NCBI GenBank assembly: GCA_030280995.1
Contig: JASXTE010000015.1
Location: 21,534,501 to 21,598,500, forward strand
DNA from: Hemileia vastatrix
Taxonomy: Eukaryota > Basidiomycota > Pucciniomycetes > Pucciniales > Zaghouaniaceae
Direction: 5' to 3'
DNA length: 64,000 bases
Shown here: positions 1 to 64,000 of the stretch, piece after piece
Position numbering within the stretch: position 1 is the stretch's first letter
How the letters are laid out: each line of letters opens with the position of its first letter
Position numbers and translations under genes: made by a program
The notes under the pieces: generated by a model
The model's database searches: none
What the model was told of the DNA's origin: nothing
What the model saw: the letters and a program-made list of their open reading frames with translations, nothing else

Positions 1-2646
1 ATTTTTACCATTAATGATAACAGGTGCCTTTAAAGGGGATATAGGAATAGAATTGTTAGTAATATCTTTAATTATCTCAGCATTTTCTACTGAAGATAAA
101 TTTAATACACAATCTTCAGATATATTATTTAAATAATGGACATCATGTTCCAACATTAAAACATCTTTAACAGATTCATTGTCATAGGAGATATTACTTT
201 CACAGTCACTGGAAGAATTATTGACATCAAGTTCAACTTCATCAGTGTCTTCATTTTGTTCAACAAGATGAATTTTCTTGTCACAAACATGACCCTTCTG
301 CCACGGTTTGTTACATTTATAACAAGTATTTGTTGCATATTTTTTAGGTGCAACTGGGGCAGAGGGTTTACCAGATTTTTCTGGGAGCTTTATAGAAGGT
401 TTATTCTGATCATTATAAGATTTACCAAGGTAATTCTTTGGTTCATATCTATGGTTGAGCAGTACTTCATTACAGATATTAATGAAAGAAGAATTTTCCC
501 TTACATGCTCAGTTCTAGCAACAATCAAATCCCTAAGAGAATTTGGTAATTTATACAAGATTTTATCTCTCAAAATATCATAATCCATCTTTGGATCAAT
601 TGCTCTAAGGATTTTAGTTATTTTCATCAGAAAAACAATGGGCTTTTCAACAGAGGAGGATACATATCTAGTATTCTCATACAGTCTCTGCTGAGCTAAC
701 CTGAATTTTGAACCACCAAATTGATTCTCAATCAAGGATTTCCAATCATTCCATGTATAATGATTGTTATCTAAAAGGACAGATTCATACCACATCAAGG
801 CTACATTGGAAAATAAAGAAATTAGCTTAGAAACAATTTCCTCATCAGGTAGTTTATAAGATCTCTTTAAATTATCAATTCTTTGGATAAAGTGTTGCCA
901 ATCAGAGGAAGAATCACCATCAAAGGTAGGATATTGGTCTAACTTAGGCCAATTTTTCTGACTACTGGGATGGTCCATTTTTTGGTTTGAATTATTCATT
1001 ATTAATAATTCCTGAAGTTTAGCTAGGTGTTCAGAAATTTCATTATTTACAGAAACAGCTGGTGCATGACCATCACAAGATTTTTTGCTAGTAGCAAAAG
1101 ATTTTACAGACTAATTTTCAGTTTGTTTAATGGTTGAAATATGAGGAAGAAAGGATGAACTTTGCTCAGGTTTTTTCCCTTTATTTTTATGCAGCTTATA
1201 TACAGAAATCTCATTTAATTCATTATTGATGGTTAAGGTTGAGAACTTTTCCTGCAGGTCAGACACATAGTTTCTTATTCTTGGAATTTCAGACATCTGG
1301 TCATTTACTTTTGCAAGAGATAGAACATTTCTGTCCTCAGAAACTGAGAGTTTGGTACTTAGTGGATGAAAATCATTTTTTAGCTACTTAAACTCATTTT
1401 GCAGAGATTTTACTTCATTCTTGAATGAATAATTTGCCTCAATAAGGGGTTTCAATTCACTCAAGGTCTTATGTAGACTGATATTTCTATCTGAGATAGC
1501 TCTATGGTCACTTCTTATTTGTTTTTGTTGACTAAGAACAATATTCAAGGTTTCTTTGATTTTTAAATAAGCTGTATCTTGTACAGAAGAACTCACTTTA
1601 CATTGCAAGTGTAAATTATTTAATCTATCATTTTCATGGATTAACACATCTCTCACATGTTTGTCTTTCACAATATTAAAATCAAGGGTATCTTTCAATA
1701 TTTCCTCAGAAGTTTTTTCAATTAAGGTATAGATTTCAGGGGGAACAGAATCATTTTTAATTGCAAGAGAAGGATTAATTAAAGATGTAGAAGTTAAATG
1801 TAAAGGTTCATCAAATGACAATTTGCTAATTACATCAATAGGGCTACTAGTTACAGGAAGCTGTCTTTTAACAGGTTTAACTGTTCTTTCACCATGTTCA
1901 ATAATATTACCTGCAGAAGAAGATTTATTAGAAAACATACCCAAGTGACTATCAACCAAATTACTTACCATGGCAGAGGAGGAAACTTCCCCTGGGACTG
2001 GGTTTGGGATTGTGCTTGGGCCTTCTTTCTCCTGCCTTGTTGGTAGGGATGAGGAGGTGGATGGAAATTGGGTGTTCTGGATGGGCCAGGCTGATGATGA
2101 GGAGGGTGTTGCACATTCTGTTGGTAGTGACTCATTAGATAATCCCATTTCCATTGCTCTACTTCCATAGTATTTGGGTTTTGGATGGTTGAGCTGGGTG
2201 GCTGTGAAGGTTGAGCCTGAAACTGAGGCTGATTGGGAGGCAACTGAGGAGGGGCCTGGGCCTGAATCTGGTTCCTGAGTTCTTGAACCTGATCCCACAA
2301 TGTGTCTACCTTTGCTTTGTACGTCATATTTTCTGTCTTCAACTCTTTTATATGACTGGATAGGTTGCTGATTTGTTGTGGCAGAGGAAGCTTTTTTACT
2401 TTGAAGCCTTTTGGAAGACCTTCTTGAGGCACTAGAGGCTTTACTTCCTTCTGTGGTACTGGGGGAAGGGGGTTTGGTTTGTTTGCATTTCCTGTCATTT
2501 CCACATCCTTCAGTATGTGAATTCTTTGTGTTAGTATAAGATTTTTTATGACCAACTTTAGAAGAACTTACAGTGTCAGCATCATAGTCAATTTCTATTT
2601 CATCCACTTGCATGTTATCCATTTTTTCTGCCAAATTGTTGGACAT
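1..2646 (-). pseudogene. gag: Gag polyprotein of copy D (partial, two in-frame stops)
   Basis: One frame starting at the ATG at 2646 runs to the window edge and is broken only by TAG at 1384-1386 and TAG at 1111-1113. The first 220 or so residues are rich in Ser, Pro and Thr and overlap a second ORF in another frame (1965-2555). The middle is predicted coiled coil. The segment at about 970-600 is a Gypsy Gag core with a conserved WPKLDQYPTFDG and WQHFIQRIDNLK. Near 330-285 lies an intact zinc knuckle of the C-x2-C-x3-W-x2-G-H-x-C type (CYKCNKPWQKGHVC). Gag forms the particle and binds element RNA. The reading continues off the window, so protease and pol are not seen. The two nonsense codons suggest an inactive but recent copy. 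Confidence 0.8.
1965..2555 (-). CDS. ORF-a of copy D: W-rich coiled-coil ORF overlapping gag
   Basis: This 196-codon ORF lies wholly inside the gag frame of copy D but in a different frame. The methionine that lines up with copies B and C is about 19 codons into it. It encodes a coiled-coil segment, a Gln/Pro-rich linker, then QWKWDY and, about 25 residues later, HPYQ, and it ends in PLPW followed by TAA. Copies B (23438-23959) and C (53866-54584) keep the same order: coiled coil, KWxWD(W/Y), HPYK, PW, stop. In all three the last codon and stop form TGGTAAG, a perfect 5' splice-donor context. It could be a separate protein, or the N-terminus of an alternative Gag made by splicing or -1 frameshifting. 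No homologue is recognised. Conservation of tryptophans argues that this frame is really translated. Confidence 0.6.
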   Translation of the reverse strand: MVIKNLILTQRIHILKDVEMTGNANKPNPLPPVPQKEVKPLVPQEGLPKGFKVKKLPLPQQISNLSSHIKELKTENMTYKAKVDTLWDQVQELRNQIQAQAPPQLPPNQPQFQAQPSQPPSSTIQNPNTMEVEQWKWDYLMSHYQQNVQHPPHHQPGPSRTPNFHPPPHPYQQGRRKKAQAQSQTQSQGKFPPLPW

Positions 2647-3345
2647 ACTAGTGGGAAGATTTTAATTTACTTATTATTTATTAAAAGAAAATAATAAAGG
2701 TTAGTCAATAATTGCTCCAAATAATAATAAAAAATTTTTATTAATTAAATTATAGAAAAAAAATTTTTCAATATAAAGTAATAATTATAAAAAATTAATT
2801 TTTTAAAAAAAAAATGGATTGCAAGGTTAAATTGGGAATAACAATCAAGTTAATTCAACCAATTAATTACCAATATTAAATATGGCAATATATTTGGGAC
2901 TAAGCACAAAGTACTTTTAAGTCAACCAAAATTAACAATAATTAATAATAAAAAAAAATTAATTTAATAATTCAATTTGTATTAATAAAAATGTCAATTC
3001 TTCTAGGACTAAGAGGATTTAACACTCTATAATGGTCAACTAGGAAAAAAAAATTTTTAATAATTGAACACTTACACTCAGTGAATCAGCAATTAAGCCA
3101 CAATCACTGTTATTGCAGTAAAAACATAGTAATATGAGTGAGAGGTGCAAAGGTGAACTTACTATAGTGATCGAAAAATCACTTCAAAATAATATAAAAA
3201 TTAATATAATATAAACCTAAGATATCGAACCCATGTTCGAAACACAGTCGCGGCAAAAGTTTTGTTTTTGCTAGGTGGTCCGTGCGTTTTGTCGTTCGTC
3301 GCCAGGCTCGATCGTTGTCCTCGTTTGGAAAGGTCCCCAGTTGTC
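2647..3345 (-). other. 5' leader of copy D with candidate primer binding site
   Basis: This is the untranslated stretch between the 5' LTR and gag. The first 100 bases after the LTR (3345-3240) are unusually CpG-rich for the window and the rest is AT-rich. A candidate primer binding site, TGGGGACCTTTCC on the minus strand, lies at 3339-3327. Element B has the related TGGGGGTCTTTCC right after its 5' LTR, and C has CGGGGAACTTCTC in the same place. The priming tRNA is not identified. Confidence 0.5.
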
Positions 3346-4476
3346 TGTCAGTCGTCTAGAAGATGGTAAGAAAAATAGGAGAAAAGGAGGAGAGAAGGAG
3401 GAGGAAAAGGGAATATAAAAGAAATAAATTACAATAATATATTTAATTTATTTAAGAGGGAAACAACGGCGAGCAACTTTGAGAGATGACAAAAACTTAG
3501 AATTTATTAATAATAATACTATTTAATGTAAGGGTTCTGCGCGGAAAACACTTTAATTACTAGCAGACTTAAAGCAACCTTTAATTTGTTATATAGACTT
3601 TTAATTAGAATTGTATTACTAATAAAAAAAATATAAACGTAGTAAAATAGTATTTAATTTGTTGAGTGTATAATAAGTGATGAGGCTACAGGGGATTATC
3701 CAAGGCCCTTTTATGGGCAATGGGTCCTCTGAAGCGCCACTATATTTGTAAATACAATGATTAGAATAGGATAAAACAAATATATCAAAGAGTAAATGAA
3801 ACATAACAATGTAGAGAAAAATATGAAACAAATAATTAAAACCCCAATTAAGAATCCAATTTTTCCGCCATTAATTCCCAAATCAGTAAGAAAAAATAGT
3901 GAATAACTAAACAAGATTGGAACATAGGAACTATGAGAAAAATAATTCCAAACAGATGGTACAGTCTGATTAAAGGATATTTTAAGTGAAACAAAAAAAT
4001 ACTTTGACGCAACAAAACATGTAATTAATCTCAATTTAGTATAAATTAATTAATTGGTTTTTTCTGACACAATTAAGGGTCAAAAGAAGCTTCATTAATT
4101 ATTGTTTAGTATTATATGAAAGGTGTTATTTAATATATAAATTTAAATAATTAATTTAAATATATTATAAGTCAATTTTACACTTATAATTATAATATAT
4201 GTTTTTCAATTAATAAAATATAAATTTATAATTATTAAATACGTAAAAATGCGCCATTATTTGTAGAATATATTATATTATGTTCAATTTAACTGTATAT
4301 TAAAATTTATATAACCAATAAATTTAATGTAACACTTGTATATAATAAAATACTTATATAATTTTATTATGCAATAAAATATTAAGTTATATTCATTAAA
4401 TACAATTCTTACCCACTCTTTCAGGTTTTATAAGTTACATATTATTTACTGGACTCCTGGAATAGCCTGGCTGACA
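3346..4476 (-). repeat. 5' LTR of copy D
   Basis: On the minus strand the LTR starts TGTCAGCCAGG at 4476 and ends CTGACA at 3346 (or a few bases further at 3342). These are the same ends as the LTRs of B and C, with an inverted TGTCAG/CTGACA terminus. The body is AT-rich and diverged from the B and C LTRs, but patches such as the stretch near 3690-3725 match copy C near 46450-46480. Short ORFs inside it are not conserved and are ignored. Confidence 0.75.
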
Positions 4477-4559
4477 GAGAAACTATCAAAGATTTTAGAT
4501 ATTTATGATGCCTTGTAAAAAAAATAAAAAGTTGTGAGCATATAAATTTGAATAGGAAA

Positions 4560-4880
4560 ATTTTCTAAAAAACAGAATAAAATGTAATAGACTTACTGTG
4601 GTGTGAAAGAGAAAAATTTGATTTGGAAATGAAATTGGGGAGAAGAGTTGTGAAATTCAGCAAAGAGTGAGGATTGAAGGAAGGTGATGCACAGCTGATT
4701 GAGAGAATGTTGGTACTTGTGGGCTGAATTGTGTTTAAGAAAACTTTACAAAAGTAGGATGTACCTGATCCCATTTATAAGACCCCAAGTACCAAATCAG
4801 CCATGTTTCATGGCATGTTTGTGTGGCATTTTTTAAATGAATCATGCTAGGAATGTTTGGTAATGTTTGAAACACCCTAA
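4560..4880 (-). repeat. Dispersed repeat E, copy 1
   Basis: On the minus strand this segment matches 56986-57300 on the plus strand. Shared stretches include the region around ACATCCTACTTT and a short frame starting MGS(G/N)TSYF in both copies. The similarity is patchy but collinear over about 300 bp. It could be part of an LTR or a short interspersed element; its ends are not resolved. The flanking parts of 4477-5285 hold no gene I can support, only short direct repeats such as ACTCACCyAAGTACC near 5206 and 5249. Confidence 0.5.
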
Positions 4881-5285
4881 TGAGTATTTCAAGGTTCATT
4901 AAAGAGACCATGAACAGATAAGAATTAGTTAAGTTTCAACTTTTGAGAAGAATTACATGTAAATTGAATTTTTTTTACACATAGATGGCAAGCCCTCAAC
5001 ACATCAACCCTTTAATTCAGTTTGATATACTTCTCTATTGAAAAAAGTCCACCTAATGGTACCACACCAAGAAACTTCATGAGATATGTAATTGCTATAT
5101 ATCAAGACCAAAGCAAAGCTTTGTTTGAGATATTGTCAGCCTTAGAAAAGCTGAAAAACTTACCAAGGTGACATCAAGATTCCAAAAAAGCTTTGACTCA
5201 CCCAAGTACCATGATAGACCTTTCCAACAAATCTTTTACTCACCTAAGTACCTCAATAGCCCTCAAATCATCTCAAATAAGCTTT

Positions 5286-5455
5286 TGTCAGTGTATTCTA
5301 GTATCTAAGTATGATTTAATAGTAAATATTAATTGTACTACTACTTATTTGTAAATAATTTAGTGATTAAACCTCAGGGAAAGACTAATAAAATAGTTTT
5401 TCTCAATATTAACTCACAATATTTAGATTTGTGTGGGCTAGTGGTGTAAAATAGG
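5286..5455 (-). repeat. B-family LTR fragment inserted at the broken end of F1
   Basis: From 5286 the plus strand reads TGTCAGTG and then matches the reverse complement of the 3' end of the element B LTR (44789 back to about 44620), including the blocks around AAGTATGAT and CTCACAATA. It stops where the F1 reverse transcriptase frame begins. It is therefore an LTR end of a minus-oriented B-family element, with no internal part visible. Confidence 0.6.
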
Positions 5456-6095
5456 TTAAACTTTAATACTATCAATTAGCTCACTAGTCAAGGAAAGGGG
5501 ATATCTGTTCTTTACCATCAGAACATTTAACCTTCTGAAATCCATTCAAGGTCTTAGTGAACTATCTTTTTTCCCTGCAAAGATGAAAGGGGAAGCCCAG
5601 GGAGATTTGGATTCCCTAATAAAAAAATTCTTTAAATTTTCATCAATCATCTCTTTTAGCACTGTTGACTCTAGGTTTGATCATGGTATTATGCAGCTAA
5701 ATTGAGGGGTTGTGCCTGGATTCAGTTCGATGAGGTGGTAGGGTCTTGCATTCTCCCTCTCCAAAAAATGATAAGAATTTCCAATAAGCTTCAGGGACAA
5801 TTTCCTTGAGGCTTTTTGTTGAATTTGAGTACTGGAACTTAGCTGAAATATTTGCAGATATTTTCCAAGCTGTTGAGTTGCATTCCAGTTCCTCTTCTTC
5901 TTCCAGAACCCCCTGAAAGTCCTTAAACTTACCATCAAGTGTACGTGTCAGTTCTTGCAGCAAGTCTACTGATGATAATAAAACACCACAAGAATTTCCA
6001 GGAGGGGCAACTGACCCCTTCAGAGGCCAGGGGAAAGATTCTTTCTCTGTGCCATCCACCATTCTATCTTTGGCCTTCACTTTTCTTTGTTGCAC
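5456..6095 (-). pseudogene. pol: Gypsy reverse transcriptase N-terminal part (F1), truncated
   Basis: The minus strand encodes the entrance to a Ty3/Gypsy RT. A segment reading KTLPPHR with GTTPQFSCIIP in another frame matches the usual LPPHRPYDH...G.TPP.GPIYSLS block before RT. Then come FFIRESKSPWASPFIF, a DSSLRP, a degenerate DFRRLN and KNRYPL, which are the first RT motifs. The reading is broken by a frameshift near 5700 and a stop in the LRP*MDFR segment. It ends at about 5456, where a B-family LTR scrap starts, so the catalytic YxDD part, RNase H and integrase are missing. Family assignment is from memory of fungal chromovirus-like pol proteins. Confidence 0.7.
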
Positions 6096-6531
6096 CTTCT
6101 CCTCTTCTTGGTGAAATTTACCCCTATTCTTCTACTCCCCAGTACTTCCTGTTGGTGTCCCATCCACAGCCTGCTGCATAAAATTAAGAGAAAGCATCAG
6201 TTCTGGTGAAAGTTCAGCTGAAGATAAAAAACATAAGAAGATTCTCCAGGATGGGCCCCTGACCCCTGAGGGGGCCAGGGAGCCAATACTTTAGTGTCAA
6301 AATCCCCTTTCCTTCACATCTGAACCTTCTTTGCCTTCCAATTGATTTGCAGGCTACATTGGTGTAGCCATGTCATACCTAGACCATGTTGTACTGGTCT
6401 TTCAGGTTTGTGGCATATACCCTGCACTGTAACTGCCTTCCATCACACCAAAAACTGCAAAAAATTTTTTCTCTTACTTCTCCTCCTACACCTGGGGATC
6501 CGTCAAACATAATTAGATATCTAGGGAAGAC

Positions 6532-6765
6532 CTATTTTTCTTTTTTAATTTCATTTCTCTGTAAAAACTTGTTAGAAATAAAACAGTCTGTGGCCCCACA
6601 GTCCAATAGGGCTTGTATATTTGTTGTGGCATCAAGGGTCATTAAAGGAAATTTAAGTATAATGTGATTATCATTTACTTCAAGAGGCTTACATGCTGAT
6701 AATTCTTCTACTAATTCCTCCTTATCCTTTCCCTCTAATCCTCTTTCAGAGGGAAAAACCTTCAC
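6532..6765 (-). pseudogene. Retroviral-type aspartic protease remnant (F1)
   Basis: The minus-strand frame contains NIQALLDCGATDCFIS, which is the active-site loop of a retropepsin with DCGAT in place of the common D(S/T)GA. Upstream the protein has an acidic stretch that links Gag and protease. It lies between the zinc knuckle near 6836-6880 and the RT entrance at 6095, in the normal Gypsy order gag-PR-RT. The stretch between 6096 and 6531 continues the protease/RT linker in broken frames; nothing more can be named there. Confidence 0.65.
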
Positions 6766-6829
6766 TCACAAGCACTTTATTTTACCTGTGCCTTTCCTGT
6801 GCTATCCTCCACCTCAGTAACCATTATTT

Positions 6830-7765
6830 TTCCTCTACACTACCTTTCCAGATGGCCATCACTCACACATTGGAGGCACACCCCTCTACTCATACATCTC
6901 TGGTATTCCTCATCAGATAGCCTTTTTTTCCACTAGCCTTACATGCATTTACTGCATCAATGTCCATAGCATTTGGGTCCCCGGCACAGGCCCCACTTGA
7001 TGAGGCATAGTAGTGCCACTGATGGGTACCACACCAACCAACCATCTGCTGATGCCTAAACTCTTTATCAATTTAGATGGCCAGCTCCAAGAGTTCTTGG
7101 AGGGGGGTTGGACGAGGGTAACTAATTAGGGTATTCATGATTTTTTGTGAGAGCCCATTTCTGAAGTGAAACATGAGTTCTCCTTCTACCCATGTTGTAA
7201 CGTAGCTGGAATGGCCCCAGAATTCTCACACATACTTGGCAATAGAACACTTCTGTTGCAACTGGTTAAGAGTATGCTCCAAGGCTGTGGCCACATCAGG
7301 GTCAACAAATGCTAATTCAAATTTCACCATGAAATGAAAGAAAGTTATTTCCAACATGATATTTCCAAGGAGTTCCTTTGTATATGGCTTTGCCCAGCAT
7401 GCCGCCTCATCTGTGAGGTAAGAGATTACAAACCCAATTTTTGATTGCTCATCTGGACACTGATTACTGTTGAGAAGGACATTAAGTTTTACCTGCAACT
7501 CATACTTATCTTCTCAGGGCCCTTGCTTTCCATCAAAGATTTCTAAAACTGAAATTTTTGGGCCTTTAACAAGTGGTGCTGGTGTTTTAGGCCATGACTG
7601 TGCCTTGGATTTGGTGGAGTCCAGTTCTGCTTCCATTAGGCTGCAATACAAGGGCTGTTCATCAGATAGATGTTCCATGAGTCTTGTGTTTTGTTCTTGA
7701 AAACATGCCATTTGTTCTTGTGTTTCAGAGAGGGTTGCTGAATCAGGTTTACCTGAGGGGTTCAT
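6830..7765 (-). pseudogene. gag: Gag remnant of F1 (Tf2-like Gypsy)
   Basis: The frame beginning near 7765 has a Thr/Gln-rich start, a short heptad region, then PKISVLEIFDGKQG, followed after a stop by KLNVLLNSN and SYLTDEAACWAKPYT. This is the Retrotrans_gag core (FDG..., Y..G.A..WA.P). Near 6880-6836 a zinc knuckle CLQCVSDGHLER*C (C-x2-C-x4-H-x4-C) is visible, with a stop codon just before its last cysteine. Several stops and frameshifts break the gene. Together with the protease and RT fragments it defines one decayed minus-strand element. Its LTR upstream of 7765 was not recognised. Confidence 0.65.
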
Positions 7766-9331
7766 TGTTCTTCAGTAGTGTGTCAATTAAGATCAGACAT
7801 AATGTTAAGACCTAAGAAGGCAGACTACTACTAGCGCTGACATTAGCCTGGGACAGGACTGAATATGCTAGTAAGCAGTGAGACTAACTAGACTTAATAT
7901 GTTGGGATTACCAACAGTGAGATGAGACTGACTATACTGGTACAGCAATGAGACTAAGAAGTAACTGAATTACTATATAAGTTGTCCAATAAGGAGCACT
8001 TCACAGTGCTTGCCCCAAATAAACCCCTTATGCAATATCCCCTTTTCCACCTCTCACAATGCATAGTGCCCATAGTGCTCCTCCTCCTCACCTCTCAACC
8101 AAATCCTAAAAAATACTCATTTAAATTCTCACCCAAGGAATACTCAACTCAGTATTATTATTTTTGTGCATCAAAATAACAAGTTTTATTGTGTGTTCTT
8201 TTTAAGTAATAATATTGAACACTTTTTTAAGGGGTAATAGCAAAAATTTAAGTAAGTATTTTGTCTTTATACCATAGCACCTGTCTGAAAATTTCCATTT
8301 GAGCCACATTAAAAAATTGACACAGATATTTTTTTTCAGCATGCCACAGTGAAAAATAAAAGTTGTAATTGAAAATGTGATGATGATGAATCAAATCATG
8401 TAGCCATTTAAAACCATGATAAGTAGTTAAGAACTTTTTTCAAGAACTAGTTTCAGGAAGTAGGGAAATTTTCTGAAGTGTATATTTTGGCTGATAGTGA
8501 CTAGAAGGTGTTTGGAAAGTAAGGTAGCATTTCTTTAAAAAGTGACTCATGTACACCAAATATATTTTTGCTTTAAAATATTTATCAGACTCAACCATAG
8601 GATCAAGGGTCACAGAAATAGTGGTATTTTGAAGCTTTTGAAGGTTTCAGAAAAGCTCAAAAAATCACTTAATAAAATTAAAAAAAATAATTTCATAATG
8701 GTTCACAAAATGGCTTCATAGCGGTTAAAAAATTCAAATAGGGAAGGACTTGGTAAAGGGTTTGGTTCCGAATTTCTCTCAGATCTCTCTTTCTGAATCT
8801 CAGTCTATTCTTCCTTTTTTTCACTCTGTGCTTACAAATATGACATTAAATGTTACATTTTATTACAAGACTCCATGATATTCTTTTTCTGAAGACATCA
8901 CAACACAAAAGAAAAGCATGACAGAATTCACCACTGTGTGTACAAGTCATTTAATGCAAAAATAAATAGTTGGGTGGTCTACCTCATCTTGGTCTACCAG
9001 ATGTGACAAGCAGGCAACAGGAGAGTTTTGGTCCAGCAATAGAAGGGGTACAGAGGTGAGGTCAATTCCAAAGAAGGGAGCTTTGGGATTGTGGATGGAG
9101 GTATTGAGTGATAGATTGGGTTGATTAGAAAGTATTTCTGGGTTAGGGGAGAGGGGGAGTGTTAAAAGTGGTATCAGGGAAAGTAGGGAGGAGAGGGGGA
9201 GCTTGAGGTGAGTCAAATAATAGTTCTGGGTACTTATCTCTTGCAGCACTCATTGACTTGGAAGAAAATCCCCATTCAGGGCACATGGTGGCTGGGTATG
9301 GGTAGAAGTATCTTCTCTTTTTGAGAGGCAG
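7766..9331. other. No gene recognised
   Basis: This stretch probably includes the unrecognised 5' flank or LTR of F1, followed by AT-rich sequence. A minus-strand frame of about 100 codons at 8947-9249 is leucine/proline-rich low complexity and has no recognisable domain. Repeated short words (agactaac/gagactgac) occur at 7860-7970. Confidence 0.4.
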
Positions 9332-10471
9332 TGTGGCAGCCTAAATTTTAGTATGGAAATATAGTTTATTATTAATGGATATTTGGAGATGAACATTGAG
9401 ATTGGAAAGGCCAATCAAAATTTTATATGATTATATTAAAGAAAATTGAGTATTAAAAGTGGTTAAAAAGGGTTAATTTTACAGGTCAAGTTTTAACAAA
9501 TAATTACTGGGCAAGAAATGCAAGTATAGGTTTAAAAGTGCATGAAAATTAAATTCAGGAGTTGAAAGAATCATTGGGAATTTTTGTTAAATTTTTATTA
9601 TTTCTCTAATATTTTTAATAATTTTATAAAGTATTTTTAATTATTTTTTATTTTTCATAATTTGGTTAACTTTGATAATTTTTACTAGGTGAATAGGGCT
9701 GCTCAGGCTACAAAAATTATAATGGAATATAAAGAAGAAGTAGTTTTATCATCTGTAATTTTTGTAGATTTTTTATTGATATTTTAAAGGTTCTAATTGA
9801 GTCAGGAAGTTCATACTATCTGTGGAATACTCTGTATTAGCTCTGTACAAACTCTAGTGATATCTGGACTAGCTCTGGAATGCTCAAGTTAGGAAAAGTA
9901 GGGCATGTGACATACTATGCATATAAAGCCTTTAGACTCAAAATTACACATCAGAGGATCATAACCTCTAAAAATCATCATATAACAACCAACCATAACA
10001 ATGCATACATAAAAATCATATATTATTTTCATAACAAATTATAAAATTGTAATACCCTTATAAATATAACAATTTAACATAAAAATATATTAAATTCACT
10101 CATAATCATAAATATTAACATATAGGGTACCATTATAAAGAACTCATCATCAGGGATCAGATTTTAACAACTAAATTTCATAAAAATAAAAGCTTCATTA
10201 AAAACATATTTTTCAATCATTTAAATAAATTTTCTAAATACAGCTTCACTGTTGTGTTTTCAACCTCATTATAAAGAAAACTTATTCTACATCTAAACAC
10301 CATTAATAACAAATAGTCTATTGGTAATCTCTTATAAAGTAAAAGTTATAGCTTAGTTAGTTGTAAGCTCTTTATTTACTTAAAGGGAAAGGGTTTTGTT
10401 TGGTTTATCCAACTCCCTTGGATTCTGCTAACAGAAAAGCAACTGTAAGAGTCGTTTTACAATGGTGGCAC
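9332..10471 (+). repeat. 5' LTR of A'
   Basis: It starts TGTGGCAGCC and ends TTTTACA just before the primer site. Its first 650 bp match 20813-21387 (3' LTR of A'), and the whole unit corresponds to the solo LTR at 40479-41591. A TATA-like run (catataaagcc) lies near 9919-9930. Confidence 0.8.
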
Positions 10472-10475
10472 CCAA

Positions 10476-10493
10476 AATGGGGTTCAAATTTTC
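10476..10493 (+). other. Decayed primer binding site of A' (tRNA-Lys type)
   Basis: TGGCACCCAAAATGGGGT stands 4 bp after the LTR. It equals the intact site of element A (25452-25469) except at positions that were CpG-containing in A. The match is to the 3' end of tRNA-Lys(1,2), known as a primer for several retroelements. Confidence 0.7.
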
Positions 10494-10598
10494 AGGTTTT
10501 TAATTGATCTTACTTGATTTCTGGGCTATCTTAGCCTGAAAGAGGCTTATTTAATGAATGCTTATCTTATTTTAACAGTTTAATCTTATACTTTTGGG

Positions 10599-13140
10599 AT
10601 GTCTTCTGATTCTGAATCTGGTGTTTCTCTTCCTGTTGGTGCTTCATTCAGGATTTTTTCTTGAAATGGGCCCAAGTTTAATGTGGAAGAAGTTAAATGG
10701 TTTTTAAATCAATATGAAGCTGCTGCTTCTGCTGATGGGGCTGGTTATTTGGACATGGTGAAGCATTTTAGGTTCTTTATTTTTGATTGAGAAGTGGAAT
10801 TGGAGGTTATTGAGATGGAAGTTTATAAGAAGTGGGATTTGTTAAAATTTTCAAAAGAGATGGCTGATAGATGGGGAGTCAGGTATACTATGGTTGAGCT
10901 CAAAAAATTTTGAGTGAATGGAAATATAAAGGTGGTGTTTCTAACATGGTTGACTTCAAGAAGCTAAGAAGGCAGTTTACTGAAGTGCTGGATTACCTAA
11001 TTCTGATGGAGGAGATTGGCTATGAAAATCAGGCAAAGTATTTGTTTTGGTCAGCATTTAGTAGGGAGATCAGGATGGAGGTTTTGAAGGAACTATCTAG
11101 GAACAACAAGATGAAGGACATTCTGAATGGAGAGAAGAAACCACCAGCTTTAGAGGTCATCAAGGACAGCATTTGGCCCTATTTAAAATTAATTGCTTTG
11201 GACAAGTATCAAGAATCTTGTACTTAATATGTTAGCAGGTTAGTGAAGTTTTGGCTGAAAATTATGATATTAATTTCAAGGCTCAAGAGGAAAAGAAGAC
11301 TCAGTTTGGTCAGACTATTTTGAAGGTTGAGGGGGATGTTGATAATAAAATTGTAAATAATTTAGCTGACTTAACTAAGCAGCTCAAAATATTTGTTCAA
11401 GAAACTAAGAAGGCCAACAGAGTGCCTGTGACTTCATATTTTACATCTTTTTCTTATCATTCTAGGTTTTATGAGAGGAGGAACTATGGCTTTAATAGCA
11501 ATAATAATGGTGGAAGTAATGGTAATTTGAATATTAGAAATTGTTATAGAGGTGTTTATGGTAAACCTGAGGCATGCTCCCATTGTAATAGGAGGGGGCA
11601 CAAAGCAGTATATTGATATTTTCTAGACAAGGACTTGCAGGCTGATAGAGTAAAATTTTATGGAAAGGTTTATAAATTCCCAGATGGATCTTTCATCAAA
11701 CCCAGTTAGGGGCAAGCACCTTTAGATTTAGTTAGGAGGAATTTAATGGCTGAAAGGAGAGCCAGATTTGAAGAATTAACTGGTGATGATGATAATAATA
11801 CTAAAGATGTAAAAAAGAATGGTGGTAAATTAGATAAGGGTAAAGAAAAATAGGTCAGTAAAGCCACTTTTAAAACTTCATATGGTGTATTAGAGTTGGG
11901 AATGGTTGCTAGGGTTGATAACAATTGTATGATTGGTGAATATGATGTTGATGCTTCTAGAAGAGCAGCTGCTTCTAATGCTAAAAGTAGAATTCAGAGC
12001 CAAATTAGGGCTAAACCAGGAAACGCTGAAATTAAAATGATTGAAAAGAAACCTTACACCAATGACAAAATTTATAAACTACAGAAGGGAATGGTGTATA
12101 TGGGGCCTCCCAGTAATGGGAAATTTGATTTAAATGGTGAGCCAATGCCTTTGGATGAAGAATCTTATTCTGTGGAAGATTTACCAATAGTGTCTCTTCC
12201 AAGACCAAGTTTTTCTGGTCCTACTACTATGGAAGGGGTAAGGAGAACCAGTGATGGATCTGCATTGGTGAAAGAATCTGGTGATAGAGCTAGGGTTATA
12301 GTAGATGAAGACGTTATTATGAGGGGTGAAGATGGCAATGTGGCTCCTTAAGAGGTTCCCAGGCCAAGGTTGTTAAAACAAAAGTTCAATATGAAAATCC
12401 AGTAGTATCTGGTCAGGAAAATGGTATGGAGACAGTTTTGGGGAGAGTGAATCAATTCCAGATTCCTTTATCTTTAAGAGAACTTTTTGCAAGTAGTCCT
12501 GCCCTTGTAGAGAAGCAAAAGAAGCATCTGACAAGGAGAAGGGTATCAGTTGGAAAGGTAGAATATATATGTGAAAATGCTGAAAATTTTGGAGACAAAG
12601 GGGAAACTCATCTTTCTGCTCCTTTGGGGTATTTAATGGTGTTGTTAAGTGGCAAAGAGGTGAAGGCACTGGTGGATTCTGGGTTGCAAATAAATTTAAT
12701 TTCTTTATAGTAAAAAACTATTTTAGGCTTTCCAATTATAATTGGCACTGGTGGTAATTCAAGAGGCATAGGTGTCATGCTACTGAACTTATGGGTACAG
12801 CAGAGCATGTCAAGTTATATATTGGCGGATCTGTTAGAAGAGTGCACTTTTATTTGGCCAGGGAATCAGTAAAAATGGTTCTTTTGGGCCTTTTTTTATG
12901 GATTTTGAAGCAAGGATAGGTTACCAGAGTGGTATGTGAATTAGTTAAGAGATTTCTGGTTAAAATATGAAAAGGCTTCATTTACATTTACCACCTCCAG
13001 GAGATGATGGGCGGGAAACAAGGCCTGGCCTTACTTCTATGTTTCAGTGTAGTAGTTGCACCAAAAGAGGTAAATTAAAAGATCAGCTTCTGATGAAATA
13101 ATTGAAAAAGATAAGCTTGAGTACCCTCGTTTTTTGGGGC
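10599..13140 (+). pseudogene. gag: Gag-protease of A', broken
   Basis: From the ATG at 10599 the translation follows Gag of element A through VEEVKWFLNQYE, the segment with VLKELSRNNK, and a zinc knuckle CSHCNRRGHKAVYC near 11575-11617. The protease motif LVDSGLQINLIS near 12670-12706 keeps the DSG triad that is mutated to DSV in A. Stops and small indels break it in several places (for example after IFS near 10660 and before YVSR near 11227). A run of six T at 13130-13135 lies where A has its frameshift site. It is an inactive relic, useful as an outgroup for reading the mutations of A. Confidence 0.8.
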
Positions 13141-16100
13141 AGTAAAGGCTTATTGCTCTAATTTTGGAATCTCTCCTCAAGAAGAGAATCCAGAGTGCAA
13201 TAGGACAGCTCACTTGGAGATAATTCAAGTGTATTCTCAAATATTTTCTGTTGATATTTCATTGGAATGTCACTATGTGTTGGATTTTTCTATATGTTTA
13301 TTATCTGTATCAAAATATTCTATAAAATTTAAAAATGGCTCAAAGGGAAATATGGGATATATTATGTTGGATAAAAATTTGAAAGGGAATTCTGTAAGTT
13401 ATGGTGATATTAGTGGTGTATTATTTTATGGCATCCAGCATGGGGATAAAATGAAATTATCACATCCAAATCAATAAAATAGTCTTAGTATAATTAAATC
13501 ACAAAAAAAATATTTGTGAATATTCTATTTCTTGCCTCCAGAAAGAGGTTAAACTTCCAACTTTATTTACTGGTGATTTTAGGGAAGAAGATGAAAGGGA
13601 AAAAGGTGTTGGGAAATTATATGATAAATTAGACAAATGAAAAGGGGGTGGTAGTGATAAAAATGAAAATTTTGAAAACAAAAATTATGTTTCAACTAAC
13701 TCTATTTCTGATTCTGGTTCTAAAAATGAAAAAAAAATTTATAACAAATTGTATAATGGAAAAACTATAATGGATAAAGTATCTCAAGTAAAAGTGGATG
13801 TTGGCACAGAAAATATAAGAAAGTAGCAAATAAAATAAGGCTGTTTAACAAACATTTTCCAACTGAATTAAATCCGCCTTCAAGAAGACCAATTCTTCCA
13901 AGAGATCCATATGACTGTCCTTTAGTCAAGAACCCACCTGAATTTTCTGAAACTTATAGGATCGCTGTCAAGAGATGAGAGGTTTTTAATTTTGGACCTG
14001 AAGGATGGCTGTTAAGTGAAGAAAAAAGGTTGTTTTTGGATGTAATATGGTTAAGAGGGAAAAGGCCATTGAGTTTTTAGAAGAGGAGATAGGTGTGGTA
14101 AAGCATTCTTATGGGGAGCCCTATAAGATTCCGGTTGTTTTCTATGAAACATGGCAACAGAAGCTTATTCCAATAGCCACCACTTTAAAAGAAGATTATA
14201 TTGAAGTCATTAGTGAAATAGTTTGAACTGGATTATAAAAGAAATCATCATCAAGTTATTCAATTCCAGGATTCTGTATTACAAAAACTAATGGGAATCT
14301 TAGGGTAGTTCATGATTTAAGGGAACTTAATAGGGTTACAATAAAAGATGCAGAGATACAACCTAGAGCAGAAGAATTTGTAGAAATTTTTGCAGGGAAA
14401 TTATGTTATGGTTTGGGAGATATAATGAGGAGATATGATGAAAGAGAGTTACATCCAGACTCAAGACCTCTCACAACTTTTGATACACCACTTGGACTAT
14501 TACAGCTAACAAGATTACCTCAATGAGCAAAAAATTCAGTTGCTGTTTATCAAGCTCAGATGGCATGCAATCTACAGGAAAAAATTCCAAAATATACTGG
14601 TATATTTATTGATTATGGTGGAAAAAAGCCCTTTCAACAGACTATGGTAATGAAGTATTGAAGGAGAATCCAGGAATACAAAAATTTATCTGGGAATATT
14701 CTGTAATTCTAGAGAGGATTTTGTTTAGGATAGAAGAAGCTGGTTTAAAGATTTCAGAGTCCAAATTTACTTGTTGTGTGCCAGCATTGAAAATATTAGG
14801 TCATATGGTATGTAGAGAGGGTAGGATTATGTGGAAGAAGAAAGTAAATAAATTTTAGTCCTGGCCAAGACCCAAGAGTACAAAAAAAGTCAGATGGTTT
14901 TTAGGTGTATGTGTTTATCTTAGAATGTTTATCAAGGACTTCTCTTCATTGGCTGCTCCTTTGAGATGGTTGACTAGGAAAGAAGCTGATTGGGAGTGGG
15001 ATGAAGAGTGTGAAGAGGCATTTATTAGGGTAAAAAACGTAGTTGGGGAAGATATTATCCTGCCTAAGTTACATTATGGGAAAGATGCAGGCTGGAATTA
15101 TTTAGAAGTGGATTCAAGTCAGATTGCTGATGGGGCAGTTTTGTCTCAAATGGATAAAGCTGGTTATATAATACCAGTCAGGTATGAATATGTGGTTTTT
15201 ACTGAGGTGGAATCAAGATATTCTCAACCAAAATTGGATCTTTGTTATGTGGCAAAAATCTTAAAGAAACTTCAAAATATTTTATGGGGACAACACTTCA
15301 AATTTCAAGTTGATGAAAAATCTTTAATTCAAATGATAACTTCCCATAGATTAATGAATGGGCCTATGACTAGATGGGTATCTTTTATTCAACATTTTGC
15401 TTTTGATTTAGTTCACAAGCCTGGAAAGATGTTTACTAAGCCAGATGGCTTTTCAAGAAGACCACCTACTGAAGAGGATTCTGAATCAGAGGAATTTGAT
15501 TAAGATATACCAGTGATTAAAGCCAGTAAAAAAGTTTCTGAAGACTTTCCTTACCTACCCCATGAGGTTAAACTGGCAGTATTAATATCTGTAGAATAAG
15601 ATGATGAATACCTCCACCATGAGGATAAACTAGAAAATAATAAAAATATGATAAATTATGTGCTTGGGGAGTTGATGATAGTTTAGATAAATTAAGTAAA
15701 AAAGAGGTTGGAGAGATTGTGTATATGGATTAGGATGGTGAAATAGTGTGGGATAGTAAAAATTTGGTGAACAGTGTATATGTTGGAGTTTTAGAAAATT
15801 TTCTAAAAGGGAGAGGGTGTGTGTTAAAAATTTTGTTAAAAGGAGGTTGGACAAAGATGAAGATGATGATACTGAAAAGGGTAAAAAATGAGAAATAAGG
15901 AAGTGTGGTTGCTAAAAAGTTTGAAGGTTCAAAGATGGAAGTTTCAAAAATCTTTTATGATTAAAGGCAAAGTCAAGATTTGAAGTTACTGGCTCATTCA
16001 TGTGCAGGTGATTTAGGAGATAGGTAAATGCCTGTTGAAACAATATTAATGGATTTTCAAGATGATGGCTGGGTGCAGACTGTATTTTATTATAAAATGG

Positions 16101-17340
16101 TTAAATATTTATTAATGTTAGAAAAACAGAAAAAAAGTGATAACAATGAATGGGTGGCTATCAAAAAGAAGTAACCAGTATTATATATCTCTGGAAGAAA
16201 TTAATAAGGAGGAGGTTTTCAGATACTCAAGTAGTTATTACTTAAAGGAAAGGGAAAGAATTGGTTATGAAATCACTGCATGAAGAACTTGGGAATAGAG
16301 GAGTTGGTGAAACTTATAGACAAATTTATGATAGATTTTTGTGGCCTGGTATTTAATTGACTGTTAAAAAATGGGTCCAGTCATGTGTAGAATTTCAAAG
16401 GAGAAGTTATTTAAGGCAAAAAGAACCTGGACATGCAACAGGTGAAAATACTCTTTTTGGTAGGGTTAGTTTGGATTCTGTTCATATTAAAGAGGGGATA
16501 TATAAATACTTGATTATAGCCAGAGGAAATTTATCTGGATGGGTAGAGGTAGTGCCACTTGTTAATTTGAATGCCAGGAATGTGGCAGACTTTTTGATGA
16601 ATAATTAGGTATATAGGTATGGAGTGATGAATTTGGTAATGGTTGATGGAGGTCCTGAATTTGAGACAGAGCTTAGAGAGGCTATATCAAAATTTGGAAC
16701 AATGGTTATGGTAGAAAATCTTTATTATCCCAATTCTTAAGGAATAATAGAAAGAGGGAGTCAACTTATCAAGGATGCTTTAGTTAAAATTTTTGGAGAA
16801 AGTCCTGAAAATTGGAGGCACTATTTACCATTAGTTTTATTCAGTGAGAGAATCACTGCCAATAGGACAATTGAATATTCACCATAAGAACTAGTATTTG
16901 GACAAAAAGCAATTTTACCAGTTGATCTAGAAGCTGAATAATATCTTGGAGTATACTGGGACACAGTTAAATCTACTGAAAAGTTATTATTATTCAGAAT
17001 GGTTAAGTTAGAAAAGAAAGATGAAGCTCTAGAAAAGGCTTATTTGAAAATGATGAATCTTAGGAATCAGTCAGTCAGATATTGGGATAAGAGGTTAACT
17101 CATATTTTAAGGAATCCTTTGAAACTTGAGATATGGTCTTGGTTTATAATAGGAGTTTGGAAAGATAGTGGGGAAGAATGTTCACTGATAGGTGGAATAG
17201 ACCCTACAGAGTTAGAGAACAGGCATCTGGTGGCTCATATGTGTTAGAAGAGCTGGATGGGATTGTTTTGAAAAAGAGGGTAGCTTCTGATCAAGTAAAG
17301 AAGTTCTATCCTAGGGGCACTGGGTGTGCCAAAGTATAAA
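13141..17340 (+). pseudogene. pol: Pol (RT-RNase H-integrase) of A', broken
   Basis: The order of domains matches A pol. The RT block is near 14100-14850, where the catalytic pair has become GIFIDY and the final D is lost. The thumb and connection near 14900-15100 include WEWDEECEEAF. RNase H is near 15100-15470 with VDSSQIADGAVLSQ. The integrase zinc region is near 16270-16430, the core near 16480-16900, and the C-terminal part ends near 17335. Many codons became TAA, TAG or TGA, often where A has CAA, CAG or TGG. It ends in VKKFYPRGT as in A. Confidence 0.8.
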
Positions 17341-18630
17341 TCTGAAATGAGGATAAACTACCTACTATTGTTTTGATAAATATTTCTGAAATGAGGATAA
17401 AATAGCAACTATTGTTAGGAAATTTTCCTCCAAATTAGGATAAACTAGTTTACTATTGCCTAAAGAAAACTTACTCTGCAAGAGATTATAAACTAAAAAC
17501 TATCATTAAAATTAAAAATAATTAAATTCCAATATTTCAAATTGTATGGTGAAGAATTATGTTGGACAGTATTTATTTTTGGCAGAAGTGTTCTCAAGGA
17601 AACATTCTAAGTTTAATATTGGCAAGTTTTGGGGTAGTTGATGGGCTGGCTGCTCTATACACAATTACCCCACAATTTTTGTTACCATAGTCTCCCTGTT
17701 TCTAGGTGATTTCTAGCATTTTTTTGTTATATAGGACACTACACAATATAGGGGGTGGACTTGCTAGCAAGTCCCCAACCTGAAATCAGATGGAACTCAG
17801 ACTGAACTCATATTAAACCCATACTGAACTCTACTTTAGCACCCACCTAAAACTGTTCTGCTGAGTGGTGTTAATCCCTGTTTGTATGGTTCCTTTGTCA
17901 ATAGCTCAATGTGTATCTATTCTGTGGTGAGTTTGGGTCCAAGGTTGCAGAATTGCTAGAAAGTCTGACCCCATATTGTGTGGTGGGAAGTCATCTAAGA
18001 CTGTAAAATGGAACAACCCAATGTCAAATGATTATGCTCATTCAAATCTGGATTCAAGTATTTTTAATCTTTTATTTTTGATCATATGAAATTTCATTTA
18101 TTAATTTTTTATGTTAGAATTTTATTTTATTTTTATTTTAAAAATTATTAAAATAAATTGGTTCAAAAATAATGATCACTGGTGTTCTCCAATAATTTTT
18201 AAAAATTGGAGGGAGCCCACTCAGTGATCATTTCTATTTTTTTTTTCATTATATTTTCAAATTTTTTTAAAAAACCATGTATGTTTATTTTCAATTTCTT
18301 TTCTTGTGTATCCCAGATCAAGATGCACTTAGATTTGGGTATGATTTTAGGGGTATGGCTCATCAAATGGATGGGTGGCATCTTTTAGATATATTTAATT
18401 TTAATTTTCAAATTTTAGGACATCTTTATGAAAAAAATTAAAAAATAAAAATTAAAAAATAAAATAGAATACAATAATAATAAATAAATAAATAACAATT
18501 AAATTTTATTTTTATTTTTCTTTATATTTTTTAATTTTATTTCATCTATATTCTTTTTTGCTATTTTTTACAGGGAATAGGGTCTAATGGAATACAATAT
18601 CTGTTGGATTCTATATCAATATGCTGTTAG
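17341..18630 (+). other. 3' noncoding region of A' (proximal part)
   Basis: This stretch matches the A region 32171-33250. It contains three short GAGGATAAACTA motifs (17345-17445), the GATGGGCTGGCTGCTCTAT block at 17639, and a decayed counterpart of the A hairpins at about 18350-18395. The MITE at 17737-17985 lies inside. Open frames on both strands at 18199-18388 are AT-rich noise. Confidence 0.55.
17737..17985 (-). mobile_element. CACTA-like MITE, copy 1
   Basis: This 249-bp non-coding element has ends CACTACACAATATAGGGG and, inverted, CACCACACAATATGGGG. It is flanked on both sides by GGA (17734-17736 and 17986-17988). It is in the opposite orientation to the other three copies. The terminal CACTA/CACCA and a 3-bp target duplication are hallmarks of the CACTA superfamily. 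It has no coding capacity. Confidence 0.85.
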
Positions 18631-18634
18631 TCCT

Positions 18635-18985
18635 CCAAGTCTTTAAAATGGCTAATTTTCAAGAATTCTTCAAGACTTTGAATTTACATTTTTTGGATCT
18701 GTTAGTCCTTCAAGACTTTAAGCTGAATACTTATTAATAATTTCAAATCCTTGGGGATCTTTTAGTCCATCAAGACTGAAAACTGAATATTAAAGAAATT
18801 TTTTTTAAAAAATATACAAGCAACACAATCATTGGTCCACTATGACCTAAAGCTGGAAATATACTATAGGATTTGGTCCTCTAAGACCTTAAACTGGTAA
18901 ATAACATCAAAATGTCAATCATTGGTCCCCTATGACCTTAAACTGGCAAATTACATTCACTTTGGTACTTTAAGACTAAAAACTG
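18635..18985 (+). repeat. Array of about seven short motifs (AAGACTTTAAACTG type) in A'
   Basis: Seven diverged copies of a roughly 22-nt motif, consensus (A/G)GTCC..(C/T)(A/T)A(A/T)GAC(T/C)TTAAACTG(A/G), are spaced about 40-70 bp apart. Typical units lie near 18706, 18763, 18832, 18873, 18924 and 18963. The same motif is arrayed at 35105-35608 in element A, next to its antisense genes. Confidence 0.7.
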
Positions 18986-19041
18986 GCAATCAATTAAATG
19001 TTTGGAATTAAGGATATTAGGAGGGAATTTTAATTAAGTGG

Positions 19042-19280
19042 CACCGCGCAATACAGGGGGAGGACTTGTTAGCAAGTCCACAACCTTGGACTCAAATTCA
19101 CCACAGATTGAACAAAAATTGAGCTATTGACAAAGGAACCATACAATCAGGGATGGACACCACTCAGCAGAACAGTTTTAGGTGGGTCTTCAAGTAGAGT
19201 TCAGTATGAGTTCAGTCTGAGTTCCATCTGAGTTCAGGTTGGGGACTTGCTAGCAAGTCCACCCCCTATATTGCATAGTG
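19042..19280 (+). mobile_element. CACTA-like MITE, copy 2
   Basis: This 239-bp element starts CACCGCGCAATACAGGGGG and ends with the inverted CCCCCTATATTGCATAGTG. It is flanked by TGG on both sides (19039-19041 and 19281-19283). The internal part matches the copies at 54157 and 55755 and the reverse of 17737. The words GGACTTG(C/T)TAGCAAGTCC near each end are themselves palindromic. Confidence 0.85.
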
Positions 19281-19963
19281 TGGGATATTCAATTCAGTCA
19301 TTTTTTTAATTTATCACTGGTTCATCAGTACTCATACTGGTACTTACTTATTTGGACTATTCAGTCATTAATGAAAACAGTGCAACTAACTTTAGGCAAT
19401 AGAGATGCCATTAAATGGATTTATTTAGGATTAAAGAAAAATAGAGATTTGAAAGTTTATTGATGGAGATTTTTAAAATTTAAAAAATATAGGTGCCAAA
19501 AATGTCTGATAAATAATGATTTGATAAAAATTAGGAGCAAATTTTAAAAGAATTGGAAAAGTACTTGAATTTTGTGATGCTAAATCATAGAAGAAGGATA
19601 GGATTTAGATTTAGTGGGTTTCTTTGGTAGACTATTTAGGTGAAAGCTTGGAGGACCTTATGGCGAGAATAGAATAATAGTATTTGGCTCAGGGTGAAGC
19701 TCAATGGGAATTGAATAAAAAGTATTTGGCTTATTAGGGAGGCCCTCTCTCTCATGCTGTGAAGAAAGATGGAGACTGGTAAAGGAAATTCTGAAGGTAT
19801 TAAAACCTTTCTTTCAGTAGTGGAATCAACACAAGGCAAATATGGTTTATCAATACTTAATTTTAAATTATGACAATAGAATGACATTTAAAGAAGAATC
19901 AAAATTAACCAGAAAATAAAAGTTTTCAGCACCAAAACAAATATAAGAATCAAAGTATTAAAA

Positions 19964-20680
19964 TTATAAAAGAAGAGAAGAAAACCAAAATAAATATTCT
20001 CTTTGAAATTTTTGAACATCGTTTTTAAAACTTTGCATTAAAATTTGTCTCTTCATTAAATCTTCAGTACTATTAGAAGGGGTTTCCTGAAAATAAGTTA
20101 AAAGTTTACACTTCATATTATCACAAAAGTCATGAATGAGATATCTATGAAATTTAGGATATTGATTTATGTAATCATTATGCAACTGGCCAATTTCATC
20201 TGTATTGGTGATTTCAATAGCTTAGAAGTTGGAAGAGATAGTAGTTGATTTGGAATTAGTATGAGAATTATTAAATTAAAATTAAAAAACTATCTTTTTG
20301 CGCCAGGAAATAATGTTTCAGAAAAACTGAAAGAAGAAACTGGCATAATAGTATTAGGATATTGAGATGGAGGAGGAAGCTTAGGATTGCGATTTTTAGA
20401 TAAAGAAGCTGTTTTGGCCTTTATATTACCAAAGAAGGGGGGAATTTTTGATAATCACATTTTAAGAATAGTCCGATCAGGAAGAGGGGCTGGTCCAGTA
20501 TAGAAATTAGTTCTGGAAGTTATAATTAGATGATTACACTTAATTTTATTAAGCCTGCAAGATCACAGGCAGTTCTTCCAGGAAGACTAGGGCTAGTAAT
20601 CAGACAAGGAAGCTGGTATTTGGCGCAAAGCTCACATGGGACAGAGAGGTCTTTTGAAGAAATATTTATGATGATATTGA
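19964..20680 (-). pseudogene. Decayed antisense Zn2Cys6-like gene of A'
   Basis: On the minus strand, opposite to A' pol, the region near 20645-20540 reads CELCAKYQLPC, 12 residues, then CDL with the next cysteine recovered in another frame (CRLNKIKC). This is C-x2-C-x6-C twice, as in the genes of element A at 36306-35666 and 34954-33404. The downstream part (20185-19964) encodes CDNMKCKLLTYFQETPSNS and a helical stretch that lines up with the C-terminal ends of both A genes. One or more frameshifts and stops break it. It sits between pol and the 3' LTR, the same position as in A. No RNA evidence is available. Confidence 0.65.
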
Positions 20681-20812
20681 TTTAAAAATAAGGGGAATAT
20701 TTATTCAGGACTAGTTAAGGATAATGGTTGAAGAAGATGAAGAGAGTATGGATATTTTTTTGATCAATTATGCAAATTTAAAGAATGGGGACATTATTCA
20801 TTGGTGGGAGAA

Positions 20813-21387
20813 TGTGAAAGTTTAAAGTTTAGTATGGCACTGAAGTTTATTATTAATGGATTTTTGGAGATTATTTTTGAGATTGGAATGGTAAATCAAA
20901 ATTTTAAATGGTTATATTAAAGAAAATTGAGTATTAAAAGGGGTTAAAAAGGGTTAATTTTACAGGTCAAGATTTAACAAATAATTACTGGGCAGGAAAT
21001 GCAAGTATAGGTTTAAAATTGCATGAAAATTAAATTCAGGATTTTCAAGAATCTTTGGGAATTTTTCTGGAATTTTACAATTTTTATACAATTTTTAATT
21101 ATTTTATAAAGTATTTTTGGTTATTTTTGATTTTTCATAATTTTCTTAACTTTGATAATAATTTACTAGGTGAAAAAGGCTGGGAAGGATACAAAAATAT
21201 GAGCTCTGGAATACTACATACAAGCTTAAGAATACTCTGGTTAATCTCTATACAAGCTCTGGAATTCTGCAGTTAGGGAAAGTAGGGCACATGACATACT
21301 ATGCATATAAAGCCTGTAGACTTGAAATTAGACATCAGAGGAGCATAACATCTAACAATCATCATATAAAAACCAACCATAAAAATA
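20813..21387 (+). repeat. 3' LTR of A' (5' half only)
   Basis: It starts TGTGAAAGTTTAAAG after a purine-rich GGTGGGAGAA tract and matches 9332-9990 of the 5' LTR. Similarity stops at about 21387, where a GGGGGTATCAATG terminus begins. The missing remainder was not found elsewhere in the window. Confidence 0.75.
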
Positions 21388-21727
21388 GGGGGTATCAATG
21401 TTCAGGGATCTGAAATTGGGGATCAGGAATTTTTTTTCACTGGGATCAGACATTATTAATTGCAGAATATTCATATCCACTAGCCCCAGGGCTAGTGGAT
21501 AAGGAATCCACAATAATGCATTATCACACCTCTTATACCCTAGGTTCTGTTCCTGATTCCTGATCCCAAAATCATCACATCCATGATTGAGTTGAAAGCA
21601 AGTCACAATAAATATAATTGGGATGCCATCCTTATGTGTCTCATCACTCTATGATACTTAATTTTGGTGGCAAACACATAAAATTTTTTTCTATCTGCAC
21701 ACCCCACCTGCTCATTTGGTGACAAAT
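21388..21727 (+). mobile_element. Left end of a PIF/Harbinger-like element (inferred)
   Basis: This non-coding segment begins GGGGGTATCAATG at the break in the A' LTR and contains an inverted pair (TTGGGGATCAGGAAT near 21418, its complement near 21556). It ends at the CAAAT target site of element B. Removing B joins it to the Harbinger-like transposase at 44836-45722, so it is read as that element's 5' noncoding part. The opposite terminal repeat was not found, which keeps this tentative. Confidence 0.45.
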
Positions 21728-22901
21728 TGTCAGCCTAGATATCTCTAGGACTTAGTATTTCTTATACTTAAAATAACATAACCTTAAGTAAATTGAGCTT
21801 ATCTCTTAAAAATAAGGTTAAAACAATTATATATATGATTATAATACATATGTATATAATTATTACACTATTATATAACTTATAGTAGTTTAAATAGCTT
21901 ATCAATAGCCTAATATTACTTATTAAGGTGTTAATGGAGTCATAATATACTTATATTAAGTGATATTAAGTAATTATTGACATACATAAGCTTAAATGTA
22001 TACATAAAGCTCATATTCAGTGAAATATGCAGTATATTATGTATATTTAGGTCTATAAGTGGGTTTTAACATCTTAATAGCCTATAAACTTTGTTTTTCT
22101 GCTTATTTTAGGTCATATGGACTTAATCAGTGGATTCACATTGCCAACAGAAGCATAGACATCTATTTCAGGTGCATACAATTAGTTTGGACAACTTAAT
22201 CTGCTTCTTGGATGGATATTCACAGATTTATGGGTTGGGAGATCATTTCTGGGTTAATATGGATGCATGGGGATGTTATTGGGGGCTTGGAAATTTCATT
22301 TGCTCCTTTATATGCTTTGGCTTTCATTTTATCTCTTTTGGATTACTTATTTTACCTATTTCTTTATGGTATCCGCTTATATCTGGATTTTCAAATTATG
22401 TTTTGGGTCTGTGTTATCATTAATTGTGATGGAGGGTCCTTACTGGAGGTCTGGGTGTTGAATCTTCTTGAAGTGGAAGCCATGGGGAGGTGATGGGCCC
22501 TCACAGTTCTTTAATTTCCGGGGATAGTAGTGACATCATCTGGATTGAAGGTCTGTTCTCTCCAGGGGATTTGGGTATAAGTAAGGAGGGATTTTGACGG
22601 TTATTTATCATCAATTACTTACTACATATCAATAAAAAATTTCAATACAATTATTAACATTTAGAAATATATTATAAAGCCTTTTATAAGTCGATATTAT
22701 TGTTATATAAGCTATAACTATATTCTATTTATATATTTTCACCCACTAAGCACACATTTAAATCCAAGAATTTGAGTTTTATTGAGTATAACTATTTTAT
22801 TAGTCTTCCCCTGAGGTTTAATAACTAAATCAATTATTAATAAGTAGTAGGAACATAAATAAATACTATTATATCATACTTATATACTAGACATACTGAA
22901 A
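21728..22901 (+). repeat. 5' LTR of element B
   Basis: It starts TGTCAGCCTAGATATC and ends ACATACTGAAA, where the 3' copy has the canonical ACATACTGACA. It is clearly homologous over its whole length to 43613-44789, with scattered substitutions and small indels, so the insertion is not recent. Internal short ORFs (for example 22130-22493) are shared by descent between the LTRs and are not taken as genes. Confidence 0.92.
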
Positions 22902-23412
22902 ATTGGGGGTCTTTCCTTGATTATTATTGATTTTTTAGTATAAGCCTTAGGACGTGATTTTTACGTAGTATAGCTCATAAACAAACAAAATATTTGGGTC
23001 TGCTGCATATTAGTGGGTCATGATAACTCAGTTATTGCGGAAAAGAACCCTTATAATAATTTTACTAATTTTGTATCATAAAAAGTAGGTATTTACAGTA
23101 GTAACTGTACCAAATATAAACCCAATTTCACTTGGTATTTGGGAACCAATATAACACCAAATTAAATTGGTATTTGGTTAAAGCTTGGTCAGCTAATTAT
23201 TCAACCTTATAAAGGTCTAGTTAAACTTATTATTATATTTTTAACAGATTTTTTCAAATTTTTATTATATTTTATTTAAATAAATTAAGATATAAATTCA
23301 GGGCAAGCTACAGTGCTTTTTTATTTGTAATAACATTGCTAATACTTTTTGTCTACTAATTCCACAGAGGTTTTCCTTTCTGTAGACGTGATATATTGTC
23401 ATTCTTATCAAT
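22902..23412 (+). other. 5' leader of element B with candidate primer site
   Basis: TGGGGGTCTTTCC at 22904-22916, two bases after the LTR, is the candidate primer binding site. It corresponds to TGGGGACCTTTCC in copy D. The rest of the leader is AT-rich and has no gene. Confidence 0.5.
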
Positions 23413-24354
23413 ATGAGTGCTCCTCAGGACAGTGTAAGTGAAAAGCCTGCTTATAATACTAGGTCTAAAGCTAACAAAAGCTATCCAGGACATAACCATG
23501 GAGGGTAAGTCATACCCCCAGGCAGAGAAGATGAGTATAGAGGAAAAAGACGCCCTATTAAAAAAGATTTCCATAAAAAAGACTTCTCCTCCTCTTCAGG
23601 ATCAACTATCCCATCTGGAAAAACAGGTCTTGAAGTTGGAAGAAACCAAGTCACTCATGCTCAAAGAGGTAGAGCAATTACAGAACAATTGCAAGGTAGG
23701 GTTCCAACAAATAAATCAAACACTGGCAGAGCTAAAGGGAGGCCAGCCAAGTCAGCCAAGTCAGGAACCCCCTACCCCAGGAGGGTCACATCACTCCCAG
23801 AAGAAAATCCTGGTAGACAAATGGATGTGGGACTGGTTCCATCAACAATGGACCAGCCACAGCTGCAACAGGGATCATCCACCTCATCAGACTTTCTCAG
23901 TTCACCCATACAAAGGAAAAAAGCGCCAAAAATCAGGACTGGAATCTATTCCTTGGTAAGAAGATTACCCTCTGAGATTGAACACAATACTGATAATTAC
24001 AATATAGGTAGTACTATTGATGTCAAATCTGTTCAGAAAATAGAGGAGGATTTAAGAAATTTAGGTTTTGATGTAGATACAACTGACTTGTCTTTTGTCC
24101 ACAATAACAGTACTATTCAAAATAATAATACAGTTAATCCTCAGTTGCCACCACTTACTAGTGAGATGAGAAGTTCACATGAGAGTGAGAGAATTGAAAA
24201 GGAAGACATGGAGTATTTTAACAATAATCCAACTGTCCATAGAATTGTTTCAGCAATGTGGAATAGAATGACTGATTTTGAGGAACAGACAGTTAAGCTC
24301 ACTAGTGATACAATTTCATCCTTGACATTAAATATTTCTCAACTGGCAACACAT
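23413..24354 (+). pseudogene. gag: Gag N-terminal part of element B (cut by element A)
   Basis: From the ATG at 23413 (MSAPQDSV...) one frame runs to the insertion site of A, with a single stop at 23503. The reading later includes MDVGLV and, after 23957, the acidic and helical Gag segment ending SQLATH at 24354. After A, the frame resumes at 37449 (CNKELE). Copy D has the same frame open without an insertion. It overlaps ORF-a (23438-23959). It is the N-terminal, probably coiled-coil, part of Gag. Confidence 0.7.
23438..23959 (+). CDS. ORF-a of element B: W-rich coiled-coil ORF overlapping gag
   Basis: The ORF probably starts at the ATG at 23498 (MEGKSYPQ), which matches MEGQDSPT in copy C. 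It encodes MSIEEKDALLKKISIKK, a coiled coil, a Pro/Gln-rich linker, KWMWDWFHQQW, HPYKGKK and a final SIPW, then TAA. Copies C and D keep this order in the same overlapping position. The sequence at the end, CCTTGGTAAG, is a good 5' splice donor and is also conserved. Function is unknown. A nucleic-acid-binding or Gag-related role is only a guess from its position. Confidence 0.6.
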   Translation: MKSLLIILGLKLTKAIQDITMEGKSYPQAEKMSIEEKDALLKKISIKKTSPPLQDQLSHLEKQVLKLEETKSLMLKEVEQLQNNCKVGFQQINQTLAELKGGQPSQPSQEPPTPGGSHHSQKKILVDKWMWDWFHQQWTSHSCNRDHPPHQTFSVHPYKGKKRQKSGLESIPW

Positions 24355-25447
24355 TGTGGTCTTCCAACATTGGCAGGGGCTTTTGTTGTGTGATTTGGCG
24401 CTGTTTGTGCATGTCTTAATTGACATCTGTTAAGGAATTGGGTATTTTTCTGGTTTTATTCCTTGGATATTGGGTCTGCGGGTATGTGGGTACTATCATT
24501 GGACAGCCCTGGTTTTTCTCTATATTTTATGTTTTGTAGACATTTTTCATATTCTGAGTTTTAAGGGGTCATTTCCTCATTTTTCATTTATAAAAGATTG
24601 CTGTTTAATTTTGTTTTTTGTGTTTTACGGGCTAACCTTAAGTCTTAGGGTTAAGTGCTTAGTACCATTGGATAGAGCTAATTTTTCTCTATATTTCATG
24701 TCTCAATGTTGTTATAGTGAAATTCCGTGTTTTAAAGGTTTTAGTAGTTGTAGCTAATTTTTCTAAGTAGATTAGTGGTTTTTGTTGGTTTTCTGGCTTC
24801 AGGGAGGCCAGACCGCTTCAGGCGGCATCTCCGACGTCGGACAGCCTGCCCGCCTCTGTTTTAGGAGGTTGGGGAGCGCTCCAGGAGGGTTTTTTATGCA
24901 ATTTGGCAGGTACAGGCGCCAGATTGGTGGGTGCGCATGGGCTCTTAGTTAGTGGTCTGTGTGTACATAGTGAATAAGACAGTTTGGGGCAATCTTAATC
25001 ATCATACAACCATCTGGAGGTGATATAATTGTTCCTCACTCAGTTTTCACTGTTTTCTGGCCACAATTGGCTGTGTTTGTTGCAAGTGAGTTCTTCATTT
25101 AACTTAACTTTGGCAACTGTTTTCTCTGTTATAGTCTTGAAAGCTATAGCAAGTATTATTGCTGTCTCTGGTGTGGATTTGCAGCCTACATCAAGTATCT
25201 CTGCTGTCTCTGGTGTGGACATTGTTCTACATTTCAGTTCTTTGGTCTGGTAGTCTATCTGGGGACTACTTTCTTGGCTCATCAAGCAGTCAAGTGTGTT
25301 AAACAGGAGCTTTAGAAAAACAGGAGCCAACTTACTTTAGCAAGTAAATCTCACTCTATTTTTCTAAAGGGACAGGGGATTTTCTCTCTGGTTTTTCTCC
25401 AACTCCCTTGGTCAAGGCCTATAGCTAGTACTATAGGATTGTCTACA
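24355..25447 (+). repeat. 5' LTR of element A
   Basis: It starts TGTGGTCTTCC and ends TTGTCTACA. It matches 36355-37447 without indels. A GC-rich block with several CpGs (24800-24920) is preserved in both LTRs. A 95-codon frame at 24470-24757 is identical in the two LTRs simply because they are copies, so it is not called as a gene. Confidence 0.95.
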
Positions 25448-25451
25448 TTTC

Positions 25452-25469
25452 TGGCGCCCAACGTGGGGT
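25452..25469 (+). other. Primer binding site of element A (tRNA-Lys type)
   Basis: TGGCGCCCAACGTGGGGT lies 4 bp after the LTR. It is the complement of the 3' end of tRNA-Lys(1,2), a primer known from lentiviruses and other retroelements. Confidence 0.85.
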
Positions 25470-25538
25470 AGAACTTGCTAGTTCTTTGGAATCTCTGTTT
25501 TCTTTGGTTGGCTCTTTTTGGTGTTTTAGACTGGAGGA

Positions 25539-27920
25539 ATGGCTTCTGGTTCTGCTATTCATGTGGTGACTGTCAGTGGGGGGGATGGTCCTCCTTCTGT
25601 GATGGTTAGGGAGTGTGTGAGGATTAAAACTTGGGATGTTACCAAGTTTAATGGGGAGGATGTCAAGTGGTTTCTAGAGAAGTATGAAACTGCTTCTGGA
25701 GTGGATGGTGCTTCCTACCTGGACATGGTGAAGCAGATTATCTTCTTCATTGGTGATAGGTCAGTGGAGAAGGAGATTGTGGCCATGTCTGGCTACAAGA
25801 AGAGGGATTGGAAATTGCTGTGTAGGGAGATGGTGGATAGATGGGGTGTCAGGTTCACTATGGTGGATCTGAACAAGGTTGTCAGTGAATGGCAATCTTA
25901 TGGTGGTGTTGGTAACTTACATAGTTACAGGAAATTTCTGCTACAGTTTGATCCTGTGGTGGAATATTTGGTGGAAGTGGAGGAGCTGGCACATGAAAAT
26001 GCTGCCAAAGATGTTTTTTGGTCTGCCCTGGCTAGAGATGTCAGGATGGATGTGTTGAAGGAGTTGTCAAGAAAGAAATTGATGAAGACTCTTTCTAATG
26101 GGGACCAGAAGTTGCCTGCCTTGGATAAGGTGAAGGAGGCTGTTGAGGCCCATTTAAAGTTATTGGCTGTGGACACCTATCAGGAGGGGTGTGCCAAGTA
26201 TGTCAGCAAAGTCAGTGAGGCTTTGGCTGAAGAGGAAGTTAGGGAGAAGAAGGTGGAGAAAAACTTGGTGCAGGTTCCCAAACAGGAGAGGGACCCAATG
26301 GTGGAGCAGTTGGCTGATCTTATAAAGCAGCTGCACATTTTTTTTCAGGAGGCCAAGAAGGTTAATAAGGCACCTTCTCAGCCTAGAGATTTTGAAAGGA
26401 GGGCTGGTAGGAGTGATCCTTGGGTTTGCTCTTATTGCAGTAGGAGGGGGCACAGGTCTAATGATTGTTGGGCACTGAACAGAGATGTGTCTGAAGGAAA
26501 AGTGGAGTTTGATGGCAGGGTTTTTAAGTTCCCTGACGGTTCTTTTGTGAAGCCCAGTGAGGGGCAGGCTCCTGTGGATTTGGTCAGGAGAAGGGGTGGT
26601 CTCAATCAAAGGAGACCAAGGTTTGAGGAGATTCCTGATCAGGGGAAGTCTTCTGTTAAGGTAGATGAGGACGTCAAGGGAAAGGGGAAGGAGGTAAATA
26701 AGGTCTCTTTTTCTACTTCCTTTGGTGGTTTGGAGTTGTATTCTTGTGGTGGACAGTCAAGTGGTGAATGCTTGGCTGGTGTTTATGATGTGGAAGCAGG
26801 GAAGGTGGGAAGGCCTAAGAGCAGTTCTCAGGCCCAACCAAAGCCAAACGCTTCAAAGGGGGATCCTAAGCTGAGTGCAGCTAGGAAGAGGTACAGCAAA
26901 GAGGAGCTGTACAAGATGCAGAAGGGTATGGCTGATATGGGCCGCCCTAGTTTTGGCGCATTGGATATGAATGGTGATCTGATGCCAATGGAGGTGGATT
27001 CTGACTCTGAGGAGGATGTCCCTTTGGCTTCATTGCCAAAGCCTGTTGGATTCAGAGGTTCTGGTGAGGGATCTGGTTTGGTTCCTGTTAATGGTAAATC
27101 TGTTGGTGGTGCTGGTCCTCAAGAATCTTCTAGGACCAAGGTGGTGAAGAAAAGAGCTTACTTTAAGAGGCCAGTAGTGTCTGGTCAAGTTAATGTTATG
27201 GACTCTGTCCTGGAAAAGTTGAATCAGGGTCAGGTTTCCCTATCCTATGGGGAATTGTATGCTATCAGTCCAGGGTTGGCTGATAGACAGAAAAAGTTGT
27301 TGACCAGAAGAAGGGTGTCTTCTGGGGAGGTGGAATACATTTGTGATTCTGCTGAAACGTTTGGTGAGGGGTTGGAAACTCATTTTTCTGCTCCTCTGGA
27401 ATATGTCAATGTCACTCTGAATGGCAGGGAGGCAAGGGCATTTGTGGATTCAGTTTCTCAGATAAACCTGATTTCTTTGTTTGAGGCAACTCATATGGGC
27501 CTCCCCATCAAAACTGGTATTGGTGGGAATTTGAGAGGGATCGGTGGCCATGTCACTGAATTGGTTGGAACTTCAGAGTTTTTGAAGTTAGATGTTGGCG
27601 GAGCCTCAGGGAAGGTTCATTTTTACATTGCTAAAGGTAATGTAAAAGCAGTTTTGGGTGGGCCATTCTTGATGGATTTTCAGGCAAGAATTGGTTATCA
27701 ATTTGATTTGGGAATCAGTTTGGAGTTGACTGGTGAAGACAAAAGGAGACTTCACATGAGGTTGTCATCCCCTGGAGAGGATGGTTGGGAGACCAGGCCT
27801 GGTTTATCTTCAATGTGCCAGTGCATGGACTGCTGCAGGAGAAGGAAGGAAGTGGGTGCTGCCTCTGGTTTTTTGGAGTGCGGCTCAGGCTCTATTGAGA
27901 GTCTGTCTTTTTTAGAGTAA
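25539..27920 (+). CDS. gag: Gag-protease polyprotein of element A
   Basis: This is an uninterrupted 793-codon frame. Residues about 30-240 form the Gag core (VKWFLEKYE, VLKELSRKK). A CCHC zinc knuckle CSYCSRRGHRSNDC lies at about 297-310, followed by a charged linker. A retropepsin domain begins near residue 600 with its active-site loop FVDSVSQINLIS at about 633. The active site reads DSV where the relic A' has DSG, a change (GGT to GTT) likely to disable the protease. The frame ends TCT TTT TTA GAG TAA, and Pol continues in the -1 frame over a slippery heptamer at 27908-27914. Placing protease in the gag frame and RT after the shift is an established retroelement layout. Confidence 0.9.
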   Translation: MASGSAIHVVTVSGGDGPPSVMVRECVRIKTWDVTKFNGEDVKWFLEKYETASGVDGASYLDMVKQIIFFIGDRSVEKEIVAMSGYKKRDWKLLCREMVDRWGVRFTMVDLNKVVSEWQSYGGVGNLHSYRKFLLQFDPVVEYLVEVEELAHENAAKDVFWSALARDVRMDVLKELSRKKLMKTLSNGDQKLPALDKVKEAVEAHLKLLAVDTYQEGCAKYVSKVSEALAEEEVREKKVEKNLVQVPKQERDPMVEQLADLIKQLHIFFQEAKKVNKAPSQPRDFERRAGRSDPWVCSYCSRRGHRSNDCWALNRDVSEGKVEFDGRVFKFPDGSFVKPSEGQAPVDLVRRRGGLNQRRPRFEEIPDQGKSSVKVDEDVKGKGKEVNKVSFSTSFGGLELYSCGGQSSGECLAGVYDVEAGKVGRPKSSSQAQPKPNASKGDPKLSAARKRYSKEELYKMQKGMADMGRPSFGALDMNGDLMPMEVDSDSEEDVPLASLPKPVGFRGSGEGSGLVPVNGKSVGGAGPQESSRTKVVKKRAYFKRPVVSGQVNVMDSVLEKLNQGQVSLSYGELYAISPGLADRQKKLLTRRRVSSGEVEYICDSAETFGEGLETHFSAPLEYVNVTLNGREARAFVDSVSQINLISLFEATHMGLPIKTGIGGNLRGIGGHVTELVGTSEFLKLDVGGASGKVHFYIAKGNVKAVLGGPFLMDFQARIGYQFDLGISLELTGEDKRRLHMRLSSPGEDGWETRPGLSSMCQCMDCCRRRKEVGAASGFLECGSGSIESLSFLE
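27908..27914 (+). promoter_or_regulatory. Candidate -1 ribosomal frameshift site T TTT TTA
   Basis: The heptamer T TTT TTA lies in the gag frame as T-TTT-TTA, two codons before the gag stop. The pol frame is exactly -1 and is open from here onward. U UUU UUA is the slippery site used by HIV-1. A short inverted pair AGGG...CCCT follows at 27923-27937. A' keeps a run of six T at the same place (13130-13135). Confidence 0.65.
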
Positions 27921-30900
27921 TAAGGGCTGATCACCCTAGTGCTACAACCTCTCCCCAAGATGAGGAAATCCCAGGTTGTAGTAAGTCAGCTCCCTTGGAG
28001 ATATACCAAGTGGATTTTCAACTTTCTCTTTTTAATGTTTCTCTTCTCTGCAAGTATTCATCAAGTTTTTTATCAAGTCTCTGTTCTTTCTTAAGATTCT
28101 TAATTATTTTTAATTCAAGTTCAAAGAAGAAGATTGGTTATATATCTTTATTGAAAGATATGCGGAAAAGTTTTGGGGCAGTGAGATTGGGGTCTAAAAG
28201 TAAGTCCTCCCAATTGTGCACCGCTAGGTTTTCTTCTACACCTTTCAAAAGCATTACCTGGGCCACACCTGTGAGCAATGGGGAAACCCCTGGTTATTTT
28301 TGTAGGTCAGAAGAAAACTCAAGAAAAGAAGATAAAAATTTCAAGATAATTCATGAAAATCAAGAAAAAAATCTGAAGATAATGAAGAAGGAAGATTCAA
28401 AATATTTTTGTAAAGATCTTCATGATCAATTTTTGGGCCTCCAGCATGAGGTTAAACTGCAGAAAATTATGAAGAGAGACAATTGTCAAGATTTATTTTT
28501 GGGCCTCCAGCATGAGGTTAAACTGCAGAAAATTATGAAGAGAGAAGATAATCAAGATCAATTTTTGGGCCTCCAGCATGAGGATAAACTGCAAAATTTT
28601 AGAAGATGTGATTCAGATGATGAATCAAGATTTGAAGATTTGGAAGTTGGAAGCGAGGATGAAGATGTGGAATTGGGGAAAAGTTTTGGAGTGGTGAGAT
28701 TGGGGTGTAAAAGTAAGTTCTCCTAATTGTGCACCGCTAGGGTTTCTTCTACACCTTTAAAAAACATTACCTTGTCCACACATGTGAGAAATGGGGAAAC
28801 CCTTGGTTTTTGTTCCAGGTCTGGTGATGAAGAATTCCTGAAGATCCCTCAAGTTGAAGGTGGAGCGGCAAAGTATAAGAAGGTAGCACAGAAGATTAGG
28901 CCTGTCAATGAGCCTATGCCTGTGGGCTTGAATCCGCCTTTGAAGAGACCTCCTTTGTCGAGAGATCTGTACTGTACTCCTTTGGTGAAGAATCCTCCAG
29001 AATTTGTAGAGACGGCTAGGGTGACCGTTGAAAGATTGAAAGTTGTTAATTTTGGTCTTGATGGGTGGTTGTCTAAAGAAGAAAAGAATTTGTTTTTGCA
29101 CGTTATTGTGCTAAGGGGAAAAGCTGTGGCGTTTGTTGAGGAGGAAAGGGGTGTATTGAAGCACTCTTATGGGGAACCTTACTTGATTCCTGTGGTTTGT
29201 CATGAACCTTGGCAAATCAAACCTATTCCGATTCCAGCCGCTATTAGAGAGGATTTTGTGGAGATTGTTAGGGAAAGAGTCAGGACTGGGTTATATGAAC
29301 AATCAACATCCAGTTACTCAAGTCCGGTGTTCTGTGTAAAGAAGCCAAATGGAAAGTTGCGGGTGGTTCATGATCTTAGAGCCTTGAATAGAGTCACTAT
29401 CAAGGATGCTGGTATGCTACCAAGTGCAGAGGATTTTGTTGAAGCTTTCGCTGGAAGGGTGTGTTATGGTTTGGGTGATATTATGGGTGGTTAAGATGAG
29501 AGGGAACTAAATACGGATTCAAGGCCTCTCACAACTTTTGAGACTCCTTTGTGAAGATTTCAGCTCACTAGGTTGCCCCAAGGAGCAACTAATTCAGTGG
29601 CAGTTTATCAAGCACAGATGGCTTGGATTTTGCAGGATGAGGTTCCTACTAATTCTGGTATTTTAATTGATGATGGTGGAATTAAAGGACCATACACTGA
29701 TTATGGTAATGAGGTGTTAGCGGAGAACCCTGGCATAAGGAGGTTTGTGTGGGAATATGCAATAACTCTAGAGAGAGTGTTGTTCAGGATTGCAGAGGCT
29801 GGTTTGACCATTTCAGGGTCAAAATTCTGTTGTTGTGTTCCTGCTTTGGAAATTCTGGGTCATTTAGTATGTAAAGAGGGAAGGATTATGGCGAAGATGA
29901 AGATTAATAAAATCCAGTCATGGCCAAGGCCTAAAAATACTACTGAAGTCAGGGGATTTTTGGGTGTATGTGTATATGTCAGGATTTTTATTAAGGATTT
30001 TTCTTTGTTGGCTTCACCTTTAAGGAGGTTTACCAGAAAAGATGCAGATTGGGAATGGACTGAAGAGTGTGAAGAGGCTTTTCAGAAGTTGAAAAAGGTT
30101 GTTGGTGAAGATATTGTTCTTCACAAGTTGGATTATGGTGTTGGTGCTTGAAAAATTTATCTGGCGGTGGACTCAAGTTATATTGCTGCTGGTGCTGTTT
30201 TGTCTCAGGAGGATAAGACTGGGAGGGTCAGGCCAGTAAAATATGAGTCTGTGGTGTTTAATGAGGTGGAATCTAGGTATTCTCAACCTAAGTTGGAATT
30301 GTGTGGCGTAGCTAAAATTTTAAAGAAGCTACAGACGGTTTTGTGGGGGCAGCATTTTGAGCTGCAGGTGGATGCAAAATCTTTGGTTCAGATGATCAAT
30401 ACACCTAGTCTTCCAAATGCTCCAATGACTAGGTGGGTGGCATTTATTCAACATTTTTCTTTTGACCTGGTACACAAACCAGGTAAAACCTTTACTATGC
30501 CTGATGGATTATCAAGGAGGCCACCTACAGATGAAGATTCTGAGGCTGAAGAGTTTGATGTAGATGTTCCAGTGGTTAGGGCCAGCACAAAGGGTGCTGA
30601 AGATTTTTCTGACCTCCCCCAAGAGGCTAAACTGGCTGGATCTGATCTTGATTCTGGTGATCAGGATGTTTTTGTAGATGAAGATGGAGTTGTTGTTTGG
30701 GACAGCGCAAAATTGGAAAAGGGTGTTTTTGTTAGTGAACTGGATTCTCACAAGTTTCAGTGGAAAGAGAAGGACGTGCCAAAATTTAAGGATTGGTGTC
30801 CTGGTTGGGCTGCTCAATTAGCTCATGTTCATACTGGTGATTTTGATGACAGAATTGTACCCTTGGATGTTGTTTTGTTGGATTTTGAAGATGAGACCTG

Positions 30901-32170
30901 GGGTCAGTCTGGGTTTTATTTTATTTTGGTGGAATATCTGTTGACCTTGGAGAGGCCAGATAGTTGTGATGATGATACTTGGTTGGCAATCAAGAAGAAG
31001 AGTCCTGGATTTTATGTGTCAGGAAGGCGGCTGATGAGGAGGAGACATCCAAATCCTCAAGTGGTGGTGACTCAGAAGAAGGGTCAAGAATTGGTTTTGA
31101 AGTCTTTGCATGAAGACCTTGGTCATAGAGGCTTTGGGGAGACTTATAGAAGAGTAGCAGACAGATTTTGGTGGCCAGGTATGAAGTTGGCTGTGCAGGG
31201 TTGGATTCAATCTTGTGACAAATGTCAAAGAAGAAGTCACTTGAAACCTAAAGAGGTGGGCGGTGCTACTTGAGAATCAACTGTTTTTGGAAGAGTCAGT
31301 CTGGATGCTGTCCATATAAAAGAGGGCAGGTATAAATACTTGATTGTTGCTAGGGATGATTTGTCTGGTTGGGTTGAGGCAGTGCCTCTAGTTAATTTGA
31401 CTGCCAAGAATGTGGCAGAGTTTTTGAAGAAGGAGTGGATTTATAGGTATGGGTTTATGAAGTTGGTAACTGTTGATGGTGGGCCAGAGTTTGGTGCCGA
31501 ATTTAAAGAAGCTGTGGCTAGTGTTGGTTCTAAAGTTAGAGTGGCTACACCTTATTATCCTGAAGCTGAAGGCATGGTTGAAAGAGGCCATCAAGTTATC
31601 AAGAATGCTTTGGTGAAGATGTGTGGAGATAGTGCTGAAAAGTGGAGGCATTATTTACCCTTGGTGTTATTTGCTGATAGGGTCACTGTGAAGAGGACAA
31701 CTGGCTATTCTCCTTTTGAGTTAATGTTTGGTCAGAAAGCCGTTCTACCAGTGGACTTGGAAGCTGTCTCTTATCTTGGAATTGAATGGGATGACGTGCA
31801 CTCAACAGAAGATTTTCTCTGTGCCAAGATGCAACAGTTGGAATGTAGAGGGGAATGTCAAGAGAAGGCATACTCTATAATAATGAAGATTAGGAATCAA
31901 TAAGTCAGGTACTGGGACAAGAAGTTGGCTCATAGACTCAGGAATCCCTTGAAACCTGGTTGTTTGGTTTTGGTGTATAATAGAAGTTTGGAGAGTCAGT
32001 GGGGGAAAATGTTTGCTTACAGATGGAATGGACCTTACAGAGTCAGATCTCAGGCGTCTGGAGGTTCTTATGTTTTGGAAGAGTTGGATGGTGCAGTCTT
32101 GAAAAAGAGGGTGGCTGCAGACCAAGTGAAGAGGTTTTATCCCAGAGGCACTAGGCATGAAGAAGATTAA
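27914..32170 (+). pseudogene. pol: Pol (RT-RNase H-integrase) of element A, six nonsense codons
   Basis: A single -1 frame of about 1,420 codons runs to 32170 without indels. Stops are at 28724 (TAA), 29492 (TAA), 29552 (TGA), 30149 (TGA), 31271 (TGA) and 31901 (TAA). After a variable N-terminal part with three 22-residue repeats come RT (about 29180-29900; catalytic ILIDDGG), RNase H (30167-30540; VDSSYIAAGAVLSQ, RYSQPKLELCG), the integrase zinc region (about 31106-31235; HEDLGHRG...CDKC) and the integrase core (31340-31700; ARDD, VDGGPEFG, EGMVERGHQ as the D, D, E residues). The C-terminal part ends VKRFYPRGT. The RNase H and post-RT sequences resemble basidiomycete Gypsy pol from memory. 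Confidence 0.9.
28435..28632 (+). repeat. Three in-frame 66-bp repeats in A pol
   Basis: Units start at GGGCCTCCAGCATGAGG at 28435, 28501 and 28567, exactly 66 bp apart, encoding LGLQHEVKLQ and a basic tail three times. Each unit contains (G/A)AGGTTAAACTG, a relative of the motif arrayed at 35105-35608. Confidence 0.9.
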
Positions 32171-33003
32171 CTCCGCAATGAGGATAAACTATGAAACATT
32201 CTTTTTTGTTTTGGAATTTTGTGGTGTTGCAGAGCAACTTTTGTGTTGGAAACTTTTGTTAGAAGGTACCCATGGGTGGGGCTTCTAGATTTGATCTTGG
32301 CAAGTGTAGGGGTGACTGATGGGCTGGCTGCTCTATCAAAAGTTACCCCAGATTATCTGTTTCCAACCCTTTCTCTTAATTTGGTTGAACCCTAGTATTG
32401 GTTTCTTTTCACAGGTTTTAGTTCTCTATGACTTTAAACTGGAATTTCCTCTGGTTTTCGTGTGCTGGTCTCTTCACTTTTATTGGTTTTGGTTTTTTTG
32501 TGTTGGACGTTGTGTTTTTGTTAGAAGGTACCCAGGGGGGCTTCTATATTTTATTTTGGCAAGTGTGGGGGCAACTGATGAGCTGGCTGCTTTGTAGAAC
32601 AGTTACCCCAGAATTTCTGTCTCAAGTCTTTTGTTTTTCCTAGTTGAATTCTAGTTCTGTTGTTTATTATTCAGGTTTTAAGTCCGCTATGACTTTAAAC
32701 ATGTTTGGGACTGGCTTCTTTATCTTTGGTTCTTTCAGATTGGTGGTGGATCACTGGTGGTCTCCCATCATTTTTATATATTGGAGGGAGCCCACCCAGT
32801 GATCATTTCTATGGACCAGAATTTCTCTTATTGGACTATCTATGGAGCTCTACTTTCTTTGATTTTGCAGTTATGTTTTTGCTAGATAGAAGTTTTAGAT
32901 TATTTTCTTTTTTCTCTTTTTCTTTTAATTTTTTTATGGGGGTTGTTTAAAATTATAAAATCAAAAATATAGGGTGTTACCACATCAGGGTCACCTGGAT
33001 GTG
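32171..33003 (+). repeat. A element 3' region: duplicated units of about 260 bp
   Basis: Two imperfect units begin GTTAGAAGGTACCCA at about 32259 and 32519. Each continues TTGGCAAGTGT, GATG(G/A)GCTGGCTGC, GTTACCCCAGA and a CTATGACTTTAAAC motif. A third, partial unit is at 35364-35455 and a single decayed one at 17590-17690 in A'. No coding frame is conserved here. Confidence 0.7.
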
Positions 33004-33007
33004 GGCA

Positions 33008-33049
33008 AGCATTGGTGGGGAAAGGCTCATCAATTGGCCGGGCAATGCT
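33008..33049 (+). repeat. Hairpin 1 of a duplicated pair in A
   Basis: Stem AGCATTG (33008-33014) pairs with CAATGCT (33043-33049) around a 28-nt loop that contains GCTCATCAATTGGC. The flanks (GGATGTGGG before, ATT after) are shared with hairpin 2. Confidence 0.6.
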
Positions 33050-33204
33050 ATTTTCTTTTTTATTTATTATTTATTTCATGTGTTTCTGTGTTTCATTATT
33101 TTTATTATCTTCTGAATTTCTAAATTTTTTGAATTTTGTTTTCTGTTAACCATTTAAAAGAATTAATTGTGTATCCACATCAAGGTGCACTTGGATGTGG
33201 GTAA

Positions 33205-33244
33205 GGTATCAGGGGATCAGCTCATCAATTGGCTGGGGGATACC
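33205..33244 (+). repeat. Hairpin 2 of the pair, with compensatory stem changes
   Basis: Stem GGTATC (33205-33210) pairs with GATACC (33239-33244), again with a 28-nt loop holding GCTCATCAATTGGC. The stem differs from hairpin 1 at four paired positions, yet pairing is kept on both sides. Confidence 0.6.
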
Positions 33245-33403
33245 ATTTGTATTATTTTTTTATATTTTATTTTATTTCATTTTATTTATAAATTTTTAAT
33301 TTTAATATATTAGTATCTCACTCAAAAAAAAAAAAAAAATTCTGAAATTATTTTTATTAATTGTTTTATATTATTATTATGTTTCTAATCTTTTTGCAGG
33401 AGC

Positions 33404-34954
33404 TCATTGTCTGGATGATGAAGCTTCTGGAGGCTGGTCCGGATTGTTATGACATTTTTGTTTTTTGTTGGGATTGTGGGAAGCACTGTGTTCTTTGAAG
33501 TGCATCCTGCTGGAGAGATGATAGGGATTGTAATGGTCAGGAATTGGATTGGAGGGAAGTTCAGAGGAGGAAGAAGAAGAGGCAGGAATCAAGTGCTGGA
33601 GGGTGTGCTTAATGATCATAGACATTTTCCAGTGGTCGTCCATTAGGCGCTTTGTCAGGGATTTTTCAAAGTCATTCAAAGGTCCATGGAGGGCAAAGGC
33701 TTTTAGCATGTTGGAACACATGGTGCTTAGGTGTTTCTTCATGTCTCCATAATCCAGGGTCAAAGAAGTTTCAAGAGGTTGGCCAACTCCAATAATAGAT
33801 TCAGGAGGAGGGGTGCCAACTAGACAAGAAGAATTGGATCAGTAATTATTTTTGTTGAAAAAATGGGATAATTAATTGGTACTTACAGATTGGAAGCTCA
33901 TCAAATCTGTAAGCAGCTGGGATTTGGATCTCTGACGATTTTGTAATGGTCATAGTGGGTGGATCAACTAGGGAAAGATATGGATTCTCATGGTCTTCCT
34001 CTGAAGGATCCTGAGAAGGTGAGCTGGGATGCTGATGTTCCTGGGGTCTAGTTGGAGCAGTGAGATTGTTGTTGTGGTGGTGGTGGTTATTTCTGTTGGA
34101 TTCAGCTGGAGGAGGTGCTGGTGATGGGGTACCAGGGTTGTTAAAGGATGGAGCAGGAGAGGGGGATTTGGAAGCAGACTGCTCTCTTCTGGATGGAGAT
34201 TTTGAGGAGATGGAACTGTCAGAAGAGTAGTTGGCTGACAGAGGAGAGGTTTAGTTTCTTTGTCTTAGTTGGGGATGAAGTTGTTGTTGTGGAGCAGTGT
34301 GTGGTGTTCTGGTTTCTTCTTGCGATTCTCTGGCAGGTCTCTTAGAAATCTGGGAAATTTTGGTGCTTTTGGACTTTGAAAGGGTGGATTGCATTGCTCT
34401 GGGAGCAGTAGGAGGTAGTTGGGTTGAGTTGTTGTTGTTGTCTGGATGAATTTGGCTGTTTTTTGGCCGTTTTTGGAGGTTTTGGCCCTAATTTTCACTG
34501 TTTGGTGAGGCAGGCGGGCCGCCTGGACGTGGTCTAGAAGCCTGGGAGTTTTTCTTGAAGCTTTTGGAGCTAGTTTGGCGGAGATAAAAGTAGTTTCTTG
34601 TGAGGCTAAGGCTAGTCTTTTGGGAAGAGTGCGGGAAGCTGAGCTTCTGGATCTTCTGGAAGGAGCAGAAGATAGAGAGGAAGAGGAAGGACCAAGCTCT
34701 GGGGATTTGGTAGGGGATCTGGAGATGTATTTGTGAGAAGGAGAAGGCGGAGGAATAGGGTAGTTGGCGTCTCTGTCACATCTTTTCTTTTTGGAATAGC
34801 AAGAATCACAAGCCCTGTTGTAGAATTTGGATTCAGGATTTGGAAGAGTGAATGTGCAAGGTCTGCACATGTGGATGCACTGTTTGCAGGCATAGTCCTT
34901 GGGAGCAGTGAAGCAAGGGAGAGTAGAAGGGTTAACATCAGGAGATCCAGCCAT
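33404..34954 (-). pseudogene. Antisense Zn2Cys6-like gene 2 of element A (spliced)
   Basis: The gene starts at the ATG at 34954 (MAGSPDVNPS). A cysteine cluster follows: CKQCIHMCRPC, 15 residues, CDSCYSKKKRC, that is C-x2-C-x6-C twice, like fungal Zn2Cys6 domains. Next come long Ser/Pro/Lys-rich linkers. A canonical intron of 67 nt lies at 33886-33820 (GTAAGT...CTAG). Its length restores the frame from ...RFDELPI to GTPPPESIIG. The last exon ends at 33404 with a helical part (MKKHLSTM...LTKRLMDDHW) shared with gene 1 and the genes at 20185-19964 and 60111-61008. Between 34265 and about 34245 a second intron or a frameshift must be assumed. The role may be DNA binding in the nucleus; this is inference from the cysteine pattern. 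Confidence 0.65.
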
Positions 34955-35104
34955 GATCTGTGGTGAGAAAAGATGATGAAAAGGGATAGGTGAGATTTTT
35001 GTCAGTGATGGGTAGATGATGAAGTGAAGGTGGAAGTTCAGCAGGTTGGCTGTAGAGGTGTTCTGCATGAAATTGGCTGCGTCTATTTTATGCAAAAATC
35101 AAGT

Positions 35105-35330
35105 CAGTCCATCAAGACTCTAAACTGAAAAAGCTATGGTATCAAGGCAGTCCATCAAGACTTTAAACTGAAATTTGGTTTCTGTTAGTCCTGCAAGACT
35201 TTAAACTGGCTGGTTTCAATATTTTATCAAGACTAGTCCGTCAAGACTTTAAACTGAACACTGTGTTAGTCCCCCAAGACTTTAAACTGAGGGTTGTAAG
35301 TCCCCCAAGACTATAAACTGAGGGAAAAGT
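35105..35330 (+). repeat. Motif array upstream of antisense gene 2 (six units)
   Basis: Six copies of AGTCC..CAAGACT(T/A)TAAACTG(A/G) begin near 35105, 35149, 35187, 35234, 35268 and 35299. The array ends about 150 bp before the start codon of the minus-strand gene at 34954, so it lies in its promoter region. Each unit contains the small inverted pair AGTC...GACT. Confidence 0.8.
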
Positions 35331-35519
35331 TTTTGTTGTTGGAGTTGATTTTGAAAGATTGGTGGAGGGTATCCACAGGGGGAGCCTCCGAATTTAGCAA
35401 AGGCAAGTTTGTGGGTAATTGATGGGCTGGAAGCTCTATTTACAATTACCCCAGAATGTTAGTTTTTTCTTTGTGTCTTAATGTGGTTGATCTCTGGTTC
35501 TGGGTTTATGATTTAGGCT

Positions 35520-35608
35520 TTTGAGTCCCCCAAGACTTTAAACTGAGGGTTTTTGAGTCCCCCAAGACTATAAAATGAGTATGGTCCCCCAAGACTTAAA
35601 ACTGAGGT
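35520..35608 (+). repeat. Second motif array (three units)
   Basis: Three more units of the CCCCCAAGACTTTAAACTGA type lie just after the 3' end of antisense gene 1 (35666) on the minus strand, separated from the first array by a partial copy of the 260-bp unit (35364-35455). Confidence 0.8.
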
Positions 35609-35665
35609 TTGTTTGTGGTTACATCCTATAGAGGGTGTGGTCAATTTTTCTTTTCTGAATCAAAC

Positions 35666-36306
35666 TCAAGTACTAGTGGAATTACAGAGGGAATCAAGAG
35701 AGGAAATGAAGTGTTCAGAATTAGCCTTGAACTGGTGAATGAGGTGTCTTCTGTTCTCAATGTCCTGTGGATCTCTAGCAGGAGTGGATTAGAAGTAGTG
35801 AAGCAGAAGTTGTTTCTGTTGAGATGTGTGTTGTTGGAACTTGGCCTTGATAGTGGGCAAGTGCATTGGGGTTGGTGGTGCAATGGATCCTACATTGTTA
35901 TCATCACTACCAGAAGAGGGAGTAACTGAGAAGTTATCAGTTTTAAAGTTGAAGGAAGAAATGAATGTTCTTTACCATCAGATGGACCAGAGATGGGGGA
36001 ACTAGTTGTTTTATGGGTTGTGTCACTCTTCTGGGAAGGGTGGAGCTTTTTGATTAATCTGGGTATCAGGATGGATGGCCTAGATCTTTTGGTGCTGGCA
36101 GAAGAAGGACCAGGTTGAGGTGGAGGTGAATCTGTTGTGGAAGAAAGTGGACCAGGTCTGTGGCAGGTCTTCTTTCTGGATTGGCAGACATTGCAGGACA
36201 TTCTGTATGGATGGACAGGTGGTGTCATGGCGCAGATTAAATTATTGTCGATGCAGTATTGGCAGAGGCCCATTTCAGAGGCATATTTGGGAAGAAGGTT
36301 AAACAT
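35666..36306 (-). pseudogene. Antisense Zn2Cys6-like gene 1 of element A (spliced)
   Basis: The start codon at 36306 stands in a strong context (ACCACCATG), only 49 bp from the 3' LTR edge. The protein has CQYCIDNNLIC, a 12-residue loop and CNVCQSRKKTC (C-x2-C-x6-C twice, within the CX2CX6CX5-12CX2CX6-8C signature of fungal Zn2Cys6 regulators). A Ser/Pro-rich linker follows. A 50-nt intron is predicted at 35975-35926 (GTAAAG...CTCAG, with CTGAT upstream of the acceptor). Splicing opens a frame through SGSDDNNVGS to HYF, a TAA that corresponds to CAG (Gln) in A', and a helical tail ending at 35666. Because the gene is antisense to the element RNA, its intron would survive retrotransposition. 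It is probably transcribed from the 3' LTR. Confidence 0.7.
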
Positions 36307-36354
36307 GGTGGTTGGATGAAGAAAGAATGCGGAAATTCTCAATTGGAGAGAGGA

Positions 36355-37447
36355 TTTGGTCTTCCAACATTGGCAGGGGCCTTTGTTTTGTGATTTGGCG
36401 CTGTTTGTGCATGTCTTAATTGACATCTGTTAAGGAATTGGGTATTTTTCTGGTTTTATTCCTTGGATATTGGGTCTGCGGGTATGTGGGTACTATCATT
36501 GGACAGCCCTGGTTTTTCTCTATATTTTATGTTTTGTAGACATTTTTCATATTCTGAGTTTTAAGGGGTCATTTCCTCATTTTTCATTTATAAAAGATTG
36601 CTGTTTAATTTTGTTTTTTGTGTTTTACGGGCTAACCTTAAGTCTTAGGGTTAAGTGCTTAGTACCATTGGATAGAGCTAATTTTTCTCTATATTTCATG
36701 TCTCAATGTTGTTATAGTGAAATTCCGTGTTTTAAAGGTTTTAGTAGTTGTAGCTAATTTTTCTAAGTAGATTAGTGGTTTTTGTTGGTTTTCTGGCTTC
36801 AGGGAGGCCAGACCGCTTCAGGCGGCATCTCCGACGTCGGACAGCCTGCCCGCCTCTGTTTTAGGAGGTTGGGGAGCGCTCCAGGAGGGTTTTTTATGCA
36901 ATTTGGCAGGTACAGGCGCCAGATTGGTGGGTGCGCATGGGCTCTTAGTTAGTGGTCTGTGTGTACATAGTGAATAAGACAGTTTGGGGCAACCTTAATC
37001 ATCATACAACCATCTGGAGGTGATATCATTGTTCCTCACTCAGTTTTCACTTTTTTCTGGCCACAATTGGCTGTGTTTGTTGCAAGTGAGTTCTTCATTT
37101 AACTTAACTTTGGCAACTGTTTTCTCTGTTATAGTCTTGCAAGCTATAGAAAGTATTATTGCTGTCTCTGGTGTGGATTTGCAGCCTACATCAAGTATCT
37201 CTGCTGTCTCTGGTGTGGACATTGTTCTACATTTCAGTTCTTTGGTCTGGTAGTCTATCTGGGGACTACTTTCTTGGCTCATCAAGCAGTCAAGTGTGTT
37301 AAACAGGAGCTTTAGCAAAACAGGAACCAACTTACTTTAGCAAGTAAATCTCACTCTATTTTTCTAAAGGGACAGGGGATTTTATCTCTGGTTTTTCTCC
37401 AACTCCCTGGGTCAAGGCCTATAGCTAGTACTATAGGATTGTCTACA
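36355..37447 (+). repeat. 3' LTR of element A
   Basis: It matches 24355-25447 with 12 substitutions and no indels. The upstream GGAGAGAGGAT tract (36345-36355) is the likely polypurine tract. On the minus strand it would have to supply the promoter of antisense gene 1. Confidence 0.95.
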
Positions 37448-37448
37448 A

Positions 37449-38820
37449 TGTAATAAAGAATTAGAGTAAGAACGTTTGTCTCTAACTTTTAAATATGATT
37501 CATTAAGTGACAAATATAGTGAACTTTCAAACAAATTCTGTGAGTTGGAAAAATTTTATGAAGCACACTTGTTGAAAACTGAATCAAGAACTAAGTTATC
37601 TTTTGCCCAGACAAATCAAAGTGTCTCTGAGATACTACAAAGATTAACTAAAGTTGATATTGAAACTGCCAATCTACTAATGAACCAGGATAATCTTAAG
37701 TATACTCAATATAATAATAATCCTTTCATTGGCAAAAGTGAATCTCATTCCTTCCCTATACCACCACAACTAAAACCATCTGGTGGTAGTGTCAAATCTG
37801 AAAATGTAAGTCACAAATCCGTACAGGAGGAAATACAAGACCATTTATCAAGAGTAAATGAGTTATTGAATTTACCTAAGATTAGTGAGATAAAATCCAA
37901 TCAGAAGAACTGGCCTAAGATAGATCAGTACCCAACTTATGATGGGAAAGCCTGCTCTAATTGGCAACATTTTATACAACGAATTGACAATTTAAAGTTC
38001 TCATATAAGTTACCAGATGAAGAAATAACATCAAAATTAATTTCTTTATTTAAGGATGTTGCCTTATTATGGTTTGAAGCTGTATTGAGTGAGGGTAAAG
38101 ATTACTCTTGGGCTGAATTGAAACAACTTATTGAAAAACAATTTGGAGGTTCTAAATTCAGGCTTACTAAGCAGAGAATTAATGAGAAAACTAGAAACAA
38201 TCCGCTGAATGGTGACAAAACTATGGTATTTTTAATGAATTTAAATAAAATATTAAAAGCCATTGAGCCTAATATGGATTTTAACTTATGGAAAAATAAG
38301 ATAATATATAAATTACCTATATCTGTCAGAGACATTGTTGTAGCTAGAACATTAAATGTTACTGAATATTTGGACTTTGTTAATATTAGCATTGAAATAT
38401 TATTAAACCATAAGTATGAATCAAGGTATTCCACTTATAAACAAAATTTTGAAACTGTAAAAAATCAGAATTCAAAAACACTTCAGGAGAAGCAGAAAGA
38501 ACCTACTGCACCTGTAGTACCTAAAAATATGAAACAAATACTTGTTATAAGTGTAACAAACTTTGGGTTAAAGGTCACAAATGTGAGAAAAATATAAATA
38601 TTGTTGAAAATCAATGTGAATCTGAAACTAAAACTGAAAAAAGTAAAGAATCAAGTGATTATGAAAGCATTATCTCATATAGTGATGAAAATGAAGTCTG
38701 TATGTTGGAAGATGATTTTTCCATCTTTGAAAAGCCAATATTAAATATGGACTCAAATGTATATTTAATTCATTTTGAGGATGCTGAAATCATTAAAGAT
38801 ATACAAGCTGATAACTTTAA
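37449..38820 (+). pseudogene. gag: Gag C-terminal part of element B
   Basis: After element A the B gag frame resumes (CNKELE, one stop, then LSLTFKYDSL). It contains the Gag core with WPKIDQYPTYDG and WQHFIQRIDNLK, nearly the same as copy D. Near 38535 an indel in an A run puts the zinc knuckle (CYKCNKLWVKGHKC) out of frame with the rest. Acidic residues follow up to the protease. The whole Gag of B was therefore split by an insertion and a frameshift. Confidence 0.8.
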
Positions 38821-39258
38821 ATGACACCTATCATGGTTCCAGCTATTATTTCTGGTGAAAATGTTAATATAGTATTGAACATAGGAGCTGCTGGTTCTGT
38901 TGTTTCTACTAATACATTACAGAGGATTGATAGTGAATATAATTCTAAGATTGAACCCCTTCAAAGTAAAAATTGGAGAGGTTTTGGATCAGTGCTACAC
39001 CCCATTGGTAAATACAAAGCTGCTGTTTTCTTTAAACATCAACATGGTTATGTAAGAGTAACTTGTGACTTTGTAGTAATGGACAATACCAACTGTAGTA
39101 ACTGTTTTATCATTGGAAATGATATTCTGACTAAGATTGGTGTGAAATTAGACCCTGCTAATAACAATTTTACAATTGGCATTAATGGTAAAAGTAAATT
39201 TAAAATAAATTCTTTTAACACAGTCTTACACATTGAGTTGGTAACAAATTCTCCGTGA
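38821..39258 (+). pseudogene. Aspartic protease of element B, active-site Asp lost
   Basis: The segment VLNIGAAGSVVS is the retropepsin active-site loop with Asn where copy C (minus strand near 52045) has LDTGAAGSVVS. The fold continues through FVVMDNTNCSNCFIIGNDIL to FTIGING. It is placed between Gag and RT. Replacement of the catalytic Asp should abolish activity. Confidence 0.75.
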
Positions 39259-39279
39259 AAAGGAAGAGAATTCAATGAG

Positions 39280-40474
39280 ATGGAACTTCTGGAAACAGAA
39301 ATTTCAAAAGCATCATTTGGCAGTCAGATAAGTGAAGCTGAGAAAAATAATATTTTGGATTTAATTAAAGCATTTCCAATAACTTTTGCACATGGTACAA
39401 ATCAACTTGGCCTTGTAAAAGATCATGAGATGAAAATTATTTTAACCTGTGATATGGATAATATTCCTGCCAGTCTTAAAAAGAATTTATACCCTGCTTC
39501 ACCAATGAAGAGGAAAGAAATAGAGGATAATATTAAAATGTTATGAAAAATGAACATTCTTGAGAAGGTTGAAACTACACCAAAATATTTTGTAATATCA
39601 CCAGTGCTAATTTCTTATGAACAAGATAAAGCAAGACTGTGCGGTGATTATAGAGCATTAAATACATTTACAGTAGATGATATTTATCCCTTGCCAAGGA
39701 TTGCCTCTATACATGCTACCCTTGAAGGTGCTAAGTAGTTAAGTTGCCTAGATGTAAATAAAGGGTACAATCAAATTCCTGTTGAAAAGAATTCACAGAA
39801 ATTTTTGTTGATAACAACACACATGGGAATTTATAAATATGTCAGGATGCCATTTTGACCAAAAAATGCTCCATCAGTATTTCAGAAGTTAATTGATATA
39901 ACATTCCATAATGAAATGATTGAGGGATGGTTAATGGTATACTTTGATGACATCATAGTGTTCTCTAAGACATATGGTGAACACTTAATTTATTTAAAGA
40001 ACGTATTTCAGAAAATTGATAAAATAAAAATGAACCTTGCATTGAAAAAATGTAAATTTGGGTTTGAATCTTTAAAAGTACTTGGTCATATTGTATCTGG
40101 CTTAAAAATATGTGTAGACCAAAATAAGATGGCTGCAATAAAGAATATTGGCATTCCTCAAAATGTAAAGGATGTACAATCTTTTCTTGATATGTGTGGC
40201 TATTATAGAAAATATATAAAAAACTACCAATTAATTGCTGCACCATTAAACACACTGATAAAGAAATCAGAAGCTTTCATTTGAAATAATGAAAGACAAC
40301 AGGCTTTTGATAATTTGAAATAATGTTTGATGAAAGCTCCTATCTTAGGATTACCAGATTTCCAATTACCTTTGTATTATATACAGATGCAAGTTTTATT
40401 GGTCTGGGTGCTGCTTTGCATCAAAAACAACTTATTGAAGGAAAAATTTCAGAAGTAGTAATCTGCTATATTTC
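39280..40474 (+). pseudogene. pol: Reverse transcriptase and start of RNase H of element B
   Basis: RT motifs in order are VISPVLISYEQDKARLCGDYR, DDIYPLPRI, LDVNKGYNQIPV, IYKYVRMPF and the catalytic VYFDDIIVF near 39940. Thumb and connection follow (LGHIVSGLKI, FLDMCGYYRKYIKN). RNase H begins at about 40380 with YTDASFIGLGAALHQ. Stops at about 39544, 39736, 39857, 40282 and 40321 break the frame. It is cut at CYISR (40474) by a solo LTR and continues at 41596. Confidence 0.85.
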
Positions 40475-40478
40475 ACGT

Positions 40479-41591
40479 TGTGGTAGCCTAAAGTTTAGTA
40501 CGGCACCTAAATATGTAAATGGAGTTATTACGGCGTGCAAGATTGGCGTTATTATTTTTTTATATAAAAGGGTTTTATTTAATTAATTGGAGTTTAAAAT
40601 ATGAAGAAATTGGTCACGAGCGAATGCCTACACAAATACAATTTATTTTGCGGAGAAAACTTATTTTTATGGTCTAAAAAACTTATAAGTATCAAGTCAA
40701 GTCACTCAAGAGCATTGGGAAATTTTCCCAGAATTTTTACTATTTTTCTTATATTTTTAAATGAATTTTAAAGTTTTATAGAAATATTTACGTTTTCAAA
40801 AATTACTTAACTTTGATGAATTTTCACGGGGTAATTAGAGCTGCGCAGACTACGAAAATTAGTTTGGTAGGTAAAAGGGAAGTAGCTCTATTATGTGTAA
40901 TTTTTCTAGATTTTTTATTATGGTTTTAAGGTTCTAAATTGAGTCCGGAAGTCCGGACGGACTCCGTTCCGGCTCCGTACGGACTCCGTACGGGCTCCGG
41001 ATTGACTCTGGAAGAGCTCTGGAGGGGAAAACTTAGGCATGTGACTAGGAATACTTAAGCGCTTCTCAAACTCGAAATTGAGAGGGGGGACACATCATAC
41101 AGCTTAATCATTAACCACCACAGTCTCATTTTTTATTACTCAACAAATTAAATAAATTTGTAATACCCTTATAACTTTATATTTTTATATTTAACATTTT
41201 AGAAATACTATTCAACAATTTAAATCACACTTCATACAGGGTATCTTTAGAAAGGTCTTCGTCGCTGGGACTTGATTATTGCTGTCTCATAAAAATTCAA
41301 ATTATTATAAAAACATAAAAGTCAATCTTTACAGATCTTTCACTGGTACACCTTAATTGTTGTTATCAGTATTTCTTTCTCAACAGCCACTTTCTTTTAA
41401 TCTCAATAAGCATTAAATATTTTAGAGTTTCATTATTTTCATCAATCAGATCCAAGTAGATTGGTTAGCTTAGTGATTTAGAATTCCCATTTTGTTATTT
41501 TTATTGGAAGGACGGGGTTTTCGGCTAAATCCACATATCTCCTCCGGATTCTTCTTACAGCAAGGCGACTGTAAGAGTTTACCTTACCATA
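40479..41591 (+). repeat. Solo LTR of A'-type element inside B RNase H
   Basis: It starts TGTGGTAGCCTAAAG, as the A' LTRs do, and ends TTACCATA. It is flanked by ACGT on both sides (40475-40478 and 41592-41595). No internal element sequence is present, so it is the product of LTR-LTR recombination. It retains many CpGs (for example 40945-40995), suggesting it is younger than A'. Confidence 0.85.
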
Positions 41592-41595
41592 ACGT

Positions 41596-43490
41596 ACTCT
41601 GAGAAGTAGTGAATTGAAATATGGTGATACTCAACTTGAATGTTTGGAAGTAGTATGGGCTCTTGAGAAGCTACATTATTACCTTGAAGACCAAAAATTT
41701 GAGCTAATAACTGACTGTAGTGCAGTTAAGTCACTCTTAAACATGAAAACTCTTAATAGACACATGTTTAGATGGCAATAAGCTGTTCAAGAATACAGAG
41801 GACGAATGACTATTACACATAGAGCAGGAAACTTGCACCCTAATGTAGATCTGTTATCTATAGTACCTCTGCCTAATAATGATGATAATCCTGCTTATGT
41901 TCCTGAGTGAGTGATTATTAACATTTATGGCATTTATATCGTAGATCTTGAGGATGAATTTATGCAACCAATTATTGATAATTATGATTCAGATCCTGAC
42001 TTGAGTAAACTCACTAAAATATTAAATGATCCATCTAATGCTTAAATGAATGTTTTAATATAAACATTACCAAATAAGTATAAAGAAGCATTAGAAAAAG
42101 GAAAATTTTCTATTGAGGATGGTTTTATATATTACAGGACAAAATTAAGTAATGTAATTGTAATTCCCCCTTCAATGAAGGAGTTAATGTTAAGTATATG
42201 TCATGATGATATATTAGCAGGTCATTTTGACTTCCATAAAACATTAACCAGAGTAAAAAATACAGCTTGGTGGATTAACATGTCTGATGATGTTCAAAAA
42301 TATGTTGAGACATGTGACTATTGTCAAAAATTTAAAATATTAACAGGCAAAAGAGCTGCTTTATTACAACAAATTGAGAAACCCAAAGCTCCATGGGAAA
42401 TAATTAACATGGAATTTGTAACAGGTTTGCCAATAACAGGACATAAGAGTTATAACTCCTGATGGGTAGTTGTTGATAGATTTACAAAAATGTGTAAATT
42501 TATTCCTACTCATAAAGAGGTTTCTGCAAAGGACTAAGCTTTTTTATGGTGAACACAAATGTTACCTATAGCAAGTATTCCCCAAAGCAATAGTTTCTGA
42601 CAGAGATCCTAAATTTACTTCTGAGTTCTGGACATCACTTATGGATGTTTCAAGGTGTCAATTAAAAATTTCTACAGCACACCATCCACAAACTGATGAG
42701 CTAGCAGAAAGAATGATACAAACTTTAGAGGATATGATAAGAAGATATTGTTCTTTTGGTCTTAACTTTAAAGAAAATGACAAATTCACGCATGATTGGG
42801 AAACCCTTATCCCAGGTTTAGAATTTGCATACAATAGTACAGTACATTCTGTCACTGGAAAAAAGCCATTTGAGTTATGGTTGGGTTATGTACCTAATAC
42901 CCCTGCTAAATCTCTTAATAAATTACCTAGATTGGATATACATCCAGTTACTAAGTCTTTTCTTCAGATGCAAGAATTATTCAGAAAACATGCCCAAGAA
43001 TGTATAAATAAGGCATTTGAGTATGAGAAGAAAATATGGGATAAAGCCCATAAAGAAAAATTTTTTAAAGAGGGTGATGAAGTCCTTATTTCTACACTAC
43101 ATTTCAATTTAAATGGTAATGTTAAATTGAAAGATCCATTCATTGGACCATTTGTAGTGAAAAAGATGGTTGGTAATAATGCTGTTGAGGTTATTCTATA
43201 TACACCATATGATAAAAAACATCCAGTATTTCCTATATCTCTTATAAAACCATACCATTCTAATGACACTGCTCTATTTACAAGAAGATCAGGAAGGCAT
43301 AAACAGCAACCTGAAGAAATAGTTGAAAAGGCAGAGATTGAAAAGATACTTAAAAAGAGACACCTTACAAAAGAAAAGGGAGTTGAGTATCTATTAAGAT
43401 TTAAAAATAAATCAAGTGAAAATGACCTGTGAATTCCAGAAAATGAAATATCTGATCTTAAAAATCTCTTGAAAAAATTTAAATCAAAAT
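41596..43490 (+). pseudogene. pol: RNase H end and integrase of element B
   Basis: The frame resumes with [10 protein letters not shown] and [17 protein letters not shown] (end of RNase H). The integrase zinc region is CHDDILAGHFDFHKTL...CDYCQKFK (about 42195-42330). The core starts near 42400 and includes an HHPQTDELAERMIQTLEDMIRR block with the catalytic Glu near 42700. The C-terminal part (42890-43432) has LGYVPNTPA, FKEGDEVLIST and a final chromo-like IEKILKKRHLTKEKGVEYL. Stops and a frameshift occur near 42460-42640. The integrase resembles rust-fungus Gypsy proteins from memory. A purine-rich TGGGTGAGGGAA precedes the 3' LTR. Confidence 0.85.
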
Positions 43491-43612
43491 AAAACTGTTT
43501 ATTGAGTATATGTATTATAGAAAATTTAAAAAAATTATTTTTCTATTTCACTCCTTACTTTTAATTAAAATGTCTTAACATTTTTTTATTGTTTTTTTTT
43601 TGGGTGAGGGAA

Positions 43613-44789
43613 TGTCAGCCTAGATATCCCTAGGACTGAGTATTTCTTATAATTAAAATAAGATAACCTTTAGTGCATTAAGCTTATCTCTTAAAAATAA
43701 TGTTAAAACAATTATATATATGATTATAATACATATATATATAATTATTACACTATTATATAACTTATAGTAGTTTAAATAGCTTATCCATAGCCTAATA
43801 TTCCTTATTAAGGTGTTAATGGAGTCATAATATACTTATCTTAAGTGATATTAAGTAATTATTGACATACATATACTTAAATGTATACATAAAGCTCATA
43901 TTCAGTGAAATATGCGGTATATTATGTATATTTAGGTCTATAAGTGGGTTTTAACCTCTTACAAGCCTATAAACTTTGTTTTTCTGCTTATTTTAGCACA
44001 TATGGACTTAATCAGTGGATTCACATTGCCAACAGAAGCATAGACATCTATTTCAGGTGCATACAATCAGTTTGGACAACTTAATCTGCTTCTTGGATGG
44101 ATATTCACAGATTTATGGGTTGGGAGGTCATTGCTGGGTTAATATGGATGCTTGGGGATGTTATTGGGGGTCTTTGACATTTCATTTGCTCCTTTATATG
44201 CTTTGGGTTTCATTTTATCTCTTTTGGATTACTTATTTTACCTGTTTCTTTACAGTATCCGCTTTTATCTGGATTCTCTAATTATGTTTTGGGTCTGTGT
44301 TATCATTAATTGTGATGGAGGGTCCTTACTGGAGGTTTGGGTGTTTAATCTTCTTGAAGTGGAAGCCATGGGGAGGTGATGGGCCCTCACAGTTCTGTAG
44401 TTTCTAGGGATAGCAGTGACATCATCTGGATTGAAGGTCTGTGCACTCCAAGGGATTTGGTTATAAGTAACAAGGGATTGTGATGGTTATTTATCATCAA
44501 TTACTTACTACAAATCAATAAAACACTTCAATACAATTATTAACATTTAGAAATATATTAAAAAGCCTTTTATAAATTGATATTATCATTATATAAACTA
44601 TAACTATATTCTATTTATCTATTTTCCACCACTAAGCATGCATTTAAATCCAAGTATTGTGAGTTTTATTTGAGTATAACTATTTTGCTAGTCTTCCCCT
44701 GAGTTTTAATCAATAAATCAATTATCAATAAGTAGTAGGACCATAAAGAAATACTATTATATCATACTTATATATGAGACATACTGACA
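43613..44789 (+). repeat. 3' LTR of element B
   Basis: It begins TGTCAGCCTAGATATC and ends ATACTGACA, giving perfect TGTCAG/CTGACA ends. CAAAT follows at 44790-44794. Confidence 0.93.
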
Positions 44790-44835
44790 CAAATTCTTAC
44801 TTCCCACTCATCACCTAAACCTTCTACCAACATTA

Positions 44836-45722
44836 ATGAAGCACCACTATACTAGGAAGCAACATCACTCAGCTATGAATTCTATCACTTTAGATTTAGC
44901 CGCTGACTCTGATTCTGACTCTGGTTTGGAAGACACTTTAGCTTATAAGTCTTTTCTTTCCAAAAAGCATTATGTCATCCTAAGGGGGCCAAATCTTATT
45001 CATGGTCGCAGATATGATCTCTGCTGCATTCTCAACATTCCTCATTTAAACTTCAGACACCATTTTTGAACTTCTCCTGATTCATTCTTCAAGCTTTCTC
45101 AACTCAACTCATCTCTGATCATCCTATCTTCCATAATAGTTCCCATAACAAACAGTGTGATCCTGCCTTTCAACTTTTTGTTGCACTATATTGCATTGTT
45201 TCAAATGGAAATGGTGTTTCTGTAAGACTTTTAGATAATCTCTTTACCATAGGATATGGTACTGTCATATTTTACACCCAGCGCTGCATGATTGCTATCC
45301 TTTCTCTCAAGTCTCAAACACTTGATTGGCAAACTCCACAACAGTGGCATTAAACCTCTTAAGTAATGCAAGCTGAAGGTTTTTTTGATGGTTAAACTAA
45401 ACCTTTGAGTCAAAAGCCTGCTCATGATGGCAACCATTATTTTGATTTCAAAAAAAGTTTTATTTGAAATGTTCTTCAAATTCACATATTTTATATACTA
45501 AATTTTTATCTTCTTTGTAGATACTCTCTTTACATTCAACTTGTCTGTGACGTCAACAAAAAGTTTTTTATTTTTCATAGTGGCTTCCCCAGCTCATGTC
45601 ATAACTCTTCCATCTTCTAAAGTATGAGGATTTCTCAAAGTCCTGACTCTTACTTTGATGAATCTCAGTAACTCCTTGCAGGCTCAGCATATGCAAGTGG
45701 AAAGTACATTATACCTGCTTTC
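44836..45722 (+). pseudogene. PIF/Harbinger-like DDE transposase, broken
   Basis: Translation gives an N-terminal acidic part (44836-45069), then a helix-turn-helix-like segment (CIVSNGNGVSVRL...YGTVIFYTQR, 45190-45290). The block GFFDG*TKPLSQKPAHDGNHYFDFKK (45381-45460) matches the Harbinger VDGT...QKP..DG..Y..RK motif. After a likely intron ending TTTGTAG at 45521 it continues YSLYIQLVCDVNKKF, GFPSSCHNSSIF and LLAGSAYASGKYIIPAF. The second catalytic Asp position (usually HDS) reads HNS. Several stops are present. At 45722 the gene is cut by element C. Such transposases cut and paste DNA together with a Myb-like partner, not seen here. Assignment is from motif memory. Confidence 0.65.
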
Positions 45723-47211
45723 TGTCATGCTGAGATTAAGTACAAAAATGTGAAATAACTTGATTAGTCAGTTGTATAGAATATTATATGGTCCTATATG
45801 AATAATGTAGTACAAATCCAAAAATTATTAAAATATAGCTCAAATATAAGGGTCTCAGTAATTTTAATCTTACTAATTATATACGGCTTACAATCTTATA
45901 GTTGGTAAAAAACTTGATTTAATAATTCAGATAAAATTAAAAGACTTTATAAGTGCTATTGATATGTATTGTAATTGTGCTTATTATATTTTTGATTGTA
46001 ACAATAAAGAATGTTGAAAACAAGACCAAAAAACCCCTCGTTTTATACATAATAACTTCCCCAATGAACCCCTTGATTTACCAGCTCTATACATGATTAA
46101 TGATGCCTCATTCCAACTAATAGAAATGTCCAACAACATAATTAGTGACCAATAACATAATTGGAATGATATCACCTGCCAAAATACTGCAGTAATAGGG
46201 ATAATTCATCAAAAATAAAGAATAAGCAAAAAAGAGGGTATATGCATGAAATAAATTAATATGAAAGACTAAAAGGAAAAATTAAGACTAATGATTACTC
46301 CATATTAAGGGGTACTAACAGTAGAAGTGATGGGGCTAATAATGAGATTATACTACATGAAATCCCCATTCAAAAATAACCAAAATTGACTGAGAAACCA
46401 CTTAAAAACCCAAAAAAGAGTGTAAGAGGTGGGGTATCTACATGCAGTCCTTGGAAGGCGCTTTCATGGGTAAATCCTTGAATAATTTAGGCAAATTTAA
46501 GTGTTGTAGTGAATTAAAGCGCCAAGCATGAGGTTATTAATGAAATTAGTGCATATAATAAGGGTCAATGCATTAGTAATTAAACTACGACACTAAATAA
46601 GCACCTGTTGCCTATTTTAGTGTGTTTCCCCACAGTGGGCATAGAATGTAGAGTAATTATAGTGTTAAAAAGCTAACTTTTCTAAAAATGAAGCTATTCA
46701 CATGGGGAAAATGCAGGAAGTATGTGGCCAGTACACAGAAGCCATTTCTGGCATAAAAAACACCAAATTTGAAAAGTATTATTTTTATGCATTTGAGTAG
46801 CCAAATAAATAGCCCTAATTAAGAAAAATTGATCTGTCAAAGCACATTTTTAATATTATTAAATTTATAGTGCATATAGTCAACATTTAAGTAATTTAAA
46901 GCGCATATCTTGTTTTTCACATAAAATTAAGAAAACAACAGCTTTTAGTCTACTTAAAAATTATGTAGCCTTATATTTTCGGCTATTAAGATTACCCTAA
47001 CATATTACAACTTAATATTAAGTACATAAGACTTATAAAAGGTGGATATATGCGTGTATATAAGGTGTTATAATGGCATATTTTGTATTTTATCATAAAT
47101 TTACTTATGTATACTATTTGTGTACTCTAATTTATTGCTCCCATGTATAGTACATGTGTTTAACATAGCTAATAAGTACTTTTTACTCATTCATGGGGAT
47201 ATCCTGGCTGA
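45723..47211 (-). repeat. 3' LTR of element C
   Basis: On the minus strand it begins TGTCAGCCAGG at 47211 after a GGGTGGAAA tract and ends at 45723 (plus strand TGTCATGCTGAG). The segment 45723-46235 matches the 5' LTR at 55272-56044, including an unoccupied version of the MITE site at 46193-46210. Confidence 0.8.
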
Positions 47212-47415
47212 CATTTCCACCCAAAAAAACAATTAAAAAATGATAAGTTATACCATTTTTTTGTTTAATGTTATTTTTCAGGTATTCAGGAAATTCTGTA
47301 GCATTAGATATGAATTCTTTAAAGAATTAAAACATAATAAAATATTATGAGTACTGGTTTTTTAGCCCTTCAGTTGGTTGAACAGAAATTTATTTCTGTT
47401 TAAATTTCTTGAGAA

Positions 47416-48090
47416 GGGAGGATAAATTTTAAATTTCTTTTTCAGGTTTCCATTTATCAAATTCATTTGATTTTCCCTTCAATCTTAATAGATATTCAGT
47501 TCCTTTCTGTTTATTAAGGATTATTTTTGTGAGTATTTTTTCAATCTATGCTTTTTCCACAATTTCTTCAGGTTGCTTTTTAGGCTTTCCTCTTCTTTTT
47601 GGAAATAAGTCAGGATCATTTGCATGGTAAAGTTTCAATAATGAGATAGGGAAAACCAGATTTTTCCGATCATTTGGGGCATATAATATGAATTCCACAG
47701 CATTATTACCTGCCATTTTGTTTACTAAAAAAGGTCCTACAAAGGAGTCCTTTAATTTAACATTCTCTTGTACGTTAAAATGTAGTGTTGAAATTAGGAA
47801 TTCATCTCCTTTTTTAAATTCAAAGTCTTTATGAGATTTATCCCAAGTTTTATTTTCATATTCAAATGCTTTTTTGATGAATTCCTCTGCATGTTTTCTA
47901 CACATTTGTTGCATATTAATTAAGTATTTAGTACCAGGGTGTATATCTAACCTTGGTAATTTATTTGAATGATTTACTGGTGTATTTGGTACATATCCCA
48001 TCCAGAGTTCAAATTGTTTTTTCTCTGTTACAGAATGAGTTGTGCTATTTTAAGCAAATTAAAGACCAGGAATTAATGTTACCCAGTAAT
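47416..48090 (-). pseudogene. pol: Integrase C-terminal part of element C
   Basis: The minus strand reads HSVTEKKQFELWMGYVPNTPV, then LDIHPGTKYL, FKKGDEFLIST, DSFVGPFLVNKM and KKQPEEIVEKA. This matches B integrase at 42840-43340. Beyond 47546 the frame shows a stop and a decayed chromo-like tail to about 47416. It is separated from the catalytic core by the solo LTR at 48095-49277. Confidence 0.8.
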
Positions 48091-48094
48091 GCGT

Positions 48095-49277
48095 TGTGGT
48101 ACGCGCCTCACAGGTAGCTTGATTCTAGACCAATCAGCTCGCATAGTCCAAGAAGAACAAAGGGGATTCATAGTGCAGTAGGTAGTGCTAAAATATAATA
48201 CATATTTTTGTGTTTCAAAGAACAAAGGGATATAAAAGCAAAGAAGAGGATTCAGGGTCTGTGTGCTCAGATTTTTCAGCAGGATGCGCGGCACAATGGG
48301 GAATTATGAGCTATCAATTTAGAACTGCAAGCGCTGAACAATATGGATTTGTATTTTCCAATAATTGTGTGATACACACTAAGGAAGGACTCAAGTGCAA
48401 ATTATACTGCACTGTGGCTAGTGTGGTAACTTACTGAAACAGGTAATATAGGAGGTTAACTAGTTAAAGTCAAGGCAGCTAGGATCAGCTTTAGAAGGAG
48501 TCAAACTTGGAAGTAGGGCTGAAACAAAACTAAGGTTCAGTTAGGAGCGTGCATGTGGAGTATGAGTGAAACAAGTTAATACTAGTGTTAGTAAGGAAAG
48601 GGTATGTTTTAAGAGCTGTAGTTTTTACAAGCAGTGTAAGTAGTTTAATAATAGATTAGTTATTGTTTTACTAATGTGGCGCTAGAGTCAGCGCTGGAGA
48701 TCCACTATGGAACTGTGTTTGAGCACTGTAAAAATAAAAAAAGGGTATTGCATCTAGTAATAAAGAGAGAGAACAATTGACAAATAATTAGATAACATAC
48801 GAGTAGTTAATAATTGTGGATTCAAGTATAAGATATTAGATCTTCTGCAATCAATTGTTTGATAAATATATAGAGATATTTCTGAGTCTTTTTTCATTTG
48901 TGCATTGGTGTGTGTATTTCATATAGTATAGTGAAAGATCGCAACATAGAGAGAATATATAGATTCAGTAGGATTGACTATTATTAGAGTTATTTTATTG
49001 CAATAATAAGGCATATTCAAAGAGAGTGCTTCAAGAGGGAGTAGCTGTGGATATTAGCGCTTGTTAAGAATAGAAATATCCAGATAGTAATACTTGTTTT
49101 TCCAATCTTTTAAACTCATTTCTCAACCTATAAATTTTCTAATCAAAAATTTGTGTTACACATTATTTCACTGTCTTTAAAAAATAAGAGTGGAAGGCAC
49201 TTCTTTTTAGAAATTGAAAAGAAGAGCCAAGCCATCTTGCATTGTGTCTACTGCTTAGTACTTTAGAACTCTCTACA
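48095..49277 (+). repeat. Solo LTR of an A-related family inside C integrase
   Basis: It starts TGTGGTACGCGCC and ends CTCTCTACA, and is flanked by GCGT on both sides (48091-48094, 49278-49281). The end is similar to that of the A LTR. Removing it restores the integrase frame around the ENDKF..DW.TLIPGL site of element B. A 75-codon frame inside (48210-48437) has no support. Confidence 0.85.
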
Positions 49278-49281
49278 GCGT

Positions 49282-50104
49282 CAATTTCTCATTGTCTTTG
49301 TATTATAATCCAAAGGCACAGTATCTTCTGATCATGTCTTCCAGAGTCTGTATCATTCTTTCATCCAGCCCATCAGTTGAGGATGGTGTGCTGTTCATAA
49401 TTTCAATTGAAAACCTGATACTTCCATCAGAGATGTCCAGAACTCTGAAATAAATTTAGGGTCTCTGTCAGAAATTATAGCTTTGGGAAACCCAGCAGTA
49501 TTCATCATTTGAGTCCACCATAGTAATGCCCAATCTTTTGCAGATACCTCTTTTTGGGTAGGGATAAATTACCAAATTTTTGTTAATCTATCTACAATTA
49601 CCAAGCAAGAATTGAAACTTTCTCTTCCTGCTAATGCAAGCCAGTGACAAAATCCATGTTTATAATTTCCCATAGTGCTTTTGGCTGCTCTATTTGTTGT
49701 AACAACCCAGCTCTCTTCCAAGTTAATCTTTTATATTTCTAACAATTGTCACATGTTTCAATGTATTTTTGTACATCTTCTTTCATGTTTATCTGCCAGG
49801 CTGTATTTTAAACTCTAGTTAATGTTTTGTTAAAATCAAAATGACCAGCTAAGATGTCATCATGACAAGTACTCAATATTAACTCTTTCATAGAGCATGG
49901 TATAACTATTACATTACTTAGCTTTTTCCTGTAATATATATATCCATCTTCAATTGACATTTTACATTTTCCCAATGCATTTTTATACTTTGGAGGCAAG
50001 GTTTTAATTGATGCACTCATAGAGGAATTAGTTGGATCATTTAAAATGGTAGAATATTTAGACAAATCTTTATCAGATGAATAATTTTCTAATATATTTT
50101 GCAT
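49282..50104 (-). pseudogene. pol: Integrase zinc region and core of element C
   Basis: From 50104 leftward come the segment before integrase (YKNALGKCKMSIEDGYIYYR), CHDDILAGHFDFNKTL (HH of the zinc region), then in broken frames the CC pair and the core, ending with DERMIQTLEDMIRRYCAFGL near 49320. Stops and frameshifts between 49330 and 49800 disrupt it. Confidence 0.75.
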
Positions 50105-50116
50105 AAATTCTTCCTC

Positions 50117-51525
50117 TCAATTCACTATATAAATACCAAAAATATGTATAACTTCATTTTTAGGTACATAAGCTGGGTTGTCAGTATCATTTGGAAAAGA
50201 GATTCTGGATAATAAATCCACATTATAATGCAATTTTCCTGATCTATGAGTGATTGTTATTCTTCCTCTGTACTCTTTAACAGCTTGTTGCCATCTAAAC
50301 ATGTGCCTATTAGGTCTTTTCATGTTTAGTAATGATTTTCCTGCACTGCAATCTGTTATTAATTCAAACTTCTGGTCTTCCAGATAGTAATGAAGTTTTT
50401 GCATAGCCCACACAATGACTATTCATTCCAGTTGGGTAGAACAATACCTTAATTCTGTCTTTCTTAAGCTTCTGGATATATAACAGATAAATACTTCAGA
50501 AAATTTACCATTTATTATCTGTTTCTGCTCTAAAGCAGCACCTAAACCTGTGAAGCTTGCATCAGTATACAAGATAAAAGGGTGGTTAAACTCTGACAGT
50601 CCCAATATTGGAGCTTAAATTAAACATTAATTCAATTTATCAAAGGAATGTTGTCTTTCATTATTACAAATGAAAGCCTCATTTTTCCTGATTAATGTTG
50701 TTAAAGGGGTTTCAATGGATTGGTAGTTTCTTATATACTGCCTATAATATCCACACATACCTAAAAAACTTTGAACATCTTTCGCATTCTTAGGTATACT
50801 AATGTTTTTTATTGCTGCCACTTTGTTCTGGTCAAAACAAATTTTTAATCCAGATACAACATGTCCAAGTACTTTCAAGGATTGAAACCCAAAATTACAT
50901 TTCTTTAATGCAATTGTCATATTAATTTCATCCATCTTTTGAAATACTTTTTCAGGTGATTTAAATGTTCATCATATGTTTTTAAAAACACTATGATGTC
51001 ATCAATATATACTAAAAGCCATCCTTCAACCATTTCCAGATGAAAAATACTATCCATAAATTTTGGTGCATTCTTTGGGCCAAAAGGCATTCTCACATAT
51101 TTATATATCCCCATGTGTGCGGTTATGAAAAAGAAATTCTGAGAGTTCTTTTCCACAGGGATCTGATGGTAACCTTTGTTTCTATCAAGACAGGAAACAT
51201 ATTTTGCACCTTGTAAGGTAGCATTGATAGAAGCTATCCTTGGTAGAGGGTAAATATCATCTACAGTGAATGTATTCAGAGCTCTGTAATCACCACATAA
51301 TCTTGCCTTATCTTTTTCATAAGAGATCAAAACTGGTGAAATAACACAATAATTAGGTGTTGTGTCCACTTTTTTAACAATACCCATTTCTGACATAATT
51401 TTAATGTTGTCTTCAATGTCTTTCCTTTTTTCAGGAGAAGCTGGGTAAGGTTTCTTTTTCAAGCTTCCAGGAATATTATCCAAATCACAACTTAAAGAGA
51501 TTTTCATCTTATGGTCTTTGAACAA
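50117..51525 (-). pseudogene. pol: Reverse transcriptase-RNase H of element C
   Basis: A long open stretch (51525-50917) carries the RT fingers and palm: PNYCVISPVLISYEKDKARL, DDIYPLPRIASI, LDRNKGYHQIPV, IYKYVRMPFGPKNAP and the catalytic LLVYIDDIIVFLK. After a frameshift, 50935-50627 continues with LGHVVSGLKICFDQNK and FLGMCGYYRQYIRNYQ. RNase H follows (50605 YTDASFTGLGAALEQ; 50413-50117 [29 protein letters not shown]). The catalytic YIDD is intact, unlike several other motifs in the window. The element uses RT and RNase H to copy its RNA into DNA. Confidence 0.85.
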
Positions 51526-51531
51526 TCCTAA

Positions 51532-52060
51532 TTAATTTGAACCATGAGCAAATGCCATAGAATAAGATTTTATCAATCTCAAAATATTGTTTTCTTCAAT
51601 TTTTGAGAGTTGAGCACTGAAAGTATTTTCCAATTCTACCACTTCAGAGGTGGTTCTTCCACCTTGTACTTGTTCTTCTTTAGGAGCAATGGAATAAACT
51701 GAATTTTCAGAGCAAATCTTGAATTTTGTTTTATTCTGTTTACACCTATAGTGAAGCAACTATTTGCAGAATCTATTTTGATGCCAAATTTGGTCAATAG
51801 GTCATTTACAATAATAAACCAACCACTACAATTATTATTATCCATAACAAAAAATTCACAAACTGCTCTTACATATCCATTATTATATTTGAAGAATACA
51901 GAAGTTTTGTATTTGCAAATTGGATTTAATACTGAACTAAAACCCTTCCAGTTATCTGTCTGTACAGGTTCTAGTTTTTATTTATACTTACTATCAAGTT
52001 TTATTAATGTGTTAATAGAAACTACACTACCTGCAGCCCCAGTGTCAAGAATTTAATTCA
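51532..52060 (-). pseudogene. Aspartic protease of element C
   Basis: The minus strand near 52055 reads ILDTGAAGSVVSINTL, an intact retropepsin active-site loop. Then come a stop, the segment NWKGFSSVLNPI, VRAVCEFFVMDNNNCSGWFII and FTIGVN, as in B at 38850-39190. After a frameshift near 51650 the linker to RT follows, with a stop at 51532. Confidence 0.7.
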
Positions 52061-53848
52061 TTATTTTTCCACATATAACAACAGGCTCTCTAATAGGTGT
52101 TATTTTGTAAGTATCATTAGATACATCTTTAATAATTTAAGCCTCTTCAATGGAAGTTAAAGATGTATCGGTATGAGGTATTGCATCATTTAGGAACATA
52201 ATATCCAGTTCTTATACATATATCTCATTTTCATCATCACTGTAAGAAATATTACTTTTACAATCCTCACTAGATTCCTCCTTTTTATATTCATGATTAC
52301 TTGGTTCAGAATCTTGTGAGTTTTCAATAACATTTATTCTTTTCTTATAAGTATGAACTTTAGCCCAAGGTTCATTAAATTTGTAACAAGTGTTATTTTC
52401 TTGTCTTTTAGCGACAAGGGAAGCTGAAGGTTTTTTCATCTCCACCGGTAACATATTTGTAGTAGGTTTTACTACCTCAACACTTTGCTTGTAATTATTA
52501 TACCTGGTTTCATATTTGTGGCTCAATAATATTTCATTTCATATATTAATAAACTCAGATGTTTTTAATTCCAGCTACAATAATGTCTCTGACATATATA
52601 GGAAATATATAAATTATTTTTTATTTCAACTCATCATAATTCATTTTTGGGTCCATGGATTTTCTTGATTTTAATTAAATACATTAAAAATACCATGGGT
52701 TTATCTCCAGCATTTGGATTATATCTGTTTTTCTCATGAAATCTTTTTTGAGTGATTCTAAATTTTGGGCCACCAAATTGCCTTTCAATTAGTGCCTTCC
52801 ATTAAATCCAGGAGTAGTTAATTCCCTCAATCAATACAGATTCAAACTATTATAAGGCTACATCTGTAAATAAAGATATCAATTTTGATGTCATTTATTC
52901 ATCAGGTAATTTGTATGAAAATCCTAAGTTATCAATTCTCTGAATGAATTGTTGCTAATCAGACTTTGAATCCATGTCAAAAGAAGGGTACTGATCTTAC
53001 TTAATCCAGTTCCTTTGGTTTGTTTTTGCTTCCCTAACCAGAGTAATATTAATTAATTCACTTACTTTAGAAAGATGATCATTTATTTCATCCTTTACTG
53101 ATTTTTTATTCTCACATCCCATGACACTATATTCATGTTAAATCATTGGTTTATTATCTGAGTGTTTCATTAAAACTGGTACTCTCTCCACATAGGAGGT
53201 ATTATGTTTTACTTTATCAGTATTATTAAAAATTTTAGCTATTTCAATTTCTACTCTTTGTAACCTGTATTTTATTACAGGTACATGTGTTAAGTTATCA
53301 TTCACATTTGAAAAATACAATTTTACAAATCCCTTTATGGCAGCCATAATATTCTGAGAATCTTCTAATTTAATTTTTAAGTTCTTAATCTCAGAGCTTA
53401 ATCTTTTATTTTTATTGTTTAATTAACTATTTGAGTTTTCAATAATTTTTAACTTATTGGCTGTGGTACTCAATGATTGTGTGAGGTTTAATAATACACT
53501 TTCTGTATTATTGTTTGACTTTCTATATAATTCTTCTAATTTTTCAATTCTTAATAATAATTTGCTCATTATTTTTGATTCCATTGGATTTTCTTTTAAA
53601 AAATATTCAATTTTTTCTGTGTCCAATTCAGAAGACTCATCATCAGGCTCAAGATTTAATTCATTTAATTCCATTTTAATGTGACTAGTATTATCCTGGT
53701 GATAATTAAAACTATGTACATTGTCATAATGTAAAGAAAAGTTTAACATGTTATTTTCATATGAATAAATTTTTAAATCTTTATCAATTATATCAAGTAA
53801 CTCTCTATCAATATCATTACCTATAAGTTATTCATTTTTAATATTATA
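52061..53848 (-). pseudogene. gag: Gag of element C, many stops
   Basis: The N-terminal Gag part (53749-53423) has acidic and coiled-coil stretches that line up with B (IEYFLKENP against MEYFNNNPT). The central Gag core is present in broken frames between 53100 and 52560. The zinc knuckle near 52400-52360 is degenerate: it reads CYKFNEPWAKVHTY, so two cysteines and the glycine are lost relative to copy D. The C-terminal acidic region runs to about 52100. Confidence 0.75.
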
Positions 53849-53865
53849 TTATTGATCCTGAGAAG

Positions 53866-54584
53866 ATGGATGGCTTACCAAGGTCTTATTCCATTTCCCC
53901 TGCCTATCCTTACCTTTTCCTTGTAAGGATGACTGCTGGAGCCCTGCTGTTGAGGGTTGTTGTAGTTTTGGGCATACCAGTCCCACTTCCATTTTCTTAC
54001 AGTAATATTTTGGTCCTCCTCTTGGGCTGGAGGTGTGGATGTGGCATTGTTTGGTGAAACTGTTGTAGGTTGAGCTTTTATTTCCACTAGAGCTTGTTTG
54101 AATTCTATGAAACCCTGAGCAGCTCTTCTCTCCAGATTGTTTATCTGGTCTACTATCACCACAAAATACGGGGGGTGGACTTGTTAGCAAGTCCACAATC
54201 TTGGACTAAAATTCACCACAGATTTAAAATAAATTGAGCTATTGACAAAGGAACCATACAATCTGGGATGAACACCACTCAGAAGAACAGTTTTCGTGGG
54301 TCTTCAAGTAGAGTTCAGTAGGAGTTCAGTATGAGTTCAGTCTGAGCTCAATCTGAGTTCTGTCTGAGCTCAGGTTGGGGACTTGCTAGCTAGTCCACCC
54401 CCTATATTGCATAGTGTATGTTCTTGACTATTATTTTTAGGGTGTTTAGCAGAGTGGATAGGGAGTGAATTTTTTCTTGTAAAGTATTTTTTTTCTTTAT
54501 TGATACTTGTTTTAAAAGTCTTTCCCTTTCCTCCAGAGACATCTGTGGAGTGTTGCTGTTGGTGGGAGAATCCTGGCCCTCCAC
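53866..54584 (-). pseudogene. ORF-a of element C, split by a MITE
   Basis: The first part (54584 to 54417) starts MEGQDSPT and has MSLEERERLLKQVSIKKK. The MITE 54157-54416 follows. The second part (to 53866) has QINNLERRAAQGF, RKWKWDWYAQN, HPYKEK and ends IRPW with TAA in CCTTGGTAAG. Order, motifs and the end match ORF-a of B and D. The other frame of the same DNA (from the ATG at 54651, MGNKTKPY) is the gag start. Confidence 0.65.
54157..54416 (+). mobile_element. CACTA-like MITE, copy 3
   Basis: This 260-bp copy has ends CACCACAAAATACGGGG and, inverted, CACTATGCAATATAGGGG. TAT flanks both sides (54154-54156 and 54417-54419). It interrupts ORF-a and gag of element C. Confidence 0.88.
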
Positions 54585-54651
54585 TTGAATGTCCTGTAAC
54601 AGGTCTTTCAGCTTTAAGTCTTAATCTATAAGGTTTTGTCTTATTTCCCAT

Positions 54652-55271
54652 AATATCATTTTTGTTGTCACACATTTTTACGTGGAATTTAAATAAAAAA
54701 ATTGAAATTTGAGATATTAAAGCTTCAAAAGGAGTTTTATCAGTATTAATCAATACCACTGAAGACAATTCAATTGCTTACTTTTAGGTATTAAGTGAAT
54801 TTATAAGTGCCAAAAGTCAAATATGCTTTTATGTGGTCACTTGATTTAACTTGTCTACAATATGTAGCCATGTTTTTATATTTAAAAAGAGAACTTGTCA
54901 GTAATATTATTTCTAAATATTTTATTAATTTTACAAACCAATTGAAAGGGCTTAAGAGTTTTGTTAAAAGAAAACAATTAATCAGTTTTATTAAATGTTT
55001 TATTATCTGCCAAGATCACAAAATTAATTGGTCTATTGACAGACTCACACTAATAACAATTTTTATGTTAAATTAGTGGTAAAATTGTTGATTCAATATC
55101 ACAATTTCATTATATAACACAGCTTCTTTTCTTGAAATCACTATATAAGTGACTCAAACCTGTTGTAATTATCCAAATATTTCTTTAGGGATTTTATTTA
55201 CTTGTAGCCTCTTTTTGAATTTTTACTTACCGGAAGATAACCAACAGAATTCTTGAGAGAAGTTCCCCGAT
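54652..55271 (-). other. 5' leader of element C
   Basis: AT-rich untranslated sequence between the 5' LTR and the gag ATG. Directly after the LTR the minus strand reads ATCGGGGAACTTCTC, the counterpart of the B primer-site region. No gene is seen. Confidence 0.5.
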
Positions 55272-56045
55272 TGTCAGGCTGAGATCAAGTACAAAAACGT
55301 GAAATAGCTTGATTATTCAGTTGTCTAGAAGATTCTATGTTCCTATATGAATAATGTAGTACAAATCCAATAGATATTAAAATATAACTCAAATATAAGG
55401 GTCTCAGTAATTTTAATCTCACTAATTATATATGGCTTACAATCTTATAGTTGGGAGAAAAATGGATTTAATAACTCAGATACCATTCAAATACTTTACA
55501 AGTGTTATTGATATGTATTGTAGTTGTACTGGCTATATGTTTGATTGTGATGATAAAGAATTTCAAAAACAAGACCGAAAACTCCCTCCTTTTATACACA
55601 ATACCTTCCCCAATGAACCCCTTGATTTACCAGCTCTATACTTTATTAATGACGCCTAATTCTAACTAATAAAAATGTCCAAAAACAAAAAGAGTGACAA
55701 ATAACAAAATTGGAATGATATCAGCTTACAAAATCCTGCAGTAATAGGGATAATCACCACACAATATGGGGGGAGGACTTGCTAGCGAGTTCACAACCTT
55801 GGACCCAAACTCACCACAGATTGAAGACACACTGAGCTATTGATAAAGGAACCATTTAATCAGGGATGAACACCACTCAGCAGAACAGTTTTAGGTGGGT
55901 GTTCAAGTAGAGTTCAGAAAAGGTTCAGTATGAGTTCAGTCTGAGTTCCATCTGAGTTCAGGTTGAGAACTTTCTAGAAAGTCCACCCCCTATATTTCAT
56001 CGTGAATCCATCATAAGTAAAGAATAAGCAAAAAATAGAGTATAT
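55272..56045 (-). repeat. 5' LTR of element C (inner part), with MITE
   Basis: The inner end is TGTCAGGCTGAG on the plus strand. It is collinear with 45723-46235 apart from the MITE 55755-56004. Similarity ends at about 56045, so the outer two thirds of the LTR are missing or displaced. Confidence 0.75.
55755..56004 (+). mobile_element. CACTA-like MITE, copy 4 (empty site known)
   Basis: This 250-bp copy has ends CACCACACAATATGGGG and, inverted, CACGATGAAATATAGGGG, and AAT flanks both sides. The paralogous LTR at 46193-46215 lacks the MITE and has a single AAT at that point, which proves the boundaries and the 3-bp duplication. Confidence 0.92.
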
Positions 56046-56985
56046 CACCATAGGAAATCTAGGGGTGAACTGCTAGCAATCATGTCTCCTGAACTTTAGA
56101 GCATCCTTTCATTATTCCAGGTTTATGAATACCTTATAAACATAAGTATATTAGAGTTAAATATACATTTATTCTCAGACTGGTCCAAAAATGAACCTCA
56201 ATTGATCTCAAGTTATGCATAAGTTGATCAAATATAACCATATTTTTATCCTTCATTGAGCACATATTGAGCACATATTGAGCACATATTAATGCAACGT
56301 AAGCTTTTGAATATCCAATATTATTATTAATTTTGAGGATGAAAATGATTCCTTCACATACCTAAGCATTACTTTGCATCCAAAAGAAAAACAATAAAAT
56401 TATGAAAGTAAATTTAATTTACAATAATGATACCTTTTACTACATAATTGAAACAATAGATAAATTTAGAAAAAAAATTTATCACAAATATTGATAACTA
56501 TAGGAATTGAAATAACTAATTCCATTCCTATTTTGAAATTTTAAAAAGAATATATTCACTTCTCACTTCAAATCTATTAAGTCTTTGTAAAACTAAATTT
56601 TGTATAATTTTTTTTTATTTTACCTAAAATATAAAACCTACAGGCTATTGAAAATAAAATAATCAGTTACTCAATTAAAAGAAATATTTATATTTAAATA
56701 AATACAAAAATAGTCCTTAAAGTGTATAACTTGAAAGGCTGTTATGGAAATTAACATTCAAGTTTTCCTATTTAAATATTTAATTCTTATATAAATTACT
56801 TTCACAAGTTTAGGTATGAGTACATGTGAAATAGTAATTGCATTTTAAAGTGGAAGCCAATATAATGAAAAAAATATTTACAAACTTTATTTTAATTTAA
56901 TATTTATCTGTAAAAAATTTTGAAAGTAATATTTTATTCATCTTCTTAAGGATCTCTTACTTCTCCTCTACCCATCTACTTTTTA
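56046..56985 (+). other. AT-rich stretch, possible CACTA-type terminus at 56046
   Basis: At the point where the C LTR breaks off, the sequence reads CACCATAGGAAATC and then GGGGTGAACTGCTAGCA. This has the same layout as the MITE ends (CACCA, GGGG, CTTGCTAGC). A matching right end was not found. The rest is AT-rich with no gene. Confidence 0.3.
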
Positions 56986-57300
56986 ATAGGGGGTATCAAA
57001 CTTTAACAAATATGCCTGGTGGATTTCATTTGAAAACCACCTCATAAACACACCATGAAACAAAGCTGATTTAGTACCTGACATCTCAAACATGGGGTCA
57101 AATACATCCTACTTTAGTGCAAATTTTCCAACCACAGCTCAGCCCACCAATATTAATATCCTCCCAATTCACCACACATCAAATCTTTCCCCTCCCACTT
57201 TTTTGATACAAATTTTTACGCACTATGCCCCAGTAAGTTTTGTACTTTTCATTCCTTTCTTTATCAACATTTTCTGATCAAGTTTCTATCCTCAAAACTC
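56986..57300 (+). repeat. Dispersed repeat E, copy 2
   Basis: Collinear with the minus strand of 4880-4560. Shared landmarks are CCATGAAACA before the short frame MGSNTSYF and the following CAGCCCAC. It begins near a GGGGGTATCAA word that also opens the Harbinger-like segment at 21388, which may be coincidence. Confidence 0.5.
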
Positions 57301-57790
57301 AGTCATAATGCTAATCACACTACAAAATTCTCAAAACAACCCTTTTAAATACTTTTTTCATGCTCTCAAAATGATCAAGTTGCATGTACTTTCCACTTGG
57401 GTTTGTTATTTTATTTTGGCATGTTGACTTTTATTTTGAATTTTCACTGAAAGCATATTTTTTCCCTACCTTATTCATTTTGGTTCATCATCTCAACATT
57501 AAGTTGCATATTTTCAGTATTGCATAATTTTTTATTCTTTCTGTTTTTCAATGATCCCTCATATCCTTTTATTCATCTTCTCTCACTTCCTTAATTCTTC
57601 TTCTACTTCTTTTATTCATCACTTCCTGAACTTCTATCTGGTCCTTTTACATCTTTGAAGACATCTCATCAGGTAAGTCATTCTCCCACCATATTTTTTT
57701 CAATTTTAACTGATGTTCTTTTTCTGAATTTGTGTTTTTCATTGTTTATATTTATTTTTTATTCTCAAATCACATATCCTTTTTCAAGAA

Positions 57791-58560
57791 GGTTCTCCAG
57801 AAGCCTGGCTCTCATATCCACCAAGCTACATCTGATTTGGCTCACTGGTTGTTGAGATATTTATCATCCACTTTGGCTCAAACTTTCATAAACTTTATTT
57901 TAATCTTCTCAAGCAGGTCTTACTCTGGAAAAAATAAAATACTTATAAATAACATAGGTAGCTAAAATAGATTTTTTTAGCTCATTGATAATCACTGGCT
58001 TTAATTTTTATAGCCTTTTTTTGATTTTCTTTTAAGTCAAAAAAAAGAGTCAGAAATAGGGTTATGGCTACTTAAATGACAAATCCTTTTATTGGAAGAC
58101 TCTCCAGAAGAATTCCTTTTATTTCCAGCAAAAATCATTGAATTTGGTCGAGTGGTTGCTGTGATATCTGCTTCCAAAGTTGAGTCTTGTTTCATAGGCT
58201 AACTTCCATTTCTTAAGTTCAATGTTGCATAATATGCATGTAGGCCTTATGCAATCTATTTCAAATAATACTTCAGGCTTTGGGCTCTGATTTTATCAGC
58301 TAAATATCTGTTTTGGATGAGTCCTTCCTATTTTGTGATTTTTTTCATGAGGATGAATATTAAAATTTGCTGAATTTTGGCTTATACAAATCTCAGATTA
58401 ATATGATTACAGGTTCTCTAGAGACATGAATTTCCTTTCCAGAAAGCATAATCAAGTTTGGCTCAAACTCTTCTGAGATATCTACCTATAAAGTTGAGTC
58501 TTCTTATGTAAACTAATTTACATTTTTGAATTTTGATATTCCATAATATGCATATTTTTC
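57791..58560 (+). repeat. Three diverged tandem units of about 310 bp
   Basis: Units beginning TCTCCAGA/TCTAGAGA at 57794, 58101 and 58415 share, in the same order, TTTGG(C/T)(T/C), GAGATAT(C/T)T (GTGATATCT in the second), AAAGTTGAGTC (or CTTTGGCTC) and, in the last two, ATAATATGCAT. The spacing of 307 and 314 bp is regular although the units are only partly alike. They may be remnants of one tandem repeat or of exons of a degraded gene; I cannot decide. The stretches 57301-57790 and 58561-59260 show no gene. Confidence 0.5.
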
Positions 58561-59264
58561 TGATTCTTTTTGTTGTACCACTCCCAAGGTATGTCAATTC
58601 CTCAACTTTTTTTTATAATTTGTTTTCTCAATTTTTCTTCTTTATAAATCATTTTTTCCCCTGTTTTGTTGATTTTTTGGAATTTTTTCTGGAAATGGTA
58701 TCATCAAATCTATTTGGAACTCCTCTCAGGATAATCATCAATCAAAAATTTAAGAGATAATTATCAAACTACTAAGGAAACTCCTGGTTTGGAATCTTGT
58801 AAAAAGTTTACTCATTTTTTTGGAATCTTGTGAGATGCTTGCTCATTTTGTTTTTTCATTCCAGATCAACCAAAGTCTGATAAACCAGGTAAGTAAAGAA
58901 AGGGGAGAAGGGTTGGTTTCTAGTAAATCTTTAGGGAGGGGCTCTAAATATGGTAATTAGAAGATTTTCCATTTTTTTTATTTCATAAATTTTTCAATTT
59001 TCAATTATTAAAGATAATCAATCTAGTAAAACTTTTGTGCAATTGAGTCTTTCTGCTGTATAAATTTGTTCATTTAATCATTTATTTGTATTTAATGGAT
59101 GAATTCTAAATACAATGCTTGTTTTATTATTTCTTTGGCTTTGGTCACATATGAAATCATTGGCAGGTGGTATTGTGAATCCCATCACTTTTACTTGGTT
59201 GATTATCTTTTTGATTGATTTATTTAAGAATTTATGAAATTAAAATGAAAATTTGGTAATTTGT

Positions 59265-59415
59265 AACCCCTCCCACAGTAAAGTGCAGGGGGAGGTATTG
59301 CCATTTTTTTTTCTGACATAATTATTTTTTTTTCCAGACATAAAAAAATTTTTTGAAATGAAAAAAATGGCAATCCCCACCCCCTTATATAGTAAAATTC
59401 AGGGGAGGGTATCGC
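59265..59415. repeat. Inverted repeat, MITE-like
   Basis: GGTATTGCCATTTTTTT (59296) is answered by AAAAAAATGGCAAT (59361) across a T-rich and A-rich centre. Outer words CAGGGGGAGG and CAGGGGAGGG also repeat. It would fold into a long hairpin. Ends and target duplication are not clear. Confidence 0.45.
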
Positions 59416-59551
59416 CAAATTTCTAGATTTAGAAAAATCAAATTTGTGAATTTATGTATCTTGTGCAAAAGTATTGGTTAATGAAGCTGATTTAACCTGA
59501 ATCTTTACCACTATTAACTATATATACATTTTATAATTTAATTCTAAAGAA

Positions 59552-60009
59552 TGTCAAACCAAAATCCAACCCCTTTTATATCCTTTACTCCTCCTCACAT
59601 TGACCTCATACCCATCCATCATTCCGCACACCACAGACCACCAAAATTACACCCGTTACACCTGGACCCTCATCACTAACATCCATTAACCCTTTAATCC
59701 TCCACTAACCATCACATCCATGCTCACTACCCCTTTTAATAACCCACAGATATTTAATAAACCTTTTAGCGGACTATTAAATTGACTATTGCGCTGTGTG
59801 TTGCTTATTGAGGAAAAGACTAAGACACACTATTGAGAGATTGACTAATTTAGATTTGGAGTTTAGACTAGCATGGTTGAGTAGTGAGTACACAAAGGAA
59901 AGTCACAGTCGCTATGTAGAATTGCTTTCTGTGCTTCGAGTATGGATTTAGACCTCTATATTATTGATTTAATGAGCTGCTCTTGCCTCGAGTGTCACGT
60001 GGCACGTGA
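59552..60009 (-). repeat. Candidate 3' LTR of F2
   Basis: On the minus strand the sequence from about 60009 matches the terminal sequence seen at 63960-64000 on the plus strand (CACGTGACACTCGAGGC). That sequence has the TGTCACG start common in fungal chromovirus LTRs. A plausible opposite end is TGTCAAACC at 59552. A minus-strand TATA-like ATATAAAAGG lies near 59580. The right boundary is fairly supported; the left one is a guess. Confidence 0.4.
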
Positions 60010-60021
60010 AAGATGCCCGGG

Positions 60022-60028
60022 TATAAAA
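60022..60028 (+). promoter_or_regulatory. TATA box of the Zn2Cys6-like gene
   Basis: GGGTATAAAAAATGC lies 90 bp before the proposed start codon at 60111. It is preceded by a CACGTGGCACGTG pair of E-box-like palindromes (59996-60008). No transcript data are available. Confidence 0.5.
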
Positions 60029-60110
60029 AATGCAAGCTCCGTTGAGCATGAGACATACCTTCCCACACTACTTTCTCTCCCTTCTTACTTTAACTACTTT
60101 ATAATTTATT

Positions 60111-61008
60111 ATGTCGAATTTTCCTTAGCCAACTCCCATGCCTCCACACCCCAAATTGGATGGTGGAATCATACCCGGCAGTATTCTCAAGCCTGCACAG
60201 CCTGCAAATGTATGGAATACTTCTGCCTTGAAAGCATGGTGACATGAGGTCCTCGCCAGAAATGCGAGTTTTGCCGCTGGAGACGGGTGGTGTGTGATGC
60301 CTTATCTAAAAATGCTGACATTGAGTGTCAATTTACGAAAACCAAATATTGGGTAATACCGAAGACCAAAGAAGTGGTCGAAGATATCTGGGACGTATCG
60401 GTTGGGGACAATCAGTCGGTGGGAGAGATAAAGGAGGAAGTTGAAGATACCATGGAAACCTGGTTAACCCAGGCCACAAGTAAGAAAAGAGGGGTTGAAG
60501 ATGATGAGGATGAAGTCCCCATCTTGAGATAGATGCCAAAGAAGCGGAAAATGGTCATTGAGGATGACAAAGAGGAGAAGGAAGTGACAGTGGAAGTCAC
60601 CCCGAAATTATTCTTAGAAGCTGACCCATTGTTCAAAGTAAGTCTGTTCTTCTTTTTTTTTTAAAAAAAAAAAAATTTTGTTACTGATGACCTATGTTTT
60701 AGAATTCAGATTTCATTGTGGAAGCTACACCATCGCTTCTAGTTGAGGCAAATCAACCAGTTTTTGATTCGAGGGAGGACAACAAAGAGACTCTCAACCA
60801 GGTATGGTCAAAGAAACCTCGGCAAGGTTGACAAACTCAATTCATTGAAGATTTAAGTGGTGAGGTTGACAAGATTTTTGATGCTGCCTCCTTCAACGTG
60901 GCCAAAGAATTACTAGAAATTGGAGAAGTAGTACCGGTAGGAGAGGAGGATTTATTTGAGAAATTCAGGAATGAAATAAGAGTGGTTTTGGAAAAAATGA
61001 AGAAGTAG
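60111..61008 (+). pseudogene. Zn2Cys6-like gene in F2, antisense to its pol
   Basis: The start is taken at ATGTCG (60111), from which one frameshift is needed to enter the cysteine frame. The cluster CTACKCMEYFC, 12 positions including one TGA, then CEFCRWRRVVC, is C-x2-C-x6-C twice. An acidic region and a PKKRK nuclear-localisation-like motif (60536-60550) follow. A canonical 65-nt intron lies at 60638-60702 (GTAAGT, CTGAT branch-like site, TTTTAG) at a codon boundary. The second exon reads NSDFIVEATPSLLVEANQPV and ends at 61008 with the helical tail (LLEIGEVVPVGEEDLFEKF) seen in the genes of A. In-frame stops are at 60245, 60530 and about 60829. It lies between F2 pol and its 3' LTR on the opposite strand, as in element A. 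Confidence 0.65.
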
Positions 61009-61020
61009 TTTTGGGAGAAA

Positions 61021-61925
61021 ATACAGGAGAAAATTTGAAATGGAAAGAAAAAAAAAAGTAGAAAGCAATTTGTGTATTTATTTATTTATCTTTTTATTTT
61101 GTTATTTTAATTGAAAATGTTGATATATATTTTACAAGATTTTGAGAAAAGAAAAGAGGAAGAAAGAAAAGATTTGAATAAAATTTTGTTTTAAATTTTG
61201 AAAGAAGAAAAGAAATAATGTTTAACTAAAGGAATTTTAGTTTTAAGTTTTGAAAAAGAAAAATTTAAGTAAGAAAAATAAATAGTTGATTGAAAACAAT
61301 TTTGTTTGAAATGAAAATTTAATGAGAGAAGAATTTTGTTATTTGTGAAGTTTATTTATTGAAGTTTTGAAGAATTTTGGTTATTTGACAAGAAGAAAAA
61401 AAATATTTTTAAAACAAAGATTTTGAAAGAAAGATGTAATTTGTTTAAAGAATTTTAAAAGAGAGATTTAAAGTTTGAAGTAAGGTTTGAGAAATATTGT
61501 TGTATTGAGTTTGTGAAAAATTTTAATAGTTTGAAGAAAAAGAAATAAGGGAAAAGAAGAAAAGTTTGAAAAGAGAAAAGAAAGAAAATTAAAGGAATTG
61601 TTGATTTTTAAGATTTTATTTGAATGAATTTTAAGATTTTAATTTTATTATTTTATTTTATGTTTTTAAATTTTAATTTAATTTAATTTTGATTTTAGTT
61701 TATTTTATTTTATTTTATTTATGTTTTTTTAAAGAAGGTTGAAAAAAAGCTTTTGAGAAGAAGAAAGAAGAAAAGAAAAAATGAGTAAGGATTTTAGAAG
61801 AGAAGAAGTTTTAGAATTTTAAGAAAAGAAAAAAAGTAAAGAGAAAGAAGAGAAAAAATAAAAGAGAGTTCTAAGGTTTTTGTTTTAAAGGATATTTGAG
61901 ATGAAAAGATTTTAGGAGTTCAGGG
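61021..61925. other. Cytosine-depleted tract between convergent genes
   Basis: By count the plus strand has about 8 C in 61081-61920 and none from 61416 to 61749, while G is common. The tract is built of GAAAAGAAA-like and TTTTATTTTA-like words. No coding frame is supported. It separates the end of the gene at 61008 from the chromodomain at 61926. Confidence 0.85.
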
Positions 61926-63959
61926 GCGTTAGAAACATTGATGGCTGGTTCCCAGGATGTTTTGTCTGAGTCATTGAGGAAGCCTTCCCATTCCACGAGG
62001 TATTGAATTTTCCCCTTGCGTATTCTTGAATCAAGGATACGGCTTACTTCCCACTCTAGATGTTCTTCTACTTTGACCGGTTCCGGAGGAGTTTGCTTCC
62101 TGCCCGGGTATGTTTCTCGAGTCAGTTCCAGGAGAGATACTTGGAAAACAGGGTGAATAGCCTGCCATTTAGGAGGTAGCTTGAGTCAAAATGCAGTTTT
62201 AGAGACTTTGGAGTCGATTTATAATGGTTCCAAGCGTTTTTCAGCCAGTTTCTTTGATGGTTGAGTTGTTCGAATGTTTCATGCGTCAAGCCATACTTTG
62301 TTGCCTGGGTTAAAAGAAGGAGAAGATTGTCGATGTTTTTCGGCCTGTTCCTTGTACCTTTTAATTGCTAATTACAAATTTTATTTAAGTTCTTCTTGGA
62401 GTCATGATATGGTTCAAAGATAATGTTCCGCAGGATGACTAGTTCCTACATGGATTGAGTTGAATCAAGGATGTCTTCCATAAACAGTTTTGAAAGGAGA
62501 TTGTTGTGTCAAAGAATGAGTCGAGTAATTATAAGAAAATTCGGCCAATGGTAACCATGTGGTCTAATTGTCTTGTTGGTAACTGACATACATTGAAAGG
62601 TATTGTTCGAGGATTTGGTTGACCCTTTTTGTTTGCCCATTGGTTTCAGAATGATAGGCCATGGAGAGATTCCTCGTGATATTGAGTTGTCAACACAATT
62701 GAGTCCAGAATGTGGATACAAACAATGAGCCTCTATCTGAAATAATATCATTAGGTAAGCCATTTTTGTAAAATACATGTTCCAGAAACAATTTTGACAA
62801 ATCTTCTGCTGTAACAGTAGTAGTGGCTTTAATGAAAATAGAAATTTTCAAAAATCTATCTACTATTACTAATATAGCATCAAAATTATTAGAAAGAGGA
62901 AGTTGAGAAATAAAATCTATCAATAAATATTTTCAAGGTTTAGAGGGAATAGAAAGCGGTTAAAGCAACCCATTCTTCCGGTGACGGGGAGCCTTATTCC
63001 TATTACATTCATAACAAGATCTTATATAGGCCTTGATATCTCTAGTCATCCCTGGAAAGAAGAGATCCCTCGCTATTAACTGGTAGGTTTTATCAACCCC
63101 AAAATGGCCAGCTAATGGAGAATCATGTCAACTGTTGTAAATACATAATTTTTTTTCATTGTTGTTGGGTATGACTACTCTACCTTTGAAAAACTAATAG
63201 ACCTGATTCAATACTAAATCTTTTTGCCCCTTACTTTGAGAGTATTTTTTCTTTTAACCCTAAACAATAATTGTCCTTTGACTAAGCTTCGAGGATGTTG
63301 GATAGTGGATTTTGGAAAGATTGAGTTGTCATTGAATTAAGTTGATGAGTCGTTAACATTGATTTGTTGAAAATTGATTTCACATTTGCTGGGTTCTTGT
63401 CAGCAAATGCCTCCCCCCACTGTGTGTAAAAATTGTCCTGACGTGACAGGATATCTGGGACAATGCAGTTCTTACCTGGGCGATAGGAAATAGAAAAAGG
63501 AAATTCAGACTAAAATTCAGCCCACCTGGCTTGACCCCTGGTTAACACTTTGGAAGACATAAAGTATTTCAAAGCATTATGTTCAGTCAGGATTTGAAAA
63601 GGACTATCTAGGCTGAGAAGAAAAAAGCACCATTTTTAAGGCAATAAATAATAGCTTAAAGCTCCTTGTCATGAATTTTGGAATTTAATTCTGCTGCAAT
63701 GAGTTTGCGTGACTTGAAAGCAACAGGATGAAACAATTTTGTTTCAGGATTGAATTGAGAAATGACCCCTGCAATAGCATAATCGCTAGTGTCTGTCTTG
63801 ACTATTGTTGAAGCAGAAGGGTCAAAGTGTCAAAAAATTACAGCTGTGGTAAATGCAGTCTTCAATGCTTTAAATTCCTGTCGTGCTGTAGAAGTAAAAA
63901 CAAAAGGAATATCTTTTCTAAGAAGAGACGTAAGATTGGAAATAGTTTTAGAGTAATCT
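61926..63959 (-). pseudogene. pol: Pol of chromodomain Gypsy element F2 (RT end, RNase H, integrase, chromodomain)
   Basis: Reading right to left: the RT connection (NLTSLLRKDIPFVF, EFKALKTAF), RNase H (KTDTSDYAIAGVISQ, FHPVAFKSRKLIAAE, HNALKYFMSS), the integrase zinc region (about 63140-62990), the core (62923 IDFISQLPLSNNFDAILVIV, with NDIISDRGSLFVS), its C-terminal part, and an intact chromodomain (62080-61930) with EWEVSRILDSRIRKGKIQYL, VEWEGF and SWEPA. Chromodomains steer integration of chromoviruses to heterochromatin. Frameshifts and stops break the core and the RNase H. RT is cut at 63959 by another LTR. Gag is outside or lost. Confidence 0.85.
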
Positions 63960-64000
63960 TGTCACGCGCCACGTGACACTCGAGGCAAAAACAGCTCATT
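63960..64000. repeat. Start of an LTR inserted in F2 RT (inverted copy of 60009-59972)
   Basis: The plus strand reads TGTCACGCGCCACGTGACA, a near-palindrome, then CTCGAGGCAAAAACAGCTCATT-like sequence that is the reverse complement of 59972-60009. It interrupts the F2 RT frame. The rest of the inserted element lies beyond the window. Confidence 0.5.

Follow-up and report, generated by a model that had tools for sequence, protein, structure and literature searches.

Candidate antisense accessory genes with zinc-cluster-like motifs and predicted introns between pol and the 3' LTR of Ty3/Gypsy elements in Hemileia vastatrix

A stretch of 64,000 nucleotides of the Hemileia vastatrix genome (contig JASXTE010000015.1, positions 21,534,501 to 21,598,500), called the window below, was analysed. 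It contains a Ty3/Gypsy LTR element, element A (24357-37447), in which pol and the 3' LTR are separated by two minus-strand genes (Table 1). The two LTRs differed at 11 positions per approximately 1091 aligned bases; BLAST extended the similarity of the 5' LTR to 24336, by appearance a chance match of the flank. The Gypsy type named in the initial annotation was confirmed by the LTR pair and by plus-strand domains for RNase H and integrase, in that order within pol (Pfam: RT_RNaseH 79.6 bits, Integrase_H2C2 64.6 bits, rve 38.6 bits). The reverse transcriptase model gave no match in the pol piece scanned (28727-29494), and this domain was placed by position only. In the gag-protease frame, the aspartyl protease model scored 23.8 bits, just short of the cut-off of 24.3, and a CCHC knuckle 12.5 bits at a cut-off of 20.8 (Pfam). 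The stretches after the 5' LTR and before the 3' LTR were presumed, by the look of the sequence, to be like a primer-binding site and like a polypurine tract, respectively. Relatives of the RNase H-integrase piece included proteins of Austropuccinia psidii and Puccinia, and no homologue of it was found in viral contigs. No clean target site duplication of element A was present in its flanks. Element A sits inside element C, which is flanked by CAAAT on both sides. The 3' LTR had been placed next to the antisense genes; it does adjoin gene 1, with its start corrected to about 36357, which leaves some 50 bases between the LTR and the ATG of gene 1.

Table 1. Features of element A and of the related elements B and E (positions in the window)
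Feature	Position	Strand	Basis or remark
Element B antisense gene, C-terminal segment	19967..20221	-	matches gene 1 C-terminus
Homologous zinc cluster, element B	20536..20636	-	antisense to pol; one-base frame break
5' LTR, element A	24357..25447	+	left edge approximate; pairs with 36357-37447
Primer-binding-site-like stretch (presumed)	25452..25468	+	after 5' LTR; from sequence
gag-protease frame, element A	25530..27920	+	gag named by position
Three hairpins of TAAACTG type, between protease and RT regions	28438..28591	+	sequence
pol: RT (by position), RNase H, integrase	28727..32170	+	Pfam; in-frame stops interrupt present copy
Hairpin of TAAACTG type, between RNase H and integrase	30613..30634	+	sequence
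Gene 2, last exon	33404..33819	-	shared-variant pN/pS
Gene 2 intron, 67 nt	33820..33886	-	GT-AG; 67-69 nt across copies
Gene 2, second part	33887..34250	-	different frame from first part
Gene 2, first part (229 aa)	34265..34954	-	zinc-cluster motif at 34888-34778
Hairpin array between genes 1 and 2	35106..35604	+	4-bp stem, 6-nt loop, 1 nt, TAAACTG
Gene 1, exon 2	35666..35925	-	in-frame stop 35791-35789 in present copy
Gene 1 intron, 50 nt	35926..35975	-	GT-AG; alignment of copies
Antisense gene 1, exon 1	35976..36306	-	zinc-cluster motif at 36264-36163
Polypurine-tract-like stretch (presumed)	36345..36354	+	before 3' LTR; from sequence
3' LTR, element A	36357..37447	+	LTR pairing
Zinc cluster, element E	60194..60295	+	antisense to minus-strand pol (~62470-63960); in-frame stop

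In the predicted protein, a six-cysteine zinc-cluster-like motif near the N-terminus is followed by a middle rich in Pro, Ser and Thr and by a C-terminal segment that appears helical by eye. As initially annotated, CX2CX6C was found twice in each of the two genes, as CX2CX6C-x12-CX2CX6C in gene 1 and with a spacer of x15 in gene 2, and no double motif occurred in 100 shuffled windows. A motif scan of the window (spacer 5-16; stops and a one-base shift allowed) yielded four matches versus none in 100 shuffled windows, all four antisense to the pol of their own element. Gene 1, element B (with a frame break) and element E (with a stop) share a spacer of 12, whereas it is 14 in element F and 15 in gene 2.

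The further claim that the genes are Zn2Cys6-like held for the six cysteines and fell short in the HMM search, in which gene 2 (10.9 bits) and gene 1 (11.8 bits; 11.3 spliced) stayed under the PF00172 gathering score of 21 bits, as did element B (14.7 bits). No Zn_clus match was obtained in the two pieces of element E included in the Pfam scan, which did not extend to element F. The spacing of gene 1 would fit the usual limits of PF00172, CX2CX6CX5-12CX2CX6-8C. The Zn2Cys6 domain has its basic residues in the first half, whereas in A, B and E they lie mainly in the second half (RKK in gene 1, KKK in gene 2, NKIK in B and WRR in E), as if the halves had been swapped; element F carries a basic KRR in the first half too. 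In the profile alignment, residues 47-62 of gene 2 fell on profile positions 1-16, and the first halves of gene 1 and B on approximately 17-35. A structure model of the cluster from a two-row alignment had a pLDDT of 50.7, too low to use, and the only PDB sequence match of the gene 2 cluster up to E=10 was an ethanol regulon regulator (E=3.9).

A search of 5.8 billion proteins, relying on shared 5-residue words, turned up no homologue of gene 1 (25 candidates) or of the first part of gene 2 (477 candidates). Viral contigs contained no homologue of the latter, and nothing was found in a P0006 scan of bacterial genomes (P0006 named Xanthomonas by one source).

For comparison of copies, 38 full-length tails including that of the window were aligned. 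They were selected for likeness to the element A tail, with 40 of the 5745 candidates of a first look scored, and are therefore not a measure of the share among all copies. Splice sites, indels by row, stops, codons and third-intron candidates were checked in all 38 rows. Because L039 duplicates L038 and L042 duplicates L041, L039 and L042 were dropped for the variant, hairpin-count and indel tests, leaving 36 distinct copies. Variants present in at least 3 of the 36 copies were counted as shared, those in exactly two copies were counted in neither class, and variants and sites were treated as independent despite the common ancestry of the copies.

Both GT-AG introns predicted at the outset (35975-35926 and 33886-33820) join the flanking frames. 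GT and AG were present in 38 and 36 of the 38 rows for intron 1, and in 35 and 38 for intron 2. Indel events numbered 6 per 117 intron nt versus 11 per 2058 exon nt (p=0.00016), a density about ten times higher in introns; intron 1 had two 1-nt indels among copies. Of the 11 exon indels, nine shift the reading frame, including one present in four copies, and homopolymer runs were 1.7 times denser in introns than in exons. Copies with intron 2 exactly removed were not present in 747.6 Mb (at most 3 mismatches), a result that speaks neither for nor against splicing. The predicted introns thus behave like introns among the copies, a conclusion supported by the indel density and the retained splice dinucleotides.

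The frames of both genes had to be corrected. Gene 1 does not reach its natural end in the present copy: it is truncated by the in-frame stop, which occurs in fewer than 3 of the 38 copies, and in 23 of the 36 distinct copies all 196 codons of the gene are open. Gene 2 is not a single frame, since 34954-34265 and 34250-33404 lie in different frames. The change at 34265/34250 is accounted for by neither predicted intron; neither 34954-34265 nor 34250-33887 carries an indel in any of the 37 other copies, and the stop closing the first part is present in 37 of 38 copies. Scanning for donors and acceptors of matching phase gave no third-intron candidate with good, conserved sites; the best-looking one has a GC donor that is missing in 36 of 38 rows. 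In the copy alignment, no frame of the second part was clearly under selection.

In the predicted antisense frames, shared variants were enriched for synonymous changes relative to singletons (odds ratio 2.10, p=0.0004; with variants of at least two copies counted as shared, 1.68, p=0.001), and the other two antisense frames gave odds ratios of 0.97 and 0.77. Shared-variant and singleton pN/pS were 0.34 and 1.17 in gene 1 (36306-36106), 0.27 and 0.61 in gene 2 (34954-34730), and 0.24 and 0.76 in the last exon of gene 2. As a yardstick, an integrase piece gave 0.11 and 0.89 (35 copies fetched, of which seven without a 500-base match were dropped). One sense frame was enriched as well (odds ratio 1.75, p=0.007); by our own reckoning it has its third positions in common with the antisense frame in three of five exon blocks, and it contains conserved stops in all five. 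No stop was conserved in 90% of copies in the predicted frames, save the ends of the two parts of gene 2. Cysteine codons were kept in 33-38 of 38 rows at each of the 12 places. These data support the antisense frames as coding sequence under purifying selection, and on this basis the elements seem to code for an additional protein, perhaps a regulator.

Long frames might also arise by chance opposite a G/T-rich sense strand with few opposite-strand stops. The gene 2 region has 33% G and 31% T on the sense strand, and the best of 500 first-order shuffles contained an ATG frame of 240 aa, longer than the 229 aa of gene 2 from ATG 34954; the stop-to-stop length of 277 was attained by 1 of 500 such shuffles. 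The longest minus-strand ATG frame, however, is 267 aa, longer than any in the 500 shuffles of either order (second-order maximum 189), and neither codon selection nor a recurring motif can be produced by composition. A composition artefact is very unlikely on these three grounds, with a chance close to nil.

The motif recurs beyond element A. In each of the two modules, the element B gene aligns with gene 1 at a score that none of 2000 shuffles reached (61 for the C-terminal segment; stretches picked by eye). Homology of the two is based on this module-wise alignment and on motif spacing; tblastx of the pair gave nothing significant. The C-terminus of gene 2 matched neither the element B gene nor gene 1 (scores reached by 726 and 295 of 2000 shuffles). 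A fifth motif lies within the 50 kb downstream of the window, antisense to element F (spacer 5-20; without shuffle control). No 3' LTR of element F was seen and its pol ends about 8 kb from the cluster, so that its pairing with pol is by inference. Elements C and D lack the pattern in the window scan. Recurrence of motif and antisense layout is thus supported for A, B and E, and for F by inference. Basidiomycetes have many zinc-cluster proteins, and a host gene of this kind could have been captured once and carried as a passenger without function, in keeping with the element B tail, where most of the gene 2 segment is missing from the part that aligns with A. Given that the motif recurs in further elements and that selection acts on the motif genes, a passenger is distinctly improbable.

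The sense strand carries repeated hairpins. In element A, 12 of 13 TAAACT sites have a hairpin, as do 232 of 249 sites in the tails of the 36 copies, and element B carries covarying hairpins too. The covariation score was 0.467 against a shuffled mean of 0.171, reached by 0 of 500 shuffles; the alignment omits one element B TAAACT site (12075), which has no hairpin. Element F has two hairpins with a zinc-cluster gene nearby, and none was present at four minus-strand TAAACT sites (58810-61702) near the element E gene. The protein might accordingly act on RNA rather than DNA, binding the covarying sense-RNA hairpins as an export, packaging or translation factor. Covariation, the array between the two genes and the element F hairpins fit such a role; the sites near the element E gene and Gag, an equally good candidate binder, count against it, and we consider it unlikely. 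A more specific version, in which intron-bearing antisense zinc-cluster proteins would read a repeated hairpin code on their own sense RNA, or matching DNA palindromes, is quite speculative and has a small probability. If true, it would amount to a two-strand control circuit, with signals on the sense strand and the encoded reader on the antisense strand.

Extra antisense genes of LTR elements, mostly plant examples, are suspected regulators of transposition. Boty and brtn of Botrytis cinerea were reportedly treated by Zhao et al. in 2011. In Boty, brtn is an antisense extra gene between pol and the 3' LTR (as cited in PMC7264820 and PMC8365987). It resembles the present genes in host kingdom, strand and position; the passages available mention neither zinc cluster nor introns, and the comparison is by description, not sequence. 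In the plant lineage Retand, TRP28 antisense ORFs occur in nearly all clusters, tandem repeats lie in the antisense-ORF region of about half of the elements, and the protein is predicted to bind DNA (PMC11963269). Grande gene 23, transcribed from a promoter upstream of the gene, and RIRE2 are further plant examples. These differ from element A in host and in the TRP28 domain, and the word "intron" does not occur in the available text of either paper. The initial statement that no named Gypsy family was known to have such genes therefore does not hold for antisense genes at this position, known from Grande, Retand and Boty, and the novelty lies in genes that contain introns and are zinc-cluster-like.

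HBZ of the retrovirus HTLV-1 is a spliced antisense gene near the 3' LTR that encodes a bZIP protein. The genes of element A share its strand and its location, and splicing in HBZ parallels their predicted introns; homology is not claimed, and no bZIP was found in the Pfam scans. Both PMC11963269 and PMC7264820 refer to antisense genes of HTLV. Silencing by dsRNA and antisense retroelement transcripts that do not code for protein are also discussed (PMC7264820), in line with an antisense or double-stranded regulatory RNA that itself matters, the protein being incidental. Such an RNA would not account for codon-level selection, retained cysteine codons and fewer exon indels, and this explanation is rather improbable.

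Taken together, we favour, with a probability of roughly 0.6, a Ty3/Gypsy group in the H. vastatrix genome with an antisense accessory gene family between pol and the 3' LTR. Antisense RNA would be made by the host polymerase, which would start in or next to the 3' LTR in the case of gene 1 and between the two genes in the case of gene 2; the start of gene 2 is 1.4 kb from the LTR, so that an LTR start is plausible mainly for gene 1. The introns would be removed by the host, and would survive because reverse transcription takes only sense RNA. The protein may bind nucleic acid of the element and thereby regulate transcription, silencing or RNA. VANC proteins of Arabidopsis VANDAL elements are likewise encoded by the element, which has repeated motifs of its own. 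An anti-silencing role would parallel theirs by analogy only, VANDALs being DNA transposons and the proteins unrelated.

Codon selection, intron-like indels and recurrence among several elements of a repeat-rich genome indicate real proteins that were important while the elements spread. If these proteins counter silencing or steer element RNA, they may help to explain the inflation of such genomes.

Copies of element A, a Ty3/Gypsy LTR element whose sense strand is the plus strand, were collected from the assembly holding the window (747.6 Mb, 791 contigs). Its tail, with the minus-strand genes 1 and 2 between pol and the 3' LTR, gave 5745 first-look candidates, 40 of which were scored. In total, 38 full-length tails including that of the window (37 others) were compared, with 92-97% identity to the window. 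Removal of two exact duplicate tails left 36 copies. Identical tails were about 59 kb (L038/L039) and about 12 kb (L041/L042) apart, representing either recent duplication or an assembly artefact.

Singleton variants were assumed to be mostly post-insertion, and variants in at least three copies to derive mostly from the active phase of the lineage. The predicted antisense frames of the 36 copies contained 47 synonymous and 67 nonsynonymous shared variants versus 170 and 508 singletons. This synonymous excess (odds ratio 2.10, p=0.0004; 1.80, p=0.003 with all 38 rows kept) agrees with the initial annotation, which had proposed coding antisense genes. No synonymous excess was found in the remaining two antisense frames of the 36 copies (odds ratios 0.97 and 0.77). 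Shared versus singleton pN/pS was 0.34 versus 1.17 for the gene 1 cluster, 0.27 versus 0.61 for the gene 2 cluster, 0.24 versus 0.76 for the last exon of gene 2, and 0.57 versus 1.02 for the whole of gene 1. The contrast was weaker in the gene 1 C-terminus (0.76 versus 0.89) and in the first part of gene 2 outside the cluster (0.61 versus 0.94), and no clear frame emerged from the variants in the second part (34250-33887). The integrase piece served as a yardstick (0.11 versus 0.89; 28 copies plus the window). One sense frame was also enriched (odds ratio 1.75, p=0.007, 38 rows); by our own reckoning, its third positions are common with the antisense frame in three of five exon blocks, and it contains conserved stops in all five.

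The 196 codons of gene 1 are open in 23 of 36 copies, and the first and second parts of gene 2 in 17 each. Gene 1 is truncated in the window copy by a stop at 35791-35789. Past this stop, the frame aligns with the gene of element B (score of 61, reached in 0 of 2000 shuffles); the end as first annotated is therefore a break of this copy. The frame change of gene 2 is common to all compared copies, as judged from indel-free sequence on both flanks. In-frame stops also break pol in the window copy.

The GT/AG dinucleotides of the predicted introns (35975-35926 and 33886-33820) are retained in 35-38 of 38 rows, which is weak evidence because the copies are so alike. Stronger evidence is the distribution of indels, with 6 distinct per 117 intron bases versus 11 per 2058 exon bases (p=0.00016). 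All intron indels are one base long and four of the six occur in at least two copies; nine of the 11 exon indels change the frame and nine are in single copies. Both shared exon indels (16 bases, four copies; 3 bases, two copies) fall within the final exon of gene 2. The density of homopolymer runs in introns is 1.7 times that in exons, and run length may therefore account for part of the excess. No copy with intron 2 exactly removed was found in the assembly.

The six-cysteine pattern (CX2CX6C twice, separated by a spacer) was searched with spacer lengths from 5 to 16 residues, tolerating stops and a one-base shift; this gave four matches in the window and none in 100 shuffled windows. A scan of the 50 kb downstream (L082; spacers 5 to 20, run without shuffle control) gave a fifth. 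All five clusters in the scanned 114 kb lie on the strand opposite to the closest pol; in the window scan, no cluster was found for elements C and D. For the fifth, the closest pol is that of element F (plus strand, about 8 kb off); no 3' LTR of F was seen, so this pairing is inferred. In A and B, the halves of the cluster align to the Pfam Zn_clus profile in exchanged order, with scores below the cut-off. The clusters of A, B and E carry their basic residues in the second half, and that of F has basic residues in the first half; an exchanged domain is therefore no rule of the cluster family. An extra single CX2CX6C (CLECHVARERC, 59984-60016) precedes the E cluster by about 180 bases on the same strand. 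Near F, an insert containing a transposase-like, Harbinger-like frame (L082, about 3300-4300) seems to break the antisense gene beyond its cluster.

Coordinates of LTRs, antisense clusters and sense-strand hairpins
Feature	Position	Strand	Remarks
LTRs of element A	~24357-25447 and ~36357-37447		11 differences per ~1091 bases
LTRs of element C	21715-22899 and 43600-44787		93% alike, CAAAT on both sides
Gene 1 cluster (A)	36264-36163	minus	spacer 12
Gene 2 cluster (A)	34888-34778	minus	spacer 15
Cluster antisense to element B	20636-20536	minus	spacer 12, one-base break
Cluster antisense to element E	60194-60295	plus (E pol on minus)	spacer 12, in-frame stop
Fifth cluster, 50 kb downstream	L082:4455-4562	minus	spacer 14, no internal stop
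A hairpins, protease-RT interval	28438-28591	sense	
A hairpin, RNase H-integrase interval	30613-30634	sense	
A hairpins just 3' of pol	32170-32191, 32420-32441	sense	
A hairpin tail array, between antisense genes	35106-35604	sense	
B hairpin stretches	13535-13556, 15554-15632, 18704-18945	sense	some degraded

Element A is inserted in element C. Among 87 relatives of its RNase H-integrase piece, the named ones were mostly Austropuccinia psidii proteins, with a few from Puccinia and Ganoderma and one record named Xanthomonas sp. (P0006). The Gypsy RNase H of the latter, 85% identical to A over 44% of the query, is possibly fungal contamination or a misassignment. The GC content of the window is 34.3%; a passage of PMC8063080 gives 33.8% for A. 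psidii. A rust fungus is the presumed host. The CpG observed/expected ratio (0.17 in the whole window, 0.06 in element B) fits deamination of methylated repeats. A 148-nt segment between the protease and RT regions is duplicated on the sense strand of A (28161-28308 and 28674-28821, 87% alike); it resembles an intron, having GTAAGT within its first part and TAG or CAG close to the other end.

Of the 13 sense-strand TAAACT sites in A, 12 are preceded by a hairpin (4-bp stem, 6-nt loop), always 1 nt away, as are four of nine in element B; no such hairpin was found at the 19 plus-strand sites in the rest of the window or at the 29 sites of the minus strand. The unit in A and B consists of stem, loop, 1 nt and TAAACTG, degraded at some sites. 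Of the B counterparts of A sites in the A-B alignment, those at 13550 and 15626 have hairpins, the one at 15569 retains three of four pairs, and the one at 17354 has no hairpin. In the tails of the 36 copies, 232 of 249 TAAACT sites carry the hairpin. An alignment of 27 sites (25 distinct rows; 6 chosen with pairing required, 1 unpaired B site omitted) had 91% paired cells versus a shuffled mean of 71.4%, 17 cells altered on both sides versus 6.3, and a covariation score of 0.467 versus 0.171 (each 0/500 shuffles). Shuffles were not exceeded for pairs with a double change and for pair types (494 and 252 of 500). Such covariation speaks more for an RNA structure than for a fixed DNA site; the hairpins may act as signals for packaging or processing.

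In the open-access literature, with few subscription papers covered, no description of fungal Gypsy elements with spliced or zinc-cluster antisense genes came up, and the words antisense and zinc do not occur in a rust transposon paper (PMC12210899). The nearest models for the putative regulator are Grande, with a nuclear antisense protein and its own promoter, and Retand, with TRP28 suggested to bind DNA. Most likely, a spliced antisense RNA would give rise to a putative element-encoded, nucleic-acid-binding regulator, whose candidate targets would be DNA, the hairpins, or silencing.
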